Origin: Roseicella sp. DB1501
Lineage (GTDB): Bacteria; Pseudomonadota; Alphaproteobacteria; Acetobacterales; Acetobacteraceae
NCBI RefSeq assembly: GCF_013112485.1
Contig: NZ_JABFHG010000002.1
Coordinates: 186,001 to 250,000, forward strand
DNA length: 64,000 bases
Reading direction: 5' to 3'
Shown: positions 1 to 64,000 of the stretch, one piece after another
Layout of the letters: every line of letters starts with the position of its first letter
Position numbering within the stretch: position 1 is the stretch's first letter
Program-made: the position numbers and the translations under genes
The notes under the pieces: generated by a model
Databases searched by the model: none
Told to the model about the DNA's origin: nothing
What the model saw: the letters and a program-made list of their open reading frames with translations, nothing else

Positions 1-207
1 GCCGCCGCCGGCACCTGGCGCCGCGGCGAGGAGATCGACATCGAGGAGGCGATGCTGGCCGCCGCCCTGGCGGCGCGCCGGGCGGGCGGGCTGCCGGAGG
101 GCTCGCTGATCGTGGTGCCTGTGGGCGTTCCGGTGACGCCGGCGCCGGGCATGGAGCTGCTCGGCAGCTTCGGCCGGCTGGGCCGGCTCGGCGTGCGCTT
201 CGCCTGA
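1..207 (+). CDS. C-terminal fragment of an unrecognised protein
   Basis: An open frame enters from the left edge and ends at TGA 205-207, giving 68 residues without a start codon in view. The fragment is rich in Ala, Gly, Leu and Arg, has an acidic stretch (EEIDIEEAML) and ends GRLGVRFA. I see no diagnostic motif. It could be the tail of an enzyme or of a structural protein. The only support that it is real is uninterrupted coding with a third-position GC bias like the neighbours and a normal intergenic gap before the next gene. Confidence 0.5.
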   Translation, partial: AAAGTWRRGEEIDIEEAMLAAALAARRAGGLPEGSLIVVPVGVPVTPAPGMELLGSFGRLGRLGVRFA

Positions 208-289
208 CGGCGCGCCGCGACGCCTCTTCCCCGCCGAGACAGGTCAGGGTTGCCGGGCGTTCAGAAAATCGCCAACTTTCGCTCGATTG

Positions 290-320
290 TTGCCGAGCCT
301 TACCGACCATTTGCTAGGCT
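290..320 (+). promoter_or_regulatory. possible promoter of the MFS transporter gene
   Basis: The 226-base gap before the transporter gene contains a relatively AT-rich patch at 265-320. TTGCCG (290-295) could be a -35 and GCTAGG/TAGGCT (313-320) a -10, with 17 to 19 bases between depending on the register. The match to consensus is weak. Confidence 0.25.
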
Positions 321-433
321 GCCCGTTCGGCGGCGGCCCGAGTCCAGGACCCTCGTCCTGTGCCGGAGCCCGCCATCGGAACGAAACGGGGAATGCGCCG
401 GCTGCGGCGGCGGGAAACGGCAAGGGGCGAAGA

Positions 434-2152
434 ATGGCCAGCCAATCGGCAATCATCACATCGGATCAGGCGGTGCGGCCCATGACGCGGGAGGAGCGGA
501 AGGTCATCGTCGCCTCCTCCCTCGGCACGGTCTTCGAGTGGTACGACTTCTACCTGTACGGCTCGCTGGCGGCGGTGATCGGCGCGAATTTCTTCAGCCA
601 GTACCCCGAGAGCACCCGCAACATCTTCGCCCTGCTCGCCTTCGCCGCGGGCTTCCTGGTGCGGCCCTTCGGCGCCCTGGTCTTCGGCCGGCTGGGCGAC
701 TTGGTCGGGCGCAAATACACCTTCCTCGTCACCATCCTGATCATGGGCAGCTCGACCTTCCTGGTCGGCATCCTGCCCACCTCGGACAGCATCGGCCTCG
801 CCGCGCCCATCATCCTGATCATCCTGCGGCTGCTGCAGGGCCTGGCGCTGGGCGGCGAGTATGGCGGCGCCGCGACCTATGTGGCCGAGCACGCGCCGCA
901 TGGCCGGCGCGGCTTCTACACCTCCTTCATCCAGATCACGGCGACGGCGGGCCTGTTCCTCTCGCTCCTCGTCATCCTCTTCACCCAGGCTGCCTTCGGG
1001 CCGGATGCCTTCAAGGCCTGGGCCTGGCGCATCCCCTTCCTGGTCTCGATCCTGCTGCTCGGCATCTCGGTCTGGATCCGTATGCAGATGGAGGAGAGCC
1101 CGGCCTTCGCGCGCATGAAGGCGGAGGGGACGCATTCCAAGGCCCCGATCTCCGAGGCCTTCGGCCAGTGGAAGAACGCCAAGGTGGCGCTGCTCGCCCT
1201 GCTCGGCCTCGTCGCCGGCCAGGCGGTGGTCTGGTACACGGGACAGTTCTACGCGCTGTTCTTCCTCGGCTCGGTGCTGAAGGTCGACGGCTTCACCACC
1301 AACATGCTGATCGCCTGGTCGCTGCTGCTCGGCTCGGGCGGCTTCGTGCTGTTCGGCTGGCTGTCCGACAAGATCGGCCGCAAGCCGATCATCCTCGGCG
1401 GCTGCCTGCTGGCGGCGCTGACCTATTTCCCGCTCTTCAAGCTGATGAGCGCCGAGGCGAATCCGGCGCTGCACCGGGCGCATACCGACATCCCGGTGCA
1501 GGTGCTGGCCGACCGCTCGACCTGCTCCTTCCAGTTCAACCCGGTGGGCACCCGCACCTTCACCCAGCCCTGCGACATCGCCAAGGCGGCGCTGGCCCGG
1601 GCCTCGGTGAACTACTCGGTCGAGGACGTCCCGCCCGGCAGCGTCGCCGCGGTGCGCATCGCCGGCGGCACGCCGATGCCGGCGAACAGCCCGACCTTCA
1701 CCCGGGACCTGGGGGCGGCGCTGACGGCCGCCGGCTATCCCCAGGCCTCGAATCCGACGGTCGTGAAGATGTCCGGCGTGTTCGACATCTTCCGCGAGCA
1801 GCCGGCGGTGCTGATCGGCATCCTGACGCTGCTGGTGATCTACGTGACCATGGTCTACGGACCGATCGCCGCGGCGCTGGTCGAGCTCTTCCCGACCCGC
1901 ATCCGCTACACCTCCATGTCGCTGCCCTACCATATCGGCAATGGCTGGTTCGGCGGCCTGCTGCCGGCGACCGCCTTCGCCATGATCGCGCAGACCGGCG
2001 ATGTCTATTTCGGGCTCTGGTACCCGATCGTCATCGCCGCCGTGACCGTCGTCATCGGCACCTTCTTCGTGCCGGAGACCAAGGACCGCGACATCTTCGC
2101 CGCCGATACGGCGGAGCCGCCGCAGCGGCGGCCGGCCAGCGCGAGCCTCTGA
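434..2152 (+). CDS. MFS transporter, metabolite:H+ symporter (MHS) family
   Basis: This 572-residue inner-membrane protein looks like a proton-coupled importer of a small organic acid or zwitterion (family of ShiA, KgtP, ProP). The first membrane segment carries the MHS-typical EWYDFYLYGSLAAVIG (about residues 35-50), and the loop motif GRLGDLVGRKYT follows near residue 86. A second motif copy, GWLSDKIGRKP, lies near residue 308. About 115 residues (340-455) between segments 8 and 9 form an extra non-membrane loop with two Cys (364 and 380), as in the longer members of this family. The ATG at 434 is chosen because AAGGGG lies 7 bases upstream; a longer frame from 287 lacks a binding site and reads through promoter-like sequence. 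The substrate cannot be told from sequence; prpE downstream might hint at a short-chain acid, but they need not be co-transcribed. Confidence 0.9.
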   Translation: MASQSAIITSDQAVRPMTREERKVIVASSLGTVFEWYDFYLYGSLAAVIGANFFSQYPESTRNIFALLAFAAGFLVRPFGALVFGRLGDLVGRKYTFLVTILIMGSSTFLVGILPTSDSIGLAAPIILIILRLLQGLALGGEYGGAATYVAEHAPHGRRGFYTSFIQITATAGLFLSLLVILFTQAAFGPDAFKAWAWRIPFLVSILLLGISVWIRMQMEESPAFARMKAEGTHSKAPISEAFGQWKNAKVALLALLGLVAGQAVVWYTGQFYALFFLGSVLKVDGFTTNMLIAWSLLLGSGGFVLFGWLSDKIGRKPIILGGCLLAALTYFPLFKLMSAEANPALHRAHTDIPVQVLADRSTCSFQFNPVGTRTFTQPCDIAKAALARASVNYSVEDVPPGSVAAVRIAGGTPMPANSPTFTRDLGAALTAAGYPQASNPTVVKMSGVFDIFREQPAVLIGILTLLVIYVTMVYGPIAAALVELFPTRIRYTSMSLPYHIGNGWFGGLLPATAFAMIAQTGDVYFGLWYPIVIAAVTVVIGTFFVPETKDRDIFAADTAEPPQRRPASASL

Positions 2153-2157
2153 TTATT

Positions 2158-2256
2158 CCCCACGACGCCGCTTCGCGGCGTCGTGGGGGCCCCGCGATGC
2201 GCCTCTTGCCCTGAGCGCATCACAGCCTGCCGCGGCAGGGCAACGGGCAGCGATGG
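2158..2256 (+). repeat. family A intergenic repeat, copy 1, with terminator-like hairpin
   Basis: It begins 5 bases after the transporter stop with a perfect 14-bp stem (2158-2171 pairing with 2175-2188, loop TTC). A conserved tail follows, including GCATCACAGCCTGCCGCGG and GGGCAACGGGCAGCGATGG. Related copies are at 12268-12380 and 23397-23510, each just after a plus-strand stop codon. The hairpin has no T-run, so its role as a terminator is an inference. Confidence 0.7.
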
Positions 2257-2348
2257 TTGCAACGGACCCGGCCGGGACTTTTCGCCGCCGCTTGCTCTCC
2301 ACCCCAGGCCTTGCCAGTTTCCCCGGACCAGAGATGCGGGAGGCGACA

Positions 2349-4247
2349 ATGCCAGCGGGCGCCGGGACCAGCTCCTACGACGCGACCTATGCCGCCTGGC
2401 GGCGCGACCCCGAAGGCTATTGGGCCGAGGCGGCGCGCGGGATCGACTGGGAGGAGGCGCCGCGCCGCATCTTCGACCCGGCCGCCGGCCCCTATGGCCG
2501 CTGGTTCCCGGATGCCCGGCTGAACACCTGCCACAACGCGGTGGATCGCCATGTCGCGGCCGGCCGCGGCGCCCAGGCCGCCATCCTCTGGGACAGCCCG
2601 ATGACCGGGCGGATCGAGACCCTCACCTATGCCGCGCTGCAGGGGCGCGTGGCGCGGCTCGCCGGGGCGCTGCGGGAGCGCGGCGTCGCGGCCGGCGACC
2701 GGGTGGTGATCTACATGCCGATGGTGCCGGAAGCGGCCATCGGCATGCTCGCCTGCGCCCGCATCGGCGCCGTGCATTCCGTGGTCTTCGGCGGCTTCGC
2801 CGCGGCCGAGCTTGCCGCCCGCATCGCCGATGCGCAGCCGAAGGTGATCCTCGCCGCCTCCTGCGGCCTCGAGCCGGGACGGGTCGTCGCCTACAAGCCG
2901 CTGCTCGACGCCGCCATCGCCCTCTCGCCGCACAAGCCGGACCGGGTGCTGATGCTGCAGCGCGCGCAGGCCGAGGCGGCGCTGCTCGCCGGCCGCGACG
3001 AGGACTGGCTCGCCGCCGAGGCCGGTGCGGCGCCGGCGGAGTGCGTGCCGGTGGCGGCGACCGACCCGCTCTACATCCTCTACACCAGCGGCACGACAGG
3101 CAAGCCGAAGGGCGTGGTGCGCGACAATGGCGGGCATGCCGTGGCGCTGCGCAACTCCATGGCCATGCTCTACGGCGTCGGGCCGGGCGAGGTGATGTTC
3201 ACCGCCTCCGATGTCGGCTGGGTGGTCGGGCATTCCTACATCGTCTACGCGCCGCTGCTGACCGGCGCGACCACGGTGCTGTTCGAGGGCAAGCCGGTCG
3301 GCACGCCGGATGCCGGCACCTTCTGGCGCGTCTGCGCCCAGCACGGCGTCAAGGCGATGTTCACCGCGCCGACCGCGATGCGCGCGATCAAGCGCGACGA
3401 CCCGGAGGGCCGACTGCTGGCGGCGCACGACCTGTCGCGGCTGGAGGCGCTGTTCCTCGCCGGCGAGCGCTGCGACCCGCCGACCGCCGAGTGGTGCGCC
3501 GGGCTGCTCGGCAAGCCGGTGATCGACCATTGGTGGCAGACCGAGACCGGCTGGCCGATCAGCGGCAATTTCCGCGGCCTCGGCCTGTTCCCGGCGCGCT
3601 TCGGCAGCGGCGGCAAGGCGAGCCCGGGCTATGAGGTCGCCGCGCTCGACGAGGCGGGGCAGCCGCTGCCGCGCGGCCAGAGCGGGACGCTCGCCATCCG
3701 CCTGCCGCTGCCGCCGGGCTGCCTGCCGACGCTCTGGCAGGCCGATGACCGGTTCCGCGACTCCTACCTCGCCGCCTTTCCCGGCTGGTACAACACCTCC
3801 GATGCCGGGGTGGTGGACGAGGAGGGCTACATCTCCGTCATGTCCCGCACCGACGACATCATCAACGTCGCCGGCCATCGCCTCTCGACCGGAGCAATGG
3901 AGGAGGTGCTGGCGAGCCATCCCGACGTCGCCGAATGCGCCGTCATCGGCATCCGCGACAGCCTGAAGGGCCAGGTGCCGCTCGGCCTCGTCGTGCTGAA
4001 GGCGGGGGTGGCGAAGCCCGAGGCGGCAATCTGCGGCGAGCTGGTCGGGCTGGTGCGCGAGCGGATCGGGCCGGTCGCCGCCTTCCGCGACGCCCGCGTG
4101 GTCTCCCGCCTGCCGAAGACGCGCAGCGGCAAGATCCTGCGCGCGACCTTGCGCCGGATCGCCGACGGCGAATCCTACACCGTGCCGCCGACCATCGACG
4201 ACGCCACCATCCTCGGCGAGATGGAGGAACGCCTGCGCGGGGGATGA
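2349..4247 (+). CDS. prpE: propionyl-CoA synthetase (AMP-forming)
   Basis: The 632-residue product should activate propionate (and perhaps acetate or other short acyls) to the acyl-CoA through an acyl-AMP, in the cytoplasm. The adenylate-forming signature YILYTSGTTGKPKG is at about residues 242-255 and is followed by the PrpE-typical DNGGHAVAL. Hinge and C-terminal domain motifs include GWYNTSDAG and SRTDDIINVAGHR. The catalytic and acetylation-target lysine lies in RSGKILR near residue 597, and the end (YTVPPTIDDATIL) is that of PrpE rather than of acetyl-CoA synthetase. Length matches the family (about 630). GGGAGG six bases before ATG 2349 fixes the start; the frame is open further upstream without a better site. 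No prpBCD genes are seen, so propionate may enter the methylmalonyl route or be handled elsewhere. Confidence 0.93.
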   Translation: MPAGAGTSSYDATYAAWRRDPEGYWAEAARGIDWEEAPRRIFDPAAGPYGRWFPDARLNTCHNAVDRHVAAGRGAQAAILWDSPMTGRIETLTYAALQGRVARLAGALRERGVAAGDRVVIYMPMVPEAAIGMLACARIGAVHSVVFGGFAAAELAARIADAQPKVILAASCGLEPGRVVAYKPLLDAAIALSPHKPDRVLMLQRAQAEAALLAGRDEDWLAAEAGAAPAECVPVAATDPLYILYTSGTTGKPKGVVRDNGGHAVALRNSMAMLYGVGPGEVMFTASDVGWVVGHSYIVYAPLLTGATTVLFEGKPVGTPDAGTFWRVCAQHGVKAMFTAPTAMRAIKRDDPEGRLLAAHDLSRLEALFLAGERCDPPTAEWCAGLLGKPVIDHWWQTETGWPISGNFRGLGLFPARFGSGGKASPGYEVAALDEAGQPLPRGQSGTLAIRLPLPPGCLPTLWQADDRFRDSYLAAFPGWYNTSDAGVVDEEGYISVMSRTDDIINVAGHRLSTGAMEEVLASHPDVAECAVIGIRDSLKGQVPLGLVVLKAGVAKPEAAICGELVGLVRERIGPVAAFRDARVVSRLPKTRSGKILRATLRRIADGESYTVPPTIDDATILGEMEERLRGG

Positions 4248-4266
4248 GGCGGCCGTGCCCTCATGC

Positions 4267-4322
4267 CGGCGGACCGGTCGCCTGACCGGTCCGAGACCCC
4301 GAACGGGACCCGCGCATCGCGC
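4267..4322. repeat. family C structured repeat, copy 1
   Basis: It lies between the convergent genes prpE and the nucleotide-sugar dehydrogenase. A perfect 9-bp stem GGACCGGTC/GACCGGTCC (4271-4279 and 4284-4292) is followed by CGAGACCCCGAACGGGACC and then a small GCGC-ATC-GCGC hairpin (4312-4322). The same layout occurs at 54427-54487. It may serve as a bidirectional terminator. Confidence 0.6.
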
Positions 4323-4371
4323 CGTCGGGCAAGCCGGTGGTGTGCAGCCGGCGCGCGAGGGCGCATGAGCA

Positions 4372-5772
4372 TCACGCCTTGACGATGTGCGCGCCGCGCA
4401 GGCCGCGGCGGCCGCAGGCGTCGCGGGTATCGACCACCAGCGGCAGGGCGGCGCAGAGCCCGGCATAGTCGATGCCGGCATGGTCGGTGACGATCAGCGC
4501 CGCGTCGCAGCCCGCGAGCGCCGCTGGCCAGTCGAGCGAGCGCCGGCCGGCGAGGCCGGGATGCTCCGGCAGGGCCGGCAGCACCGGCACCAGCGGGTCG
4601 TGATACGGGGCCTCGCCCCCCTGTTCCTCGATCAGCTCGATCAGCCGCAGCGCCGGGCTCTCGCGGACATCCTCGATCCCCGGCTTGTAGGCGACGCCGA
4701 GCAGCAGGATGCGGCTGTCGGCGAGGTCGCGGCCGAGCCGCGCCTGCATCGCCCCCTGCAGCGCCGTCAGCACGTGGAAGGGCATGTCGGCATTGATCTC
4801 GGCGGCGAGCTCGACGAAGCGGGCCGGCACGCCGGCCGCCCGCGCCTTCCAGGCGAGGTAGAGCGGATCGACCGGGATGCAGTGGCCGCCGACGCCGGGG
4901 CCCGGCCAGAAAGGCAGGAAGCCGAAGGGCTTGCTCGCCGCCGCCGCCACCACCTCCCAGACATCGATCCCCATGCCGCCGAGCACGAGCTTCATCTCGT
5001 TGGCGAAGGCGATGTTGACGGCGCGGAAGGCGTTCTCGGCGAGCTTCACCGCCTCGGCCGCCTCCAGCGAGGCGACCGGCACCACCCGCTCGATCGCCGC
5101 GCCGTAGAGGGCCATGGCCAGGCGCAGCGAGGCCGGATCGGCGCCGCCGACCACGCGCGGGATGGTCGCGGTGCGGAAGCCGGCATTGCCGGGATCCTCG
5201 CGCTCCGGCGAATAGGCAAGGAAGACATCCTGGCCGCAGCGCAGCCCGCCGGCCTCCAGGATCGGCTGCACCACCTCCCGCGTCGTGCCCGGCCAGGTGG
5301 TCGATTCCAGCACGACGAGCTGGCCGGGCCGCAGGATCCGCGCGACCGCGGCGCTCGCCTCCCGCACCGCCGAGAGGTCGGGCGCCCGGTCGGCGCCGAG
5401 CGGGGTCGGCACGCAGATCAGGATCGCATCGGCCTCGCCGAGCCTCTCCCACTCGCCGGTGACGGCGAAGCGCCCGCTCGCCAGGACCGGGGCGAGGCTT
5501 TCCGGCCCGACGTGGCGCATGCCGCTCTCCCCCGTCGCCAGCCGCGCCAGCCGCGCCGCGTCGCGCTCGAGGCCGAGGGTCGGGAAGCCGGCCTCAGCCA
5601 GGGCGAGCGCCATGGGCAGCCCGGCATAGCCGAGGCCGACCACGGCGATGCGGGCGGTGCGGGCGGCGAATCGCGCCTCGAGCTGCGCCAGCCGGGCCGG
5701 TGCCGCGGCACGGGGCTCGACGCCGGTCGCGGCAAGCCCGGCAGGAACCGCATCTCGTTTCGTCAGCAGCAT
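4372..5772 (-). CDS. UDP-sugar 6-dehydrogenase (UDP-GlcNAc/UDP-glucose dehydrogenase family)
   Basis: The 466-residue cytoplasmic enzyme should oxidise the C6 hydroxyl of a UDP-hexose or UDP-N-acetylhexosamine twice, using NAD, to give the uronic acid. The Rossmann motif VVGLGYAGLP is at residues 44-53, after an unusual 40-residue N-terminal extension. The catalytic Cys298 lies in GGHCIPVDP, and LLLGVAYKPGIEDVRESPA marks the C-terminal UDP-binding domain. The order of motifs resembles WbpA/TviB-type proteins more than classical Ugd, but I cannot fix the sugar. It faces the 4-epimerase gene at 5900, with 127 bases between, and the two probably make one uronic-acid precursor for surface polysaccharide. 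No Shine-Dalgarno is visible before ATG 5772; see the promoter entry. Confidence 0.85.
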   Translation of the reverse strand: MLLTKRDAVPAGLAATGVEPRAAAPARLAQLEARFAARTARIAVVGLGYAGLPMALALAEAGFPTLGLERDAARLARLATGESGMRHVGPESLAPVLASGRFAVTGEWERLGEADAILICVPTPLGADRAPDLSAVREASAAVARILRPGQLVVLESTTWPGTTREVVQPILEAGGLRCGQDVFLAYSPEREDPGNAGFRTATIPRVVGGADPASLRLAMALYGAAIERVVPVASLEAAEAVKLAENAFRAVNIAFANEMKLVLGGMGIDVWEVVAAAASKPFGFLPFWPGPGVGGHCIPVDPLYLAWKARAAGVPARFVELAAEINADMPFHVLTALQGAMQARLGRDLADSRILLLGVAYKPGIEDVRESPALRLIELIEEQGGEAPYHDPLVPVLPALPEHPGLAGRRSLDWPAALAGCDAALIVTDHAGIDYAGLCAALPLVVDTRDACGRRGLRGAHIVKA

Positions 5773-5777
5773 ATGCC

Positions 5778-5807
5778 GTTAAAGCGAAACAATAACGGAT
5801 TTGTCAA
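5778..5807 (-). promoter_or_regulatory. candidate promoter of the UDP-sugar dehydrogenase gene
   Basis: Read on the minus strand, TTGACA (5802-5807) is separated by 18 bases from TTTAAC (5778-5783). This is a good -35 and a fair -10 in an AT-rich pocket. Transcription would start at about 5771, on the ATG itself, so the mRNA would be leaderless, which fits the absence of a ribosome-binding site. Confidence 0.4.
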
Positions 5808-5899
5808 CGGCGATCGCGGGTGGCGGCCGGACGGGCCGGGCGGTTTCCGCGCCGGCGCGTTCTGGCCTATCTGGGCGCGGGCAGCACGGAGCGTCGGCC

Positions 5900-6901
5900 A
5901 TGAAATTCCTCGTCACCGGCAGCGCCGGCTTCATCGGCTTCCACGTCGCCGCCCGGTTGCTCGACGCCGGCCATGCGGTGGCGGGGATCGATGCCATGGT
6001 CCCCTATTACGACGTCCGGCTGAAGGAGGCGCGGCATGCCGAGCTCGCCCGGCAGCCCGGCTTCACCGCGCATATCCTCGACCTGACCGATGCGGCGCGG
6101 CTCGAGGAGGTGATGGCGCGGGAGGCGCCGGAAGTGATCATCCACCTCGCCGCCCAGGCTGGCGTCCGCTACGCGCTGGAGCATCCGGCGAGCTACATCC
6201 ACGCCAATATCCGCGGCACCTTCGCCCTGCTCGAGGCCTGCCGGGCGCGGCCGGTGCGCCACCTGCTGATGGCCTCGACCAGCTCGGCCTACGGCGCCAA
6301 CACGGCGATGCCCTTCCGCGAGACCGAGGCGGTGGCGACGCCGCTCAACATCTACGCCGCGACCAAGCTGGCGACGGAGCAGATCGGCCATTCCCAGGCC
6401 GCCATCCAGCGCCAGCCGATCACCATGTTCCGCTTCTTCACGGTCTACGGCCCCTGGGGCCGGCCGGACATGGCCTTCTTCAAGTTCACCGACGCGATCC
6501 TGCACGGCCGCGCCATCGACATCTACAACCATGGCCGGATGGAGCGCGACTTCACCTATATCGACGACCTGGTGACCTCCATCCTGGGCCTCGTGGACTG
6601 CGTGCCGGAGGCCGGGCGGAAGGTCGCGGATTGCGATTCCGTCAGCCCGGTCGCGCCCTTCCGGGTGGTCAACATCGGCGCTGCCAGGCCGGTGCCGCTG
6701 CTCGACCTCATCGCCGAGATCGAGCGGGCCTGCGGCCGCGAGGCGATCCGCAACTACCTGCCGATGCAGCCGGGCGAGGTGCTGAAGACCTGGGCCGACA
6801 CCTCGTTGCTGCGGGCGCTGACCGGCGCGGTGCCCTCGACCGGGATCGAGATCGGGATCCCGGCCTTCGTCGCCTGGTACCGGCGGCATTACGGGGTGTA
6901 G
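5900..6901 (+). CDS. NAD-dependent epimerase, UDP-glucuronate 4-epimerase type
   Basis: The 333-residue short-chain (extended) dehydrogenase should interconvert UDP-glucuronate and UDP-galacturonate or the acetamido equivalents. TGSAGFIGFH (residues 6-15) is the nucleotide-binding motif. YDVRLKEARHAEL, VRYALEHPASYI and GPWGRPDMAFFKFT are typical of UDP-glucuronate 4-epimerases. The catalytic pair is Y152 and K156 in YAATK, with ASTSSAYG supplying the Ser/Thr. ATG 5900 is preferred because the alignable protein begins there (MKFLVTG); the frame extends to 5801 through promoter-like sequence. It stops 10 bases before the end of the convergent TRAP gene. It is probably the functional partner of the divergent dehydrogenase. 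Confidence 0.88.
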   Translation: MKFLVTGSAGFIGFHVAARLLDAGHAVAGIDAMVPYYDVRLKEARHAELARQPGFTAHILDLTDAARLEEVMAREAPEVIIHLAAQAGVRYALEHPASYIHANIRGTFALLEACRARPVRHLLMASTSSAYGANTAMPFRETEAVATPLNIYAATKLATEQIGHSQAAIQRQPITMFRFFTVYGPWGRPDMAFFKFTDAILHGRAIDIYNHGRMERDFTYIDDLVTSILGLVDCVPEAGRKVADCDSVSPVAPFRVVNIGAARPVPLLDLIAEIERACGREAIRNYLPMQPGEVLKTWADTSLLRALTGAVPSTGIEIGIPAFVAWYRRHYGV

Positions 6902-6911
6902 GGCAGCCGCT

Positions 6912-8003
6912 TCAGCGCCGCGCCGCCGCCTGGGCGAGGAAATTGTCGAAGGAGAGCTCGGCCACCCGGAACCAGGCGCGCATGTCGTCGCGCGATTTCG
7001 ACCAGGCCTCGTGGATCTTGCGGTATTCCGGGCTCTTTCCCGCCAATTCCTGCTCCAGCGCCAGGGCCTCGCGGTAGCAGGCCTCCATCACCTCGCGCGG
7101 GAAGGCGCGGAGCTGGGTGCCGCTGGCGAGCAGGCGACGCAGGGAGTCCGGGTTGCGGGTGTCGTAGCGCCCGACCATCCAGGTCGTCGCCTCGGCGCAG
7201 GCGGTGCGGACCGTGGCCTGATAGGATTTCGGCAGGGCGTTCCATTGCTCGAGATTGGCGACGAAGCTGGTATTCGCCGCCCCCTCCCACCAGGCCGGGT
7301 AGTAGTAGTAGGGCGCCACCTTGTTGAGGCCGAGCTTCTCGTCGTCATAGGGGCCGAGCCATTCGACGGCGTCGATCGTGCCGCGCTCCAGCGCCGGGTA
7401 GATGTCGCCGCCGGCGAGCTGCTGCGGCACGCCGCCGACGCGCGAGAGCACCGTCCCGCCCAGGCCGGCGATGCGCATCTTGAGACCCTTCAGATCCTCG
7501 GTGCTGCGGATCTCCTTGCGGAACCAGCCGCCCATCTGGGCGCCGGTCGCGCCCAGCGGCAGGCTGTAGGCGTTGTACTGGGCGAAGAGCTCGTTCAGCA
7601 TCTCGATCCCGCCGCCCTCGACCATCCAGGCGCTCTGCTGGCGGGTGTTGAGGCCGAAGGGCACGCCGGTGGCGAAGGCGAAGGCCGGGTTCTTGCCGGT
7701 GTAGAAGGAGGCCGTGGTGTGGCAGGCCTCGACCGTGCCGGCCTGCACCGCATCCAGCGCCTGCAGCGCCGGCACCACCTCGCCCGGGCCGAAGACGCGG
7801 ATCTGGAAGCGGTCCTCGGTCAGCTCGGCGACTGTCTTGGCGAAGACATGCGCGGCGCCATGGATGGCGTCGAGGCTGGTCGGGTAGCTGCTGGTCAGCC
7901 GCCAGCGCAGCGCCGGCGCCTGGGCATGGACCACCGCCGGCAGGGCGAGCGGAGCGGCCGCGGCGGCGAGCGTGCCGCCGCGCAGGATGAGACGACGCTT
8001 CAT
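6912..8003 (-). CDS. TRAP transporter periplasmic solute-binding protein (DctP/TakP type)
   Basis: The 363-residue periplasmic protein starts with a twin-arginine-like signal (MKRRLILRGGTLAAAAAPLA) ending near residue 27 (VHAQA). The mature part has the family landmarks GGVPQQLAGGDIYPALERG and DAVEWLGPYDDEKLGL, which resemble alpha-keto-acid binding proteins (TakP). An Arg in KMRIAGLGG probably contacts the substrate carboxylate. No DctQ or DctM membrane subunit lies in the window, so this is an orphan here and must work with a transporter encoded elsewhere or act as a sensor component. Confidence 0.88.
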   Translation of the reverse strand: MKRRLILRGGTLAAAAAPLALPAVVHAQAPALRWRLTSSYPTSLDAIHGAAHVFAKTVAELTEDRFQIRVFGPGEVVPALQALDAVQAGTVEACHTTASFYTGKNPAFAFATGVPFGLNTRQQSAWMVEGGGIEMLNELFAQYNAYSLPLGATGAQMGGWFRKEIRSTEDLKGLKMRIAGLGGTVLSRVGGVPQQLAGGDIYPALERGTIDAVEWLGPYDDEKLGLNKVAPYYYYPAWWEGAANTSFVANLEQWNALPKSYQATVRTACAEATTWMVGRYDTRNPDSLRRLLASGTQLRAFPREVMEACYREALALEQELAGKSPEYRKIHEAWSKSRDDMRAWFRVAELSFDNFLAQAAARR

Positions 8004-8107
8004 GGGGTCGGTTGACCTCCCGGGCTTGGTTCGGTGGCGGGAGGAACCACGGAAGCGCGCCGCGGAAAAGGGGCTTTCGCCGATGCTCGCGCCGATGCCC
8101 CTCGGGC

Positions 8108-8136
8108 TTGCCCTCCCCCGGCCCGGCCACTATGGT
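8108..8136 (+). promoter_or_regulatory. probable promoter of tRNA-Ser
   Basis: TTGCCC (8108-8113) and TATGGT (8131-8136) are 17 bases apart. The predicted start near 8143 is followed by a GC-rich leader, about 32 bases before the mature tRNA 5' end. The GC-rich bases after the -10 are of the kind seen in stringently controlled stable RNA promoters. Confidence 0.6.
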
Positions 8137-8174
8137 CCGCGCCCTCGCGGCCCCCTCCGGGCGGCCGCGGCGCC

Positions 8175-8265
8175 GGATGGGTGGCCGAGCGGTCGAAGGC
8201 GCGCGCCTGGAAAGTGCGTATACGTCAAAAGCGTATCGTGGGTTCGAATCCCACCCCATCCGCCA
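8175..8265 (+). tRNA. tRNA-Ser, anticodon GGA
   Basis: The 91-base cloverleaf has acceptor stem GGATGGG (8175-8181) pairing with CCCATCC (8255-8261), discriminator G8262 and an encoded CCA (8263-8265). The anticodon loop CTGGAAA gives GGA, reading UCC and UCU. A long variable arm (ATACG...CGTAT) is typical of serine tRNAs. The T arm is GTGGG-TTCGAAT-CCCAC. Confidence 0.97.
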
Positions 8266-8414
8266 GTCCTGCTCCTACTCCCGAGGCCCATCCCCGAGGC
8301 ACTGCCACCCGCACCGGCCCGAGGACGTCACCCGCCAGCGCGCAACCGGCCTATCCTGCTCGCCTGGGCGAGTCGCCGCAGCGCCGCGCTCGCCGAGGAG
8401 GACTGTCCCCAGGC

Positions 8415-9839
8415 ATGACCAGCCCGACCACCACGCTCGCCGCGACCGGGCTGACGCTGCTGCACATCGGTCTCTCCGCCCTGGTCACCGGCCATGTCCT
8501 GCTGCGCAAGCGCGAGGTCGGCACCGCCATCGGCTGGATTGGCCTCGCCTGGCTTTCGCCCTTCCTCGGCAGCGCCCTCTACTACCTGCTTGGCATCAAC
8601 CGGGTGCGCCGGCGCGCCCGCTCGCTCGACCGCGGCGAGGATGCGGCGCAATCCGCGGCGCCCGAGCCGCCGGGCCCGGAGCTCGACGCCACCCTCGCGG
8701 CCATCGATCGCACCGCGCGGCGGGTCAGCCGCCGCCGCGCCTTGCCCGGCAATGCCGTCGCCCTGCTCCGCTGCGGCGACGAGGCCTATCCGCGCATGCT
8801 CGCCGCCATCGAGGCCGCGACCGCCAGCATCCGGCTCTCCAGCTACATCCTGCGCGACGACGCGGCCGGGGCGCCGATCCTCGACGCGGTGATCCGCGCT
8901 CAGGCCCGCGGCGTCGCGGCGCGGGTGCTGATCGACGGCATCGGCGGCGGCTACTTCCTCTCGCCGGCCTATCGCCGGCTGCGGCGGAACGGCGTGCCGG
9001 CGGCGCGCTTCCTGCACTCGCCGCTGCCCTGGAACATGCCCTTCCTCAATCTCCGCTCGCACAAGAAGGTCCTCGTCATCGACGACGCGCTGGGCTTCGC
9101 CGGCGGCCTCAACATCGGCGCGGAGAACCTGCTGGCCCAGGGCCCGGCGCATCCGGTGCGGGATACGCATTTCGAGCTGCGCGGCCCGGTGGTGGGGCAG
9201 CTCGCCGCCGCCTTCGATGCCGATTGGCATTTCGCCACCGGCGCTCCGGCGCCGCCCGTCGCGCCCGCGCCACCGCGCCCCGCTTCGCCGGCCGGCGACG
9301 CCATCGCCCGCGTCGTCACCTCCGGCCCCGACCAGGACCTGGAGAAGATCGAGGTCGTGCTGCTGCAGGCGATCACCTGCGCCCGCGACTCGATCCGCAT
9401 CATGACGCCCTATTTCCTGCCCGATGACCGGCTGATCACCGCCCTCGCCCTGGCGGCGCTGCGCGGCGTCGCGGTCGATATCGTGGTGCCGGAGCGCAGC
9501 AACCACCGCGCCGTGGACTGGGCCATGCGCGCCCATGTCGGGCCGCTGCTGGCCGCCGGCTGCCGCATCTGGTGGAACCCGCCGCCCTTCGACCACACCA
9601 AGCTGATGGTGGTGGACCGGGCCTGGAGCCTGATCGGCAGCTCGAACTGGGACCTGCGGAGCCTGCGGCTCAATTTCGAGCTCGACCTCGAGATCTACGA
9701 TGCCGCGACCGCGGCGCTGATCGCCGGGCTGATCGAAGCGCGGCGCCGGCAGCGCCTCTCCGCCGGCACGCTCGCCCATCGCTCCCTGCCCGCCCGGCTG
9801 CGCGATGCCGCGATGCGCCTCGCTCTGCCCTATATCTGA
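8415..9839 (+). CDS. cardiolipin synthase, phospholipase D superfamily
   Basis: The 474-residue membrane enzyme should join two phosphatidylglycerols (or PG and another phospholipid) to make cardiolipin. Two N-terminal membrane helices (about residues 8-28 and 38-60) are followed by two HKD motifs. These are H216-K218-D223 in SHKKVLVIDD and H394-K396-D401 in DHTKLMVVDR. The trailing sequences GGLNIG and GSSNWDLRS are also typical. ATG 8415 is chosen because the frame upstream runs back through the tRNA gene; GAGGAGG sits 13 bases before it, slightly far. Other phospholipase D enzymes share the motifs, but the N-terminal helices favour a synthase. Confidence 0.88.
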   Translation: MTSPTTTLAATGLTLLHIGLSALVTGHVLLRKREVGTAIGWIGLAWLSPFLGSALYYLLGINRVRRRARSLDRGEDAAQSAAPEPPGPELDATLAAIDRTARRVSRRRALPGNAVALLRCGDEAYPRMLAAIEAATASIRLSSYILRDDAAGAPILDAVIRAQARGVAARVLIDGIGGGYFLSPAYRRLRRNGVPAARFLHSPLPWNMPFLNLRSHKKVLVIDDALGFAGGLNIGAENLLAQGPAHPVRDTHFELRGPVVGQLAAAFDADWHFATGAPAPPVAPAPPRPASPAGDAIARVVTSGPDQDLEKIEVVLLQAITCARDSIRIMTPYFLPDDRLITALALAALRGVAVDIVVPERSNHRAVDWAMRAHVGPLLAAGCRIWWNPPPFDHTKLMVVDRAWSLIGSSNWDLRSLRLNFELDLEIYDAATAALIAGLIEARRRQRLSAGTLAHRSLPARLRDAAMRLALPYI

Positions 9840-9878
9840 AGCGCTCGCTATGCTGCGCCTGATCCTCGGAGACCTGCG

Positions 9879-10604
9879 ATGCGCGTCCGGCGTCCCGGCC
9901 CGTCCCTCCTCGCCGCCGGCGCCCTCGTGCTGGCGCTGGCCCTGCCCGGCCGGCCGGCGCTGGCAGAGGCCGATCCGCTGGAGGGGGTGAACCGCCGCGT
10001 CCATGCCTTCAACGACCTGGCGCGGCGCTGGGTGCTGGCGCCGCTGGCCGAAGCCTATCGCGCCACCACCACGCCGCGCATCCGGCACGGCATCGCCAAC
10101 GCCTTCGCCAACCTGAACGAGCCGCTCACCCTGGCCAGCAGCCTCGCCGCCGGCGAGACCGGGCTTGCCTGGAACGCCGCGGCGCGCTTCGGCATCAACA
10201 CCACCTTCGGCCTCGGCGGGCTGCGCGACCGGGCGCTGGCCATGGGCTATCCGCGGCATCCCCTCACCCCGGGTGATGCGCTCTGCCATTGGGGAGTGCC
10301 GAGCGGCCCCTTCCTGGTGCTGCCGCTGCTCGGCCCCTCGACCCTGCGCGATGCCGGGGCGCTCGCTGCCACCAGCGCCACGCTGTCGCAGGCGCTCGGC
10401 TCCGACCTCTTCCTCGCCTGGAGCACCGGCGACGCGCTGGTGGGCTACGACGCGCTGCACGACGCGCTGGCCCGGATCGAGGCCGAATCGCTCGATCCCT
10501 ATGCGGTCTATCGCAGCGCCTTCCGGCAGCGGCGCGCGGCGAGCTGCCCCGCCGATCGCGCCGAGGCCGCGGTGGCCGCGCCGGAGGAGCAGGGCCTCCC
10601 CTAG
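9879..10604 (+). CDS. mlaA: MlaA/VacJ family outer-membrane lipid-asymmetry protein
   Basis: The 241-residue protein begins with a signal peptide (to about residue 30, PALAEA) and the family opening DPLEGVNRRVHAFND. The rest (GIANAFANLNEPLTL, FGINTTFGLGGLRD, LGPSTLRDAGAL) is VacJ throughout. Family members remove surface-exposed phospholipid from the outer membrane and pass it to MlaC. There is no lipobox cysteine at the cleavage site, so this copy is probably not lipid-anchored. GGAG lies 6 bases upstream of ATG 9879. It follows the cardiolipin synthase by 39 bases in the same direction, a sensible envelope-lipid pairing. The TAG stop is part of the repeat that begins at 10601. Confidence 0.85.
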   Translation: MRVRRPGPSLLAAGALVLALALPGRPALAEADPLEGVNRRVHAFNDLARRWVLAPLAEAYRATTTPRIRHGIANAFANLNEPLTLASSLAAGETGLAWNAAARFGINTTFGLGGLRDRALAMGYPRHPLTPGDALCHWGVPSGPFLVLPLLGPSTLRDAGALAATSATLSQALGSDLFLAWSTGDALVGYDALHDALARIEAESLDPYAVYRSAFRQRRAASCPADRAEAAVAAPEEQGLP

Positions 10605-10708
10605 AACCATGATCCGCTCACACAGGCTCGCGGATCATGGTCCAGGCCGTTATTTGATCGCGTGATGCACGCTTTTCGGTGCCTCCACCTCAAGCGATCA
10701 CGCCCTAG
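10601..10708. repeat. family B CTAG-bounded repeat, copy 1
   Basis: This 108-bp element starts CTAGAACCATGATCCGC and ends AAGCGATCACGCCCTAG. The first half folds as CCATGATCCGC/GCGGATCATGG, an 11-bp stem. The second half pairs TGATCGC with GCGATCA. Its left CTAG contains the mlaA stop codon. Other copies are at 19706, 34493 and 61485. Confidence 0.85.
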
Positions 10709-10786
10709 CCTTCCTACGGGTCGCATCCCGCCGGCACCGGCCCCATATGCCGGCCCACCGCCCCGCCGCATCGGGAGACGCCCCGC

Positions 10787-12265
10787 ATGGCCGCCCGCTT
10801 CCCCTTCGACAACAGCTATGCCCGCCTGCCGCCCCGCTTCTTCGCCCGGCTCGACCCGACGCCGGTCGCCGATCCGCGCCTGCTGCGCCTGAACGCGCCG
10901 CTGGCGGAGCAGCTCGGGCTCGACCCGGCGGCGCTGGCGGGCGCCGAGGGCGCGGCGATCTTCGCCGGCAACCGCCTGCCCGAAGGGGCGGAGCCGATCG
11001 CGCTGGCCTATGCCGGGCATCAGTTCGGGCATTTCGTGCCGCAGCTCGGCGACGGCCGCGCCATCCTGCTCGGCGAGGTGGTGGACCGCGAGGGGCGGCG
11101 GCGCGACATCCAGCTCAAGGGCTCCGGCCGGACACCCTTCTCGCGCGGCGGCGACGGTCGCGCCGCCTTCGGCCCGGTGCTGCGAGAATACATCGTCAGC
11201 GAGGCCATGGCGGCGCTCGGCGTGCCCACCACGCGCAGCCTCGCGGCCGTTGCGACCGGCGAGCATGTCTTCCGCGAGGCGGCGCTGCCGGGCGCGGTGC
11301 TGACCCGCGTCGCGGCGAGCCATCTCCGCGTCGGCAGCTTCCAGTATTTCGCCGCGCGCGGCGATGCCGAGGCGGTGCGGCTGCTGGCCGATTACGCCAT
11401 CGCCCGCCATGAGCCGGAGGCCGCCTCGGCCGCCAACCCCTATCGCGCCTTCCTCGAAGGCGTGGCGCGGCGGCAGGCGGCGCTGGTCGCGCAATGGCTG
11501 CAGATCGGCTTCATCCACGGCGTGATGAACACCGACAACTGCGCCATCTCCGGCGAGACCATCGATTACGGCCCCTGCGCCTTCATGGATGCCTATGACC
11601 CGAAGGCGGTCTTCAGCTCCATCGACAGCTTCGGCCGCTATGCCTACGCCAACCAGCCGCGCATCGCGCAATGGAACCTCGCCCGGCTGGCCGAGACGCT
11701 GCTGCCCCTGCTCGCCGAGACCGAGGAGGCCGCGGTGGAGGTGGCGCAGGCGGCGCTGGGCGATTTCGCAACGCGGTTCGAGGCGCTGCACCGCGCCGGC
11801 CTGCTGCGGAAGATCGGCCTCGCCGGCGACGACCCGACCGATCTCGAGCTGGTCCAGGCGCTGCTGCAGCGCATGGCGGAGACGGGCGCCGACTTCACCC
11901 TGACCTTCCGCCGTCTCTGCAATGCCGCCGCTGGGCCGGAAGGCGATGCGGCGCTGCGGGCGCTGTTCCGCGACCCGGCCGCCTACGATAGCTGGGCGCC
12001 GGCCTGGCGGGAGCGGCTGGCGGCGCAGCCGGGCGGGCCGCGGGACCGGGCCGCCGCCATGCGCGCGACCAATCCCGCCGTGATCCCGCGCAACCACCAG
12101 ATCGAGGCGGTGATCACGGCCGCGGTCGAGCGCGACGACCTCGCGCCCTTCGAGGCGCTGCTCGCGGCCACCGCCCGGCCCTTCGAGGAGCGGCCGGAGA
12201 TCGAGCCCTTCATGCTGCCGCCACGCGAGGAGGAGCGGGTGCTGCAGACCTTCTGCGGCACGTGA
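10787..12265 (+). CDS. selO: SelO/YdiU pseudokinase-fold protein AMP-transferase
   Basis: The 492-residue protein belongs to the SelO family, which transfers AMP to Ser, Thr or Tyr of target proteins and is tied to redox stress. Family landmarks are all present: YAGHQFGHFVPQLGDGRA, DIQLKGSGRTPFSRGGDGRA, REYIVSEAMAALGVPTTRSL, GFIHGVMNTDN and DYGPCAFMDAYDP. The C-terminus VLQTFCGT keeps the Cys found near the end of many members. GGGAG nine bases before ATG 10787 supports the start. It stands alone between two intergenic repeats. Length is normal for bacterial SelO. Confidence 0.93.
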   Translation: MAARFPFDNSYARLPPRFFARLDPTPVADPRLLRLNAPLAEQLGLDPAALAGAEGAAIFAGNRLPEGAEPIALAYAGHQFGHFVPQLGDGRAILLGEVVDREGRRRDIQLKGSGRTPFSRGGDGRAAFGPVLREYIVSEAMAALGVPTTRSLAAVATGEHVFREAALPGAVLTRVAASHLRVGSFQYFAARGDAEAVRLLADYAIARHEPEAASAANPYRAFLEGVARRQAALVAQWLQIGFIHGVMNTDNCAISGETIDYGPCAFMDAYDPKAVFSSIDSFGRYAYANQPRIAQWNLARLAETLLPLLAETEEAAVEVAQAALGDFATRFEALHRAGLLRKIGLAGDDPTDLELVQALLQRMAETGADFTLTFRRLCNAAAGPEGDAALRALFRDPAAYDSWAPAWRERLAAQPGGPRDRAAAMRATNPAVIPRNHQIEAVITAAVERDDLAPFEALLAATARPFEERPEIEPFMLPPREEERVLQTFCGT

Positions 12266-12267
12266 TA

Positions 12268-12380
12268 CTCCCCACCAAGCCGCTGCGCGGCTCCGTGGGG
12301 GCCCTGGAATTCGCTCCTGCACCTTGATGCGTCACGGCCTGCCGCGACGACGCCGCGGCAGGGCACCGGGCGGCGATGGC
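12268..12380 (+). repeat. family A intergenic repeat, copy 2
   Basis: It starts 2 bases after the selO stop. A hairpin of CCCCAC...GTGGGG with inner AGCCGC/GCGGCT pairing is followed by CTCCTGC, GATGCGTCACGGCCTGCCGCG and GGGCGGCGATGG. The tail is colinear with copies at 2158 and 23397. Confidence 0.7.
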
Positions 12381-12700
12381 GGGGGCTGTGCCTGTGCAAG
12401 CGGGACGCACCCGCCCCTGATCCATCCCCCGAACGCGCGACGGCCCCGGCATCCGACGATGCCAGGGCCGCTTGCTCCTGTTGGTTCAGGGCTGTTCTGC
12501 GACGGGACCGACCCTCCCAGGACGGCGATGGCGGCCTTATGTCATAAAACTGTCGCTCAACAAGAATTACCCCACGATACAAACTTCACGGCTCTGCGAG
12601 TGTTGCGCTTGAGCCTGGGATGGACGGCCGACCGACCCGGCTTGCGCAATCGCTCCGGCTTCCGCAGGCTGCGGGTGAAGACTCCCAGCCGGAACCGTCC
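12381..12700. other. 320-base gap with an AT-rich core
   Basis: No gene is supported here. The core 12535-12600 is clearly more AT-rich than its surroundings and includes the dyad TTATGTCATAA (12537-12547). It probably holds the promoter of the following CoxG-like gene, but no convincing -35/-10 pair stands out. A short open frame from 12620 joins that gene in phase; its residues have no family resemblance and no binding site. Confidence 0.4.
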
Positions 12701-13429
12701 ATGCCCGAACTTGTGGAACAGACGCGCATTGCGGCGCCACTCGATGTTGTATGGCCGCTGCTGAGCGACCCTGCGGCGGTGGCGAGCTGCATCCCCGGTG
12801 CGACCCTCGCGCCCGAGCAGGGCGACGGCGTCTGGCGCGGCGCGGTGAAGGTGCGCTTCGGCCCGACCACCGCGACCTTCCGCGGCGAGGCGACGCTCGG
12901 CTTCGACCACGAGGCGCATCGCTGCAGCATCGAGGGCCGCGGCATCGACCAGCGCGGCGCCTCGCGCGCCCTCTCCTCCGGCACGGTCGCGGCGCGCGCC
13001 GATGGCGCGGACACGTTGCTCGATGTCGAAGGGCGCTTCACCGTGACCGGGCCGCTCGAGACCTTCGCCAATGCCGGCGGCGTGCATGTCGCGCGCGCCC
13101 TGCTCGGCGAGTTCTCCGCCAACATGGCGAGGCTGGTGGCCGAGCGCGGCCAGGCCGCCCTGCCGGCGATGGCGGAGGCAGCGGCGCCCGAGCCGCCGTC
13201 CGCCGCCCCGGTCGCCCCCGTGGCCGCCGCGCGGATTGCCCCCGTCGCCCCCGCCCCGGTCGCCGCGCCGCCCGCATCGACCCCCACCCCGGCGCCGGCC
13301 CCGACACCGCCCCCCGCCCCTCCCCGCACCCCGTCCCTGGCGCCGGCCCGCGAGCTGAGCGCCTTCCGCCTCGCCTGGCTCGCCTTCCGCTCCTGGCTGC
13401 GCAGCCTCCTGGGCAAAGGAACCCCCTGA
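12701..13429 (+). CDS. CoxG-like SRPBCC domain protein
   Basis: The 242-residue protein has an N-terminal CoxG/SRPBCC domain (about 1-150) starting MPELVEQTRIAAPLDVVWPL, with LLSDPAAVASCIPGA and GPLETFANAGG later on. A linker of about 60 residues made almost only of Pro, Ala, Val and Thr (about 160-220) leads to a basic and hydrophobic C-terminal helix (RLAWLAFRSWLRSLLGKG). That helix could attach the protein to the membrane, as CoxG does for CO dehydrogenase. ATG 12701 is chosen for domain alignment; only a weak GGAA precedes it. It lies 2 bases from the TPP enzyme gene and is probably co-transcribed. The molybdenum hydroxylase genes are 22 kb away, so partnership with them is uncertain. Confidence 0.75.
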   Translation: MPELVEQTRIAAPLDVVWPLLSDPAAVASCIPGATLAPEQGDGVWRGAVKVRFGPTTATFRGEATLGFDHEAHRCSIEGRGIDQRGASRALSSGTVAARADGADTLLDVEGRFTVTGPLETFANAGGVHVARALLGEFSANMARLVAERGQAALPAMAEAAAPEPPSAAPVAPVAAARIAPVAPAPVAAPPASTPTPAPAPTPPPAPPRTPSLAPARELSAFRLAWLAFRSWLRSLLGKGTP

Positions 13430-13431
13430 CC

Positions 13432-15096
13432 ATGGCCGACCCGAAGCTCTCCGATGTCCTCGCCCAGGCCTTCGCGGCCGAGGGCTGCGAGGTGCTCTTC
13501 ACCCTGATGGGCGATGCCAACATGTACTGGTCGGAGGCCATGTCGCGGCAGCCGGGGGTGCGGGTGGTGAATGCCCGGCACGAGCACTGCGCCGTCGCCA
13601 TGGCCGATGCCTATGCGCGCGCCACCGGCAAGGTCGGCGTCGCCTCCACCACCTGCGGCCCCGGCTTCACCCAGATCATGACCGGGCTGACCATCGCCGC
13701 GCGGGCGAACGTGCCGCTCGTCGTCTTCGCCGGCGATTCGCCGCTGCTCGCCTCCTTCTACCTGCAGCAGATCGACATGGCGCCGCTCGCCCAGGCGACC
13801 GGCGCGCATTACATCCCGATCCGCTCGCTCGACCGCGCCCTCGACAATGTCCGCGAGGCCTTCCACACCGCGGCGCTGGAACGCCGGCCGGTGGTGCTCT
13901 CGGTGCCGATGGACCTGCAGAAGCAGGCCTATCCCTACATGGCGGACTACATCCCCTCGGCCGACTACCTGCCGATGCCGCAGCGGCCGATGCCCGACCC
14001 GGCGATGGTGGAGCGCGTCGTCGCCATGATCGCCGAGGCGGAGAAGCCGGTGATCATCGCCGGCCGCGGCGCCCGGCTCGCCCGCGCCCGGGCGGAGATC
14101 GAGGCGCTGGCCGAGGCCAGCGGCGCGCTGCTCGCCACCTCGCTGCAGGCCAAGGGGATGTTCGAGGGCAATCCCTTCGCCCTCGACATCGCCGGCGCCT
14201 TCGCCTCCGACTTCGCGCGCGAATGCTTCGCCGAGGCGGACCTCGTCATCGGCATCGGCGTCGGGCTCGGCGCCTACACGACCGAGAGCGGCTATCTCTA
14301 CCCGAATGCCCGCACGGTGCAGATCGACACCCATCCGCGCGGGCTGTGGCAGGGGCTGCGCACCGCCGACCTGCATGTCATCGCCGATGCGGCGGGCGGC
14401 GCCGAGGCGATCGCCGCCGCGCTCGCGCAGCGCGGCCTGCGTAAGGAGGGCTTCCGCAGCGCCGCGCTGGCCGCGCAGATCGCGGAGGACCGGCCCGACC
14501 GCAAGGAGTTCGCCATCGCCCCCGGCCTGGTCGATCCACGCCAGGCGATGCTCGAGCTCGACGCCATCGTGCCGAAGGACTGGGACGTGGTGATCGGCGG
14601 CGGGCATTTCCTCGGCATCGCCATGACGCATCTGCGCGGCCGGGCGCCCGAGCGAATCAACGTGGTCTGCGACTTCGGCGCCATCGGCAACGGGCTGCCC
14701 GGGGCGATCGGCGTCGCCGCCGCGCGGCGGGACGGCAAGGTGCTGCTGATCGAGGGCGATGGCAGCCTGCTGATGCATGCGCAGGAGCTGGAGACGATCC
14801 GGCGCGAAGGGCACCGAATGCTGATCGCCACCATCAACGATGGCGGCTACGGCGCCGAGATCCACAAATTCCGCGCCACCGGCCTCGACCCGGCGCTGGT
14901 CATCCATGGCCGCGGCGACCTCGCGGCGGTGGCGGGCGGCTTCGGCATCCGCGGCGACACCGTCACCTCGCTCGGCGGCATGCAGCGGCTGTTCGAGGCG
15001 CATCAGGCCTCGAACGGCACCAGCCTGTGGGACATCCACACCGACGACACGGTGGTCTCCCGCCCCTATCGCCGGGTGCATTACGGCGAGGCATGA
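13432..15096 (+). CDS. thiamine diphosphate-dependent enzyme, acetolactate synthase-like
   Basis: The 554-residue enzyme has the three-domain layout of acetolactate synthase and oxalyl-CoA or benzoylformate decarboxylases. The PYR domain holds the catalytic Glu51 (VNARHEHCAVAMADAYAR), the central domain is near 190-320, and the PP domain has the metal site EGDGSLLMHAQELETI with N about 28 residues after GDG (INDGGYG). AAAGGA lies 11 bases before ATG 13432. It is not a standard IlvB: no regulatory subunit adjoins it and the preceding gene is CoxG-like. The substrate cannot be assigned; a 2-oxo acid or an acyl-CoA is possible. Confidence 0.8.
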   Translation: MADPKLSDVLAQAFAAEGCEVLFTLMGDANMYWSEAMSRQPGVRVVNARHEHCAVAMADAYARATGKVGVASTTCGPGFTQIMTGLTIAARANVPLVVFAGDSPLLASFYLQQIDMAPLAQATGAHYIPIRSLDRALDNVREAFHTAALERRPVVLSVPMDLQKQAYPYMADYIPSADYLPMPQRPMPDPAMVERVVAMIAEAEKPVIIAGRGARLARARAEIEALAEASGALLATSLQAKGMFEGNPFALDIAGAFASDFARECFAEADLVIGIGVGLGAYTTESGYLYPNARTVQIDTHPRGLWQGLRTADLHVIADAAGGAEAIAAALAQRGLRKEGFRSAALAAQIAEDRPDRKEFAIAPGLVDPRQAMLELDAIVPKDWDVVIGGGHFLGIAMTHLRGRAPERINVVCDFGAIGNGLPGAIGVAAARRDGKVLLIEGDGSLLMHAQELETIRREGHRMLIATINDGGYGAEIHKFRATGLDPALVIHGRGDLAAVAGGFGIRGDTVTSLGGMQRLFEAHQASNGTSLWDIHTDDTVVSRPYRRVHYGEA

Positions 15097-15102
15097 CGGG
15101 GT

Positions 15103-15133
15103 CCCCACGGCGGCGCGCGGCGACGTCGTGGGG
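15103..15133. terminator. GC hairpin between convergent genes
   Basis: CCCCACG (15103-15109) pairs with CGTGGGG (15127-15133) around a 17-base loop, six bases after the TPP enzyme stop and eight before the end of the convergent Bug gene. The outer arms match the CCCCAC/GTGGGG hairpins of repeat family A, but the conserved tail is missing. There is no T-run. Confidence 0.45.
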
Positions 15134-15140
15134 ATATGCC

Positions 15141-16124
15141 CTATTCCAGTCGGATCTGCGTCTCGCGCAGCAGCCGGGCGAGCGACTCCGCGGCCGGGCG
15201 CATCTCGGCGGTGAAGGCCTCGGGCGGGCCGGGCTGCGGCGTCACGCCATTCTCCTCCAGCCAGCCATGCATCGCCGGCGCGGTGAGGATGCCGCGCAGC
15301 GCCGCGTTCAGCCGGCCGATCACCGGGGCCGGCGTGCCGGCGGGCGCGAAGAGGCCGAGCCCCTCGGCGATGGCGGCGCCCGGCACCGCCTCGGCCACGG
15401 TCGGCAGATCCGGCGCGACCGGGGCGCGGGCGGCATTGGCGACGGCGATGGGCCGGGCGCTGCCATCCGTCATGTAGGGCCGGGCGAAGAGCCAGGTGGC
15501 GAGCGTCGCCTGCACCCGCCCGCCAAGGAAATCCGTCATCGCCGCCGCGCCGCCGCGATAGGGCACGTGGTTCATGCTCAGCCGGCCATAGGCCATCATC
15601 TGCTCGATCAGCAGGTGGTAGGAGCTGCCGAAGCCGACGCTGGCGAAATTGAGCGCGCCGGGATGCGCCGCGACATGGCGGGTGAAGTCCTGCAGCGTCC
15701 GCACCGGCAGGTCGGGCCGCACCAGCAGCACCACGGTCATCGGCCCGACCATCCCGACCGGCGCCAGGTCCTTGAAGGGATCGAATCCGACCGACAGCTT
15801 CGCCGCCGCGGCGATGATCAGGTTGCCGTAGGAGGTGAAGAGCAGCGTATGCCCATCCGGGGCGGCGCGCGCGACATAAGCCCCCGCGACATTGCCGCCG
15901 GCGCCGCCGCGATTCTCGACGATGATGGAGGCGCCGAGCGCGGTGCCGAGCTGCTCGGCGACGCGCCGGCCCACCGTGTCGGTGATCGCGCCGGGCGGAT
16001 AGGCGACCACCAGGCTCACCGGCCGCGCCGGCCAGGGTGGACCGGCGGGCGGATCGGCGGCGCGCGCCGCCGCCGGCAGCAGGCCGAGCCAGAGCAGCGC
16101 GGCGGCGAGCCGGCGTCGCCTCAT
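15141..16124 (-). CDS. Bug-family (TctC) solute-binding protein
   Basis: The 327-residue periplasmic protein has a signal peptide (MRRRRLAAALLWLGLLPAA, cleavage near 26) and the Bug core: WPARPVSLVVAYPPGAITDT, GASIIVENRGGAGG, APDGHTLLFTSYG and NHVPYRGGAAAMTDFL. Such proteins usually bind carboxylates for tripartite tricarboxylate transporters. No TctA or TctB lies nearby. Its ATG overlaps the stop of the upstream acyl-CoA dehydrogenase by 4 bases (ATGA), so it is translationally coupled as the last gene of a catabolic operon. The ligand is therefore likely to be the substrate or a product of that pathway. Confidence 0.88.
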   Translation of the reverse strand: MRRRRLAAALLWLGLLPAAARAADPPAGPPWPARPVSLVVAYPPGAITDTVGRRVAEQLGTALGASIIVENRGGAGGNVAGAYVARAAPDGHTLLFTSYGNLIIAAAAKLSVGFDPFKDLAPVGMVGPMTVVLLVRPDLPVRTLQDFTRHVAAHPGALNFASVGFGSSYHLLIEQMMAYGRLSMNHVPYRGGAAAMTDFLGGRVQATLATWLFARPYMTDGSARPIAVANAARAPVAPDLPTVAEAVPGAAIAEGLGLFAPAGTPAPVIGRLNAALRGILTAPAMHGWLEENGVTPQPGPPEAFTAEMRPAAESLARLLRETQIRLE

Positions 16125-17224
16125 GCCGCGAATCCCTGGACCATCGCCGCTTCCTCGCGGCAACGCTCCGGCCCGCCGAGGAGCTGGCGGTTGCCGGCGA
16201 TGCGCTTGAACCAGAAGGGCAGGCCCAGCAGCTCGGTGAAGCCCATGCCGCCATGCACCTCGGTCGCGTGCCGGGCGACGTCGCGCCCAACCTCGTCGAG
16301 ATGCGCCTTCACCTGGCAGGCGAGCATCCGTGCCTCGGCAACGCCCCCTGCCCGGGCTGCATCCTGGGCCGCCGCGGCATGCCGGAGGAAGGCGTGGCAG
16401 GGCTCCAGCCAGGCCGCCATCTCGGCGCAGACATGCTTGACGCCCTGGAAGCTGGCGATGGCCCGGCCGAATTGCCGGCGCTGCCCGGCATAGGCGACCG
16501 CCTGGTCGAGCATGGCCTGGGCCGCGCCCAGCGTCTCGGCGGCGAGGATCACCCGGCCGGCATCGAGCACCGGCGCGGCATCGCCGGGCAGCAACCGCGC
16601 CGGCGCGTCGCTGAGCGAGAGCGCCGCCAGCGGCCGCAGCCGGTCGAGGCCCGGGCGCGGCCGCAGCGCGACGCCGGGCGCATCGAGGGCGAGCAGCGCC
16701 AGCCCCTCCCCCCGCCCGTCCCTTGGCAGGGCCAGCAGCGCATGCGTCGCGCCACCGGCCTCGACCAGCGGCGCGACCTCGCCGGAGAGGCGCTCGCCGT
16801 CCCGCCGCAGGGTGCAGGACCCGGTCCCACCCGCCAGGGCGCCGAGGGCGAAGGCGACACGCATCCGGCCCGCGGCGAGGGCCGGCAGCCACTCGGCCTG
16901 CGCCGCCGGATCGCCGAGGTGCCGCAACGCCAGCGGCGCCAGCACGGCGCTGCTGAGGAAGGGCGTGGGCGCGGCATGGTAGCCCAGCGCCTCGGCGGCG
17001 AGCGCGGCATCGGCCAGGCCGAGCCCGGCGCCGCCCGCCGCCTCCGGCAGCAGCAGCCCGGGCAGGCCGAGCTCCGTCAGCGCCGTCCAGAGCACCGCAT
17101 CGAATGTCCCATCCCCGGCCGCCTCTGCCGCCGCCTGCCGTGCGGCCTGCGTCACCCGCGCCGCCAGCACCCCGCGCAGGGAGGTGTCGAAGAGGCGCTG
17201 CTCCTCGCTCAGCCCGAATGCCAT
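16121..17224 (-). CDS. acyl-CoA dehydrogenase family protein (small subunit-like)
   Basis: The 367-residue flavoprotein has the N-terminal helical, middle beta and C-terminal helical domains of the acyl-CoA dehydrogenase fold. Motifs include QRRQFGRAIASFQGVKH and, near the end, ATEVHGGMGFTELLGLPFWF. The middle domain is short and poor in the usual FAD contact motifs, as in the divergent half of two-subunit enzymes. It is preceded by a second acyl-CoA dehydrogenase gene with a one-base gap. Known pairs of this kind form heteromers acting on bulky CoA thioesters such as steroid side chains or aromatic acids; that is an analogy, not a substrate assignment. Confidence 0.85.
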   Translation of the reverse strand: MAFGLSEEQRLFDTSLRGVLAARVTQAARQAAAEAAGDGTFDAVLWTALTELGLPGLLLPEAAGGAGLGLADAALAAEALGYHAAPTPFLSSAVLAPLALRHLGDPAAQAEWLPALAAGRMRVAFALGALAGGTGSCTLRRDGERLSGEVAPLVEAGGATHALLALPRDGRGEGLALLALDAPGVALRPRPGLDRLRPLAALSLSDAPARLLPGDAAPVLDAGRVILAAETLGAAQAMLDQAVAYAGQRRQFGRAIASFQGVKHVCAEMAAWLEPCHAFLRHAAAAQDAARAGGVAEARMLACQVKAHLDEVGRDVARHATEVHGGMGFTELLGLPFWFKRIAGNRQLLGGPERCREEAAMVQGFAA

Positions 17225-17225
17225 G

Positions 17226-18440
17226 TCACGCCCCGCTCTGGATCTTCGGCTCGCGCGGCATGCCGAGGCCGCGCTCCGCGATGATGTTCTTCTGGATGTT
17301 CGAGCTGCCGCCGCCGATGATCAGGCCAAGATCGTACATCCAGTCGGCGTACCAGGCGGTCGCGGCATCGTCCTCGGCGAGGTCGTCATGCGGCTCGTAG
17401 ACCAGGCCGGCCTCGCCCAGCGCGTCCACGGCCAGCGCCGCCAGCCGCCAGGCGAGGGTCGAGCCGTAATACTTCACCACCAGCAGGCCGAGGCCGCTCT
17501 CCTCGCCGCGCGCCGCCTCGCCGAGCAGGCGCATCTGGTGGTATTTCGCCGCCAGCACCTCGCCCTGCAGCCGCATCAGCCGGTCGCGCCAGACCGGCTT
17601 CGCCAGCAGCGGCTCGCCATCGACGCGCGTCTCCGCCAGCAGCACCCGCAGCCGGTGCAGGCGGTGCATCAGCTTGCCGGCATCGCCGAGCAGCATGCGC
17701 TCGTGCTTCAGGGTGACATTGGCCACCCGCCAGCCCTCGCCGCGGCCGAGCACGATCTGGTCGGCTGGCACGCGGACATCGGTGAAGAAGACCTCGTTGA
17801 AGGTGGGATGGCCAGTCATGGTCGGCAACGGGCGCACCTCGATCCCCGGGCTGTCCATCGACAGCAGCAGGTAGGAGATGCCGAGATGCTTCGGCCGGTC
17901 CGGCTCTGTGCGGCAGAGCAGGAACATCATGTCGGCGAAATGCGCCGAGCTGGTCCAGATCTTCTGGCCGTTGACGACGAACTGCCCATCCTCCAGCCGC
18001 GCCGCGGTGCGGAGCGCGGCCAGGTCGCTGCCGGCCTCGGGCTCGGAATAGCCCTGGCACCAGATCACCTCGCCGCGGATGGTCGGGCCGATCCAGCGCT
18101 CGCGCTGCGCCTCGGTGCCGACCTCCAGCAGGGTCGGCACCAGCATGCGGATGCCCTGGCCCTGGATGCCGAGGCTGATGCCGGCGCGGTTGAATTCCTC
18201 CGTGATGATCGCGGCGTCCAGCACGTCCGGCTCGGCGCCGTAGCCGCCATAGCGGCGCGGCACGGCGCGGGCGGCGAAGCCGTGCTCGATCAGCAGCGCC
18301 TGCCAGTCGAGCGCCTTGCGGTCGGGCCGCCGCCGGCCGCCGCCGCCGCCGACCGGCGGCGAGAGAGGGCCGAAACGGGCGATGAAGTCGCGCGCCGATG
18401 CCTGCAGCGCGCGGTGTCGCTCGGAGAGGGCGAGGTCCAT
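17226..18440 (-). CDS. acyl-CoA dehydrogenase
   Basis: The 404-residue flavoenzyme should oxidise an acyl-CoA to the 2,3-enoyl-CoA. FAD and substrate signatures are clear: WCQGYSEPEAGSDLAALRT, GQKIWTSSAHFADMM, FNEVFFTDVRVP and, at the C-terminus, GGGSSNIQKNIIAERGLGMP. A Gly- and Arg-rich insert sits near residues 30-42. It is separated by 1 base from the second dehydrogenase gene and by 3 bases from the nitronate monooxygenase-like gene, so the three are one transcription unit. Confidence 0.9.
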   Translation of the reverse strand: MDLALSERHRALQASARDFIARFGPLSPPVGGGGGRRRPDRKALDWQALLIEHGFAARAVPRRYGGYGAEPDVLDAAIITEEFNRAGISLGIQGQGIRMLVPTLLEVGTEAQRERWIGPTIRGEVIWCQGYSEPEAGSDLAALRTAARLEDGQFVVNGQKIWTSSAHFADMMFLLCRTEPDRPKHLGISYLLLSMDSPGIEVRPLPTMTGHPTFNEVFFTDVRVPADQIVLGRGEGWRVANVTLKHERMLLGDAGKLMHRLHRLRVLLAETRVDGEPLLAKPVWRDRLMRLQGEVLAAKYHQMRLLGEAARGEESGLGLLVVKYYGSTLAWRLAALAVDALGEAGLVYEPHDDLAEDDAATAWYADWMYDLGLIIGGGSSNIQKNIIAERGLGMPREPKIQSGA

Positions 18441-18443
18441 CCC

Positions 18444-19595
18444 TCAGCCCCCGGCGGCGCGGTCGGTGAAGCGCCCGGCGCCGGCCAGCACCCGCTCCGC
18501 CCCCGTGGCGAGGTCGCGCAGCACCTCGGCCGCCGGGCGCACGCCCTGGATCATGCCGAGCCCCTGGCCGGCGAAGCCGCCCCAGATATCGGCGCGATCG
18601 GCGGCGAGCGCGGCGGCGGTGACGGGCGAGGAGACCATGCCCTGATAGGGCATGGGCAGCGGCTCCAGCCCGGCCTCGGCATAGGCGACGGCCCAGCGGT
18701 TCTTCACCATGCGCGCCGGCTTGCCGGTGACGGAGCGGGAGACGGTGGTGCCCTCGTCATTGCCCGCGACCAGCGCCTGCTTCTGCGCCGGGGCGATACC
18801 CGCCTCCTCGGTCGCCAGGAAGGCGGTGCCGATCCAGACGCCCTCGGCGCCCAGCATCAGCGCCGCGGCGATGCCGCGCCCGTCGCCGATGCCGCCGGCG
18901 CCGAGCACCGGCACGCGGCCGGCGACGGCATCGACCACCTGCGGGATCAGCGCCATGGTGCCGATCGGCGCGTTGTGGCCGCCACCGTCATGGCCCTGCG
19001 CCACGATGAGGTCGATGCCGGACTCGACCACCTGCCGCGCGTGCCGCGTGGTGCCGACCACCGCCATCACCTTGGTGCCGTTGGCATGCAGCCGGTCGAG
19101 CCAGGGCGCGGGATTGCCGAGGCCGGCGGCATAGACCGGCACGCGCTCCTCGATCACCACCTCCATCTGCGCCTCGAAGAAGGCGCGGGAGAGCGGCACC
19201 GGGCCGTCGCGGTCGGCGGGATCGCGGCCGAGCGCCGCGGCGAGCCCGGCCTCGTCCAGCGGATTGAGCCCCTCCCGCGCCATGAAGTCCTGGGCGAAGC
19301 CGCGATGCTGCGGCAGCAGGCTCTCGGCCGGGGGGCCGCCGGCATTGCCGCCGCCGCGCCGCACCGAGGCGGGCAGCAGCGTGTCGACGCCGAAGGGCCG
19401 GTCGGTGAGCTCGCGCATGCGGCGGATCCAGGCGCGGAGCTGGTTGGGGCCGCAACTCGCGGCGCCGAGCACGCCGAGGCCGCCGGCATTGGAGACGGCG
19501 GCGGCGAGCTCGGGCGTGCTGGCGCGCCCCATGCCGGCGAGCAGGATCGGCGTCTCGATGCCGAGCAGGTCGCAGAGGCGGGTGTGCAGGGTCAT
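18444..19595 (-). CDS. nitronate monooxygenase-like (2-nitropropane dioxygenase family) flavoprotein
   Basis: The 383-residue FMN-dependent TIM-barrel protein starts LGIETPILLAGMGRASTPEL and carries GIDLIVAQGHDGGGHN (with the active-site His-containing motif) and VPVLGAGGIGDGRGIAAALMLGAEGVWIGT. These identify the NMO/2-NPD family. Members oxidise alkyl nitronates, but many act as flavin oxidoreductases in acyl-CoA or lipid catabolism. GGAGGAGGAGACGACC immediately upstream of the ATG is an excellent ribosome-binding site, so this is the first gene of the operon that runs down to 15141. The surrounding acyl-CoA dehydrogenases argue for a role in breakdown of an unusual carboxylic acid. Confidence 0.85.
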   Translation of the reverse strand: MTLHTRLCDLLGIETPILLAGMGRASTPELAAAVSNAGGLGVLGAASCGPNQLRAWIRRMRELTDRPFGVDTLLPASVRRGGGNAGGPPAESLLPQHRGFAQDFMAREGLNPLDEAGLAAALGRDPADRDGPVPLSRAFFEAQMEVVIEERVPVYAAGLGNPAPWLDRLHANGTKVMAVVGTTRHARQVVESGIDLIVAQGHDGGGHNAPIGTMALIPQVVDAVAGRVPVLGAGGIGDGRGIAAALMLGAEGVWIGTAFLATEEAGIAPAQKQALVAGNDEGTTVSRSVTGKPARMVKNRWAVAYAEAGLEPLPMPYQGMVSSPVTAAALAADRADIWGGFAGQGLGMIQGVRPAAEVLRDLATGAERVLAGAGRFTDRAAGG

Positions 19596-19705
19596 GGTCG
19601 TCTCCTCCTCCGGCGCCGCCTCTGCGGGCGGCCTGCCATGCTGGCCCGGGCGCCGGCAGGAGCGCCTGGGCGGGTCGTCGCATCAGCGGCCGGGCGCGGC
19701 GCGCC

Positions 19706-19812
19706 CTGGACCATGATCCGCTCACACAGGGTCGCGGATCATGGTCCAGGCCGTTGTTTGATCGCGTGAGTCACGCTTTCCGGTGTTTCCACCTCAAGCG
19801 ATCACGCTCTAG
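19706..19812. repeat. family B CTAG-bounded repeat, copy 2
   Basis: This 107-bp copy begins CTGGACCATGATCCGC and ends GCGATCACGCTCTAG. It is nearly identical over its length to the copy at 34493. The terminal CTAG (19809-19812) includes the stop codon of the minus-strand monooxygenase gene. Confidence 0.9.
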
Positions 19813-21821
19813 CTGACGGTCAGCCGCTCGGCGCTGTCCACCGCCGCGCGGCCCTGGCCGGGCACCTGCATGGCCTCGCCCGGCCTGGCGGCGCGGAATT
19901 CCTCGGGCACGAAATGCTGCGTCAGCTTCCAGTAGTCGAGCAGCCGCCAGGGCGAGGTCACGGTGACGCGGTTGTTCTTGTTCTTGTACCAGCTCGTCAC
20001 GCCGGGATGGCTCCAGACCATGCGGCGGCAGGTCTCGTCGACGAGGTGGTTGTAGGCGTCGTGCACCTCCGGCCGCACCTCGAGCGAGGCGTAGCCCTGC
20101 TCCACCATCTCGCGCAGCGCCTGGCAGATGTAGCGGACCTGGCATTCGTGGTGGAACAGGATGCTGCCGCCATGCGCCAGGTTGGTGTTCGGCCCGTAGA
20201 TCATGAAGAAATTCGGGAAGCCCGGCGCGGTCATGCCGAGATAGGCGCGCGGGTCGTCATCGCCCCAGACATCGCGGAGCGTGCGGCCGCCGCGCCCGGC
20301 GATCTCCATCGGCGTCAGCATCTTCGAGGCCTGGAAGCCGGTAGCGAGGATGATGACATCGACCACATGCTCGGTGCCGTCGCGCATCACGATGGAGCCC
20401 GGCGTGATCCGCTCGATCGGCCCGGTCTCCAGCGTGACGTTCGGGCGCTTGAGCATGCGGTACCAGTGGTTGTCCCGCAGCATGCGCTTGCCATAGGGCG
20501 GGTAGCCCGGGATCACCTTGGCGAGGAGGTCCTCATCGCCGTCGAGTTCCTTGCGGACATGCTCGATGAGCATCTCCCGCATCCGGTGATTGGCCTCGTT
20601 CAGCGAGAGATCGGGCTGCGTCCAGCCGGGATCGACCTGCAGCGAGGCGTGGAAGCCGTCCGAGCCGGCCCAGAAGAGCTGGAAGCGCAGCCATTGGCCG
20701 AAATAGGGGATGTTCTCGAGGCACCACAGATTCCCCGCGCTGACCGTCTTGTGGTAGTTCGGGTTGTGCACCGCCCAGTGCGGCGTGCGCTGGAACACCA
20801 CCAGCCTGTCCACCTCCGGCGCGATCGAGGGCGCGGCCTGCATGGCGCTCGCCCCGGTGCCGATCATCGCCACCCGCTTGCCGGCGAGCGGCACCGAGGC
20901 ATCCCAGCGCGCGGTGTGGAAGAGCGACCCCTCGAAGTCGTCGAGCCCCGGGATGGCGGGGATGGCGGGGCGGTTGAGCTGGCCGACCGCCGAGACGAGG
21001 ACGCGGCAGGAGAGGGCTTCCTCGGCGCCGCCCGCGACCGGCCGGAGGCTCACCTGCCAGCGCGACGCCGCCTCGTCATAGGCGGCGCGCGTCACCTCGA
21101 CGCCGAAGCGCACATGCCGGCGGATGTCGTAGCGGTCGTAGCACTCCTCGATGTAGCGATGGATCTCCGGCCGCTGCGAGAAGTGCCGGGTCCAGGCATT
21201 GTTCGGGGCGAAGGAGTAGGAGAAGAAGTGGTTCGGCGTATCGACCGCGCAGCCGGGATACTGGTTCTCCAGCCAGGTGCCGCCGACGGTCGGGTTCTTC
21301 TCCAGGATGGTGAAGGGGATGCCCATCTGCTTCAGCCGGACCGCCATGCCGAGGCCGGCGAAGCCGGCGCCGATGATGACGACCTGCATCTCGCCGAGCG
21401 GCAGGCGCGCCGGGTCGCGCCGCCAGCGCACGGCGCGCGGATCCTCCTCCGCCAGGCGGGTCTCCTCGACCAGCACCGGGATGTATTCCTCGGGCACGGT
21501 CTGGCCGACGCCGCCGCTCATCATGCGCTGCAGGGTCGCGGCCGGCGGCAGCGGCGGCGGCGGCCGGTCGTCGACCGCATAGTCCTGCAGCGCCTCGACC
21601 AGCCGGTCCCGGACCTTCTGCTTCAGCGGCTCGGGCACGGATTCGAGGAAGCTCCAGGCACCGTGGATGTGCGGCGCCACCTCGTCGAGGATCGCCAGGT
21701 CGCCGGTGAGCTGCACCAGCACCATGAGCATGGGCGCGATATCCGCCTCGGCGAGCGCCGCCCGCAGCGCCGCCTCGTCGCGCACCGCGCGCTGCACCTG
21801 CTCCTGGAACGGACTGCTCAT
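19809..21821 (-). CDS. flavin-containing Baeyer-Villiger-type monooxygenase
   Basis: The 670-residue protein should use FAD and NADPH to insert oxygen beside a ketone. After an N-terminal domain of about 145 residues come the FAD motif IIGAGFAGLG (149-158), the Baeyer-Villiger fingerprint FEGSLFHTARW (296-306) and the NADPH motif MIGTGASAMQ (319-328). A C-terminal ILATGFQASKML motif is also present. The N-terminal extension and overall length match 4-hydroxyacetophenone monooxygenase-like enzymes. ATG 21821 is preceded by GGGAGAG; the frame continues upstream without a better start. The stop codon comes from the family B repeat. Confidence 0.88.
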   Translation of the reverse strand: MSSPFQEQVQRAVRDEAALRAALAEADIAPMLMVLVQLTGDLAILDEVAPHIHGAWSFLESVPEPLKQKVRDRLVEALQDYAVDDRPPPPLPPAATLQRMMSGGVGQTVPEEYIPVLVEETRLAEEDPRAVRWRRDPARLPLGEMQVVIIGAGFAGLGMAVRLKQMGIPFTILEKNPTVGGTWLENQYPGCAVDTPNHFFSYSFAPNNAWTRHFSQRPEIHRYIEECYDRYDIRRHVRFGVEVTRAAYDEAASRWQVSLRPVAGGAEEALSCRVLVSAVGQLNRPAIPAIPGLDDFEGSLFHTARWDASVPLAGKRVAMIGTGASAMQAAPSIAPEVDRLVVFQRTPHWAVHNPNYHKTVSAGNLWCLENIPYFGQWLRFQLFWAGSDGFHASLQVDPGWTQPDLSLNEANHRMREMLIEHVRKELDGDEDLLAKVIPGYPPYGKRMLRDNHWYRMLKRPNVTLETGPIERITPGSIVMRDGTEHVVDVIILATGFQASKMLTPMEIAGRGGRTLRDVWGDDDPRAYLGMTAPGFPNFFMIYGPNTNLAHGGSILFHHECQVRYICQALREMVEQGYASLEVRPEVHDAYNHLVDETCRRMVWSHPGVTSWYKNKNNRVTVTSPWRLLDYWKLTQHFVPEEFRAARPGEAMQVPGQGRAAVDSAERLTVS

Positions 21822-21910
21822 TGCTCGTCTCTCCCGGCCGTTTCGATCCCCTGGCCGGGAGTGTAGCCGATGCGGCGGCGGAGGGTAGGCATCCCCCTGC
21901 CACCCCGCGG

Positions 21911-22531
21911 TCAGGCAGTGGCGGCGACGATCACCTCGCCGGCGGCGAGCACCTGCGGGGATTGTGGCCATAGGTCGCGGCGCTGCGCCATGGCCGCCGC
22001 CACCTGGGCATGCGCCGCGGTCGCGGTGCTGCGGTTGGTGAAGATCGAGACGGCGAGGCCGCGCCCCGCCTGGTCCCGGTCGCGACCGATATAGAGATGG
22101 CGGAAGCCGGGCTGCTCGGCCGAGATCGGCACCAGCCGCTCCTGCACCACCGGCAGGTTGCCGTTGGCCGGCCCCAGCCCCTCGGTCGCCCGCACCAGCA
22201 TGTAGCTGTCGAGGCCCGGACGCTCGGCATCGAAATGCAGGTGCAGGGTGGCCCGGGTGATCACCGGCGCGCCGGTCACCAGATCGGCCAGCTCGGCCTC
22301 GGTCCAGGCGAGCACATGCTCGGTGACCCGGTCGGAGACCGCCTCATCCTCGAAGATGGTCGCCGAGACGATGCCGCCGCCGCCATCCACCCGGGCGACG
22401 TAATAGGCGCGGAAACCCGACTCCTGCCGCAGGGTGGGAAGCAGCCCCTTCCGGATGCGTTGCGCGATCTCCTCCGGCGCGCCGGTGCTGCTGAACCGGC
22501 GGATCGTCAGGGTCCACAGGGCGTCGCTCAT
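21911..22531 (-). CDS. unknown protein with two tandem ABM-like (ferredoxin-like) repeats
   Basis: The 206-residue protein looks like two copies of one module. FRAYYVARVDGGGGIVSATI in the first half corresponds to FRHLYIGRDRDQAGRGLAVS in the second, each followed by an acidic helix region (VTEHVLAWTEAEL; AHAQVAAAMAQRRDL) and a final strand. The pattern of strand, helix, strand and Phe/Tyr placement resembles antibiotic-biosynthesis-monooxygenase or dimeric alpha-beta barrel domains, so one chain could form a complete barrel by itself. That is a fold guess. It lies 89 bases upstream of the monooxygenase gene in the same direction and may be co-transcribed. Confidence 0.7.
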   Translation of the reverse strand: MSDALWTLTIRRFSSTGAPEEIAQRIRKGLLPTLRQESGFRAYYVARVDGGGGIVSATIFEDEAVSDRVTEHVLAWTEAELADLVTGAPVITRATLHLHFDAERPGLDSYMLVRATEGLGPANGNLPVVQERLVPISAEQPGFRHLYIGRDRDQAGRGLAVSIFTNRSTATAAHAQVAAAMAQRRDLWPQSPQVLAAGEVIVAATA

Positions 22532-22714
22532 GCCGGCTCCCAGTCCTGCTGCGCCGGCGCCCTTTCCTCCTGGGCCGGCAGGTCACCCTGCAGCCTAGAG
22601 CAGTTCGGCGCCGGCTGGGGAGCGTGAAAATTCCATAGACCATTGATAGTAGAGCCGTTTCGCGGCCACGGCGTGGCGCTCGGGCTGCGGCGGCATCCGC
22701 GCTATGCTCGACGC

Positions 22715-23395
22715 ATGCATTCGCTGTCGCTGCTGGACTGGGTCGCCCTCGCCGTCTTCACCCTGTGCTGGATGGGCTATGCCGCGCTGGTCGACCACCA
22801 TCCCGCGCTGCGGGCGCGGAGCGTGATCGCCGCCATGGACGCGCACCGGCACCGCTGGCTGCAGATCACCGTGACGCGGGAGAACCGCATCATGGACACG
22901 AACATCATCGGCAACCTGATGAACAGCACGAGCTTCCTCGCCAACACCGCCATCTTCATCCTCGGCGGCCTGGTGGCGATGATGGGCTCGCCCGAGATCG
23001 GCACCCGGGTTTTCGGCGCCCTGCCCTTCGCGGCGCCCTCCGACCCGGCGGCCTGGGAGATGAAGATCGCCCTGCTGCTCTTCATCTTCGTCCGCGCCTT
23101 CTTCGAGCTGACCTGGGCGCTGCGGCAGTTCAACTACTGCTCCATCGTCATCGGCGGCATCTCGCACGACCCGGCGGATCCGACGCGCGAGGGCCATGCC
23201 GCGATGGCCGCCAAGGTCGCCAACCGGGCGGCGCGGCATTTCAACACCGGGCTGCGGGCCTATTACTTCGGCTTGGCGGCGCTCGCCTGGATCCTGCACC
23301 CCCTGGCGCTCATCCTGGCCAGCCTGGTGGTGCTGCGCGAGCTCTACCGGCGGGAGTTCCGCAGCGTGGTGCGCGAGGCGCTGCGGGAGGGGTGA
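22715..23395 (+). CDS. DUF599 family membrane protein
   Basis: The 226-residue protein has four predicted membrane segments: LDWVALAVFTLCWMGYAAL, FLANTAIFILGGLVAMM, IALLLFIFVRAFFELTW and a last one near ALAWILHPLALILASLVV. FFELTWALRQFNYCSIVIGG and RHFNTGLRAYYFGLAAL are characteristic of DUF599. Function is unknown. ATG 22715 follows a TATGCT box (22703-22708) by only 6 bases, so transcription could start at or just before the start codon; no ribosome-binding site is visible. Confidence 0.8.
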   Translation: MHSLSLLDWVALAVFTLCWMGYAALVDHHPALRARSVIAAMDAHRHRWLQITVTRENRIMDTNIIGNLMNSTSFLANTAIFILGGLVAMMGSPEIGTRVFGALPFAAPSDPAAWEMKIALLLFIFVRAFFELTWALRQFNYCSIVIGGISHDPADPTREGHAAMAAKVANRAARHFNTGLRAYYFGLAALAWILHPLALILASLVVLRELYRREFRSVVREALREG

Positions 23396-23396
23396 A

Positions 23397-23510
23397 CTCC
23401 CCGCAAAGCCGCTGCGCGGCGTTGCGGGGGCGCCATGGAGTCCCCTCCTGCCCCAGATCCGTCACAGTCTGCCGCGGCGAAGCCGCAGCAGGGCAACGGG
23501 CAGCGACGGC
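23397..23510 (+). repeat. family A intergenic repeat, copy 3
   Basis: It starts 2 bases after the DUF599 gene. CCCCGCAAAGCCGC pairs with GCGGCGTTGCGGGG, and the tail has CTCCTGCCCC, CCGTCACAGTCTGCCGCGG and GGGCAACGGGCAGCGACGG. The remaining bases to 23593 show nothing recognisable. Confidence 0.7.
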
Positions 23511-23593
23511 TTCGACAAGCGCCATGACTCCAAGCGCAGGGAGGTCAAGTCGTCCCGCCCCTTCATCGCCGGGCGCAAGTCCGGACGGTGCGG

Positions 23594-24055
23594 TCAGCCC
23601 CGCTCGATGCGCCGCAGCTCCTGCCAGAATTGCCGGAAGATGGCGCCGCGGATGCCGCGCTCCGGCTCGGCGCAGCGCAGCCGGTCGGGGTGGAATTGCA
23701 GGGCGAAGGCCCGCTTCGCGCGCAGGAAGCGCCCTTCCGGCGGGCCGGGCCGGGCGAGCGCCGCCTCGGCGAGGCGAAGCGCCCGGTGGCTGCGCTCCAG
23801 CTCGGCGGTCAGCGCGGCGATGCGGGCCGCCTGGGCGCGCGCCCGGGTGCGGGCGCGCCGCAGCCGCTGGCCGCGCAGGCGGGCGGGGGATGCCGGGCCG
23901 GGCCGGCCGTGATGCCGCTCCCCCTGGCGCCGCGGCCTGCGACGCGAGCCGCCCAGACGCCGCAGCAACGCCACGAAGCGGCGGATCAGCCGCGCGGCGA
24001 GCAGGCCGAGGCCCAGCAGCGCCAGGGCGAGCAGGATGCCGAGAAGCTCGACCAT
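23594..24055 (-). CDS. membrane-anchored J-domain-like protein
   Basis: The 153-residue protein has one N-terminal membrane helix (about 3-24), a very basic linker (Arg-rich, 25-75) and a coiled helix (75-105). A C-terminal segment RAKRAFALQFHPDRLRC has the HPD tripeptide of J domains at residues 122-124. The family role would be to recruit and stimulate a DnaK-type chaperone at the membrane. The J-like part is short (about 45 residues after the linker), so it is a degenerate or minimal J domain. ATG 24055 is preferred over 24064 because AGGA lies 8 bases before it. It is 60 bases upstream of the end of alaS on the same strand. Confidence 0.65.
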   Translation of the reverse strand: MVELLGILLALALLGLGLLAARLIRRFVALLRRLGGSRRRPRRQGERHHGRPGPASPARLRGQRLRRARTRARAQAARIAALTAELERSHRALRLAEAALARPGPPEGRFLRAKRAFALQFHPDRLRCAEPERGIRGAIFRQFWQELRRIERG

Positions 24056-24115
24056 GGCCGGCATCCTGCCGGCCAGGGATCGCCAAACCGCTAAAGCCGT
24101 AAGTCGGGCGGGGGC

Positions 24116-26764
24116 TCAGCTGGCGAGCAGCCCTCGCACCGCCGCCAGCGCCGCCTCGGCCTTGCCGCCCTCGGGGCCGCCGGCCTGCGCCATCTCCGGC
24201 CTTCCGCCGCCGCCCTTGCCGCCGACCGCGGCCGCCGCGGCGCGCACCAGGGCCACGGCATCCGCCTTGCCCCTGGCCACCTCGCCGAGGCCGGCGACGA
24301 TGCTGGCCTTGCCCTCGGCGGTCGAGACCAGGGCGACGACATCCGCCGTGCCGCCCTTCAGGATGGCCTCGGCCAGCCCCTTCAGATCGCGCGGCGGCAC
24401 CTCGCCGAGGTTGCGCAGCGCGACGCGCAGGCCGCCCAGCGTCTCGACCTCGGCGCCGGCGCCGCCGGTCGCCAGCTGCTTGCGCAGCTCGGCCACGTCG
24501 CGCTCCAGCTTGCGCCGCTCCTCGAGCAGGGTGGCGATGCGGGCCGGCACCTCGGCGGGCGGCACGCGGAGCGCCGCCGCCGCCTCGCGCAGCCGGGCAT
24601 CGGCCTGCTCGACCAGCCGCTCGGCGAAGGGGCCGGTCACCGCCTCGATGCGACGCACGCCGGCCGAGACGGCACCCTCGGAGACGATCCTGAACAGGCC
24701 GATATCGCCGGTGCGGCGCACATGCGTGCCGCCGCAGAGCTCGAGCGAGTAGATGCCGCCCCTGTTGGCCGAGTCCGGGTCATGGCCCATGCCGACCACC
24801 CGGACCTCGTCGCCGTATTTCTCGCCGAACAGCGCCATGGCGCCCTCCGCCACCGCCTGTTCCGGCGACATCAGCCGGGTGCTGACCTCGGTGTTCTGGC
24901 GGATGCGGGCATTCACCTCCTCCTCCACCCAGGCGAGGTCGTCATCGCTCATCGGGGTGGGCTGGGAGACGTCGAAGCGCAGCCGGTCCGGGGCGTTGAG
25001 CGAGCCCTTCTGCGCCACATGCGTGCCGAGCCGCCGGCGCAGCGCCTCGTGCAGCAGGTGGGTGGCGCTGTGATGCGCCCGGACGTTGGAGCGCCGGACA
25101 TGGTCCACCTCGGCCTGCACCGCCAGCCCGACCCGCGCCTCGCCATGCGCGACGGTGCCGAGATGCACGATGAGGTCGCCGAGCTTCTTCTGGGTGTCGC
25201 GCACCACGATGCGGCAGGCCTCGCCGGCCGAGATCAGGCCGGTATCGCCGACTTGGCCGCCGCTCTCGCCGTAGAAGGGCGTCTGGTTCAGCACCACCGC
25301 CACCTCGGCGCCGACCGGGGCGCTCTCGACCGGCGCGCCGTCCCGGGTGATGGCGAGGATCTCGCCCTCGGCGCTCTCGGTCGAGTAGCCGAGGAACTCG
25401 CTCGCCCCGACCTTCTCGCGGATGTCGAACCAGACGGCATCCGTCGCCGCCTCGCCCGAGCCGGCCCAGGCGGCGCGGGCGCGGCGGCGCTGCTCGGCCA
25501 TCGCCGCCTCGAAGCCGGCGACATCCACCGTCTTGCCCTCGGCGCGCAGCGCGTCCTGGGTCAGGTCGAGCGGGAAGCCGTAGGTGTCATACAGACGGAA
25601 GGCGACCTCGCCGGGCAGGGTGCCGCGCTCGCCGAGCCGGCCGCTCTCCTCGGCGAGCAGGCCGAGGCCGCGCTCGAGCAGGTTGCGGAACTTCGTCTCC
25701 TCGAGCTTCAGCGTCTCGGTCACCAGCGCCTCGGCGCGCTGGATCTCGGGATAGGCGGCGCCCATCTGGCGGACCAGCACCGGCACCAGCCGGTGCAGCA
25801 GCGGCTCGCGCGAGCCCATCATATGGGCGTGGCGCATGGCGCGGCGGAGGATGCGGCGCAGCACGTAGCCGCGGCCCTCGTTGGAGGGCATCACGCCATC
25901 GGCGATGAGGAATGTGCCGGCGCGGAGATGGTCGGCGACGACGCGGTGGCTGGCCTTGAAGCGGCCATCCGGGTCCTGGCCCGTCACCTCGGCCGAGGCG
26001 AGGATCAGCGCCCGCAGCGTGTCGGTGTCGTAGTTGTCGTGCTTGCCCTGCAGGATGGCGGCGAAGCGCTCGAGCCCCATGCCGGTATCGATCGAGGGCC
26101 GCGGCAGCGGCACGCGGGTGCCGGGCGGCCCCTCCTCGAACTGCATGAAGACGAGGTTCCAGATCTCGATGAAGCGGTCGCCATCCTCGTCCGGGCTACC
26201 GGGCGGGCCGCCGGGGATCGAGGGGCCGTGGTCGAAGAAGATCTCGGAACAGGGCCCGCAGGGGCCGGTATCGCCCATGCGCCAGAAATTGTCCGAGGTC
26301 GGGATGCGGATGATCCGGCTGTCCGGCAGGCCGGCGACCTTCTTCCAGAAGACCGGCGCTTCCTCGTCCTCGGTATAGACCGTGACCAGCAGGCGGTCCT
26401 TCGGCAGGGCGAAGTCCTTGGTCAGCAGGGTCCAGGCGTGATGGATCGCCTGTTCCTTGAAGTAGTCGCCGAAGCTGAAATTCCCCAGCATCTCGAAGAA
26501 GGTGTGATGCCGGGCGGTGTAGCCGACATTGTCGAGGTCGTTGTGCTTGCCGCCGGCGCGAACGCATTTCTGGGCGGTGGTGGCGCGGCTGTAGGCGCGC
26601 TTCTCCTGGCCCGTGAAGACGTTCTTGAACTGCACCATGCCGCTGTTGGCGAACATGAGGGTCGGGTCGTTGCGCGGAACCAGCGGCGAGCTCTCGACCA
26701 CCTGGTGCCCGTTGCGGGCGAAGTAGTCGAGGAAGGTGGCGCGGATATCGTTGCTGCTGGTCAT
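24116..26764 (-). CDS. alaS: alanine--tRNA ligase
   Basis: The 882-residue cytoplasmic enzyme charges tRNA-Ala. The class II catalytic core ([40 protein letters not shown]) is followed by the editing domain with its zinc ligands HHSATHLLH and CGGTHV. The C-Ala domain ends the chain with a [16 protein letters not shown] motif. Length is normal for bacterial AlaRS. AGGGACAGAG precedes ATG 26764. recA lies upstream on the same strand across a 358-base gap with strong hairpins, so alaS probably has its own promoter. Confidence 0.98.
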
Positions 26765-27122
26765 CTCTGTCCCTGATGCCCTGCGGGAGGGTCAGTCTCC
26801 GGCCCCGGCCCAGGGGGCATGACGCGGGCCTTGACGCGAGCCTTGCCTGGCAGGCCGTTGATTGTGGGGCAGATTCCGCCGGTGCCGCGGGCCAGCCCTG
26901 CGGCGAACGCTCTAGCGCGCATCAGGAAATGCGTCGAGGGGCGACACGGCCGGGGCGCCCAGACGCCGTCCCGGAACGGGATCGCGCCCCCGGGTCGGCG
27001 AGCGGCCCGGGGGCGAGCTGGGTACGACCGGGGAGCCCAGGCCCCCGATGGCCCGGATGCGGGATGGGCTGGATCGCAGGTCCGGCGCCCGGATCAGGGG
27101 CGCCGGGCCGCGACCCGGCCGG
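26765..27122. other. 358-base recA-alaS intergenic region with hairpins
   Basis: No gene is seen. On the side of recA, two overlapping hairpins can form: 27102-27107 with 27114-27119, and GGCGCCC 27084-27090 with GGGCGCC 27098-27104. A stronger 10-bp stem CGCCCCCGGG/CCCGGGGGCG spans 26985-27015 (loop 11). None is followed by a T-run on the minus strand. They probably end recA transcription or slow it before alaS. The alaS promoter should lie in 26780-26900, but I cannot pick it out. Confidence 0.45.
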
Positions 27123-28172
<1,050 letters not shown>

Positions 28173-28310
28173 CCTGGCTGCCCCTGTCCTCGATCCGCCG
28201 GTCTACAACCGACGCGCTTTATGGATGCGGATATTTCGCTCGAAACCTAACGTGCCGCGATGGGCTGTGGGACCCCTGGCCCTCTGCCCTGCCCTGGCTG
28301 CGTGCTGCAG

Positions 28311-28354
28311 AGTATGGCCTTGCTGACTGCCGAAAACAAGAACATTTAGTAAAC
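28311..28354 (-). promoter_or_regulatory. candidate recA promoter with LexA box
   Basis: Read on the minus strand, TTGTTT (28334-28339) and CATACT (28311-28316) are 17 bases apart. Directly upstream is GTTT-N7-GTTC (28340-28354), matching 7 of 8 defined bases of the alphaproteobacterial LexA box GTTC-N7-GTTC. The box abuts the -35 and overlaps the stop codon of the upstream kinase gene. The leader would be about 130 bases. Confidence 0.45.
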
Positions 28355-29827
28355 ATCGCCATGGATCGCCGCCCCTTCGACCCCGGCGACGGGCCGCGGC
28401 GACAGGGCGGCCGCCACCTCGCGCAGCAGTGCCGCCGGCTCGAAGGGCTTGCCGAGGACGCGGAATTCCTCCCCCGCCCACGTCGCTGCCCCGTAGCCCG
28501 ACAGCAGCAGCACCGGCAGTCCCGGCCAGCGCCGGCGCAACCCGCGCGCCAGGGCCAGCCCGTCCATCCCCGGCAGGACCAGGTCGCTGACCAGCAGGCT
28601 CGGCGCCGGCTGCCCGGCCAGCCGTTCCAGCGCCGATTCGGCGCTCCCCGCCGCCAGCACGGCATGCCCGGCCCGTTGCAGCAAGCGGGTGCCGAGCCGG
28701 CGCAGCGACGCCTCGTCCTCGACGAACAGGACCAGGGCTGGCGGCCCCTCCGCTGATGGCCCCGGCTCCGGCGTTGGCGGCAGCAGCAGGCGGAAGCAGG
28801 CCCCCTCCCCCGGCCGGCTCTCGACACCGACATGCCCGCCCAGCCCGGCCAGGATGTCCCGCACCGTGGCGAGGCCGAGGCCGGTGCCGCCCGCCTTCGC
28901 CCGGCCGGTGACGAAGGGCTCGAAAAGGCGCGGCAGGAGTTCGGGCGGGATGCCGGTGCCGGTATCCGCCACCTCGAGCGCGAGCCAGGCGCCGGGCGGC
29001 AGCCCTTCGCTGCCCGGCGGGTGAAAGCCGGTCGCGATGCGCAGCCGGCCGCCGCCGGGCATGGCGTCCCGGGCATTCGCCGCCAGGTTCAGCAGGAGCT
29101 GGTCGAGCTGCGCCGGCACCATGCGCAGCCAGCGCCCCGGCGCGGCAAGGGCGAGATCGAGCCGCATGTCGCGCCCGAGCAGGTGCCGCAGCAGCGGCGC
29201 CGCGCCGCGGATCGCCGCATCCAGCTCCAGCGGCTGCGGCGCGGCGGCCTCGCCCCGCCCGTCGGCCAGCACCCGGCGGAGCAAGCCGGCGCCGCGGCGC
29301 GCGGCGTCCTCGAGATGCCGCAACTCCCGCTCGGCGGCCGGTGGCAGGCCGGCCTCCCGCACCGCCCCAGCGCCTACGAGGATCGTGGCCAGAAGGTTGT
29401 TGACGTCATGCACCACGCCGCCGGCCAGCCGGCCCAGCTGCACCAGCCGGCCCGTCTCGCCGCCCATCTCCGCCGCCCGCAGCAGCAGCCAGCCGGCCGG
29501 GCAGGATGGCAGGGCGGCGAGCGAGACCTCCCATGCCGCCGCGCCCGGCGCCGCCGGCGGCAGGCGCAGCGGCGGCGAGGCGATCCCGGCCCGCGCTGCC
29601 GCCAGGGCCGAGGCCAGGACCGGCCCGGCCTCGGCGGCGAAGAGCGCGGCGAGCGGCAGGCCCGGCGCAACCGCTTCCCCCGCCAGCCGCGCCAGGGCGG
29701 CATTCGCGGCGACCAGGCAAGCCGCGCCGTCGAGCAGCGCGAGTCCCTCGCCGAGGCCGTCGGCGAGCATCCGGAAGCCCGCGAGGAGGCTGGCCTCCGG
29801 CTGCGCTTCAGTTCCGGGCTCAGCCAC
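28346..29827 (-). CDS. CckA-like hybrid histidine kinase with receiver domain
   Basis: The 493-residue protein has a PAS-like region (about 18-115), a phosphorylation site H140 in GRLAGGVVHDVNNLLATIL, and an ATPase domain. The ATPase has N251 (LNLAANARDAM), DTGTGIPPE and GTGLGLATV. A receiver domain (364-475) has phospho-acceptor D415 (SDLVLPGMDG) and K460. The GG-HD-NNLL box and fused receiver resemble CckA, the kinase upstream of CtrA, and the position next to recA/alaS fits. Unlike typical CckA there are no membrane helices. The start is inferred as GTG 29827, which overlaps the flhB stop by 8 bases; ATG 29770 is an alternative. Confidence 0.75.
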   Translation of the reverse strand: MAEPGTEAQPEASLLAGFRMLADGLGEGLALLDGAACLVAANAALARLAGEAVAPGLPLAALFAAEAGPVLASALAAARAGIASPPLRLPPAAPGAAAWEVSLAALPSCPAGWLLLRAAEMGGETGRLVQLGRLAGGVVHDVNNLLATILVGAGAVREAGLPPAAERELRHLEDAARRGAGLLRRVLADGRGEAAAPQPLELDAAIRGAAPLLRHLLGRDMRLDLALAAPGRWLRMVPAQLDQLLLNLAANARDAMPGGGRLRIATGFHPPGSEGLPPGAWLALEVADTGTGIPPELLPRLFEPFVTGRAKAGGTGLGLATVRDILAGLGGHVGVESRPGEGACFRLLLPPTPEPGPSAEGPPALVLFVEDEASLRRLGTRLLQRAGHAVLAAGSAESALERLAGQPAPSLLVSDLVLPGMDGLALARGLRRRWPGLPVLLLSGYGAATWAGEEFRVLGKPFEPAALLREVAAALSPRPVAGVEGAAIHGDVY

Positions 29828-30866
29828 GCGCCGAGCGGCCCTGCAGCCGCCAGACATAGGAGATGATCTCGGCCACCGCCTGCCAGTGCTCTGCCGGGAT
29901 CTCGGTATCGACCTCCAGCCGGTAGAGGGCGCGGGCAAGCGGCGGGTTGGCGACCAGCGGCACGCCATGCTCCTCGGCCACCGCCCGGATGCGCGCCGCC
30001 ATCTCGTCGACCCCCTTCGCCACCAGCCGCGGCGCCGCGGACTGCCCCTGCTGATAGGACAGAGCGATAGCGTAATGTGTTGGGTTCGTGATGACAACCG
30101 TAGCCTTTGGCACCGCGGCCAGCATGCGCTGCCGCGCCCGGCCCTCCCGCAACCGGCGGAGCCGCGCCTTCACATGCGGATCGCCCTCGACGTCCCGCAT
30201 CTCCTCGCGCAGGTCCTCGCGGCTCATCCGCAGCTGGCGCAGATGCCGCCAGCGGACCAGCAGCAGGTCGAGGACGGCGAGGACGGCGAAGGCGCCGAGC
30301 GCGACCACGAGCAGATGCAGCGCCTCGCGGCCGATGCGTCCGGGCAGCGCCCCGACCGGCTGGTGCAGCACCGCCGCGAGGCTCTGCAGATCCACCGCCA
30401 GCCAGAGCGCCCCGCCCACCACCGCGAGTTTCAGCAGGGTGCGCGGCAGCTCGAACCAGGCCTCCTTCCCGATGATCTTCTGCAGGCCCTTGCCCGGATT
30501 GAGGCGCCCGAGATCCGGCAGCACCGCTTCCGGCCGCAGCAGCAGGCCGGATTGCGCCAGATGGCCGAGGATGGCGGCCATCGCGGTCGCGGCGATCACC
30601 GGCAGGGCGAGATGCGCGGCGGCCCGCAGCAGGCCGAGCGCCGCCGCGGCATCGGGCGCCGGCGCCTCGAGCAGGGCCTGCAGCGCGTGCAGCCAGGCGA
30701 GCCCGGCCGCGGGCAGGGTCAGGACGCCGGCCAGCGTCGCGGCGAGCAGCGTGGCGAAGGTCGCGGCCTCGCGCGAGACCGGCACCTGCCCCTGCTCGCG
30801 CGCCTTGTCCAGCCGGCGCTGTGTCGGGGCTTCCGAACGATCCTCGGCATCCTGCCCCTCGGCCAT
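29820..30866 (-). CDS. flhB: flagellar export gate protein FlhB
   Basis: The 348-residue inner-membrane protein switches the flagellar type III exporter from rod/hook to filament substrates. It begins DAEDRSEAPTQRRLDKAREQGQVPVS, has four membrane segments (about 35-55, 88-108, 145-165, 185-205) and the self-cleavage site NPTH at 261-264 in VVITNPTHYAIAL. It ends with the normal short cytoplasmic tail. It follows fliR by 3 bases, and its last codons are overlapped by the kinase gene. Confidence 0.96.
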   Translation of the reverse strand: MAEGQDAEDRSEAPTQRRLDKAREQGQVPVSREAATFATLLAATLAGVLTLPAAGLAWLHALQALLEAPAPDAAAALGLLRAAAHLALPVIAATAMAAILGHLAQSGLLLRPEAVLPDLGRLNPGKGLQKIIGKEAWFELPRTLLKLAVVGGALWLAVDLQSLAAVLHQPVGALPGRIGREALHLLVVALGAFAVLAVLDLLLVRWRHLRQLRMSREDLREEMRDVEGDPHVKARLRRLREGRARQRMLAAVPKATVVITNPTHYAIALSYQQGQSAAPRLVAKGVDEMAARIRAVAEEHGVPLVANPPLARALYRLEVDTEIPAEHWQAVAEIISYVWRLQGRSARG

Positions 30867-30869
30867 GGC

Positions 30870-31631
30870 TCAGGACAGGCCAGGCAGCGCGGACAGCCGG
30901 TCTCGCATCGCCGCCAGCCAGGTGCCGAGCAGGGCCGGCAGCAACATCGCCAGCAGCAGCAACCCGCCGAGGATCTGGCCAGGGGCGGAGAGCGTGAAGA
31001 CCTGGACCTGCGGCGCCAGCCGCGACAGCAGGCCGAGGGCGAACTGCCCGACGATATTGGCCAGCACCAGCGGCGCGGCGAGGCGCAGCGCCAGCGAGAG
31101 GCTGTCCGCCACCGCCTGCGCCAGGCTCGCCGCCTGCGCCGGCACCGGCAGGCCGTCCCCCGCTGGCAGCACCGCATAGCTCTCGGCCAGCGCCCGCAGC
31201 GGCAGCGCGTAGAGCCCGGTCGAGAGCACCAGCACCGCCGCGGCGAGGCCGAAGAAGCGCGATAGCACGGTGCCCTGCGCGCCGAAGGCGGCATCGCCCT
31301 GCAGCGGGCTCGCCAGCCCCACCATCAGCGCCATCACCTGCCCGGCCTGGGAGAGCGCCAGCTCCAGCAGTCGCGCCAGCGTGCCGAGCCAGAGGCCGAT
31401 CACCGTCTCGATCGCCAGCAGGCGGAGCAGCGCCGGCACGTCCTCGGTCATCGGCGGCAGGCCGGGCTGCGCCAGCGGCAGGACCAGCGCGCTGAGGCCG
31501 AGGACCAAAGCGAGGCGGATCGTCGCCGGCACCTCGGCCGCGCCGAGGCCCGGCAGCAGCATCACCGCCGCGCCGATACGCGCGACGACCAGCATGGCGT
31601 GGAAGACCAGGTCCGGCAGCGGCTCGCTCAC
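30870..31631 (-). CDS. fliR: flagellar export gate protein FliR
   Basis: The 253-residue membrane protein is part of the FliPQR gate complex. It has about six hydrophobic segments and the family sequences VARIGAAVMLLPGLGAAEVP and QAGQVMALMVGLASPLQG, and it ends in a short hydrophilic tail. The start is GTG 31631, overlapping the fliQ stop (GTGA), which gives the usual length. A longer frame runs back through fliQ in another phase and has no support. Confidence 0.93.
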   Translation of the reverse strand: MSEPLPDLVFHAMLVVARIGAAVMLLPGLGAAEVPATIRLALVLGLSALVLPLAQPGLPPMTEDVPALLRLLAIETVIGLWLGTLARLLELALSQAGQVMALMVGLASPLQGDAAFGAQGTVLSRFFGLAAAVLVLSTGLYALPLRALAESYAVLPAGDGLPVPAQAASLAQAVADSLSLALRLAAPLVLANIVGQFALGLLSRLAPQVQVFTLSAPGQILGGLLLLAMLLPALLGTWLAAMRDRLSALPGLS

Positions 31632-31906
31632 CGCGGCGTCGCCCCGATCTCGACGATTCGTTCGTAGAGCTGCCCGGCATAGCCCTGCACGGCGAGCGTC
31701 ATGCGCGGGGCGAGCAACGTCAGCACCACTGCCATGGCGGCGAGCTTCGGCAGGAAGGCGAGCGTCTGCTCCTGGATCTGGGTCATCGCCTGCAGCACCG
31801 AGACCAGGAGGCCGATGCCGAGCATCGCCAGGAGCGGCGGCCAGGCGAGCTGCAGAGCCAGCCACAGCGCCTCGCGCAGCGCCAGCGCGGTCGGATCGCC
31901 GTCCAC
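31628..31906 (-). CDS. fliQ: flagellar export gate protein FliQ
   Basis: The 92-residue protein has the two hydrophobic hairpin helices of FliQ, with LLVSVLQAMTQIQEQTLAFLPK between them, the most conserved stretch of the family. The start codon is GTG, 3 bases after the fliE stop. It works with FliP and FliR as the export channel at the base of the flagellum. Confidence 0.93.
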   Translation of the reverse strand: MDGDPTALALREALWLALQLAWPPLLAMLGIGLLVSVLQAMTQIQEQTLAFLPKLAAMAVVLTLLAPRMTLAVQGYAGQLYERIVEIGATPR

Positions 31907-31909
31907 GGG

Positions 31910-32206
31910 CTAGATCGGCATCCGCATGACGTCCTGATAGGCCGAGACCACCTTGTCGCGCAGCGTCACCGCGGTCTGCAGCGCCATCTCGGCGCGCGAC
32001 ACGGCGAGCACGACATCGGTGACGCTGCCCTGGCCGAGCAGCGCCTGTGTGCTGGCGGCATCGGCGGCATGGCCGATCTCGACCGCGCCCTTGGCGGCGC
32101 GGCGCAACGTCTCGCCGAAGCCGCCGGCGCCCTCCGCGCCGCCGGCCTGCGCCTGCACGCTGCGATAGGCGGCGGCCGCCTGCACCGGGGCGAGGGAGGC
32201 CGGCAT
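31910..32206 (-). CDS. fliE: flagellar hook-basal body protein FliE
   Basis: The 98-residue protein joins the MS ring to the proximal rod. The C-terminal half (VTDVVLAVSRAEMALQTAVTLRDKVVSAYQDVMRMPI split over 170 helical bases) is diagnostic of FliE, ending in the typical YQDVMRMPI. Its ATG shares one base with the flgC stop (TGATG), indicating coupled translation. Confidence 0.93.
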   Translation of the reverse strand: MPASLAPVQAAAAYRSVQAQAGGAEGAGGFGETLRRAAKGAVEIGHAADAASTQALLGQGSVTDVVLAVSRAEMALQTAVTLRDKVVSAYQDVMRMPI

Positions 32207-32613
32207 CAGCGCAGCGCCTCGATGGTGCGGGTCAGCATGCCGCGCGTGACCTCGAGCACCGAGAGGTTGGCGCTGTAGCTGCGCTGCGCCTCCCGCATGT
32301 CCATCATCTCGACCATGCTGTCGACATTCGGGCGCTTGACGTAGCCCCGGGTATCGGCCGCCGGATGGCCGGGATCGTGCACCTCCGGGAAGTCGTCGGG
32401 CGCCGTGCCGATGCGCCGCACCGCCACCGTCTCGGCGCCGAGGGCGCGGTCGAGATGGCTGCCGAAGGTGACCGTCCGGCGCCGGTAGGGATCGGCGCCC
32501 GGCGATTCGCCGGTGCTGTCCTGGTTGGCGAGGTTCTCCGCCACCACCCGCAACCGGGTGGATTGCGCCGCCATGCCGGCGGCGGAGATGCGCAGCGCCT
32601 TTTCGAGGTCCAT
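32206..32613 (-). CDS. flgC: flagellar proximal rod protein FlgC
   Basis: The 135-residue rod protein starts MDLEKALRISAAGMAAQSTR with the ENLAN box of rod and hook proteins. It continues with GYVKRPNVDSMVEMMDM and ends in the conserved amphipathic helix (AQRSYSANLSVLEVTRGML). Exported through the flagellar type III system. It follows flgB by 14 bases. Confidence 0.95.
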   Translation of the reverse strand: MDLEKALRISAAGMAAQSTRLRVVAENLANQDSTGESPGADPYRRRTVTFGSHLDRALGAETVAVRRIGTAPDDFPEVHDPGHPAADTRGYVKRPNVDSMVEMMDMREAQRSYSANLSVLEVTRGMLTRTIEALR

Positions 32614-32627
32614 GCGAGGTCAGCTCC

Positions 32628-33020
32628 CTATTGCGAGCGGCCGAGGGCGGTGCGGAACAGGCCGAGCCAGCGCCGGTGCAGCCCGATGGCAAGCGCATGC
32701 GCGTTGTCGGTATCGGCGACCTTCATCGCCTCGACATCGAGCGAGACGGCGTTGCCGTTCGGTGCGACCTCGGCCGGATGCCGCTCCGCCACCGCCCGGG
32801 CGATGCCCGTGCTGCCGAGATGCTGCGCATCGGTGCGGGCCATCCCGAGATCGGCGCCGCCCTGCCGGGCGACGAGCCGGGCAAAGTCGCCGAGATCGCG
32901 CGGGCGGTAGCCGGGCGTGTCGGCATTGGCGATGTTCTGCGCCAGGACGCGCTGCCGGGCGTCGAGCCAAGCGAGCCGGCGTTCGGCAAGGGCGAGGGTC
33001 GGGCTCTGCGACGGGTCCAT
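32628..33020 (-). CDS. flgB: flagellar proximal rod protein FlgB
   Basis: The 130-residue rod protein has the N-terminal helix with QNIANADTPGYRPRDL, typical of FlgB, and a C-terminal helix with the conserved hydrophobic spacing. The sequence near residue 85-100 (PNGNAVSLDVEAMKVADTD) matches the family's NGN-V-E-E region in degenerate form. AAGG lies about 9 bases before the ATG. It is the first gene of the minus-strand flagellar operon flgB-flgC-fliE-fliQ-fliR-flhB-kinase. Confidence 0.93.
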   Translation of the reverse strand: MDPSQSPTLALAERRLAWLDARQRVLAQNIANADTPGYRPRDLGDFARLVARQGGADLGMARTDAQHLGSTGIARAVAERHPAEVAPNGNAVSLDVEAMKVADTDNAHALAIGLHRRWLGLFRTALGRSQ

Positions 33021-33117
33021 GCCCCAAGCCTTGCCGGCGCCGGGCGAAGATTCGGTAAATCCGTCGCCTCGCGCCGCGACGAGGCTTTCTTAACCACTGC
33101 CGGCAAAAGCTGCCGGC
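33021..33117. promoter_or_regulatory. divergent flagellar promoter region
   Basis: The 97-base gap separates flgB from the plus-strand flagellar genes. It has three TGCCGGC heptamers (33032-33038, 33098-33104, 33111-33117), the last touching the ATG at 33118. A TTAACCA sequence (33090-33096) resembles half of a CtrA site (TTAA-N7-TTAA), but the second half is missing. Neither a sigma-70 pair nor a complete sigma-54 site is clear. Confidence 0.35.
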
Positions 33118-33363
33118 ATGAGCAGTCCCGACCCCGCCCCCACCCTGGCCGCCATCGAAGCGATGCACGGCACCCTGGCTGTCGCCCGCGCCCTGGTCGA
33201 ATCCGGCCGGGAGGTCGATCTCGGTGGGCTCGATGGCGGCACGGCGGCCCTCTGCGCCGCCGTCACGCTGCTCCCGCGCGAGGCGGGCCGCGCCATGCTG
33301 CCGGCGCTGCTCGTCCTGCTGGCCGAGGTCGATGCGCTGCGGGGCGCCCTGCAGCCCGGGTGA
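33118..33363 (+). CDS. small unknown protein at the head of the fliO-fliP operon
   Basis: The 81-residue protein is mostly Ala and Leu and predicted helical, with no membrane segment strong enough to call. It is acidic. I do not recognise a family. Its place directly before fliO, the 32-base spacing and matching codon use suggest a flagellar accessory such as a small chaperone or regulator; that is inference. No clear ribosome-binding site precedes the ATG. Confidence 0.55.
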   Translation: MSSPDPAPTLAAIEAMHGTLAVARALVESGREVDLGGLDGGTAALCAAVTLLPREAGRAMLPALLVLLAEVDALRGALQPG

Positions 33364-33395
33364 TCAGCCCTTCTCTTGCGGCAGGAGGCCGAAGC

Positions 33396-33656
33396 TTGAC
33401 CCTGGATACCGACATGCTGCTCCGCGCGGCGGGTGCCCTCGCCATCCTGGTGGTGCCGATCTGGCTCGCCATCCGGGCGCTGCGCGGCGGCCGTCGGGTC
33501 CGGCCCGGCCGCCGCCTCGCCCTCGAGGAATCGCTCGCCCTCGACCCGCGCCGCCGCCTGCTGCTGGTCCGCTGCGACGGGCGGGGCCTGCTGCTGCTGA
33601 CCGGCGGCACCCAGGATACCGTCCTCGGCTGGCTTCCGGAGCAAGGCGCGCGATGA
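33396..33656 (+). CDS. fliO: FliO-like flagellar assembly protein
   Basis: The 86-residue protein has one membrane helix near the N-terminus (LLRAAGALAILVVPIWLAIR) and a small basic cytoplasmic domain with LLLVRCDGRGLLLLTGG, the core of the FliO/MopB family. FliO helps FliP insert and oligomerise. The start is TTG 33396: AGGAGG lies exactly 7 bases upstream, and no ATG or GTG is as well placed. Its stop overlaps the fliP ATG (ATGA). Confidence 0.8.
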   Translation: MTLDTDMLLRAAGALAILVVPIWLAIRALRGGRRVRPGRRLALEESLALDPRRRLLLVRCDGRGLLLLTGGTQDTVLGWLPEQGAR

Positions 33657-34390
33657 GACTCCTTGGCTGGGTCGCGCTGCTTTCGGCCATGGCGCTGCCG
33701 GCGGCGGCGCAGAGCGTCAGCATCGATCTCGGCGCCGCCGGGCAGGCCGGCGCCACCTCGCGCCTGGTGCAGCTCACGGCGCTGATCGGCGTGCTCTCCC
33801 TCGCCCCCTCCCTGCTGGTGATGGCGACCGCCTTCACGCGCATCGTCATCGTCCTGTCGCTGCTGCGCAGCGCCATCGGCGCGCAGGGCGTGCCACCCAA
33901 CCCGGTGCTGATCGGGCTGGCGCTGTTCCTCACCCTGTTTGTCATGCAGCCGGTGCTCGACCAGAGCTGGACCGGCGGCATCCAGCCCCTGATGCAGGGC
34001 CGCATCGGCGAGATCGACGGGCTCACCGCCGCGGCCGAGCCCTTCCGCCGCTTCATGGCGGATCAGGTGGGGGAGGCTGATCTCTCGCTCTTCCTCGACC
34101 TCGCCAAGCTGCCGCCGGTGCCCGACGGCGCGGCGGCGGATCAGATCCCCTGGCGGGCGCTGCTGCCGGCCTTCCTGGTGAGCGAGCTGAAGCGCGCCTT
34201 CGAAATCGGCTTCCTGCTCTTCCTGCCCTTCCTCGTGCTCGACATGGTGGTGGCCAGCCTGCTGATGTCGCTCGGCATGATGATGCTGCCGCCGAACGTC
34301 GTGGCGCTGCCCTTCAAGCTGATCTTCTTCGTGCTGATCGATGGCTGGCGGCTGGTGGCGGGCAGCCTGGTGCAGGGCTTCGGCACGTGA
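33653..34390 (+). CDS. fliP: flagellar export gate protein FliP
   Basis: The 245-residue membrane protein has a cleavable signal (MRLLGWVALLSAMALPAAA), then the FliP core. FTRIVIVLSLLRSAIG, PPNPVLIGLALFLTLFVMQP and FLVSELKRAFEIGFLLFLPF are all strongly conserved. It ends DGWRLVAGSLVQGF as usual. Translation is coupled to fliO by a 4-base overlap. It ends at a strong hairpin. Confidence 0.97.
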   Translation: MRLLGWVALLSAMALPAAAQSVSIDLGAAGQAGATSRLVQLTALIGVLSLAPSLLVMATAFTRIVIVLSLLRSAIGAQGVPPNPVLIGLALFLTLFVMQPVLDQSWTGGIQPLMQGRIGEIDGLTAAAEPFRRFMADQVGEADLSLFLDLAKLPPVPDGAAADQIPWRALLPAFLVSELKRAFEIGFLLFLPFLVLDMVVASLLMSLGMMMLPPNVVALPFKLIFFVLIDGWRLVAGSLVQGFGT

Positions 34391-34491
34391 CTACAGCGGA
34401 CTGCGTTCAATACGGAACGCTGCTCCGCTGTAGTGCCTTGTTATCAGAGCGGATTCACGCGTCCGGGCGTTCACGCCCCCCCACGATCCGC
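34391..34491 (+). terminator. compound hairpin after fliP
   Basis: CTACAGCGGA (34391-34400) starts right after the stop and pairs with TCCGCTGTAG (34424-34433). Inside it GCGTTC pairs with GAACGC (34403-34408, 34415-34420). A second structure follows: GCGGAT/ATCCGC (34449-34454, 34486-34491) enclosing GGGCG-TTCA-CGCCC. Probably the end of the fliO-fliP transcript. Confidence 0.55.
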
Positions 34492-34492
34492 G

Positions 34493-34599
34493 CTAGACCA
34501 TGATCCGCTCACACAGGGTCGCGGATCATGGTCCAGGCCGTTGTTTGATCGCGTGAGTCACGCTTTTCGGTGAGTCCACCTCAAGCGATCACGCTCCAG
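34493..34599. repeat. family B CTAG-bounded repeat, copy 3
   Basis: This 107-bp copy begins CTAGACCATGATCCGC and ends GCGATCACGCTCCAG. It matches the 19706 copy almost base for base. It lies between the fliP terminator hairpins and the end of the convergent Bug gene, 13 bases away; here it does not provide a stop codon. Confidence 0.9.
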
Positions 34600-34611
34600 G
34601 CAGCGCTTCGC

Positions 34612-35586
34612 TCAGTCCGGCGTCAGGCCCATCTGGCGCACCACGTCGGTCCATTTGGCGATCTCCGCCGCGACATAGAGTCCGAAGGCTTCCGGCGTGC
34701 CGCCCTGCGGCTGGATGCCCTGGCGCGCCAGGGCGCCGCCGACATCGGGCCGCGCCATGGCGGCCTGCAATGCGGCGTTGAGCCGGGCGATGATCGGCTG
34801 CGGCGTGCCGGCCGGGGCCAGGACACCGCCCCAGCTCACCGTCTCGAAGCCCGGCACGGTCTCGGCGATGGCGGCGAACTCCGGCGCCTCGGGCACGCGC
34901 TGCAGCGAGGAGACGGCGATGCCGCGCACCCGGCCGGCCCGCACATGCGGCAGCAGGACCGGGACGGTGTCGAAATTCACCGGGATCACCCCGGCGATGA
35001 GGTCGGCCGTCGAGGGCGAGCTGCCGCGATAGGGCACATGCGTGATCTGGATGCCGGTGAGGCTCTTCAGCAGCTCCATCGCCATATGGCCGGCCGAACC
35101 CACGCCGGCCGAGCCGTAGCTCATCCGCCCGTCCTGCGCCCGGGCATGGGCGAGGAAGCCCGGCATGTCGCGCACCGGCACGGCCGGGTGCACCGCCATG
35201 ATCTGCGGCACGATGGAGACGGCCATGACCGGGGCAAAGTCGCGCAGCGCGTCGAAGGGCGTGCGGCTGCCGTAGAGCGCCGGCCCCATGCCGTTTGGCC
35301 CGGCATTGCCCATCAGCAGGGTATAGCCGTCCGGCGCGCTGCGGGCGACGAGCTCGGCGGCGATGAAGCCGTTGGCGCCCGGCCGGTTCTCCACCACCAG
35401 GGTCTGGCCGAGCGCCTCCGTCAGACGTGGCGCGAGAAGCCGGGCGATGATGTCGCTCGCCCCGCCGGGCGGATAGGGGATGACCATGCGGATCGGCCGC
35501 TGCGGCCAATCCGCATGGGCTAGCGCCGGCATCGGCAGGGCCAGCGCGGCCCCGCCGAGCAGCATCGGGCGACGGCGCATCGCCAT
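34612..35586 (-). CDS. Bug-family (TctC) solute-binding protein
   Basis: The 324-residue periplasmic protein has a signal peptide (MAMRRRPMLLGGAALALPMP, cleavage near ALA-HA at 25). The Bug core follows: WPQRPIRMVIPYPPGGASDI, GQTLVVENRPGANG and SAPDGYTLLMGNAGP. Later motifs include ITHVPYRGSSPSTADLIAG and SWGGVLAPAGTP. ATG 35586 or 35580 could start it. No TctA/TctB is nearby. It sits 33 bases after the molybdenum hydroxylase FAD subunit gene in the same direction and may deliver or sense that enzyme's substrate. Confidence 0.9.
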   Translation of the reverse strand: MAMRRRPMLLGGAALALPMPALAHADWPQRPIRMVIPYPPGGASDIIARLLAPRLTEALGQTLVVENRPGANGFIAAELVARSAPDGYTLLMGNAGPNGMGPALYGSRTPFDALRDFAPVMAVSIVPQIMAVHPAVPVRDMPGFLAHARAQDGRMSYGSAGVGSAGHMAMELLKSLTGIQITHVPYRGSSPSTADLIAGVIPVNFDTVPVLLPHVRAGRVRGIAVSSLQRVPEAPEFAAIAETVPGFETVSWGGVLAPAGTPQPIIARLNAALQAAMARPDVGGALARQGIQPQGGTPEAFGLYVAAEIAKWTDVVRQMGLTPD

Positions 35587-35619
35587 TGGGCCGCCCCTGC
35601 CCCGTCCTCCCGGCCTGCC

Positions 35620-36414
35620 TCAGCCGGCGTTCGCCACCGCGCGCTTGGCCATGACAGTGACGAGGTGCGCGCGGTACTCGGCGCTGCCATGGATGTCGCC
35701 GTTCAGCTCGTCCGGGGCCTGCTTGATGCCGGCCACCGCATCCGCCGACCAGTTGGCCGCGAGCGCCTTCTCCATCTCCGCCTGGCGGAAGACGCCGGGG
35801 CCGGCGCCGTTGACGACGACGCGCACGCCGGACTTCGTCTTGGCGACGAAGACGCCGGCCATGACGTAGCGGCTGGCCGGGTTGCGCATCTTGGCGTAGC
35901 CAGCCTTCTCGGGAATCGGGAACTCGATCGCCACCAGCAGCTCGCCCGGCTCCAGCGCCGTGGTGAACATGCCCTGGAAGAAGTCATCGGCGGCGATGCG
36001 GCGCTTGTCGGTGACGACCGTCGCATCGAGGCCGAGCACCGCCGCCGGGTAGTCCGCCGCCGGGTCGTTGTTCGAGACGCTGCCGCCGATGGTGCCGCGG
36101 TTGCGCACCTGGGTGTCGCCGATGGTGGAGGCCATCTGGGCGAGCGCCGGGATCGCCGCCTGCACCTCGGGGCTGTTCGCCACCTCGCCATGCTTGGCGA
36201 GCGCGCCGATGACGAGCTTGTCGCCCTCGCGCCGGATGCCCTTCAGCTCGGCGATGCCGGAGAGGTCGACCACCGCGGTCGGCTTGTTGAGCCGGTGCTT
36301 CAGCGCCGGCAGCAGGGTCTGGCCGCCGGAGATCGGCCGCGCATCCGGATCGGCCGAGAGGATCTTGACGGCATCCGCGACGGTGGTCGGCTTGTGATAG
36401 GCGAAATCATACAT
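35620..36414 (-). CDS. molybdenum hydroxylase FAD-binding subunit (CoxM-like)
   Basis: The 264-residue subunit passes electrons from the iron-sulfur subunit to FAD and on to an acceptor. FAD contacts are visible in ARPISGGQTLLPALKHRL (near 28-45) and TIGGSVSNNDPAADYPA (near 100-116). It starts MYDFAYHKPTTVADAV as is usual for this family. AGGAGG is 10-11 bases before ATG 36414. It is the last of three subunit genes (2Fe-2S, Mo, FAD). Confidence 0.9.
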   Translation of the reverse strand: MYDFAYHKPTTVADAVKILSADPDARPISGGQTLLPALKHRLNKPTAVVDLSGIAELKGIRREGDKLVIGALAKHGEVANSPEVQAAIPALAQMASTIGDTQVRNRGTIGGSVSNNDPAADYPAAVLGLDATVVTDKRRIAADDFFQGMFTTALEPGELLVAIEFPIPEKAGYAKMRNPASRYVMAGVFVAKTKSGVRVVVNGAGPGVFRQAEMEKALAANWSADAVAGIKQAPDELNGDIHGSAEYRAHLVTVMAKRAVANAG

Positions 36415-36509
36415 GGGAAAGGCTCCTCCTCGCACGGGCCGCTCGGTCTGCACCTCCGGGAGGCCGGCGCGCTGCCGCGCCTCCCTCCGGCGACCGGTCG
36501 GCCGATCTC

Positions 36510-38894
36510 CTACTCCGCCGCCAGCCTTTGGCCGGCATGGATGATGCCCCAGATCTTGGCCGGCGTCGCCGGCATCTCGATATGGCGGACGCCGAAGTCC
36601 CGCAGCGCATCGACCACGGCATTGATGACCGCGGGCGGCGAGCCGATGGCCCCCACCTCGCCGCAGCCCTTCACCCCGAGCGGGTTGTGGGTGCAGAGCG
36701 TGGTGTGGGTGGCGACGCTGACCGGCGGCAGGTCGTTCGCCCGCGGCATCTGATAGTCCATGAAGCTGGCCGAGAGGAGCTGCCCGCTCTCGTCATAGAC
36801 CGCGGTCTCGAGCAGCGCCTGGCCGATGCCCTGGGCGACGCCGCCCTGCACCTGGCCCTCGACGATCATCGGGTTGATGACCCGGCCGACATCGTCGACG
36901 GCGGTGAAGTTCACCACCTCCACCTGGCAGGTATCGGGATCGATCTCGACCTCGCAGATATGGCAGCCGCCGGGATAGGTGAAGTTCTTCGGGTCGTAGA
37001 AGGCGGTCTCGTCGAGGCCCGGCTCGATCTCCTCGATCGGGTAGTTGTGCGGCACATAGGCGGTCAGGCAGATCTCGCCCCAGCTTTTCGTCTTGTCGGT
37101 GCCGGCGACGCGGAAGGTACCGCGGTCGAATTCGACATCCTCGACCGAGGCCTCCATCAGATGCGCCGCGATGCGCCGCGCCTTGGCGACGATCTTGTCC
37201 ATCGCCTTCACCATGGCGCTGCCGCCGACGGCGAGGCTGCGGGAGCCGTAGGTTCCCATGCCGAAGGGGATCTTCGCCGTGTCGCCATGCACGATGTCGA
37301 CCTGCGCCAGCGGCACGCCGAGCCGGTCCGTCACCAGCTGCGCCAGCGTCGTCTCGTGCCCCTGGCCATGGCTGTGGGTGCCGGTCAGCACCGTGACGCT
37401 GCCGGTCGGATGCACCCGGATCGTGCCCACCTCGTAGAGCCCGGCCCGGGCGCCGAGGGCGCCGACCACGGCCGAGGGGGCGATGCCGCAGGCCTCCAGA
37501 TAGGTGGAGATGCCGATGCCGCGCAGCTTGCCGCGGGCCTTGGCCTCGGCGCGGCGGGCCTCGAAGCCGTCCCAGCCGCTGACCTTCAGCGCCTCCTGCA
37601 GCGTCGCCTCGTAGTCGCCGCTGTCATATTGCAGCGCGACCGGCGTCTGGTAGGGGAAGGCATCCGCCGGGATGAAGTTGCGCCGGCGGATCTCGATGCG
37701 GTCCATGCCCATCTCGCGCGCCGCGACATCGACCAGGCGCTCGAGCAGGAAGGTCGCCTCCGGCCGGCCGGCGCCGCGATAGGCATCGACCGGCACGGTG
37801 TTGGTGAAGACCGCCTTCACCTCGGCATAGACGGTCGGCGTGGTGTACACGCCGGCCAGCAGCGTCGCGTAGAGATAGGTCGGCACGCTGGTTGAGAAGG
37901 TCGAGAGATAGGCGCCCATATTGGCGAGCGTCTGCACGTGCAGCGCCAGAAACCGCCCCTCGGCATCAAGAGCGAGCCGCGCCTTCGTCACATGGTCGCG
38001 GCCATGCGCGTCGGTGACGAAGCTCTCGGTGCGGTCGGCGGTCCATTTCACCGGCCGGGCGATCTTGCCGGCCGCCCAGGTGACGATCGCCTCCTCGGCA
38101 TAGTGGAAGATCTTGCTGCCGAAGCCGCCGCCGACATCGGGCGCCACCACCCGCAGCTTGTGCTCGGGCAGCTGCAGGACGAAGGCGCCCATCAGCAGCC
38201 GGATGACATGCGGATTCTGGCTGGTGGTGTAGAGTGTGTAGTCGCCCGTCGTCGGGTCGAAGTCGCCGATCGCCGCGCGCGGCTCCATGGCGTTCGGCAC
38301 CAGGCGGTTGTTGACCAGCTCGAACTCGACGACCTTGTGCGCGCCCTGGAAGGCGGCGGCGTTCACCGCCGGGTCGCCGATATGCCAGTCGTAGCAGACA
38401 TTGCCGGCGACGCCCTCATGCACGGCCGGCGCCCCGGGGGCGAGCGCCGCCTCCATGGTGGCGACGGCCGGCAGGACCTCGTACTCGACCTCGATCGCCT
38501 CCGCCGCGTCGCGCGCCGCCGCCCGCGTCGTGGCGATCACCGCCGCGACGGCATCACCGACGAAGCGCACCTTGCCCTGGGCGAGCACCGGATGCGGCGG
38601 CTCGGCCATGGGCGAGCCATCCTTGTTGTGGATCTGCCAGCCGCAGGGCAGCCCGCCGATCCCCTGCATGTCGGCGCCGGTGAAGATCGCCACGACGCCG
38701 GGCATCGCCTTCGCCGCGGTGGTGTCGATCCCCTTGATCGCGGCATGCGCATGCGGGCTGCGGAGGATATGGGCGTAGGTCTGGCCGGGACGGTTGATGT
38801 CGTCCGTGTACTGGCCGCGGCCGGAGAGGAAGCGCAGATCCTCCTTGCGCTTCACGCTCGCCCCGATGCCCTCGAAGGGTGTCACCACATTCAT
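36510..38894 (-). CDS. molybdenum hydroxylase large subunit, CO dehydrogenase form II type
   Basis: The 794-residue catalytic subunit binds the molybdopterin cytosine dinucleotide cofactor. It has [19 protein letters not shown] at the start, [17 protein letters not shown], and the active-site loop AYRGAGRPE at 371-379. True (form I) CoxL has AYRCSFR here, so the Cys that binds copper is absent and CO oxidation is unlikely. The substrate is probably another small molecule hydroxylated next to nitrogen or a carbonyl. The catalytic Glu lies in [19 protein letters not shown] near the end. GGGAGG seven bases before ATG 38894 fixes the start. Confidence 0.9.
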
Positions 38895-39011
38895 CGCCAC
38901 GCCTCCCAACGCAGCAGGATCGCCTCGCCGCGCGGGTCGCGCCCGCGCGGTCGGACAGTCCCGTCAATCACCCTGCGGCACAGCCCGGCGCCCCGTGGCG
39001 CGCCAGGCGGC

Positions 39012-39515
<504 letters not shown>

Positions 39516-39637
39516 CCCGCGTCTCCCCCGGTTCCGGCGGCCGCACGGCCGCGTATCGTCTCAAAGGTTGCCCCGCCCCGGGCTTCCGTCAAGCGGCGGC
39601 GAGGCGGTCAGCCCAGCGGTGGTCAAGCCGGCGCCGG

Positions 39638-39955
39638 TCAAGCCGGCGGTCTGGGCCCGACTGGCGGCGGCGCCTCGATCAGCCGCTTGCGCCCGCGGGT
39701 CAGGATGAGCAGGAGGCCGAGCACCAGGGTACCGAGCGGCCACAGCACCCAGAGAGTGCCGAGCGCCATGGCGCCGAACATGCCGGCCCCCATGGCCACT
39801 TCCGGATCGGCCCGCGACAGGAAGGGCCCGACCGCGGCGCAGGTGCCGAGGCTGCCAAGCAGCATCAGCGCCTGGAAGGTCCAGAAGGTCCCTCGCACCG
39901 CCCGGCCGACCCGGCCGCGCCGCTCGCGGACCTCCAGCAGCACCCGCTCGGCCAT
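39638..39955 (-). CDS. small membrane protein of unknown function
   Basis: The 105-residue protein has a basic N-terminus and three hydrophobic segments (about 22-45, 53-70, 68-88), and ends in a Pro-rich tail. No family is recognised. It follows the peptide transporter ATPase gene by 14 bases in the same direction, so it may be the last gene of that operon. Confidence 0.6.
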   Translation of the reverse strand: MAERVLLEVRERRGRVGRAVRGTFWTFQALMLLGSLGTCAAVGPFLSRADPEVAMGAGMFGAMALGTLWVLWPLGTLVLGLLLILTRGRKRLIEAPPPVGPRPPA

Positions 39956-39969
39956 GGCGGGGCCGGCGC

Positions 39970-41010
39970 TCAGGCCGCGACCAGCGCCGCGCCCTTGGCC
40001 GCGGCCAGCGGGTTCTCCGCCACCGGCCGGTCATGCAGGTGGCAGGCCGCGACATGGCCGGCATCGAGGGCCGTCGCCACATGGTTCAGCCGCGGCTCCT
40101 CCACCCGGCAGCGGTCGAAGGCATAGGGGCAACGGGTGTGGAAGCGGCAGCCCTTGGGCGGGTTGATCGGGCTCGGCACGTCGCCGGTCAGGATGATCCG
40201 CTCCCGCGCCTTGCCGGGCATCGGCACTGGCACGGCGGAGAGCAGCGCCTCGGTATAGGGGTGCTTCGGCGCGGCGAAGAGGCTGCGCTTCGGCGCCACC
40301 TCCACGATCTTGCCGAGATACATGACGGCGACCCGGTGCGTCATGTGCTCGACGATGGCGAGGTCGTGCGAGATGAAGAGCAGCGCCAGGCCCAGTTCCT
40401 GCTGCAGGTCCTGCAGCAGGTTGATGATCTGCGCCTTGACCGAGACGTCGAGCGCCGAGACCGCCTCGTCGCAGACGATGAGGTCGGGCTCCGCCGCCAG
40501 CGCCCGGGCGATGCCGATGCGCTGGCGCTGGCCGCCGCTGAACTCGTGCGGCCAGCGGTTCACCGCGTCGCGCGGCAGGCGGACCTTGTCCATCAGGGCG
40601 GCGATGCGGGCCTCCATGTCCTTCGAGCCCTTCGCCAGGCCGAAATTGCGGATCGGCTCCGCCAGGATGTCCCGCACCCGCATCCGCGGGTTGAGCGAGG
40701 AGAAGGGGTCCTGGAAGACCACCTGGATGCGGCGGCGCACCGCCCGCAGCGCGCTGGTCGAGAGGTCGTCGATCCGCTTGCCGTCCAGCACCACCTGCCC
40801 GGCGGTGATGTCGAAGAGGCGCAGCACCGCCTTGCCGACGGTCGACTTGCCGCAGCCGCTCTCGCCGACGAGCGAGAGGGTCTCGCCACGGGCGATCTGG
40901 AAGGAGACGCCATCCACCGCGTAGACATAGCCGGTGGTGCCGCCGAGCAGCCCGCCCTTCAGCGGGTAATGCTTCTTGAGGTCGGTAACGTCGAGAAGGG
41001 CTGCGCTCAT
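39970..41010 (-). CDS. peptide ABC transporter ATP-binding protein (DppF/OppF type)
   Basis: The 346-residue ATPase has Walker [11 protein letters not shown]-loop, signature [15 protein letters not shown] and Walker [13 protein letters not shown]. The C-terminal oligopeptide-transporter domain carries the Cys-rich motif [14 protein letters not shown], which in this family can hold an iron-sulfur cluster. It pairs with the DppD-type ATPase, whose stop its ATG overlaps by 4 bases. Confidence 0.94.
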
Positions 41011-41999
41011 GCCGCGAGAGCCTCGTCTTTCTGGGCGTAGTGGCAGGCGGCGACGTGGCCGGGCGCCTTCTCCTCGAGGGCAGGCGCCACCTTGCGGCAG
41101 AGATCGGTCACCTGCGGGCAGCGGCTGGCGAAGACGCAGCCCGGGATCTTCTGCTTGAGGCTCGGCACCAGGCCGGGAATCTCGGCCAGCCGGCCCTCAT
41201 CGCCGTGCAGGGAGGAGCCGAGCTTCGGCATCGAGCCGAGCAGGCCCTGGGTATAGGGATGCTTCGGGTGGTTGAAGAGCGGGCCGACCGCCGCCTCCTC
41301 CACCTTGCGCCCGGCATACATGACGATGACGCGCTCGGCGACCTCGGCGACCACGCCGAGATCATGGGTGATGAGCACGATCGCCGCGCCGACTCGCCGC
41401 TTCAGGTCGCGCATCAGCTCGAGGATCTGCGCCTGGATGGTGACGTCCAGCGCCGTGGTCGGCTCGTCGGCGATCAGCAGCTTCGGATTGCAGGCCAGCG
41501 CGATGGCGATCATCACCCGCTGCCGCATGCCGCCCGAGAGCTGGTGCGGATATTCCCGCACCCGCCGCCGCGGCTCGGGGATGCCGACGAGCGTCAGCAT
41601 CTCCACCGCCTTCTCCTCCGCCTGCCGGGCCGAGAGGCCCTGGTGCAGGCGCAGCGTCTCGCCGATCTGCCGCCCGACGGTGAGCACCGGGTTCAGGCTC
41701 GTCATCGGCTCCTGGAAGATCATGCTGATCTCGTTGCCGCGGATGGCGCGCATCTCGCGGTCCGAGAGCGTCAGCAGATCGCGGCCCTGGAAGCGGATGG
41801 CGCCGGCGATCTTGCCCGGTGGCTCGGGGATGAGCCGCAGGATCGACATGGAGGTGACCGACTTGCCGCAGCCGCTCTCGCCGACGATCGCCACCGTCTC
41901 GCCGGCATTGACGTGGAAGGTCACGCCGTCCACGGCGCGGTTGATCCCATCCGGCGTGCGGAAATGGGTCTGCAGGTTCTCGACTTCGAGGAGCGCCAT
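41007..41999 (-). CDS. peptide ABC transporter ATP-binding protein (DppD/OppD type)
   Basis: The 330-residue ATPase has Walker A GESGCGKS, signature [16 protein letters not shown] and Walker [13 protein letters not shown]. The C-terminal [17 protein letters not shown] region is typical of OppD/DppD. It begins 3 bases after the permease DppC-type gene. Together with the next ATPase it powers the permease pair encoded upstream. Confidence 0.94.
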
Positions 42000-42002
42000 G
42001 GA

Positions 42003-42935
42003 TCAGAGCCTCTTCGCCATGCGCGGGTCGAGCGCATCGCGCAGGCCATCGCCGAGGAGATTCACGGCGAGGACGGTGATGGAGAGGAAGACGGCGGGGA
42101 AGAAGACGATGTAGGGCTTGACCTGCCAGAGCGCCCGGCCCTCGGCCATGATGTTGCCCCAGGAAGGGATGATCGGCGGCGTGCCGGCGCCGATGAAGGA
42201 GAGGATGGCCTCGGTGATCATCGCCGCGGCGCAGATATAGGTCGCCTGCACGGTGATCGGCGCCAGGGTGTTCGGCAGGATGTGGCGCAGGATGATGGCG
42301 GGCGTCCGGGTACCGGCCGCGACCGCCGCCTCGACATAGGGCTGCTCGCGCAGCGAGAGCACGACGCCGCGCACCAGGCGCGAGACGCGCGGGATCTCGG
42401 CGATGGTGATGGCGATGATGACGTTCTGCACCGAGCCGCGGGTCAGCGCCATGAGGGCGATGGCCAGCAGGATCGGCGGGATCGACATCAGCCCGTCCAT
42501 CACCCGCATGATGACGCTGTCGAGCAGGCGGACATAGCCCGAGACCATGCCGATCGTGAGGCCGACGACGGAGGACAGGATCGCCACCGAGAAGCCGACG
42601 ATGAGCGAGACCCGCGCCCCGTAGAGCACGCGGGAATAGACGTCCCGGCCCAGCATGTCGGTGCCGAACCAGTAGAGCGCGGATGGCTCGCGCGTCCGCT
42701 TCGCCGGCGCCAGCGCCGTCGGGTCGACCGTGCCGAGCAGCGGGGCGAAGATGGCGACCAGCACCATCAGCAGCAGCAGCCCGGCGCCGAAGGCCATGGT
42801 GGGGTTGCGCCGGAGGAAGCCGATGAAGCCCTTCCTCGGCTTCACCGGCGGCAGCACGTCCGGCAGCGGGGCGGCGGCGGCGACGCCCGGCGGCGTCGCG
42901 GCGTCGAGGGGGGAGAGGACGCTCGCGGAGGCCAT
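42003..42935 (-). CDS. peptide ABC transporter permease (DppC type)
   Basis: The 310-residue inner-membrane protein has the N-terminal membrane segment ([20 protein letters not shown]), the DppC-typical [19 protein letters not shown], and the EAA loop [21 protein letters not shown]. Its ATG shares a base with the DppB stop. The first 40 residues are a Pro-rich cytoplasmic extension. Confidence 0.94.
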
Positions 42936-43876
42936 CAGTAGCGGATCCTCGGATCGAAGAGAGTATAGGCGAGGTCAATCAACAGATTGACGAGCACATA
43001 GACGAAGCTGAAGAGCAGCACGACGCCCTGGATCACCGGATAGTCGCGCCGCAGGATGGCATCCACCGTGAGGCGGCCGAGGCCGGGGATGGCGAAGACA
43101 CTCTCGGTCACCACCGCGCCGCCGATGAGCAGCGCGATGCCGATGCCGATCACGGTCACGATGGGCACGGCGGCATTCTTCAGCGCGTGCAGGAACAGGA
43201 TGCTGCTCTGCCCGGCGCCCTTGGCGCGCGCGGTGCGGATGTAGTCCTGCTGCAGCACCTCGAGCATGGTGGCCCGGGTGATGCGGGCGATCAGCGCGAT
43301 GTAGACGCCGCCCAGCGCGATCGCCGGCAGCACCAGGTTCTCGAGCCAGGGCAGCACGCCGTTGCTGAGCGAGGTGTAGCCCTGCACCGGCAGCCAATCG
43401 AGCTCGAGCGCGAAGACATAGGCGAGCAGGTAGCCGACGACGAAGACCGGCACCGAGAAGCCGAGCACCGCGAAGCCCATCACCGCGCGGTCGATCAGCG
43501 TGCCCTGCTTCCAGGCCGCGACCACGCCCATGGGAACGGCGATGAGGATGGCGAGCACCAGCGTCAGCGCCATCAGCGACAGGGTCGGCTCGATCCGCTG
43601 CGCGATCATGGTGGTGACCGGCAGGTTGGTGAAGATCGAGGTCCCCATATCGCCGTGCAGGATCGCCCAGAGCCAGGTGCCGAAGCGCACCAGATAAGGC
43701 CTGTCGAGGCCGAGCGAGGCGCGGATGCGCTCGACATCCTGCGGCGTCGCCTGGTCGCCGGCGATCACCGCCGCCGGGTCACCGGGCGAGATGTAGAGCA
43801 GGGAGAAGACGAAGAGCGCGACCAGCGCCATCACCGGGATGGTCTGCAGGACGCGCCGGATGACATAAGCGAACAT
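42935..43876 (-). CDS. peptide ABC transporter permease (DppB type)
   Basis: The 313-residue membrane protein begins MFAYVIRRVLQTIPVMALVAL, as DppB proteins do, with the ISPGDPAAVIAGDQATPQDV periplasmic segment. The EAA-like loop is DYIRTARAKGAGQSSILFLH. It follows binding protein 1 by 18 bases. It is the only permease pair for the six upstream binding-protein genes in the window. Confidence 0.95.
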   Translation of the reverse strand: MFAYVIRRVLQTIPVMALVALFVFSLLYISPGDPAAVIAGDQATPQDVERIRASLGLDRPYLVRFGTWLWAILHGDMGTSIFTNLPVTTMIAQRIEPTLSLMALTLVLAILIAVPMGVVAAWKQGTLIDRAVMGFAVLGFSVPVFVVGYLLAYVFALELDWLPVQGYTSLSNGVLPWLENLVLPAIALGGVYIALIARITRATMLEVLQQDYIRTARAKGAGQSSILFLHALKNAAVPIVTVIGIGIALLIGGAVVTESVFAIPGLGRLTVDAILRRDYPVIQGVVLLFSFVYVLVNLLIDLAYTLFDPRIRY

Positions 43877-43894
43877 GATGCGGTGTCCCGGCGG

Positions 43895-45496
43895 TCAGGA
43901 TTTGGTCACGCCCCAGAAGATGGGCAACGGCCCCTTCTGGATGCCGGAGATGTTGGAGCGCCAGGCCTGATAGGTGAGGAAGAAGCCGGTCGGCGCGTAG
44001 ACGACGTTCTCGATCGCCGCCTTGTTCAGGCGCCGGATCGCCGCCTTCTCGGTCTCGAGGTCGGGGGCGTCGAACCAGTTCGCCACCTCGGTCTCCACTT
44101 CCGGCACCTTCGGCCAGCCGAACCAGGCGCCGTCGCCATTGGCGCGGATGGCGATGTAGACAGCCGGGTTGATGCAGTCGGCGCCGGCATGCCAGGAGTG
44201 GAACATGCTCCAGCCGCCCTGCCCCACCGGATTCTTCATGGCGCGGCGCTGGCCGGTGGTGCCCCAGTCGGTGGCGACGAAGTCGACGTTGAAGCCGATC
44301 CGCTTCAGCAGGTCGGCCGTCACGTCGCCCTGTGACTTGGTGATCGGCTGGTCCTGCGCGACGATGCAGGGCACCGGCTCGCCCTTGTAGCCGCTCTCGG
44401 CCAGCAGGCGCTTGGCGAGGTCGAGGTTGCGCGGCCCCTTCAGGACGTCGCCGCCCTCCTCGGTGTAGAGCGGCGTGCCCGGCGTGAAATAGCCCGGCAG
44501 CGGCTTCCACAGCTTGTCGTCGTCGCCGACCAGCGCCCGCATGTAGTCTTCCTGTGACAGGGCGACCATCACCGCCTGCCGCGCCTTCAGCGAGTTGAAG
44601 GGCGTGGTCAGGTGGTTCATACGGAAGGTGCCGACATTGCCGAGCGGGTCGGCGATGTCGGCGCGGATGTTGCGGTTGCGCCGAAGCGTAGGCACCAGAT
44701 CGGTGATGGGGTTCTCCCACCAGTCGATCTCGCCGTTCTGCAGCGCGGCGGCGGCTGTCGCCGGGTCTGGCATGACGATCCATTCGACGCGGTCGATGTT
44801 GATCACCTTGCCGCCGGCGAGCCAGCTCGGCTTCTCCTGCCGCGGCTGGTAGTCGGCGAATTTCTCGAACACCGCCTTGGCGCCCGGCACCCATTCGTTG
44901 CGCAGGAAGCGCATCGGGCCGGAGCCGACATACTCCGTGATCTGCTGGAACGGATCGGTCCTGGCGATGCGCTCCGGCATGATGAAGGCCATCGGCGTCG
45001 AGTTCTTGCCGAGCGCCATCAGCAGCTTCGGATAAGGCTTCTTCAGCACCCAGCGGAAGCTGCGGTCATCGACCGCCACCAGCTCCTGCTGCAGCGCCTT
45101 CAGCATCAGCCCCATGGAATCGCGGGCGGACCAGCGCGTCAGGCTCGCCACCACGTCGCGCGAGGTCACCGGGCTGCCATCGTGGAATTTGAGACCGGAG
45201 CGCAGCTTGAAGGTCCAGGTGAGGCCGTCCGAGGACACCTCCTCGGACTCCACCATCTGGCGTTGCGGGCGCAGCTCCTCGTCGAAGCCGTAGAGCGTGT
45301 CCCAGACCAGCGCCGCCGCGTTGCGGACGACGTATTGCGTGCCCCAGATCGGGTCGAAATTGGCCAGGTTGGCCTGCGGCACGAAGCGCAGGGTGCGCGC
45401 GGCCGCGCCCTGGGACAGCGCCGGCGCCGGCCGGCCGCCGAGCAAGGCGGCACCGCCGGCCGCAACGCCGGTCTTCAGGAAATTCCTGCGGTCCAT
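43895..45496 (-). CDS. peptide-type ABC solute-binding protein 1 (family 5)
   Basis: The 533-residue periplasmic protein starts with a twin-arginine signal (MDRRNFLKTGVAAGGAALLG). Like all members of the array, it has RFVPQANLANFDPIWGTQYV after the signal, GLKFHDGSPVTSRDVVASL, GSGPMRFLRNEWVPG and, near the end, an FDAPD motif and QAWRSNISGIQKGPLPIFWG. It is closest to the permease genes and probably the default partner. GGGAGACGACA precedes the ATG. Confidence 0.93.
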   Translation of the reverse strand: MDRRNFLKTGVAAGGAALLGGRPAPALSQGAAARTLRFVPQANLANFDPIWGTQYVVRNAAALVWDTLYGFDEELRPQRQMVESEEVSSDGLTWTFKLRSGLKFHDGSPVTSRDVVASLTRWSARDSMGLMLKALQQELVAVDDRSFRWVLKKPYPKLLMALGKNSTPMAFIMPERIARTDPFQQITEYVGSGPMRFLRNEWVPGAKAVFEKFADYQPRQEKPSWLAGGKVINIDRVEWIVMPDPATAAAALQNGEIDWWENPITDLVPTLRRNRNIRADIADPLGNVGTFRMNHLTTPFNSLKARQAVMVALSQEDYMRALVGDDDKLWKPLPGYFTPGTPLYTEEGGDVLKGPRNLDLAKRLLAESGYKGEPVPCIVAQDQPITKSQGDVTADLLKRIGFNVDFVATDWGTTGQRRAMKNPVGQGGWSMFHSWHAGADCINPAVYIAIRANGDGAWFGWPKVPEVETEVANWFDAPDLETEKAAIRRLNKAAIENVVYAPTGFFLTYQAWRSNISGIQKGPLPIFWGVTKS

Positions 45497-45676
45497 TGTC
45501 GTCTCCCAGTTCCGGCCCGGACGCGCCCGCTGCGCCCGGTTTCCAGCCAGCCTGCCTTAAGCTTAGGCAGGGCGCCAGCATCCATCGGTTGCCGCCCTGG
45601 CCCGGCGACAGCCGGCTTGCTCTCGGCTCGATGGACTTGCACGCGCCATGCCAGCAAACGCGCCGGATCGCGCCCT
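45497..45676 (-). other. 180-base spacer with a hairpin in the binding-protein array
   Basis: CCTGCCT (45551-45557) pairs with AGGCAGG (45565-45571) around TAAGCTT. In a long operon such a hairpin could end or trim part of the transcript so that gene 1 and the permease are expressed separately from genes 2-6. No T-run follows on the minus strand, and no promoter is convincing. Confidence 0.35.
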
Positions 45677-47251
45677 TCAGTCCTTCGCCACGCCCCAGAA
45701 CACCGTGGCGGGGGCGCGGAAGGCGCCCGTCACCTTGCGGTTCCAGGCGGAGGGCTGCCAATAGAAGCCGAGCGGGAGGTAGGGCAAGACCTCCATCGCC
45801 CGGCGGTTCAGCGCCTCCGCCACCTGGCGTTGCATCGCCAGGTCGGGCGCCGCGATCCAGGCGGCGCGCAGCCGCTCGATCTCCGCATCTCGCGGCCAGC
45901 CGAACCAGGCGGCATCGCCATTCGCCCGCAGGAACAGGTGGAAGACCGGCAGGCTGAGCGACTGGCCGGAGGCGGTGGTGTGGATCAGGCTCCAGCCGCC
46001 CTTCTCCACCGGCTCGCGGCTCGTCCGCCGCTGCACCAGCGTGCCCCAGTCGGTCGAGACGAGCTCGAGGTTCATCCCCATCCGCTGCAGCAGATCGGCG
46101 GTGACGAGCGAGAGGGCGTTGATCTGCGGATAGTCGCCCGGGGCGACGAGCACGACCTTCTCATTGGCATAGCCAGCCTCGCGCAGCGCCGTCCGGGCCC
46201 GGTCGAGGCTGCGCGTCTTCAGCACCTCGCTGCCGGCCCCGTTCGCCAGCGGGCTGTTGCAGGCGAAGACGCCCTCGCAGGTCTCCCAGCCGCCGGGCTC
46301 GTTGCCGGCGACGGCGCGCATGTAGTCGCGCTGGTCGATCGCCAGCGCCAGGGCGCGACGGATGCCCGGATTGTCGAAGGGCGGCTGCAGGTGGTTGAAG
46401 CGGCAGATGCCGTAGGTGCCGTCGAGCAGCCGCTGCTCCACCACCAGCTCGCGCGAGCGGCGCAGCAGCGGCAGCAGGTCGTGCAGCGGGTATTCCCAGT
46501 AATCCTGCTCGCCGGTGACCATGGCATTCGCCGCCGTCGCGGGATCGGAGATCACCGTCCATTCGACGCGGTCGAGCCGCGGCGCGCGGCCGCCGGCGAG
46601 CCCGTCCACCGGCTCCTGGCGCGGCAGGTAGCCGTCGAACCTCGCCCAGACGGCGCGCTGCCCCGGGTTCCACTCATCGGCGAGGAAGCGGAAGGGGCCG
46701 CTGCCCACCGCGTCGCGCAATTGCTGGAAGGCATCCGTCGCGGCGAGCCGCTCGGGCATGACGAAGCAGGGGAATTGCGTCTGGCCCAGCGCCATGAGGA
46801 GCAAGGGCAGCGGCTTGTGCAGGCGGAAGCGGAAGCGGCGGTCGTCGAGCGCTGTCACCTCCGCCACATCCGGCCAGAGCACCTGCATGAACGGGTCGCG
46901 CCGCGCCCAGCGCCGGATGCTGGCGACGCAGTCCCGCGCCCGCACCGGCTCGCCGTCATGGAAGCGCAGGCCCTCGCGCAGGGTGAAGGTCCAGGCGAGG
47001 CTGTCCGCCTCCACCACCCAGCCCTCGGCCATCTGCGGCCGGATCGTGCCCTGCGCGTCCTGGGCGCAGATCTGGTCGTAGACCATGAAGGCGTGGTTGC
47101 GGGTGACCACGGCGGTGGTCCAGACCGGATCGAGGCTGGTGAGGTTGGCCTGCGGCACGACGCGCAGCCTTCCCGCCCCGGGCGTCGCGGCGAGCGCGGG
47201 CGCCGCGAGGCCCAGGGCGAACGGCGTCTGCAACAGGCCGCGACGGCGCAT
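45677..47251 (-). CDS. peptide-type ABC solute-binding protein 2 (family 5)
   Basis: The 524-residue periplasmic paralogue has signal MRRRGLLQTPFALGLAAPALA. It shares RVVPQANLTSLDPVWTTAVV, GLRFHDGEPVRARDCVASI, GSGPFRFLADEWNPG and STDWGTLVQRRTSREPVEKG with the others. It ends in GAFRAPATVFWGVAKD. It follows gene 3 by 3 bases. Sequence differences from gene 1 lie in the cleft-lining middle region, so ligand preference probably differs. Confidence 0.92.
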   Translation of the reverse strand: MRRRGLLQTPFALGLAAPALAATPGAGRLRVVPQANLTSLDPVWTTAVVTRNHAFMVYDQICAQDAQGTIRPQMAEGWVVEADSLAWTFTLREGLRFHDGEPVRARDCVASIRRWARRDPFMQVLWPDVAEVTALDDRRFRFRLHKPLPLLLMALGQTQFPCFVMPERLAATDAFQQLRDAVGSGPFRFLADEWNPGQRAVWARFDGYLPRQEPVDGLAGGRAPRLDRVEWTVISDPATAANAMVTGEQDYWEYPLHDLLPLLRRSRELVVEQRLLDGTYGICRFNHLQPPFDNPGIRRALALAIDQRDYMRAVAGNEPGGWETCEGVFACNSPLANGAGSEVLKTRSLDRARTALREAGYANEKVVLVAPGDYPQINALSLVTADLLQRMGMNLELVSTDWGTLVQRRTSREPVEKGGWSLIHTTASGQSLSLPVFHLFLRANGDAAWFGWPRDAEIERLRAAWIAAPDLAMQRQVAEALNRRAMEVLPYLPLGFYWQPSAWNRKVTGAFRAPATVFWGVAKD

Positions 47252-47254
47252 GGC

Positions 47255-48832
47255 TCAGGCCCTCCGGATGCCCCAGAAAATGGCGAAGCCCTTCACCCGG
47301 TCAACCAGCGTGCGGCGATGGGCGGTGATCGAATAATAGGCGCCCGTCGGGATGTAGGGCAGCCCCTGCATCGCCGCGAGCTGGATCCGCCGCGCCAGCG
47401 CCTGCCGCGCCGGCAGGTCCGGCGCGTCCAGCCAGGCGGCGCGCAGCCGCTCGACCTCCGGCAGGTCGGGCCAGCCCGGCGCCGCCTTCTCGCCATCGGA
47501 GCGGAGCTGCGCATGGGTGACGGGGTTGATGAAATCCATGCCGGATGATGCGAAGCAGGCGATGGACCAGCCCCCCTGGTCGAGCGGGCCGCGATTCATC
47601 CGCCGCTGCGCCAGCGTGCCCCAATCGCTCAGCACCACCTCGAGATTGAGGTCGAGCTGCCGCAGCAGATCGGCCGCCACCTGCGCCTGGGCGGTGGTGG
47701 AGACGATGTCGGTGGTGCCGAGCAGGCGCACCTTCTCGCCACGATAGCCGGCCTCCTTCAGCGCCTGCCGCGCCGCGGCGATGCTGCGCGGCCCGGTCAG
47801 CGGCGCCAGCCCGGCATCGTTGGCGAAGGGGCCGCCAGGGGTGAAGAAGCCGACGCCCGTCTCGAATTTCGCCGGCTCGGGGCCGACGATCGCGGTCATG
47901 AAATCCTCCTGGCTGATCGCCGGCAGGAAGGCGCGGCGGATCGCCGGGTTGTCGAAGGGCGGCTGGCGGTGGTTGAAGCGGAACTGGCCGGGCAACGGCA
48001 GCGGGTCGATCGGCTCGAGCAGCAGGCCGCGGTTGCGGCCGAGCAGCGTCTGGATCTCGGCCGGCATCTGCTCCAGCCAGTCCACCTCGCCCGCGCTCAG
48101 CGCCGCGGCGGCGGTGCCGGCATCGGGGATGATGGACCATTCGACGCGGTCGAAATGCACCAGCTTCGGCCCGGCGGTGAGGCCGCTGCCGCCGGCCGGC
48201 GTCGGCACGTAGTCCGGGTTACGCTCCCAGACCGCGCGGCTGCCCTGGCGGAACTCGTCCATGCGGAAGCGGAAGGGGCCGCTGCCGGTCGGGTCGCGGA
48301 TCTGCTGGAAGGGATCGGTCGCGGCGATGCGCGCCGGCATGATGAAGGGCTGCGGATTGGCCGGCATCGCCAGCGCCTCAATCAGCAGCGGGAAGCGCGC
48401 GCGCAGCCGGAAGCGGAAGCGCCGGTCGTCGAGCGCGGCGAGCTCCTCGGTGCGCGCCGCCAGCGCCTGGCCCATGGCGCTGCGCGCCATCCAGCGTCGC
48501 AGCGAGGCGACGCAATCCTCGGCCTGCACCGGCGCGCCATCGTGGAAGCGCAGCCCCTCGCGCAGGGTGATGGTGACGCTGCGGCCGTCCTCCTCCTCGA
48601 GATGGCCCGCCGCCATCTGCGGATGCACCCGGAAGGCCAGGTCCACGCCGAAGAGCGTGTCATAGACCATGTAGCCGTGGTTGCGGATGACGTTGGAAGT
48701 GACCGCGACGGGGTCCAGTCCGCCGAGATCGGCCTGCGGCACGAAGCGCAGCACGCGCGCCGCGGACTGCGAGAGCGCCGGCGCCGCCGGCAGCGTGGCG
48801 CCGGCGGCGAGCAAGGTGCGGCGCGCGATCAT
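47255..48832 (-). CDS. peptide-type ABC solute-binding protein 3 (family 5)
   Basis: The 525-residue paralogue begins MIARRTLLAAGATLPAAPALS. Array motifs are RFVPQADLGGLDPVAVTSNV, GLRFHDGAPVQAEDCVASL, GSGPFRFRMDEFRQG and SDWGTLAQRRMNRGPLDQGG. The start ATG 48832 overlaps the stop of copy 4 by 4 bases (ATGA), so its translation would normally be coupled to copy 4. Since copy 4 carries an early stop, coupling may be weakened. The frame is open far upstream, but that part is antiphase reading of copy 4. Confidence 0.9.
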   Translation of the reverse strand: MIARRTLLAAGATLPAAPALSQSAARVLRFVPQADLGGLDPVAVTSNVIRNHGYMVYDTLFGVDLAFRVHPQMAAGHLEEEDGRSVTITLREGLRFHDGAPVQAEDCVASLRRWMARSAMGQALAARTEELAALDDRRFRFRLRARFPLLIEALAMPANPQPFIMPARIAATDPFQQIRDPTGSGPFRFRMDEFRQGSRAVWERNPDYVPTPAGGSGLTAGPKLVHFDRVEWSIIPDAGTAAAALSAGEVDWLEQMPAEIQTLLGRNRGLLLEPIDPLPLPGQFRFNHRQPPFDNPAIRRAFLPAISQEDFMTAIVGPEPAKFETGVGFFTPGGPFANDAGLAPLTGPRSIAAARQALKEAGYRGEKVRLLGTTDIVSTTAQAQVAADLLRQLDLNLEVVLSDWGTLAQRRMNRGPLDQGGWSIACFASSGMDFINPVTHAQLRSDGEKAAPGWPDLPEVERLRAAWLDAPDLPARQALARRIQLAAMQGLPYIPTGAYYSITAHRRTLVDRVKGFAIFWGIRRA

Positions 48833-50409
48833 GCGCGCCGCAGGTTCCAGAACAGCGCGAAGCCCGGCACCCGCCCCTGGAGGTCGCGCCGCAGCGAGGT
48901 GAGCGAGGTGTAGGAGCCGACCGGGATATAGGGCAGCTCGTCCAACGCGGTGCGCTGGATGTCGCGGGCGATGCGCCTCTGCGCCTCGAGGTCCGGCGCC
49001 TCGAACCAGGCATCGCGCAGCTCCTCCAGCCGCGGCATGGTCGGCCAGCCGAACCAGGCGCTGGTCCCGTTGCCGCGCAGCGGGGAATTGCCGGCGGGAT
49101 CGGCGAATTCGAAAGAGGCGAAGGCGGTGAGGAAGACGCTCCAGCCGCCCTTCTCCACCGGCTCGCGGCTGGCCCGGCGCTGGATGACGCTGCCCTAATC
49201 GGTGAGGACGAAGTCGAGATTGACGCCGAGCCGGCGGAACATGTCGCCCGCCACCTGGGTCATCGCCGCCGGCGCCAGGATGTCGGTCGGGCCGATCAGG
49301 CGGATGAGCTGGTCCGTGTAGCCCGCCTCCTTCAGCAGCGCCTTGGCGCGGTCGATGCTGCGCGGCCCGGTCAGCGCTTCCATCCCGGCATCGTTGGCCA
49401 GCGGCGTGTCCGGGGTGAAGACGCCCATCGGGGCGAAGAGCGCCGGATCGGGCCCGACGATCGCCGTCATGTAGTCCGCTTGGTCGATCGCCGGCAGCAG
49501 GGCTTGGCGCATCTTCCTGTCGTTGAAGGGCGGGTGCAGGTGGTTGAAGCGCAGGATCGCCGGGTTGCGCAGCCGGTCGATCGGCTCGACGGTGATCTGC
49601 CGGTTGCGACGGAAGAGCTCCTGGATCTCCGGCGGCGGCTGCTCGTACCAGTCGATCTCGCCGGCCTGCAGCGCCGCCGAGGCGGTCGCGGCATCGACGA
49701 TGATGTGCCATTCGATGCGGTCGAAATGGGCCCGCTTCGGCCCGGCCGTCAGGCTCGGCTCGCCGCTGCTGACAGGTACGTAGTCCGGGTTGCGCTGATA
49801 GGCGACGAAGCTGCCGGAATTGTAGTCCCGCGCCAGGAAGCGGAAGGGTCCGCTGCCCACCGTCTCCTGGATCTGCTGATAGGGATCGGTGCGGGCGATC
49901 CGCTCCGGCATGATGAAGGCGGCCGGGTTGGTGGGCGTCGCCAGCGCCTGCAGCAGCATCGGGAAGCGCCGCTTCAGCCGGAACCGGAGACGCCGGTCGT
50001 CGAGCGCCGAGAGCTCTTCGATCGCCGGCTCCAGCTTCTGGCCGATGCTGCTGCGCTTCATCCAGCGCCGGAGGGAGGCGACGCAATCCGCCGCCCGCAC
50101 CGGCTCGCCATCATGGAAGCGCAGCCCCTCCCGCAGCGTGATGGTGCAGAGGCGGTCGTCATCCTCGAAGACCTGCCCGGCCGCCATCTGCGGTTGCGGC
50201 CGGAACTGCGCATCCATGCCGTAGAGCACGTCGTAGACGAGCCAGGCATGGTTGCGGGTGACATTGGCCGTGGTCCAGATCGGATCCAGGCTGGTCAGAT
50301 TGGCCTGTGGCACGAATTTCAGCACGCGGCTGCCCGCGGGCTGGCCAACGGCCAGGCGCGGCAGGGTCGCCGCCGCGGCCGTGCCGGCGAGGAATTCGCG
50401 TCGATGCAT
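48829..50409 (-). pseudogene. peptide-type solute-binding protein 4, interrupted by TAG
   Basis: Two in-frame pieces (49198-50409, 404 residues, and 48829-49194) make one full-length family 5 binding protein. The signal MHRREFLAGTAAAATLPRLA and all array motifs are intact. The break is a single TAG at 49195-49197 where every paralogue has Trp in the motif D-W-G or D-W-A (VLTD-stop-GSVIQRRASREPVEKG). One G-to-A change of TGG explains it. There is no frameshift, deletion or second stop, so the event looks recent. A truncated 404-residue product would lack the last quarter of lobe II. A sequencing error or suppression cannot be excluded. Confidence 0.85.
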
Positions 50410-50433
50410 CGCTTGCTCCGCCTCCGCCCGGCT

Positions 50434-52026
50434 TCAGGCGGTCTTCTTGATGCTCCAGAAGAGCGGCATGCCCTTCGGCACGTCGCTGAGGCTGCGCCGA
50501 TAGGCCGTGGCCTGGAAGTACTGGCCGAGCGGCAGGGTCGGCGCCTCCTCGAAGGCCGCGAGTTGCATCTCGCGTGCCAGGGGTTTCTGGGCGGCGAGGT
50601 CGGGCGCGTCGAACCAGCGCTGCCGCAGCGCCTCCAGCCGCTCCGAGCTGGACCAGCCCCACCAGCCATCCTTGCCATTGCCGCGGATCGGCTGGTTGAC
50701 GCCGGGATTGATGACGTCGAGCCCGGTCCAGAAGGTGAAGAACATGCTCCAGCCGCCCTTCTCCACCGGCTCGCGGCTCGCGCGGCGGGCGACGACGCTG
50801 GCCCAGTCGGTGGCGACGAACTCGACATTCATGCCGCAGCGGCGGAGCATGTCGTTGCCGACCTGCCCGAGCGCGTTCAGAGTCGGGAAATCGGTCGCGG
50901 CGAGCAGCACGACCTTCTCGCCCTTGTAGCCGGCGGCGGCGATCTCGCGCTTCACCTTGTCGACGTCGCGCGGGCCCTTCAGCACCTCGAGCCCGGCATC
51001 GCTCGCCAGCGGCGTCTCCGGCGGGAAGAAGCCGACGCCGTCGCGCCAGAGGCTGCGATCGGTGCCGGTTACCGCCACCATGTAGTCCTCCTGGCTCACC
51101 GCGCCCATCAGGGCCCGGCGGATGCCCGGATTGTCGAAGGGCGGATGCAGGTGGTTGAAGCGGCCCCAACCGACCAGCCCGGTCGGGTTCGGGTTGTCGA
51201 TGCGGATGTTGCGGTTGCCCTGCAGCACCGGCAGCAGGTCCGAGGTCGGCACCTCCCACCAATCCGTCTCGCCGTTCTGCAACGCGGCGCCGGCAGTGGC
51301 CGGATCGGGGGTGACGATCCATTCCACCCGGTCGAGATTCACCCGCTTCGGCCCGGAGGTCCAGCTCGGCGTGCCCTGCTCGCGCGGGCGGTACTCGGCG
51401 AAGCGTTCATAGACGAAGCGGCTGCCCTGAATGCGCTCATCCGCCTTGAAGCGGAAGGGGCCGCTGCCGATCATCTCGGTGACCGGCTTCGAAGCATCCG
51501 TCTTCGCCAGCCGCTCGGGCATGATGAAGCAGCAGGGCGTCACCAGGCTGCCCAGTGCCTCAGCCAGCATCGTATAGGGACGCTTGAGGCGGAAGACGAT
51601 GCGCCGGTCATCGGCCGCCGACATCTCGCCGAGCCGCGCGTTCAGCTCCTGTCCGAGCGGGTGCCGCGCCGCCCAGCGCCGGATGGAGGCGACGCAGTCC
51701 TGCGCCCGCACCGGCGAGCCGTCATGGAATTGCAGCCCGGGCCGCAGCGTGATGGTCCAGCGCAACCCGTCCTCCTCGACCACGTGGCCCTCGGCCATCT
51801 GCGGCGTCACGCGGAACTCCGCATCCATGCCGTAGAGCGTGTCGAAGACCATGAAGCCGTGATGGCGGGTGACATAGGCGGTGGTGATGTGCGGATCGAG
51901 GATGCCGAGATCCGATTGCGGGATGAACTTCAGCAGCCGTGCCGCTGCCGGCTGCGCCAGCGCCGGGGCCGCGAGGCCGCCCAGCGCCAGCCCCGCGCCG
52001 CCCAGGAGAATATCGCGTCGCTGCAT
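50434..52026 (-). CDS. peptide-type ABC solute-binding protein 5 (family 5)
   Basis: The 530-residue paralogue begins MQRRDILLGGAGLALGGLAA, with KFIPQSDLGILDPHITTAYV, GLQFHDGSPVRAQDCVASI and GSGPFRFKADERIQG. ATDWASVVARRASREPVEKG has Ala where the others have Gly after the conserved Trp. Two adjacent Cys in TPCCFIMPERLA are unusual. GGAGG eight bases before ATG 52026 sets the start. It is closest to copy 6 by eye. Confidence 0.92.
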   Translation of the reverse strand: MQRRDILLGGAGLALGGLAAPALAQPAAARLLKFIPQSDLGILDPHITTAYVTRHHGFMVFDTLYGMDAEFRVTPQMAEGHVVEEDGLRWTITLRPGLQFHDGSPVRAQDCVASIRRWAARHPLGQELNARLGEMSAADDRRIVFRLKRPYTMLAEALGSLVTPCCFIMPERLAKTDASKPVTEMIGSGPFRFKADERIQGSRFVYERFAEYRPREQGTPSWTSGPKRVNLDRVEWIVTPDPATAGAALQNGETDWWEVPTSDLLPVLQGNRNIRIDNPNPTGLVGWGRFNHLHPPFDNPGIRRALMGAVSQEDYMVAVTGTDRSLWRDGVGFFPPETPLASDAGLEVLKGPRDVDKVKREIAAAGYKGEKVVLLAATDFPTLNALGQVGNDMLRRCGMNVEFVATDWASVVARRASREPVEKGGWSMFFTFWTGLDVINPGVNQPIRGNGKDGWWGWSSSERLEALRQRWFDAPDLAAQKPLAREMQLAAFEEAPTLPLGQYFQATAYRRSLSDVPKGMPLFWSIKKTA

Positions 52027-52188
52027 TGCCCGGCCTCCGCCTTCTTCGTCACGCTTCTCGTGGTCCGTGCGGCACACTAGACCATGCGGCGCGCCGCCTT
52101 TCCAGGCGGCGCGCCACGCCATTCATGTATCGAATCATTGTCGCGCAACCTTGGGCGACGCAGCGTCACCGCGCGCCGCCCGGCGGCA
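52027..52188 (-). other. 162-base spacer with an 11-bp hairpin
   Basis: GGCGCGCCGCC (52088-52098) pairs perfectly with GGCGGCGCGCC (52105-52115), loop of 6. It lies between copies 6 and 5 of the array. AT-rich sequence at 52120-52145 could hold a promoter for copy 5 downstream on the minus strand. Whether the hairpin terminates or attenuates cannot be told; there is no T-run. Confidence 0.45.
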
Positions 52189-53778
52189 TCAGCCCTTCCT
52201 GACGTTCCAGAACATCGGCAGGCCGTTCAGCACGCCGCTGATATTGGTCCGGTAGGTCCAGGGCTGGAAATACTGCCCGGCCGGGATGTAGGGCACCTCG
52301 CGCATCCCCTCCTCCTGGATCTCGCGGGCGATCCGCTGCTGCTCGGCGAGGTTCGGCGCGTCGAGCCATTCGCTGCGCAGCGCCTCCAGCTTCGGCATGG
52401 TCGGCCAGCCAAACCAGGCGTTCAGCCCATTGCCGCGCAGGCCGAGATGCCCGGCCGGGCTGAAGAAGTCGAGCCCGGTGAAGAAGGTGAGGAAGATGCT
52501 CCAGCCACCCTGGTCCGGCGGGTTGCGGTTGGCGCGGCGGGTGACGACGCTGCCCCAGTCGGTGGCGACGAAGTCGACATTCATGCCCGACTTCTGCAGC
52601 ATGTCGAGGCAGACCTGCCCGAGCGCGTTGAGCGAGGGGAAATCCGTGGCGGCGATCAGCACCACCTTCTCCCCCTTGTAGCCGGCGGCGGCGAGGTCGC
52701 GCCTGACCTTCGCGTAGTCGCGCGGCCCCTGCAGCGGCGCCAGCCCGACATCGGAGGCGAAGGGCGTGCCGGGCGGGAAGAAGCCGACATTGTCCCGCCA
52801 GGTGCTGGGATCGGTGCCGATCACCGCCGTCATGTAGTCCGCCTGGTTGGTGGCGCCGAGCAGGGCGCGGCGGATCCCGGGATTGTTGAAGGGCGGATGC
52901 AGGTGGTTGAAGCGGCAGAGTGCCATCAGCCCGGTCGGGTCATAGGCCTCGACCTTGATGTTGCGGTTGCGCTTGAGCAGCGGCAACAGATCGGCGGTCG
53001 GCTGCTCCCACCAGTCCATCTCGCCAGATTGCAGCGCACCGGCGGCGGTCGAGGCATCCGGGATCACATGCCACTCGACACGGTCGAAATTCGCCCGCTT
53101 CGGCCCCGACGTCCATTCCACGCTGCCGCCCTCGCGCGGCAGGTAATCCGGATTGCGCTCATAGACCACGAGGCTGCCGGGCACCCGCTCGTCGCCCTTG
53201 AATCGGAAGGGGCCGGAGCCGATGACCTCCTTGATCGGCGTGTTCGCATCCGTCTGCGCGATCCGCTCGGGCATGATGAAGCAGACCGGGCTGCCGGGCT
53301 TGGCCAGGGCATCGAGGAGCAGCGCGAAAGGCTTCTTCAGCCGGAAGGTCAGGGTGCGGTCATCGGTCGCGGCCAGTTCCTCGGTCGCGGCGGCCAATGC
53401 CTGGCCCATCGCGTCCCGCTGCCACCAACGCTTGATGCTGGCCACGGCATCCTTTGCCAGCACCGGCGCGCCGTCATGGAATTTGAGGCCGGAGCGCAGC
53501 GTGATGCTGACGCGCCGACCATCCTCCTCCACCCGGTGGCCCTCGGCCATCTGCGGCTGCGGCTTGAATTGCGCGTCCATGCCATAGAGCGTGTCGTAGA
53601 CGACGAAACCATGGTTGCGGGTGACATAGGCGGTGGTGACGATGGGATCGATCACCGCGACATCGGCCTGCGGGATGAATTTCAGCACCCGCGCCCCGGC
53701 CGGCTGGGCCAGCGCCGGCGCGGCGAGCGGCAGGGTGGCCGCCCCGGCCGTGCCGAGGAGGAAGCTGCGACGATCCAT
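52189..53778 (-). CDS. peptide-type ABC solute-binding protein 6 (family 5)
   Basis: The 529-residue paralogue begins with a twin-arginine signal (MDRRSFLLGTAGAATLPLAA). It has KFIPQADVAVIDPIVTTAYV, GLKFHDGAPVLAKDAVASI, GSGPFRFKGDERVPG and ATDWGSVVTRRANRNPPDQG, and ends GVLNGLPMFWNVRKG. It is the promoter-proximal member of the minus-strand array. ATG 53778 is preceded by GGGAACGGGATC. The frame runs further upstream into the divergent gtrA leader without support. Confidence 0.92.
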   Translation of the reverse strand: MDRRSFLLGTAGAATLPLAAPALAQPAGARVLKFIPQADVAVIDPIVTTAYVTRNHGFVVYDTLYGMDAQFKPQPQMAEGHRVEEDGRRVSITLRSGLKFHDGAPVLAKDAVASIKRWWQRDAMGQALAAATEELAATDDRTLTFRLKKPFALLLDALAKPGSPVCFIMPERIAQTDANTPIKEVIGSGPFRFKGDERVPGSLVVYERNPDYLPREGGSVEWTSGPKRANFDRVEWHVIPDASTAAGALQSGEMDWWEQPTADLLPLLKRNRNIKVEAYDPTGLMALCRFNHLHPPFNNPGIRRALLGATNQADYMTAVIGTDPSTWRDNVGFFPPGTPFASDVGLAPLQGPRDYAKVRRDLAAAGYKGEKVVLIAATDFPSLNALGQVCLDMLQKSGMNVDFVATDWGSVVTRRANRNPPDQGGWSIFLTFFTGLDFFSPAGHLGLRGNGLNAWFGWPTMPKLEALRSEWLDAPNLAEQQRIAREIQEEGMREVPYIPAGQYFQPWTYRTNISGVLNGLPMFWNVRKG

Positions 53779-53950
53779 GATCCCGTTCCCGTCATGTGAA
53801 GCCGCGGCAAGGCAAGCCCGATCGTCGCGCCAGCGCAAGGGGGTCGTGCCGGCCGGCGGTGCGGTGCGGCCGCGGGCTGGCCAGGGATTGTCTGGACCTC
53901 CGCCCGGCGACGGATTATCGCCCTCGCCCATGCATGGACCGATCCCCGCG

Positions 53951-54424
53951 ATGACCGGGGCACCCCGTCGCGCCTCGCGCCTCGTCGCCGCCTGCCGGGC
54001 GCATCTGTCGCTGCTCCGCTCGTTGCTCCGCTTCGGAATCGTCGGGGTGGCCGGCTTTCTCGTCGATGCCGCCGTGCTGATGGGCGGGCTGTGGCTCGGC
54101 CTCGGCCCCTGGCTCGGCCGGGTGGTGTCCTACCTGGCCGCGGCCAGCACGACCTTCGCCCTCAACCGCGCCTGGACCTTCCGCGATGCGCCGCGCGCCG
54201 CGCCGCTGCGGCAATGGGCGCTGTTCCTGCTGGTCAACCTCGCCGGCTTCGCGGTGAATTATGGAACCTATGCCGCGCTGATCGCCAGCCTGCCCCTGGT
54301 CGCCGCGCATCCGGTGCTCGGCGTCGCCGCGGGGTCGCTCGCCGGGATGGCGGGGAATTTCATTCTCTCCCGGCGGCTGGTCTTCCGGGCCGCCCGCCCG
54401 GCGCTCGCCGCGGCGCGGGGCTGA
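53951..54424 (+). CDS. GtrA-like membrane protein
   Basis: The 157-residue protein has four membrane segments and the GtrA-family sequences LRFGIVGVAGFLVDAAVLMG and NRAWTFRDAP. It also has NLAGFAVNYGTYAAL and GNFILSRRLVFR. Family members are thought to flip polyprenol-linked sugars or assist glycosyltransferases in modifying cell-surface glycans. ATG 53951 and ATG 53930 are both possible; neither has a ribosome-binding site. The glycosyltransferase gene downstream is its likely partner. Confidence 0.85.
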   Translation: MTGAPRRASRLVAACRAHLSLLRSLLRFGIVGVAGFLVDAAVLMGGLWLGLGPWLGRVVSYLAAASTTFALNRAWTFRDAPRAAPLRQWALFLLVNLAGFAVNYGTYAALIASLPLVAAHPVLGVAAGSLAGMAGNFILSRRLVFRAARPALAAARG

Positions 54425-54426
54425 TG

Positions 54427-54511
54427 GCGACGGACCGGTCGAGTGACCGGTTCGAGGCCCCGAACGAGCCCCGCAGCTTATGCTGCGAAGCCAGGCGAAG
54501 CGGAGCTTCGC
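54427..54511. repeat. family C structured repeat, copy 2
   Basis: It starts 2 bases after the gtrA stop. GGACCGGTC pairs with GACCGGTTC (54432-54440, 54445-54453), then CGAGGCCCCGAACGAGCCC. Next are CGCAGC-TTAT-GCTGCG (54472-54487) and GCGAAGC-GGA-GCTTCGC (54495-54511). The first 45 bases match the copy at 4267. The second hairpin differs in sequence but is kept. The rest up to 54628 shows nothing further. Confidence 0.6.
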
Positions 54512-54628
54512 GCCCGGCGACGGAGGGCCATCGGTATGAGCCGCCGCGCTTCCGCCATGGTCGTGGTCTAATTGGGTCGCCGCATCCCCGCCGAGCCGCC
54601 GAGGATCCCCTGCCGCTGGAGCCGCCCC

Positions 54629-55663
54629 GTGCCTGACCTGCCCGCCCCCGCCCGGCCCGGCTTCGCGCCGGCCCCTGCCCCGCCCCTTGCGCAGGCAGCG
54701 CCGCGGATCGCCGTCCTCATCCCCTGCTACAACGAGGAGGTGGCGATTGGCCGGGTCGTCGAGGCTTTCCGCGCCGCGCTGCCGGGGGCGGCGGTCTATG
54801 TCTACGACAACAACTCCCGCGACGGGACGCGGGAGGCGGCGCGCGCCGCCGGCGCCGTGGTCCGCACCGAGACGCTGCAGGGCAAGGGCCATGTCGTCCG
54901 CCGGATGTTCGCCGATATCGAGGCGGACATCTACGTGCTTGTCGATGGCGACGACACCTACGAGGCCGCCGCGGCGCCGCGCATGGTGGCGAGGCTGGTC
55001 GAGGACCGGCTGGACATGGTCACCGGCACCCGGGTCAGCGAGGCGGAGGAGGCCTACCGGCCGGGGCACCGGCTTGGCAACCGGGTGCTGACCGGCATGG
55101 TCCGGACCATCTTCGGCAACCGCATCACCGACATGCTGTCGGGCTACCGCGTCTTCTCGCGGCGCTTCGTCAAGAGCTTCCCGGCGCTGGCCGCGGGGTT
55201 CGAGACCGAGACGGAATTCACCGTGCATGCGCTCGAACTCATGCTGCCGGTGGGCGAGGTGCCGACCGCCTACAAGGAACGACCCGTCGGCTCGGCGAGC
55301 AAGCTGCGCACCATCCAGGATGGCTGGCGGATCCTGCAGGCGATCCTCGGCCTGGTGAAGCGGGAGAAGCCTCTGCCCTTCTTCTCCTGGATCGGCGCCG
55401 CATTGCTGCTGCTCGGCCTCGGCCTCGGCCTGCCGGTGGTCTGGACCTTCCTCGAGACCGGACTGGTGCCGCGGCTGCCGACGGCGGTGCTGGCGATGGG
55501 GCTGGTCCTGCTGTCCTTCCTCGCCTTCGTCTGCGGCCTGGTCCTCGACACCGTGACGCGGGGGCGGCTGGAGGCGAAGCGGACTGCCTATCTGGCGATC
55601 CCGGCACCGGATTTCGCCACGCCCGATTTTGCCTCGCCGAATGCCGCGCCCCGGCCGGGCTGA
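54629..55663 (+). CDS. family 2 glycosyltransferase (polyprenyl-phosphate glycosyltransferase type)
   Basis: The 344-residue protein has a GT-A domain: IAVLIPCYNEEVAIGRVV, VYDNNSRDGT, and metal-binding VLVDGDDTYEA. MLSGYRVFSRRFVKSFP follows. Two C-terminal membrane helices (about 255-280 and 290-315) anchor it. With GtrA nearby, a role making or using polyprenol-phosphate sugar is likely. The start is GTG 54629, with GGAG seven bases upstream; the longer frame from 54572 has no such site. Confidence 0.88.
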   Translation: MPDLPAPARPGFAPAPAPPLAQAAPRIAVLIPCYNEEVAIGRVVEAFRAALPGAAVYVYDNNSRDGTREAARAAGAVVRTETLQGKGHVVRRMFADIEADIYVLVDGDDTYEAAAAPRMVARLVEDRLDMVTGTRVSEAEEAYRPGHRLGNRVLTGMVRTIFGNRITDMLSGYRVFSRRFVKSFPALAAGFETETEFTVHALELMLPVGEVPTAYKERPVGSASKLRTIQDGWRILQAILGLVKREKPLPFFSWIGAALLLLGLGLGLPVVWTFLETGLVPRLPTAVLAMGLVLLSFLAFVCGLVLDTVTRGRLEAKRTAYLAIPAPDFATPDFASPNAAPRPG

Positions 55664-55696
55664 GGCGGGCGCGGCGCCCGCCCCGGTCGTCCGGGA

Positions 55697-57025
55697 TCAG
55701 AGGGCGATGCGCAGCCGCACCTGGACCAGGTTGCGGTCGAATTCCTCGAAGCCGCCGGTCGCCTGGAAGCGCTGGATATAGGAATAGGTTCCGAGAATCG
55801 ACATGCTGCGATTGAGCAGGTAGCGCGCCGAGGCGATGAAGACGCCATCGAGCGCGGTCTCGCTGGGGCTTGGATATTCGCGGTAGTCGACACGGAGCTG
55901 GCCGCCGAAGATGAGGTTGCGGCGGAATTCGTGGTCGACCGACACGCCGCCATAGGTGCGGGTGTAGCTGACCGCATTCTGCCGGATCGATTCCTCGATG
56001 GTCCGCGCCACGTTGAAGCGGACCGTGGTCAGCAGGGTGGGCGCCCAGGTGAGCTGGGCATCGACCGCGGGGCCGCTGAGCGGCTTGATCCCCGGGCCCT
56101 GGAAGGTGCGCTCCTGGTAGCCGATATTGACATTGGCCTGCCAGACGCCGTCGAAGTCGTAGCGGAAGCCGGCCAGGACGGCCCAGGTGAAGCTGTCGCG
56201 CGGGTGCGAGATCGCCTGGGTGTAGCTGACATCCTGCAAGCGCAGCTGCAGCGTGGCGAAGCGGTTCTCGTCGATGGCGTAGTTGGTGCCGACGGTCCCG
56301 ACCACGGTGTCGAAGTCGTTTTGCGACACCGTGTTGCGAACGCCGTTCACGGTGAAGTCGTCATACCGGAAGGTGCGGTAATAGCCGTTGCCGAACAGCC
56401 CGACCCGGTTGAAGCGGGTATTGCCGTTGATCGTGAACTCGTCGGAGCTGTAGGGAACCGGCCTGGTAACACCCGCGGTCTGCACATCTGGGCTGAAGAC
56501 GTCCAGGTGGTCCCGGATGTGCCGGTACCGACCTTCCAGGTTGGAGAAGGCATTGAAATCGTAACGGCCATAGCCGCCGATTTCCCAATCCGTCCAGTCG
56601 AAGCCGCTGTTGCTGAAATATTGCCGGGCATCCATATTGGCGAAGGCACCGAGAGCGTGCGTCGTCCAGTTGCTGTCGAGGTTGACCGCCAGAGCCTCGT
56701 CCACGAAGCCGTCCGACTTTCGGTTGCTCTTCGTGCCTTGCAGGTTGCTGTCGAAGCCCGGGCCGACATCGACCACCCCGTTCAGGACGAAGCTGCCCAG
56801 CCGCACACCCAGTGGGGCATAGTCCCGCCTTTGCCGCGAATCGACCGTCACGCCGCGTTCCACGTCCTGGCGCGTGATGCCGGTGGCCGCCGGCGGGCCG
56901 ATGAACAGCGGCTGGCCGATGGCCAAGGGCTGTTGCGCCAGGGCCCCGGAGACGGGCAACGCGCTGACGGGCAATGCGCCAAGGAGCAGCGCCCCCGCAA
57001 CCCGGGCCGGAATTCTGCTCACCAT
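55697..57025 (-). CDS. outer-membrane beta-barrel protein of polysaccharide region
   Basis: The 442-residue protein has a signal peptide (to about residue 30, ALAQ), a short N-terminal plug-like part and then many alternating strands rich in Tyr, Phe and Asn. Examples are GRYDFNAFSNLEGRYRHI, GNGYYRTFRYDDFTVNG and GFRYDFDGVWQANVNIGYQ. It ends in a strand (NLVQVRLRIAL) with an aliphatic last residue rather than Phe. The pattern fits an outer-membrane barrel of the kind found with exopolysaccharide genes. Function is not known. GGGGGG lies 3 bases before ATG 57025. Confidence 0.8.
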   Translation of the reverse strand: MVSRIPARVAGALLLGALPVSALPVSGALAQQPLAIGQPLFIGPPAATGITRQDVERGVTVDSRQRRDYAPLGVRLGSFVLNGVVDVGPGFDSNLQGTKSNRKSDGFVDEALAVNLDSNWTTHALGAFANMDARQYFSNSGFDWTDWEIGGYGRYDFNAFSNLEGRYRHIRDHLDVFSPDVQTAGVTRPVPYSSDEFTINGNTRFNRVGLFGNGYYRTFRYDDFTVNGVRNTVSQNDFDTVVGTVGTNYAIDENRFATLQLRLQDVSYTQAISHPRDSFTWAVLAGFRYDFDGVWQANVNIGYQERTFQGPGIKPLSGPAVDAQLTWAPTLLTTVRFNVARTIEESIRQNAVSYTRTYGGVSVDHEFRRNLIFGGQLRVDYREYPSPSETALDGVFIASARYLLNRSMSILGTYSYIQRFQATGGFEEFDRNLVQVRLRIAL

Positions 57026-57418
57026 AATCCCCCCAAATCCCACGACATGTCTGCTAGCATGACGTCGCCGCGATTGCGACAAAGCGCAACGGTCACGTTC
57101 GGTCGTATCGAAAACTGTGTCCCGACTGTGTTTTCCAGCACCTCCCCTGGTCAGCAAGGCCTATCAGACTCGCTCCCAGGACTTATGTGGGAGCGTGCCC
57201 CAATGGCCCTGAGCTTCATGAGCGGTTAATACCCTCATAGAAAGTCTAATAAAGCTTGCACACATCGGGGCCTGCGTGCGTATTCGGCACGTCGCCAACC
57301 CACGCATAAGTCGTATGGTTTGGCTCCTGTTCGCGCCGTGCGGGAGCGCTCCCGCCCCTGCCGAGTGGAAGCGAAGTCAGGCGCCGCTCCCCGGAGCGGC
57401 CCACATCGGAGCCTATGA
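57026..57418. promoter_or_regulatory. 393-base divergent control region with three dyads
   Basis: It separates the barrel gene from the type I secretion operon. An AT-rich block at 57225-57260 is followed by a possible plus-strand promoter, TTGCAC (57256-57261) and CGTATT (57279-57284), 17 apart. Three dyads stand out: CGCTCCCA/TGGGAGCG (57171-57195), the 16-bp palindrome GCGGGAGCGCTCCCGC (57340-57355), and GCCGCTCC/GGAGCGGC (57383-57400), the last just before the ribosome-binding site. They share GGAGC/GCTCC cores and may bind one regulator. Confidence 0.45.
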
Positions 57419-57847
57419 ATGGCCAATACCACGACCCTCCGGCCGGAATCGTCCGGACCGCCCGAGGCCCCCCTCCCCGCGCCCACTGCCGGCGACATCA
57501 CCGCTTTCCGCACCGGACGGGGGTCCGAGGAGCACGTGGTGGACCTGCTGGCCTTCGCCCTCGGCGTTGAGGCCGGCGAGCCGGCCACGCCCGAAACGGT
57601 CGCCCGGCTGCGGCAGCAGGCCGAGGCAGCGCTCAGCGCCCATTCGTTCCGCTACCTGCACAACTCGATCGAGGACATCCGGCGCGAGGCGGCGGCCGAG
57701 CAGCTCGCCAAGCTGCCGCGCCCGCCCGGCTTCGGGACAATGGTCCTGGCCAACCTCCTCGCCCTCCTTCTCTTCGGCATCGTCGCCGCCTGGCTGGCGC
57801 TGCATCCCGCAACCCTGGCCGGCCTCGCCGGCCTCCAGGCAGGCTGA
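57419..57847 (+). CDS. unknown protein with one C-terminal membrane segment
   Basis: The 142-residue protein has a polar, Pro-rich N-terminus, a helical middle (residues 40-95) and one membrane helix (about 107-130, MVLANLLALLLFGIVAAWLA). No family is recognised. GGAG seven bases before ATG 57419 is a good site. Its stop is 3 bases before the secretion ATPase gene, so it belongs to that operon and may be an accessory of the exporter. Confidence 0.65.
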   Translation: MANTTTLRPESSGPPEAPLPAPTAGDITAFRTGRGSEEHVVDLLAFALGVEAGEPATPETVARLRQQAEAALSAHSFRYLHNSIEDIRREAAAEQLAKLPRPPGFGTMVLANLLALLLFGIVAAWLALHPATLAGLAGLQAG

Positions 57848-57850
57848 CGC

Positions 57851-59617
57851 ATGTCCTACGCTAGGCTCACTGGTCCCACGGCCGGCTTCGAATCCCAGGC
57901 TCAAACCCCGCTCCAGAAGGCCCTGCGCGCCTGCCGCAAGCAGTTCATCCTGGTCGGCGTCTTCAGCGGCGTGGTGAACCTGCTGCAGCTCACCACCTCC
58001 ATCTACATGATGCAGGTCTTCGACCGGGTGCTGGCCAGCCGCATCCTCGACACCCTGTACTTCCTCTCCCTCATCGCCATCTTCGCCACCCTGGTCCTGG
58101 CCTTGCTCGAGGCGGTCCGCGGCCAGGTGATGCAGCGGCTCGCCACCTGGGTGGAGCACCGGGTGGCGCCCGAGGGCTTTGTCCGCGCCATCGAGAGCAC
58201 GCTGCGCGGCCGCCCCTACCGCATGGAGGCGCTGCGCGACCTGGCGGTCTGCCGCAGCTTCCTCGGCTCGCAGGGCGCGCTCTCCCTCTATGACGTGCCC
58301 TGGGTGCCGATCTACCTCGCCTTCATCTTCTCGCTGCACTGGGTGATGGGCTGCATCGCCCTCGGCGGCGCGGTGATCCTGTTCTCCCTCACCCTGCTCA
58401 GCGAGGTCTCGACCTCGAAGCTGCTGAAGGAGGCGAACATCGCCAGCATGGCCTCGCAGCGCCGGGCCGAGAGCATCACCCGCAATGCCGAAGTGATCGA
58501 CAGCATGGGCATGCTGCCGGCGGTCATCGGCCAGTGGCGGGAATCGGTCGCCGCCATGGCCGAGCCGCAGCAGCGCGCCGCGGACCGGGCCGCCATGCTC
58601 GTCGCCGCGACCAAGTTCTTCCGCCTCGCGGTGCAGATCGGCATCCTCGGCGTCGGCGCCTATCTGGTGCTACAGCAGGAGCTGACCTCGGGCGCCTCGA
58701 TCGCCGGCTCCATCATCATGGGCCGGGCGCTGGCCCCGGTCGAGCAGATGATCGGCGGCTGGAAGCAGCTCGTTTCCGCCCGGCAGTCCTTCCGGCGGCT
58801 GCAGACCTTCCTGACCCAGCCGCGGCTGCGCCCGGCCGGCATGCCGCTGCCCGAGCCGACCGGCCGCCTGAGCGTTGAGCGCGTCTCCTACGCCTTCCCG
58901 GGCCAGGGCGTGGCGCTGATCAAGGGCGTGAATTTCAGCCTGCAGCCGGGCGAGAGCCTGGCGATCATCGGCCCCTCGGCCGCCGGCAAGACCACGCTGA
59001 TCCGGCTGCTGATCGGCACGCTGCCGCCCTCGGCCGGCACCGTCCGCCTCGACGGCGCCGATGTCTACCAGTGGATGCGCGAGGATTTCGGCCGCCATGT
59101 CGGCTACCTGCCGCAAGATGTCGAGCTCTTCGACGGCACCGTCTTCAACAACATCGCCCGCATGGCGGAGGCGGAGCCCGAGGCCGTCTACGAGGCGGCG
59201 AAGCTCGCCGGCTGCCATGAGATGATCCTGCGCCTGCCCAACGGCTACGAGACGCAGATCGGCGATGGCGGCCAGCATCTCTCGGGCGGCCAGCGGCAGC
59301 TCGTCGGCCTGGCGCGGGCGATGTTCGGCCGGCCGAAGCTGATCGTGCTCGACGAGCCGAACAGCAACCTCGACGGCGATTCCGAGGAGGCGCTGACCGC
59401 CGCGCTCGAGCGGCTGAAGGAGCAGGGCACCACCGTCGTCCTCGTCTCGCACCGCCCGACCCTGGTGCAGGGCGTCGACAAGGTGCTGCTGCTGAAGGAT
59501 GGCGCGCTCGAGATGTTCGGGCCGCGCACCGAGGTGCTGAAGCGCCTGATGACCCCCCGCCCGGCCGAGGTCCCGACCCCGCCCGCCCCGCAGCGCCTTG
59601 AGGGGAGTGCCGCCTGA
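57851..59617 (+). CDS. type I secretion system permease/ATPase (PrtD family)
   Basis: The 588-residue inner-membrane ABC exporter has a membrane domain (about 25-320) with SIYMMQVFDRVLASR and DVPWVPIYLAFIFSLHW. The ATPase has Walker A GPSAAGKTT, LSGGQRQLVGLARAMFG and Walker B LIVLDEPNSNLD. It has no N-terminal peptidase domain. Such proteins export RTX-type proteins or glycanases with an adaptor and TolC. The next gene supplies the adaptor; a TolC is not in view. Confidence 0.93.
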   Translation: MSYARLTGPTAGFESQAQTPLQKALRACRKQFILVGVFSGVVNLLQLTTSIYMMQVFDRVLASRILDTLYFLSLIAIFATLVLALLEAVRGQVMQRLATWVEHRVAPEGFVRAIESTLRGRPYRMEALRDLAVCRSFLGSQGALSLYDVPWVPIYLAFIFSLHWVMGCIALGGAVILFSLTLLSEVSTSKLLKEANIASMASQRRAESITRNAEVIDSMGMLPAVIGQWRESVAAMAEPQQRAADRAAMLVAATKFFRLAVQIGILGVGAYLVLQQELTSGASIAGSIIMGRALAPVEQMIGGWKQLVSARQSFRRLQTFLTQPRLRPAGMPLPEPTGRLSVERVSYAFPGQGVALIKGVNFSLQPGESLAIIGPSAAGKTTLIRLLIGTLPPSAGTVRLDGADVYQWMREDFGRHVGYLPQDVELFDGTVFNNIARMAEAEPEAVYEAAKLAGCHEMILRLPNGYETQIGDGGQHLSGGQRQLVGLARAMFGRPKLIVLDEPNSNLDGDSEEALTAALERLKEQGTTVVLVSHRPTLVQGVDKVLLLKDGALEMFGPRTEVLKRLMTPRPAEVPTPPAPQRLEGSAA

Positions 59618-61026
59618 TGAGCGCGACCGCAGAGAATCCCAACGCCCTGACGCCCGCCGCGCCGCGGAGCCTGGCACCGCTGCCGAAGAACCCCCTCGGC
59701 AGCCACCTGCCCGCCTTCCCCTTCAACCCGCTGCTCGACGCCCCGGCGCCGCGGACCCGGGTGCCGATGCTCATCGGCCTTACAGTCTTCGTCGTCTTCG
59801 TCCTCGGCTTCGCCGTCTGGGCCGGCTGGGCGCCGCTCGCCGAGGCGGCGGTCGCGCCCGGCGTCATCAAGGTCGAGGGGACGCGCCGCACCATCCAGCA
59901 TCTCGAGGGCGGCATCGTCCGGGAGATCCTCTTCCACGACGGCTCGAAGGTGAAGGCGGGCGACGTCATCATGCGGCTGGACGCGATCCAGTCCGACAGC
60001 GTGCTGGAGACGCAGCGGGCGCAGCGCTGGGCGCTGCTGGCGCAGGATGCGCGGCTCGATGCCGAGATCCGGCAGGCCCGCCAGATCACCTTCCCCGACG
60101 ACCTGCGCACCAGCACCGATCCGCGCGCCATCGAGGCGGTGACCGGCCAGAGCGCGCTCTTCGAGACGCGCCAGGCCAACCTCAACAGCCAGGTGCAGGT
60201 GCTGCAGGCCCGGATTGACCAGCAGCACGCCTTCATCAGCGGCGCCAACGGCCAGCTCAAGGCGACGGAGCAGCAGCTCGCCTATGCCCGGCAGGAGGAG
60301 CAGATGCGCAACGCCCTGGTGAAGCAGGGCCTGGGCCGCCTGCCGGAGCTGCTGGCCCTGCAGCGCGCCACCGCCTCGCTCGAGGGCAGCATCCAGGACC
60401 TGAAGGGCCAGATCGAGCGCGCCAACGCCTCGATCCTCGAATCCCGCCAGCAGATCAGGACGACGATCGAGCAGCGCCTCTCCGAGGCGGCGGGCGACCG
60501 CCGCGACGTCCGCGCCAAGCTGGCCGAGGCGGAGGAGAAGCTGCGGGCGGCGGTCGATGTCGCGCAGCGCCGCGAGATCGTCGCGCCGGAGAGCGGCACG
60601 CTGGTGAACCAGAAGGTCTTCACCCTGGGCGCGGTGGTGAAGCCGGGCGACCAGATCTTCGACCTGGTGCCGGACCGCGACCGCATGGTGGCCGAGGTGA
60701 ACGTCCAGCCCAACGACATCGACGTGGTCTATCCCGGCCTCAAGTCGGAGGTGCGGCTGCCGGCCTTCAAGCAGCGCCTCGTGCCCTACCTGCACGGCCA
60801 CGTCACCTGGATCGCCGCCGACGTCACCACCAACGAGCAGTCGCGGCAGCAATACTACCGGGCCTATGTGCTGATCGAGCCGGACCAGCTCGCGCATCTG
60901 CCGAACGTGACGCTGGTGCCGGGCATGCCGGTGGAGGCGCATATCCAGATCGGCCAGCGCACCTTCTGGCACTACCTGACCCAGCCGCTGCGCGACAGCT
61001 TCGCCCGCGCCTTCCGCGAGCAATAG
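59617..61026 (+). CDS. HlyD-family type I secretion periplasmic adaptor
   Basis: The 469-residue membrane-fusion protein has one N-terminal membrane helix (about 48-70, MLIGLTVFVVFVLGFAVWAG). A lipoyl-like half (GVIKVEGTRRTIQHLEGGIV) is followed by a long coiled-coil hairpin (about 130-310), the second lipoyl half (IVAPESGTLVNQKVFTLGAVV) and a beta-barrel region. Its ATG shares one base with the ATPase stop, and AGGGGAG precedes it. It should link the ABC exporter to an outer-membrane channel. Confidence 0.93.
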   Translation: MSATAENPNALTPAAPRSLAPLPKNPLGSHLPAFPFNPLLDAPAPRTRVPMLIGLTVFVVFVLGFAVWAGWAPLAEAAVAPGVIKVEGTRRTIQHLEGGIVREILFHDGSKVKAGDVIMRLDAIQSDSVLETQRAQRWALLAQDARLDAEIRQARQITFPDDLRTSTDPRAIEAVTGQSALFETRQANLNSQVQVLQARIDQQHAFISGANGQLKATEQQLAYARQEEQMRNALVKQGLGRLPELLALQRATASLEGSIQDLKGQIERANASILESRQQIRTTIEQRLSEAAGDRRDVRAKLAEAEEKLRAAVDVAQRREIVAPESGTLVNQKVFTLGAVVKPGDQIFDLVPDRDRMVAEVNVQPNDIDVVYPGLKSEVRLPAFKQRLVPYLHGHVTWIAADVTTNEQSRQQYYRAYVLIEPDQLAHLPNVTLVPGMPVEAHIQIGQRTFWHYLTQPLRDSFARAFREQ

Positions 61027-61104
61027 AGCAGGTCGCCGCAGGGCGGCATCACCCGCGCGGCGGCGACACGGAACGCCGCCGCGCCACCAGCCGGAGAACA
61101 TGCC

Positions 61105-61380
61105 ATGACCACCGCACCCACGATCTTCGCCGACGGCATCCTCGACGCCAATGTCAGCTATGGCGTGGCGCGCCTGACGCTGGCCCAGACCGGGCCCGAG
61201 GGGAAGCCGATGGCCGCCGGCCAGCTCGTCGTCCCGCTCATCCAGCTGCCGGGCATCGTCAACGGCCTGACTGGCCTGCTGAAGCAGGTCGAGACCAAGA
61301 TCCGCGAGCAGCAGGCGCAGCAGCAGCAGACCGGCGGCGGCACCGCCGAGCCCGCCAGCAGCGCCTTCCGCTTCGGCTGA
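61105..61380 (+). CDS. small unknown protein after the type I secretion genes
   Basis: The 91-residue protein has no signal peptide and no membrane helix. Its first half (ILDANVSYGVARLTLAQTG) reads as beta strands. A helix (GLTGLLKQVETKIREQQAQ) and a Gln-rich, Gly-rich tail ending SSAFRFG follow. GGAGAA lies 7 bases before the ATG. It is not an RTX protein. It could be a substrate, chaperone or regulator of the exporter; none can be chosen. Confidence 0.6.
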   Translation: MTTAPTIFADGILDANVSYGVARLTLAQTGPEGKPMAAGQLVVPLIQLPGIVNGLTGLLKQVETKIREQQAQQQQTGGGTAEPASSAFRFG

Positions 61381-61484
61381 TTCTCCTTGCCGGTGCCGGG
61401 CGCGCCGCGTCCGGCACCGGACCGAATGGGCCGGACAGGACGGCCTGAAGACGGCGCCAGGGCCGCCCTCCCGCGAGGCCTGCC
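61381..61484. other. spacer between the secretion operon and repeat copy 4
   Basis: About 100 GC-rich bases with no gene and no clear terminator. It includes the short dyad GCGCC/GGCGC around 61407-61416 and 61454-61459, too far apart to count as a hairpin. Confidence 0.3.
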
Positions 61485-61590
61485 CTGGACCATGATCCGC
61501 TCACACAGGGTCGCGGATCAGGGTCTAGCCCTTGTTTGATCGCATGCTTCACGTCTTTCGGTGAGTCCACCTCAAGCGATCATGCTCTAG
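61485..61590. repeat. family B CTAG-bounded repeat, copy 4
   Basis: This 106-bp copy begins CTGGACCATGATCCGC and ends GCGATCATGCTCTAG. It is the most divergent copy (GATCAGGGTCTAGCCC in the middle). Its last CTAG (61587-61590) includes the galE stop codon. Confidence 0.85.
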
Positions 61591-62585
61591 CCGCGGTCGT
61601 CGTAGCCCTTCGGATGCGACGAGTGCCAGTTCCAGGCGGTGCGGACGATGTCGTCGAGCGCGCCGAAGCGCGGCGTCCAACCCGTCTCCGCCCGCAGCCG
61701 GGCGGAGGAGGCGACCAGCACCGCCGGGTCGCCGGCCCGCCGCGGCCCGAGGGAATGCGGCACCTTGCGACCGCCGATCCGCTCCACCGCCTCGATCACC
61801 TGCCGCACCGAATAGCCGGTGCCGTTGCCGATGTTGTAGCGGCAGCTCGTCTCGCGCAGCCGGTCGAGCACGCGGATATGCGCCTCCGCCAGGTCGAGCA
61901 CATGGACGTAGTCGCGCACGCAGGTGCCGTCCGGCGTCGGGTAGTCGGTGCCGAAGACGGTGAGCGGCGGCCGGATGCCGAGCGCGGCGCCGATGGCGAG
62001 CGGCACCAGATGCGATTCCGGCTCGTGGTCCTCGCCGATGCGCCCCTCCGGATCCGCCCCGGCGGCGTTGAAGTAGCGCAGGCAGGCCGAGCGCAGGCCA
62101 TGCACCTGGTCGGCCCAGGCGAGCGCCTTCTCCACCATGAGCTTGCTCTCGCCATAGGCATTGGTCGGCGCGAGCTCGGCCTCCTCCGGGATCGGCACCT
62201 GCCGCGGATTGCCGAAGAGCGCCGCGGTCGAGGAGAGGACGAATCGCAGGCAACCGGCCTTCACCGCGGCATCGGCCACGGCGAGGCTGTTCGACAGGTT
62301 CTCGCTGCAGTAGCGGAGCGGATCGCGCATGCTTTCGCCGACCAGGGAGAGGGCGGCGAAGTGGAATACTGCGTCGAATTTCCACGCCGCGAAGACCTCG
62401 GCCAGCCGGCGCCGGTCGGCGACATTCGCCTCGATCAGCTCGACGCCCGGCGGGACCGCGCCGCGGTGCCCCTGCCGCAGGTCGTCGACGACGACCACCT
62501 CCGCCCCGCGCTCGACCAAGGTGAGCACCAGGTGGCTGCCGACATAGCCAGCGCCGCCGGTGACCAGGAATCGCTGTCCATCCAT
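61587..62585 (-). CDS. galE: UDP-glucose 4-epimerase
   Basis: The 332-residue enzyme interconverts UDP-glucose and UDP-galactose. VTGGAGYVGSH (8-18) binds NAD, SSTAALFG gives the Ser/Thr, and Y144-K148 (NAYGESKLM) is the catalytic pair. ACLRYFNAAGADPEGRIGED and GTDYPTPDGTCVRDYVHVLDLAEAH are GalE signatures. ATG 62585 is chosen because the homologous part starts there. The TAG stop belongs to the family B repeat. It is 10 bases downstream of the tyrosine kinase gene and supplies a sugar donor for the same polysaccharide. Confidence 0.93.
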   Translation of the reverse strand: MDGQRFLVTGGAGYVGSHLVLTLVERGAEVVVVDDLRQGHRGAVPPGVELIEANVADRRRLAEVFAAWKFDAVFHFAALSLVGESMRDPLRYCSENLSNSLAVADAAVKAGCLRFVLSSTAALFGNPRQVPIPEEAELAPTNAYGESKLMVEKALAWADQVHGLRSACLRYFNAAGADPEGRIGEDHEPESHLVPLAIGAALGIRPPLTVFGTDYPTPDGTCVRDYVHVLDLAEAHIRVLDRLRETSCRYNIGNGTGYSVRQVIEAVERIGGRKVPHSLGPRRAGDPAVLVASSARLRAETGWTPRFGALDDIVRTAWNWHSSHPKGYDDRG

Positions 62586-62595
62586 GCGCAATCCC

Positions 62596-64000
62596 CTACT
62601 CCCTGAAATAGCCGCTGTAGCGGGGGTGGTACAATTCCGCGTCGGCGGAGCCCGACCGGCCATGCGCCCGTGCATCCACCTGCGTCAGCGCCGCGCCGAC
62701 GATCCGCGCATGCGCCTCTTCCAGCAGATCGAGCGACCGGCTGACGACTGATTGTGGAGTGTCTCCCCACCGAATACAAATCAAGGTTGCATCAGCGAGA
62801 CGTGCGACCACCCTGGCATCCGCCATCGCCAGGGCCGGCGGCGCGTCGAGCACGACGAGATCGTAGTCGCGGCGGACGCGGTCGAGCATGCCGACCATGG
62901 CCTCGGACATGAAGAGGCCGAGCGAGTGGATCTCCGCCGCTCCGGCCGGGATGTAGTCGAGGCTCGAGAGGTGGTCGCGGCGGATGATCCGCTCCAGCAC
63001 CGCCTGACCCAGCAGCAGGTCGGTCACGCCCGGCGCGCCCTCGCAGCGGAAGACCCGGCCGAGCGAGGGCTGCCGCACGTCGCAGTCGACGAGCAGCACC
63101 CGCTCGCCATTCATCGCCGCGGATCGCGCCAGGGAAACGGCCGTCACCGTCTTGCCCTCGCCCGGCCGCGCCGCCGTCACCACCACCACCCGCGGCGGCT
63201 CCGAGCCGAGCCAGAGGGCCGCCCGCAGCGCCCGCATGCTCTCGGCGAAGGGGCTGAGCGGCTTGCGGACGACGTAATCCTCGACCAGGTGCCGGCCGAG
63301 CAGGTGACGCCGCAGCATCGGCACCAGCGCGAGGCAGGGCAGGCCGAGGCCGGCGCGGACATCCTCGCCCGAGCGCAGCGTGCCATCCATCGTCTCGAGC
63401 AGCCAGATGAGCAGCAGGCCGAAGCCGATGCCGCAGGCCGCCGCCGCGAGGACGAGCAGCAACGTCCGCGGCGAGCTCGGCGCGCCGGGCAGCGTCGCGG
63501 GCGAGAGCAGCCTGGCATCCGGCCGCTCGATCGCCGCCTCCGAGGGCGCCTTCTGCGCCCGCTCGGTCACGGCCCGCAGCAGGCTCCGATTGGCCTCGGC
63601 CTCGCGCTCCAGCGCCGCCTGCTCGGCCGCGAGCGCCGGGGCGCCGCGGCCTGCGAGGGCGGCGCGCAACTCGGCGATGCGCGCCTCGGTCCGGGCGATG
63701 TCCTGCCGCAGTTGCGCGGCGCGGCTGTCGAGCCAGTCGCTGGCCTGCCGCAGCGCCACGAATTTCAGCTCGCGCTGATCGCCGATATGCAGCTCGGCGG
63801 CGAGGTTGGCCCCCTCCATCGCCAGGCGCGGATCCTCGGAGGAGAAGCCGAGCCGCAGCACCCGCGCATGCGGGACCGGCGCCGCCTGCAGCCGGTCGCG
63901 CACCGCCTCCGCCGCCGCCAGCTCGGCGCGCTCCTCCGCCGGCCGCGGCGCCGGCGCCGGCGTTCCGATCCAGCCCGCGAGCATGGGCGAGATCGTGCCG
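62596..64000 (-). CDS. polysaccharide co-polymerase/BY-type tyrosine kinase (partial, 5' end outside window)
   Basis: At least 467 codons are open to the right edge, so the N-terminus is missing. The visible part has a long periplasmic coiled region and a membrane helix (LLLVLAAAACGIGFGLLLIW). The cytoplasmic kinase has Walker A ARPGEGKTVTAV, Walker A' LLVDCDVRQPSLG and Walker B DLVVLDAPP. A C-terminal Tyr cluster (ELYHPRYSGYFRE) is the autophosphorylation site type of Wzc/ExoP. Such proteins control chain length and export of exopolysaccharide. Confidence 0.9.
   Translation of the reverse strand, partial: GTISPMLAGWIGTPAPAPRPAEERAELAAAEAVRDRLQAAPVPHARVLRLGFSSEDPRLAMEGANLAAELHIGDQRELKFVALRQASDWLDSRAAQLRQDIARTEARIAELRAALAGRGAPALAAEQAALEREAEANRSLLRAVTERAQKAPSEAAIERPDARLLSPATLPGAPSSPRTLLLVLAAAACGIGFGLLLIWLLETMDGTLRSGEDVRAGLGLPCLALVPMLRRHLLGRHLVEDYVVRKPLSPFAESMRALRAALWLGSEPPRVVVVTAARPGEGKTVTAVSLARSAAMNGERVLLVDCDVRQPSLGRVFRCEGAPGVTDLLLGQAVLERIIRRDHLSSLDYIPAGAAEIHSLGLFMSEAMVGMLDRVRRDYDLVVLDAPPALAMADARVVARLADATLICIRWGDTPQSVVSRSLDLLEEAHARIVGAALTQVDARAHGRSGSADAELYHPRYSGYFRE

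Follow-up and report, generated by a model that had tools for sequence, protein, structure and literature searches.

Here we describe a row of six paralogous family 5 solute-binding protein (receptor) genes, S1-S6, in front of a single peptide-type ABC transporter of Roseicella sp. DB1501 (Acetobacteraceae), which is probably an old, slowly turning-over receptor repertoire that shares one importer, like DppA1-A5 of Pseudomonas. The window analysed is a stretch of 64,000 nucleotides (assembly GCF_013112485.1, contig NZ_JABFHG010000002.1, positions 186,001 to 250,000), to whose first letter all coordinates refer. The same row order was found in relatives in which different members are missing, and we therefore regard the array as an old, slowly shuffled set and not as a new burst. 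That the receptors share the permease we infer from gene order, in loci that were picked by the array's permease.

The array runs from S6 to S1 (53778 down to 43895) on the minus strand and is followed on the same strand by the permease and ATPase genes (39970-43876; Table 1). All six receptors gave PF00496 (SBP_bac_5) matches above the cut-off in a whole-genome scan (E 8.8e-65 to 8.1e-55), which bears out an earlier note that had read six head-to-tail family 5 genes from the sequence, and their pairwise identities of 45-63% are far beyond chance. Neighbouring genes are separated, in the order S1 to S6, by 180, 3, -4, 24 and 162 bases. The lengths of 524-533 codons given in that note hold, except that S4 is not an open full-length gene: its frame is interrupted by a TAG at codon 405 of 526 (49195-49197), within the 'DWG' motif, and therefore five of the six receptors are intact. 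Among the motifs described as common to all, FHDG-PV is present in all six receptors, and the others are looser than stated: GSGPFRF occurs in five (S1 has GSGPMRF), four carry DWG-RR unaltered (S5 has DWA, S4 the stop), and the first motif (F/V-P-Q-A/S-D/N-L) ends in V instead of L in S6. A twin-arginine start is near universal among the receptors.

Table 1. Features of the receptor array and of the genes linked to it (all on the minus strand)
Feature	Coordinates	Strand	Length	Evidence
S6, family 5 solute-binding protein, first gene of the array	52189..53778	-	529 aa	PF00496; AlphaFold2 model; nearest structure 8vdx
S5, family 5 solute-binding protein, sister group of S6	50434..52026	-	530 aa	PF00496; identity; tree
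S4, family 5 solute-binding protein frame, broken by in-frame TAG	48829..50409	-	526 codons	PF00496; identity; motifs
S3, family 5 solute-binding protein, sister group of S4, 4-base overlap with S4	47255..48832	-	525 aa	PF00496; tree
S2, family 5 solute-binding protein	45677..47251	-	524 aa	PF00496
S2-S1 intergenic stretch, conserved leader in S1-proximal half	45497..45676	-		comparison with relatives
S1, family 5 solute-binding protein, permease-proximal	43895..45496	-	533 aa	PF00496
DppB/OppB-type permease	42935..43876	-	313 aa	PF00528, PF19300
DppC/OppC-type permease	42003..42935	-	310 aa	PF00528, PF12911
DppD-type ATPase	41007..41999	-	330 aa	PF00005, PF08352
DppF-type ATPase	39970..41010	-	346 aa	PF00005, PF08352
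Small hydrophobic ORF between ATPase F and hydroxylase genes	39638..39955	-	105 aa	tblastn
Molybdenum hydroxylase, [2Fe-2S] subunit	39012..39515	-		PF01799
Molybdenum hydroxylase, large (molybdopterin) subunit	36510..38909	-		motif AYRGAGR
Molybdenum hydroxylase, FAD subunit	35620..36453	-		PF00941

One permease pair and one ATPase pair lie downstream, as had been proposed for a single DppBCDF set. The row joins receptor genes to those of two permeases and two oligo_HPY ATPases and so has a DppABCDF-like organization, with the receptors outnumbering the permeases at one conserved locus. The NCBIfam equivalog cut-offs for Dpp were reached by none of the nine proteins scanned (all but S4; for the ATPases, the best 25 families).

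The history of the array was followed in 108 loci attributed to Acetobacteraceae and chosen by their orthologous permease, 92 of which have a visible array end. The synteny search for arrays of other sizes suggested by the earlier note gave zero to nine receptors at the orthologous permease in these 92 uncut loci. The order S1-Sx-S2-S3-S4-S5-S6 was kept in all 32 loci with at least three distinct unduplicated groups, with differing members missing; Sx lies between S2 and S1 in relatives and has been lost from the lineage of the window. In the trees, the orthologous receptor groups span genera, and recent duplication was rejected on this ground. Receptors of one lineage were not nearer to one another than to their orthologues from other genera, and S6 of the window is 75% identical to S6 of Belnapia arida vs 63% to S5 of the window. 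Differences between the arrays of relatives read mostly as losses (3-14 per receptor group by Dollo parsimony), and the local, recent and lineage-specific expansion that had been proposed does not hold. Of the two signs that were to speak against it, one-to-one orthologues in close relatives were found, but not separate permeases, as the rows stand at the orthologue of the same permease.

The paralogy of the receptors is confirmed by S3/S4 and S5/S6, which are sister pairs with 100% ultrafast bootstrap each (IQ-TREE, 107 sequences); unrelated acquisitions were rejected because of these pairs and the conserved order. The six are nevertheless not an exclusive clade, because S1-S6 are interspersed in the tree with eight dispersed receptors from the same genome. 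Some group nodes have weak support (S4 0.36 and S2 0.784 in FastTree; S6 61 in IQ-TREE), and the sister relation of S1 and S2 depends on the method (support 1.0 in FastTree with 457 sequences, not recovered by IQ-TREE with 107). The receptor that stands alone in Bradyrhizobium, Methylobacterium, Bosea and Azorhizobium is of the same group as S1; in 36 of 36 named rhizobial loci, the permease orthologue has one receptor, from this group. A weak search elsewhere in the class, which scored at most three candidates per genome, gave matches at E <= 1e-200 in 9 of 385 genomes and brought up no second row.

The leader of S1 holds the inverted repeat TGCC-N9-GGCA. The leader pattern precedes 45 of 71 S1 genes in arrays of at least three receptors vs 4 of 327 receptor genes from the remaining groups. 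The idea that a remnant of Sx is left between S2 and S1 was rejected, the loci searched giving matches only before S1 and none inside Sx, and a sigma-54 reading of the leader was dropped on account of its spacing, judged by eye. No sigma-70 consensus promoters were found in a scan of 38800-54600, and no known RNA families reached the gathering score in 34000-55500.

In 39 of the 40 loci with at least three receptors, the array is accompanied by a linked molybdenum hydroxylase. With a promoter-like element (39563-39592) ahead of the [2Fe-2S] subunit gene, the hydroxylase genes are probably a transcription unit of their own, linked to the array; the small ORF, which outside the window has tblastn matches at 17 of the 107 relative loci, possibly belongs to the locus. 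AYXCSFR is the active-site motif of form I of the aerobic CO dehydrogenase. In its place the large subunit carries AYRGAGR, the motif of form II, a term that occurs together with CoxL and form II in 13 listed papers. The linkage weakly suggests that the hydroxylase oxidizes at least some of the compounds brought in.

The AlphaFold2 model of S6, the only receptor modelled, has a mean pLDDT of 91.3 and the fold of the dipeptide, oligopeptide and nickel receptors, with Foldseek matches to 8vdx, AgaA, YliB, DppA, NikA and others. The nearest solved structure is 8vdx, a solute-binding protein of the betaproteobacterium Bordetella bronchiseptica that is 47% identical to S6 along almost the full protein length; a literature search by the code 8vdx found no paper on that structure. 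In E. coli DppA, R383 and D436 are described as holding the termini of the dipeptide, the arginine its carboxylate (PMC12136057). The corresponding positions in S1-S6 (MAFFT; hhalign agrees for S6) are P/P/V/L/P/P and D/S/D/E/D/D, and the carboxylate arginine is absent from all six. Residues fixed within groups occur in the cleft loop adjoining the ligand-anchor position (W432 in 154/154 S1, T432 in 51/51 S2, E434 in 33/33 Sx and M436 in 19/19 S3). Clustering of group-unique residues at this loop was discarded as not significant (a stretch of 15 residues holds 4 of the 22; P = 0.25 in a random test).

An effect of dosage, in which all copies would recognize one ligand and simply increase the amount of receptor, would fit the many residues that are invariant across receptors and the presence of several receptors in one gene row. 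It is improbable, since the copies share only 45-63% identity and each group retains fixed residues of its own from genus to genus, old one-to-one groups are not explained by dosage alone, and Pseudomonas paralogues near one Dpp permease are described as differing in profile (PMC12728205). The S4 stop, an S2 copy truncated at the corresponding place in the nearest species (L002) and the Dollo losses could also point to a decaying relic whose disused accessory receptors are being lost at random. This reading is unlikely, given a dN/dS of 0.107-0.164 relative to the nearest species in the five receptors compared, S4 included, by which measure the receptors are under purifying selection, and rows of seven to nine receptors in 11 of the 92 uncut loci. 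The site of the S4 stop is intact in 7 of 7 relatives examined, and S4 had the highest dN/dS (0.351) of the five receptors compared with relative G003.

Another reading is that the receptors serve several permeases in trans and only S1, the conserved core receptor, belongs to that of the array. The host genome holds three other permease-domain pairs that score as DppBC-like and have no family 5 receptor nearby, one of them 42% identical to the array's permease; these pairs could accept some of the receptors. We consider this reading very unlikely, as across genera the S2-S6 groups are retained in the row beside the array's permease (in loci chosen by that permease), and as the receptors at the 17 loci of a second permease class (L108-L124) fall into other clades.

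For an old repertoire on a shared importer, each intact receptor would be exported via its twin-arginine start and recognize a ligand, or a set of ligands, of its own once in the periplasm; all would dock on the same permease, so that one channel imports a wider range. S1 with its own conserved leader and the permease would form the ancestral core, and the other receptors would be accessories that were gained by tandem duplication and are dropped as the niche changes; the lineage of the window has already lost Sx, and its S4 is broken by the stop. More tentatively, the row may be an exchangeable, ordered receptor cartridge, with every lineage retaining a different subset and the dispersed clade members backing it up (here about 14 receptor genes for one channel, eight dispersed and one broken). 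The retained subset might then be a readable niche fingerprint of small organic compounds, some feeding the form II type hydroxylase.

Sharing was demonstrated by experiment in Pseudomonas aeruginosa, where five DppA paralogues with distinct substrate profiles are reported to use one DppBCDF (PMC12728205, PMC4206461). As here, several paralogous family 5 receptors lie near one DppBCDF set; unlike here, four of them are interspersed with other genes close to the permease and the fifth lies elsewhere, whereas our rows hold up to nine receptors in conserved order in many genera, with dispersed kin, and the six of the window lack the dipeptide-carboxylate arginine of DppA. In Borrelia burgdorferi, duplicated receptors OppA1-OppA5 are described as serving one Opp system, three in a chromosomal row with a promoter each (PMC5736914). 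Five duplication-derived receptors on one system resemble the array, but two are outside the row, and subfamily and phylum differ. These two are located on plasmids. Devosia, also of the Alphaproteobacteria, is described as having many peptide-type transporters whose receptors are diverse (PMC6981132); every kind of opp/dpp gene is abundant there, whereas here the receptors multiply at one locus and the permease does not. No published description of such an array in Acetobacteraceae was found among titles and abstract openings, in a search that covered few subscription papers.

Receptor sharing by one permease is known from few species, and the array adds a deep natural history, as the gain and loss of its ordered members can be followed across many genera. 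It is suited to asking how receptors change their specificity in evolution without giving up the surface that docks on one permease, and it is a warning against labelling such loci as dipeptide transporters.

The genes S1 (permease-proximal) to S6 (farthest) encode family 5 (PF00496) solute-binding proteins of 524-533 codons with pairwise identities of 45-63%, and they stand in tandem before a single permease/ATPase set, as the earlier note had described (see table). S3 and S4 overlap by 4 bases, the S3-S2 and S5-S4 gaps measure 3 and 24 bases, and wider gaps separate S6 from S5 (162 bases) and S2 from S1 (180 bases). The row of six stands, but an interruption of S4 by an in-frame TAG within its most conserved motif (codon 405; frame elsewhere intact) had been overlooked. 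All seven orthologues inspected are intact at this site, and S4 is still under purifying selection (dN/dS of 0.113 versus the nearest species), so that the stop represents either a very fresh pseudogenization or a base-call error.

Features of the receptor-transporter region
Feature	Position	Strand	Context
Six family 5 solute-binding protein genes, head to tail	53778 down to 43895	-	close upstream of transporter genes
In-frame TAG in S4	49195-49197	-	codon 405
Two permease and two ATPase genes	39970-43876	-	directly after receptor row
Hydrophobic 105-aa ORF	39638-39955	-	between ATPase F gene and hydroxylase genes
Promoter-like element TTGACG ... ACCTTT	39563-39592	-	5' of [2Fe-2S] subunit gene
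Two TctC-type (tripartite tricarboxylate) receptor matches	34612-35586; 15156-16127	-	one directly 3' of hydroxylase genes

A permease query against 200 genomes of the same family gave matches at E <= 1e-85 in 119. The 103 listed permease places that were retrieved (about 70-91% identical), together with four genus-mates and the window, make up 108 loci; six further places with less than 4 kb of contig upstream were dropped, and most partial matches were omitted. Named loci, some on the same contigs as other loci counted, point to a placement of the family in Acetobacteraceae close to Siccirubricoccus, Belnapia and Roseomonas. Rows were counted with broken copies included and ended at gaps of more than 1.5 kb; some edges were extended, and at 16 of the 108 loci the sequence ends too close to the outermost receptor for the row to count as complete. 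The 92 uncut loci carry between zero and nine receptors (0, 1, 2, 3, 4, 5, 6, 7, 8 and 9 receptors in 7, 24, 25, 5, 5, 9, 6, 8, 2 and 1 loci, respectively). A second permease class, represented by 17 more places (identity 59-66% for nearly all of them, 52% for one), has a single receptor in 16 loci and two in one. Exactly one receptor, always of the S1 group, adjoins the permease in all 36 loci of Bradyrhizobium, Bosea, Methylobacterium and Azorhizobium, whose permease is about 80-82% identical to that of the window.

In a FastTree phylogeny of 457 distinct receptor sequences, most row members sort into the S1-S6 groups and two extra groups, Sx (33 members, support 1.0), located between S1 and S2, and Sy (9 members, support 1.0); the nodes of S4 (0.36), S2 (0.784) and, in IQ-TREE, S6 (61) are weak. 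All 32 loci that contain three or more distinct groups, none of them duplicated, show the order S1-Sx-S2-S3-S4-S5-S6. Sy was left out of this comparison because its position varies (one genus-mate carries it between S5 and S6, loci L024 and L029 beyond S6). Four further loci have duplicated groups, with S3 doubled in place (two) or an additional S4-type copy before S3 (two). The adjacent genes S3 and S4 are sisters, likewise S5 and S6 (both 100, IQ-TREE), as tandem duplication predicts; the relation of S1 to S2 varies with the tree method. Dollo mapping on the permease and ATPase protein tree yielded 11 losses of S1, 9 of Sx, 11 of S2, 7 of S3, 14 of S4, 3 of S5, 11 of Sy and 7 of S6, counts that go up if any group was gained twice or transferred. 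Sx is absent from both the window and its nearest species, in which S2 is additionally truncated. The recent local expansion proposed previously is therefore not upheld: common order, tree groups and member losses identify the row as an old set whose members individual lineages have dropped. At the same permease, a different branch of the family (L043, L046, L048, L072, L074) carries six or seven receptors in rows of its own; their groups are partly different (S1, S2, a second S1-type, C11 and C8), and these rows are a partly separate expansion.

The host genome contains 32 family 5 receptors, whereas the DppB-type N-terminal domain is matched six times. Outside the array, a same-strand permease domain lies within 6 kb of six receptors and of none of 20 others; three DppBC-like permease-domain pairs have no family 5 receptor nearby. 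Eight dispersed receptors join S1-S6 in one clade (100), separate from the six receptors sampled for the second permease class; in FastTree the node ancestral to S1-S6, which also contains these eight, has support 0.74. For seven of them no permease domain lies on the same strand within 6 kb, and three of the eight (L213, L227 and L215) cluster at 97-100 with receptors adjoining this permease in other genera. Judged by this kinship and by most of the dispersed genes having no permease domain close by, delivery to the window's permease appears plausible.

A twin-arginine pattern (RR within the first 12 residues) occurs in 423 of 426 receptor sequences; Pfam TAT_signal was applied to S1 only. 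The confident model of S6 (pLDDT 91.3) is closest to 8vdx of Bordetella bronchiseptica (47% identity), followed by AgaA, YliB (GsiB), AapF, DppA and others at about 20%. In Escherichia coli DppA, the two ends of the dipeptide are held by R383 and D436, according to PMC12136057. In S1-S6 these positions read P, P, V, L, P, P and D, S, D, E, D, D, respectively (MAFFT; hhalign concurs for S6). With R383 replaced in all six, a DppA-like zwitterionic dipeptide site seems unlikely. Longer peptides or amine-bearing compounds may be ligands, since the equivalent arginine is also missing from E. coli OppA and GsiB in the alignment. The loop adjoining the DppA-anchor position holds group-fixed residues, although group-unique residues showed no significant clustering in this loop (P = 0.25).

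Alignment of 30 loci showed a recognisable leader immediately 5' of S1 in most of them, independent of the preceding gene. In arrays of three or more, 45 of the 71 S1 genes are preceded by the pattern derived from this leader. The share is lower for other S1 genes (8 of 55), for single S1 genes of the rhizobial type (4 of 41) and for receptor genes outside the S1 group (4 of 327); the pattern was built from the very sequences counted, and some loci are of the same species, so that the counts are not independent. This distribution suggests that S1 and BCDF form their own unit. Further downstream, a three-subunit molybdenum hydroxylase (motif AYRGAGR) is encoded on the transporter's strand. Where the downstream sequence extends for 5 kb or more, the small subunit of this enzyme occurs in 39/40 loci with three or more receptors, 17/26 with two, 6/20 with one and 4/5 with none; it was not found in the 36 rhizobial loci (three with less than 3 kb downstream). 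The linkage hints at a common purpose. The promoter-like element precedes the hydroxylase in 9 of 69 loci and has no further match in the 1.89 Mb that these loci span; this confinement points to a hydroxylase probably transcribed separately, at least in the branch carrying the element. The 105-aa ORF has tblastn matches in 17 of 107 relative loci.

Several receptors sharing one permease is an arrangement already known: it has been described for a Dpp permease in Pseudomonas aeruginosa (PMC4206461; PMC12728205) and an Opp permease in Borrelia (PMC5736914), and the window resembles both. Within the literature searched, the new points are the row's length, the preservation of its collinear order across the family while members are gained and lost, and the related dispersed receptors.
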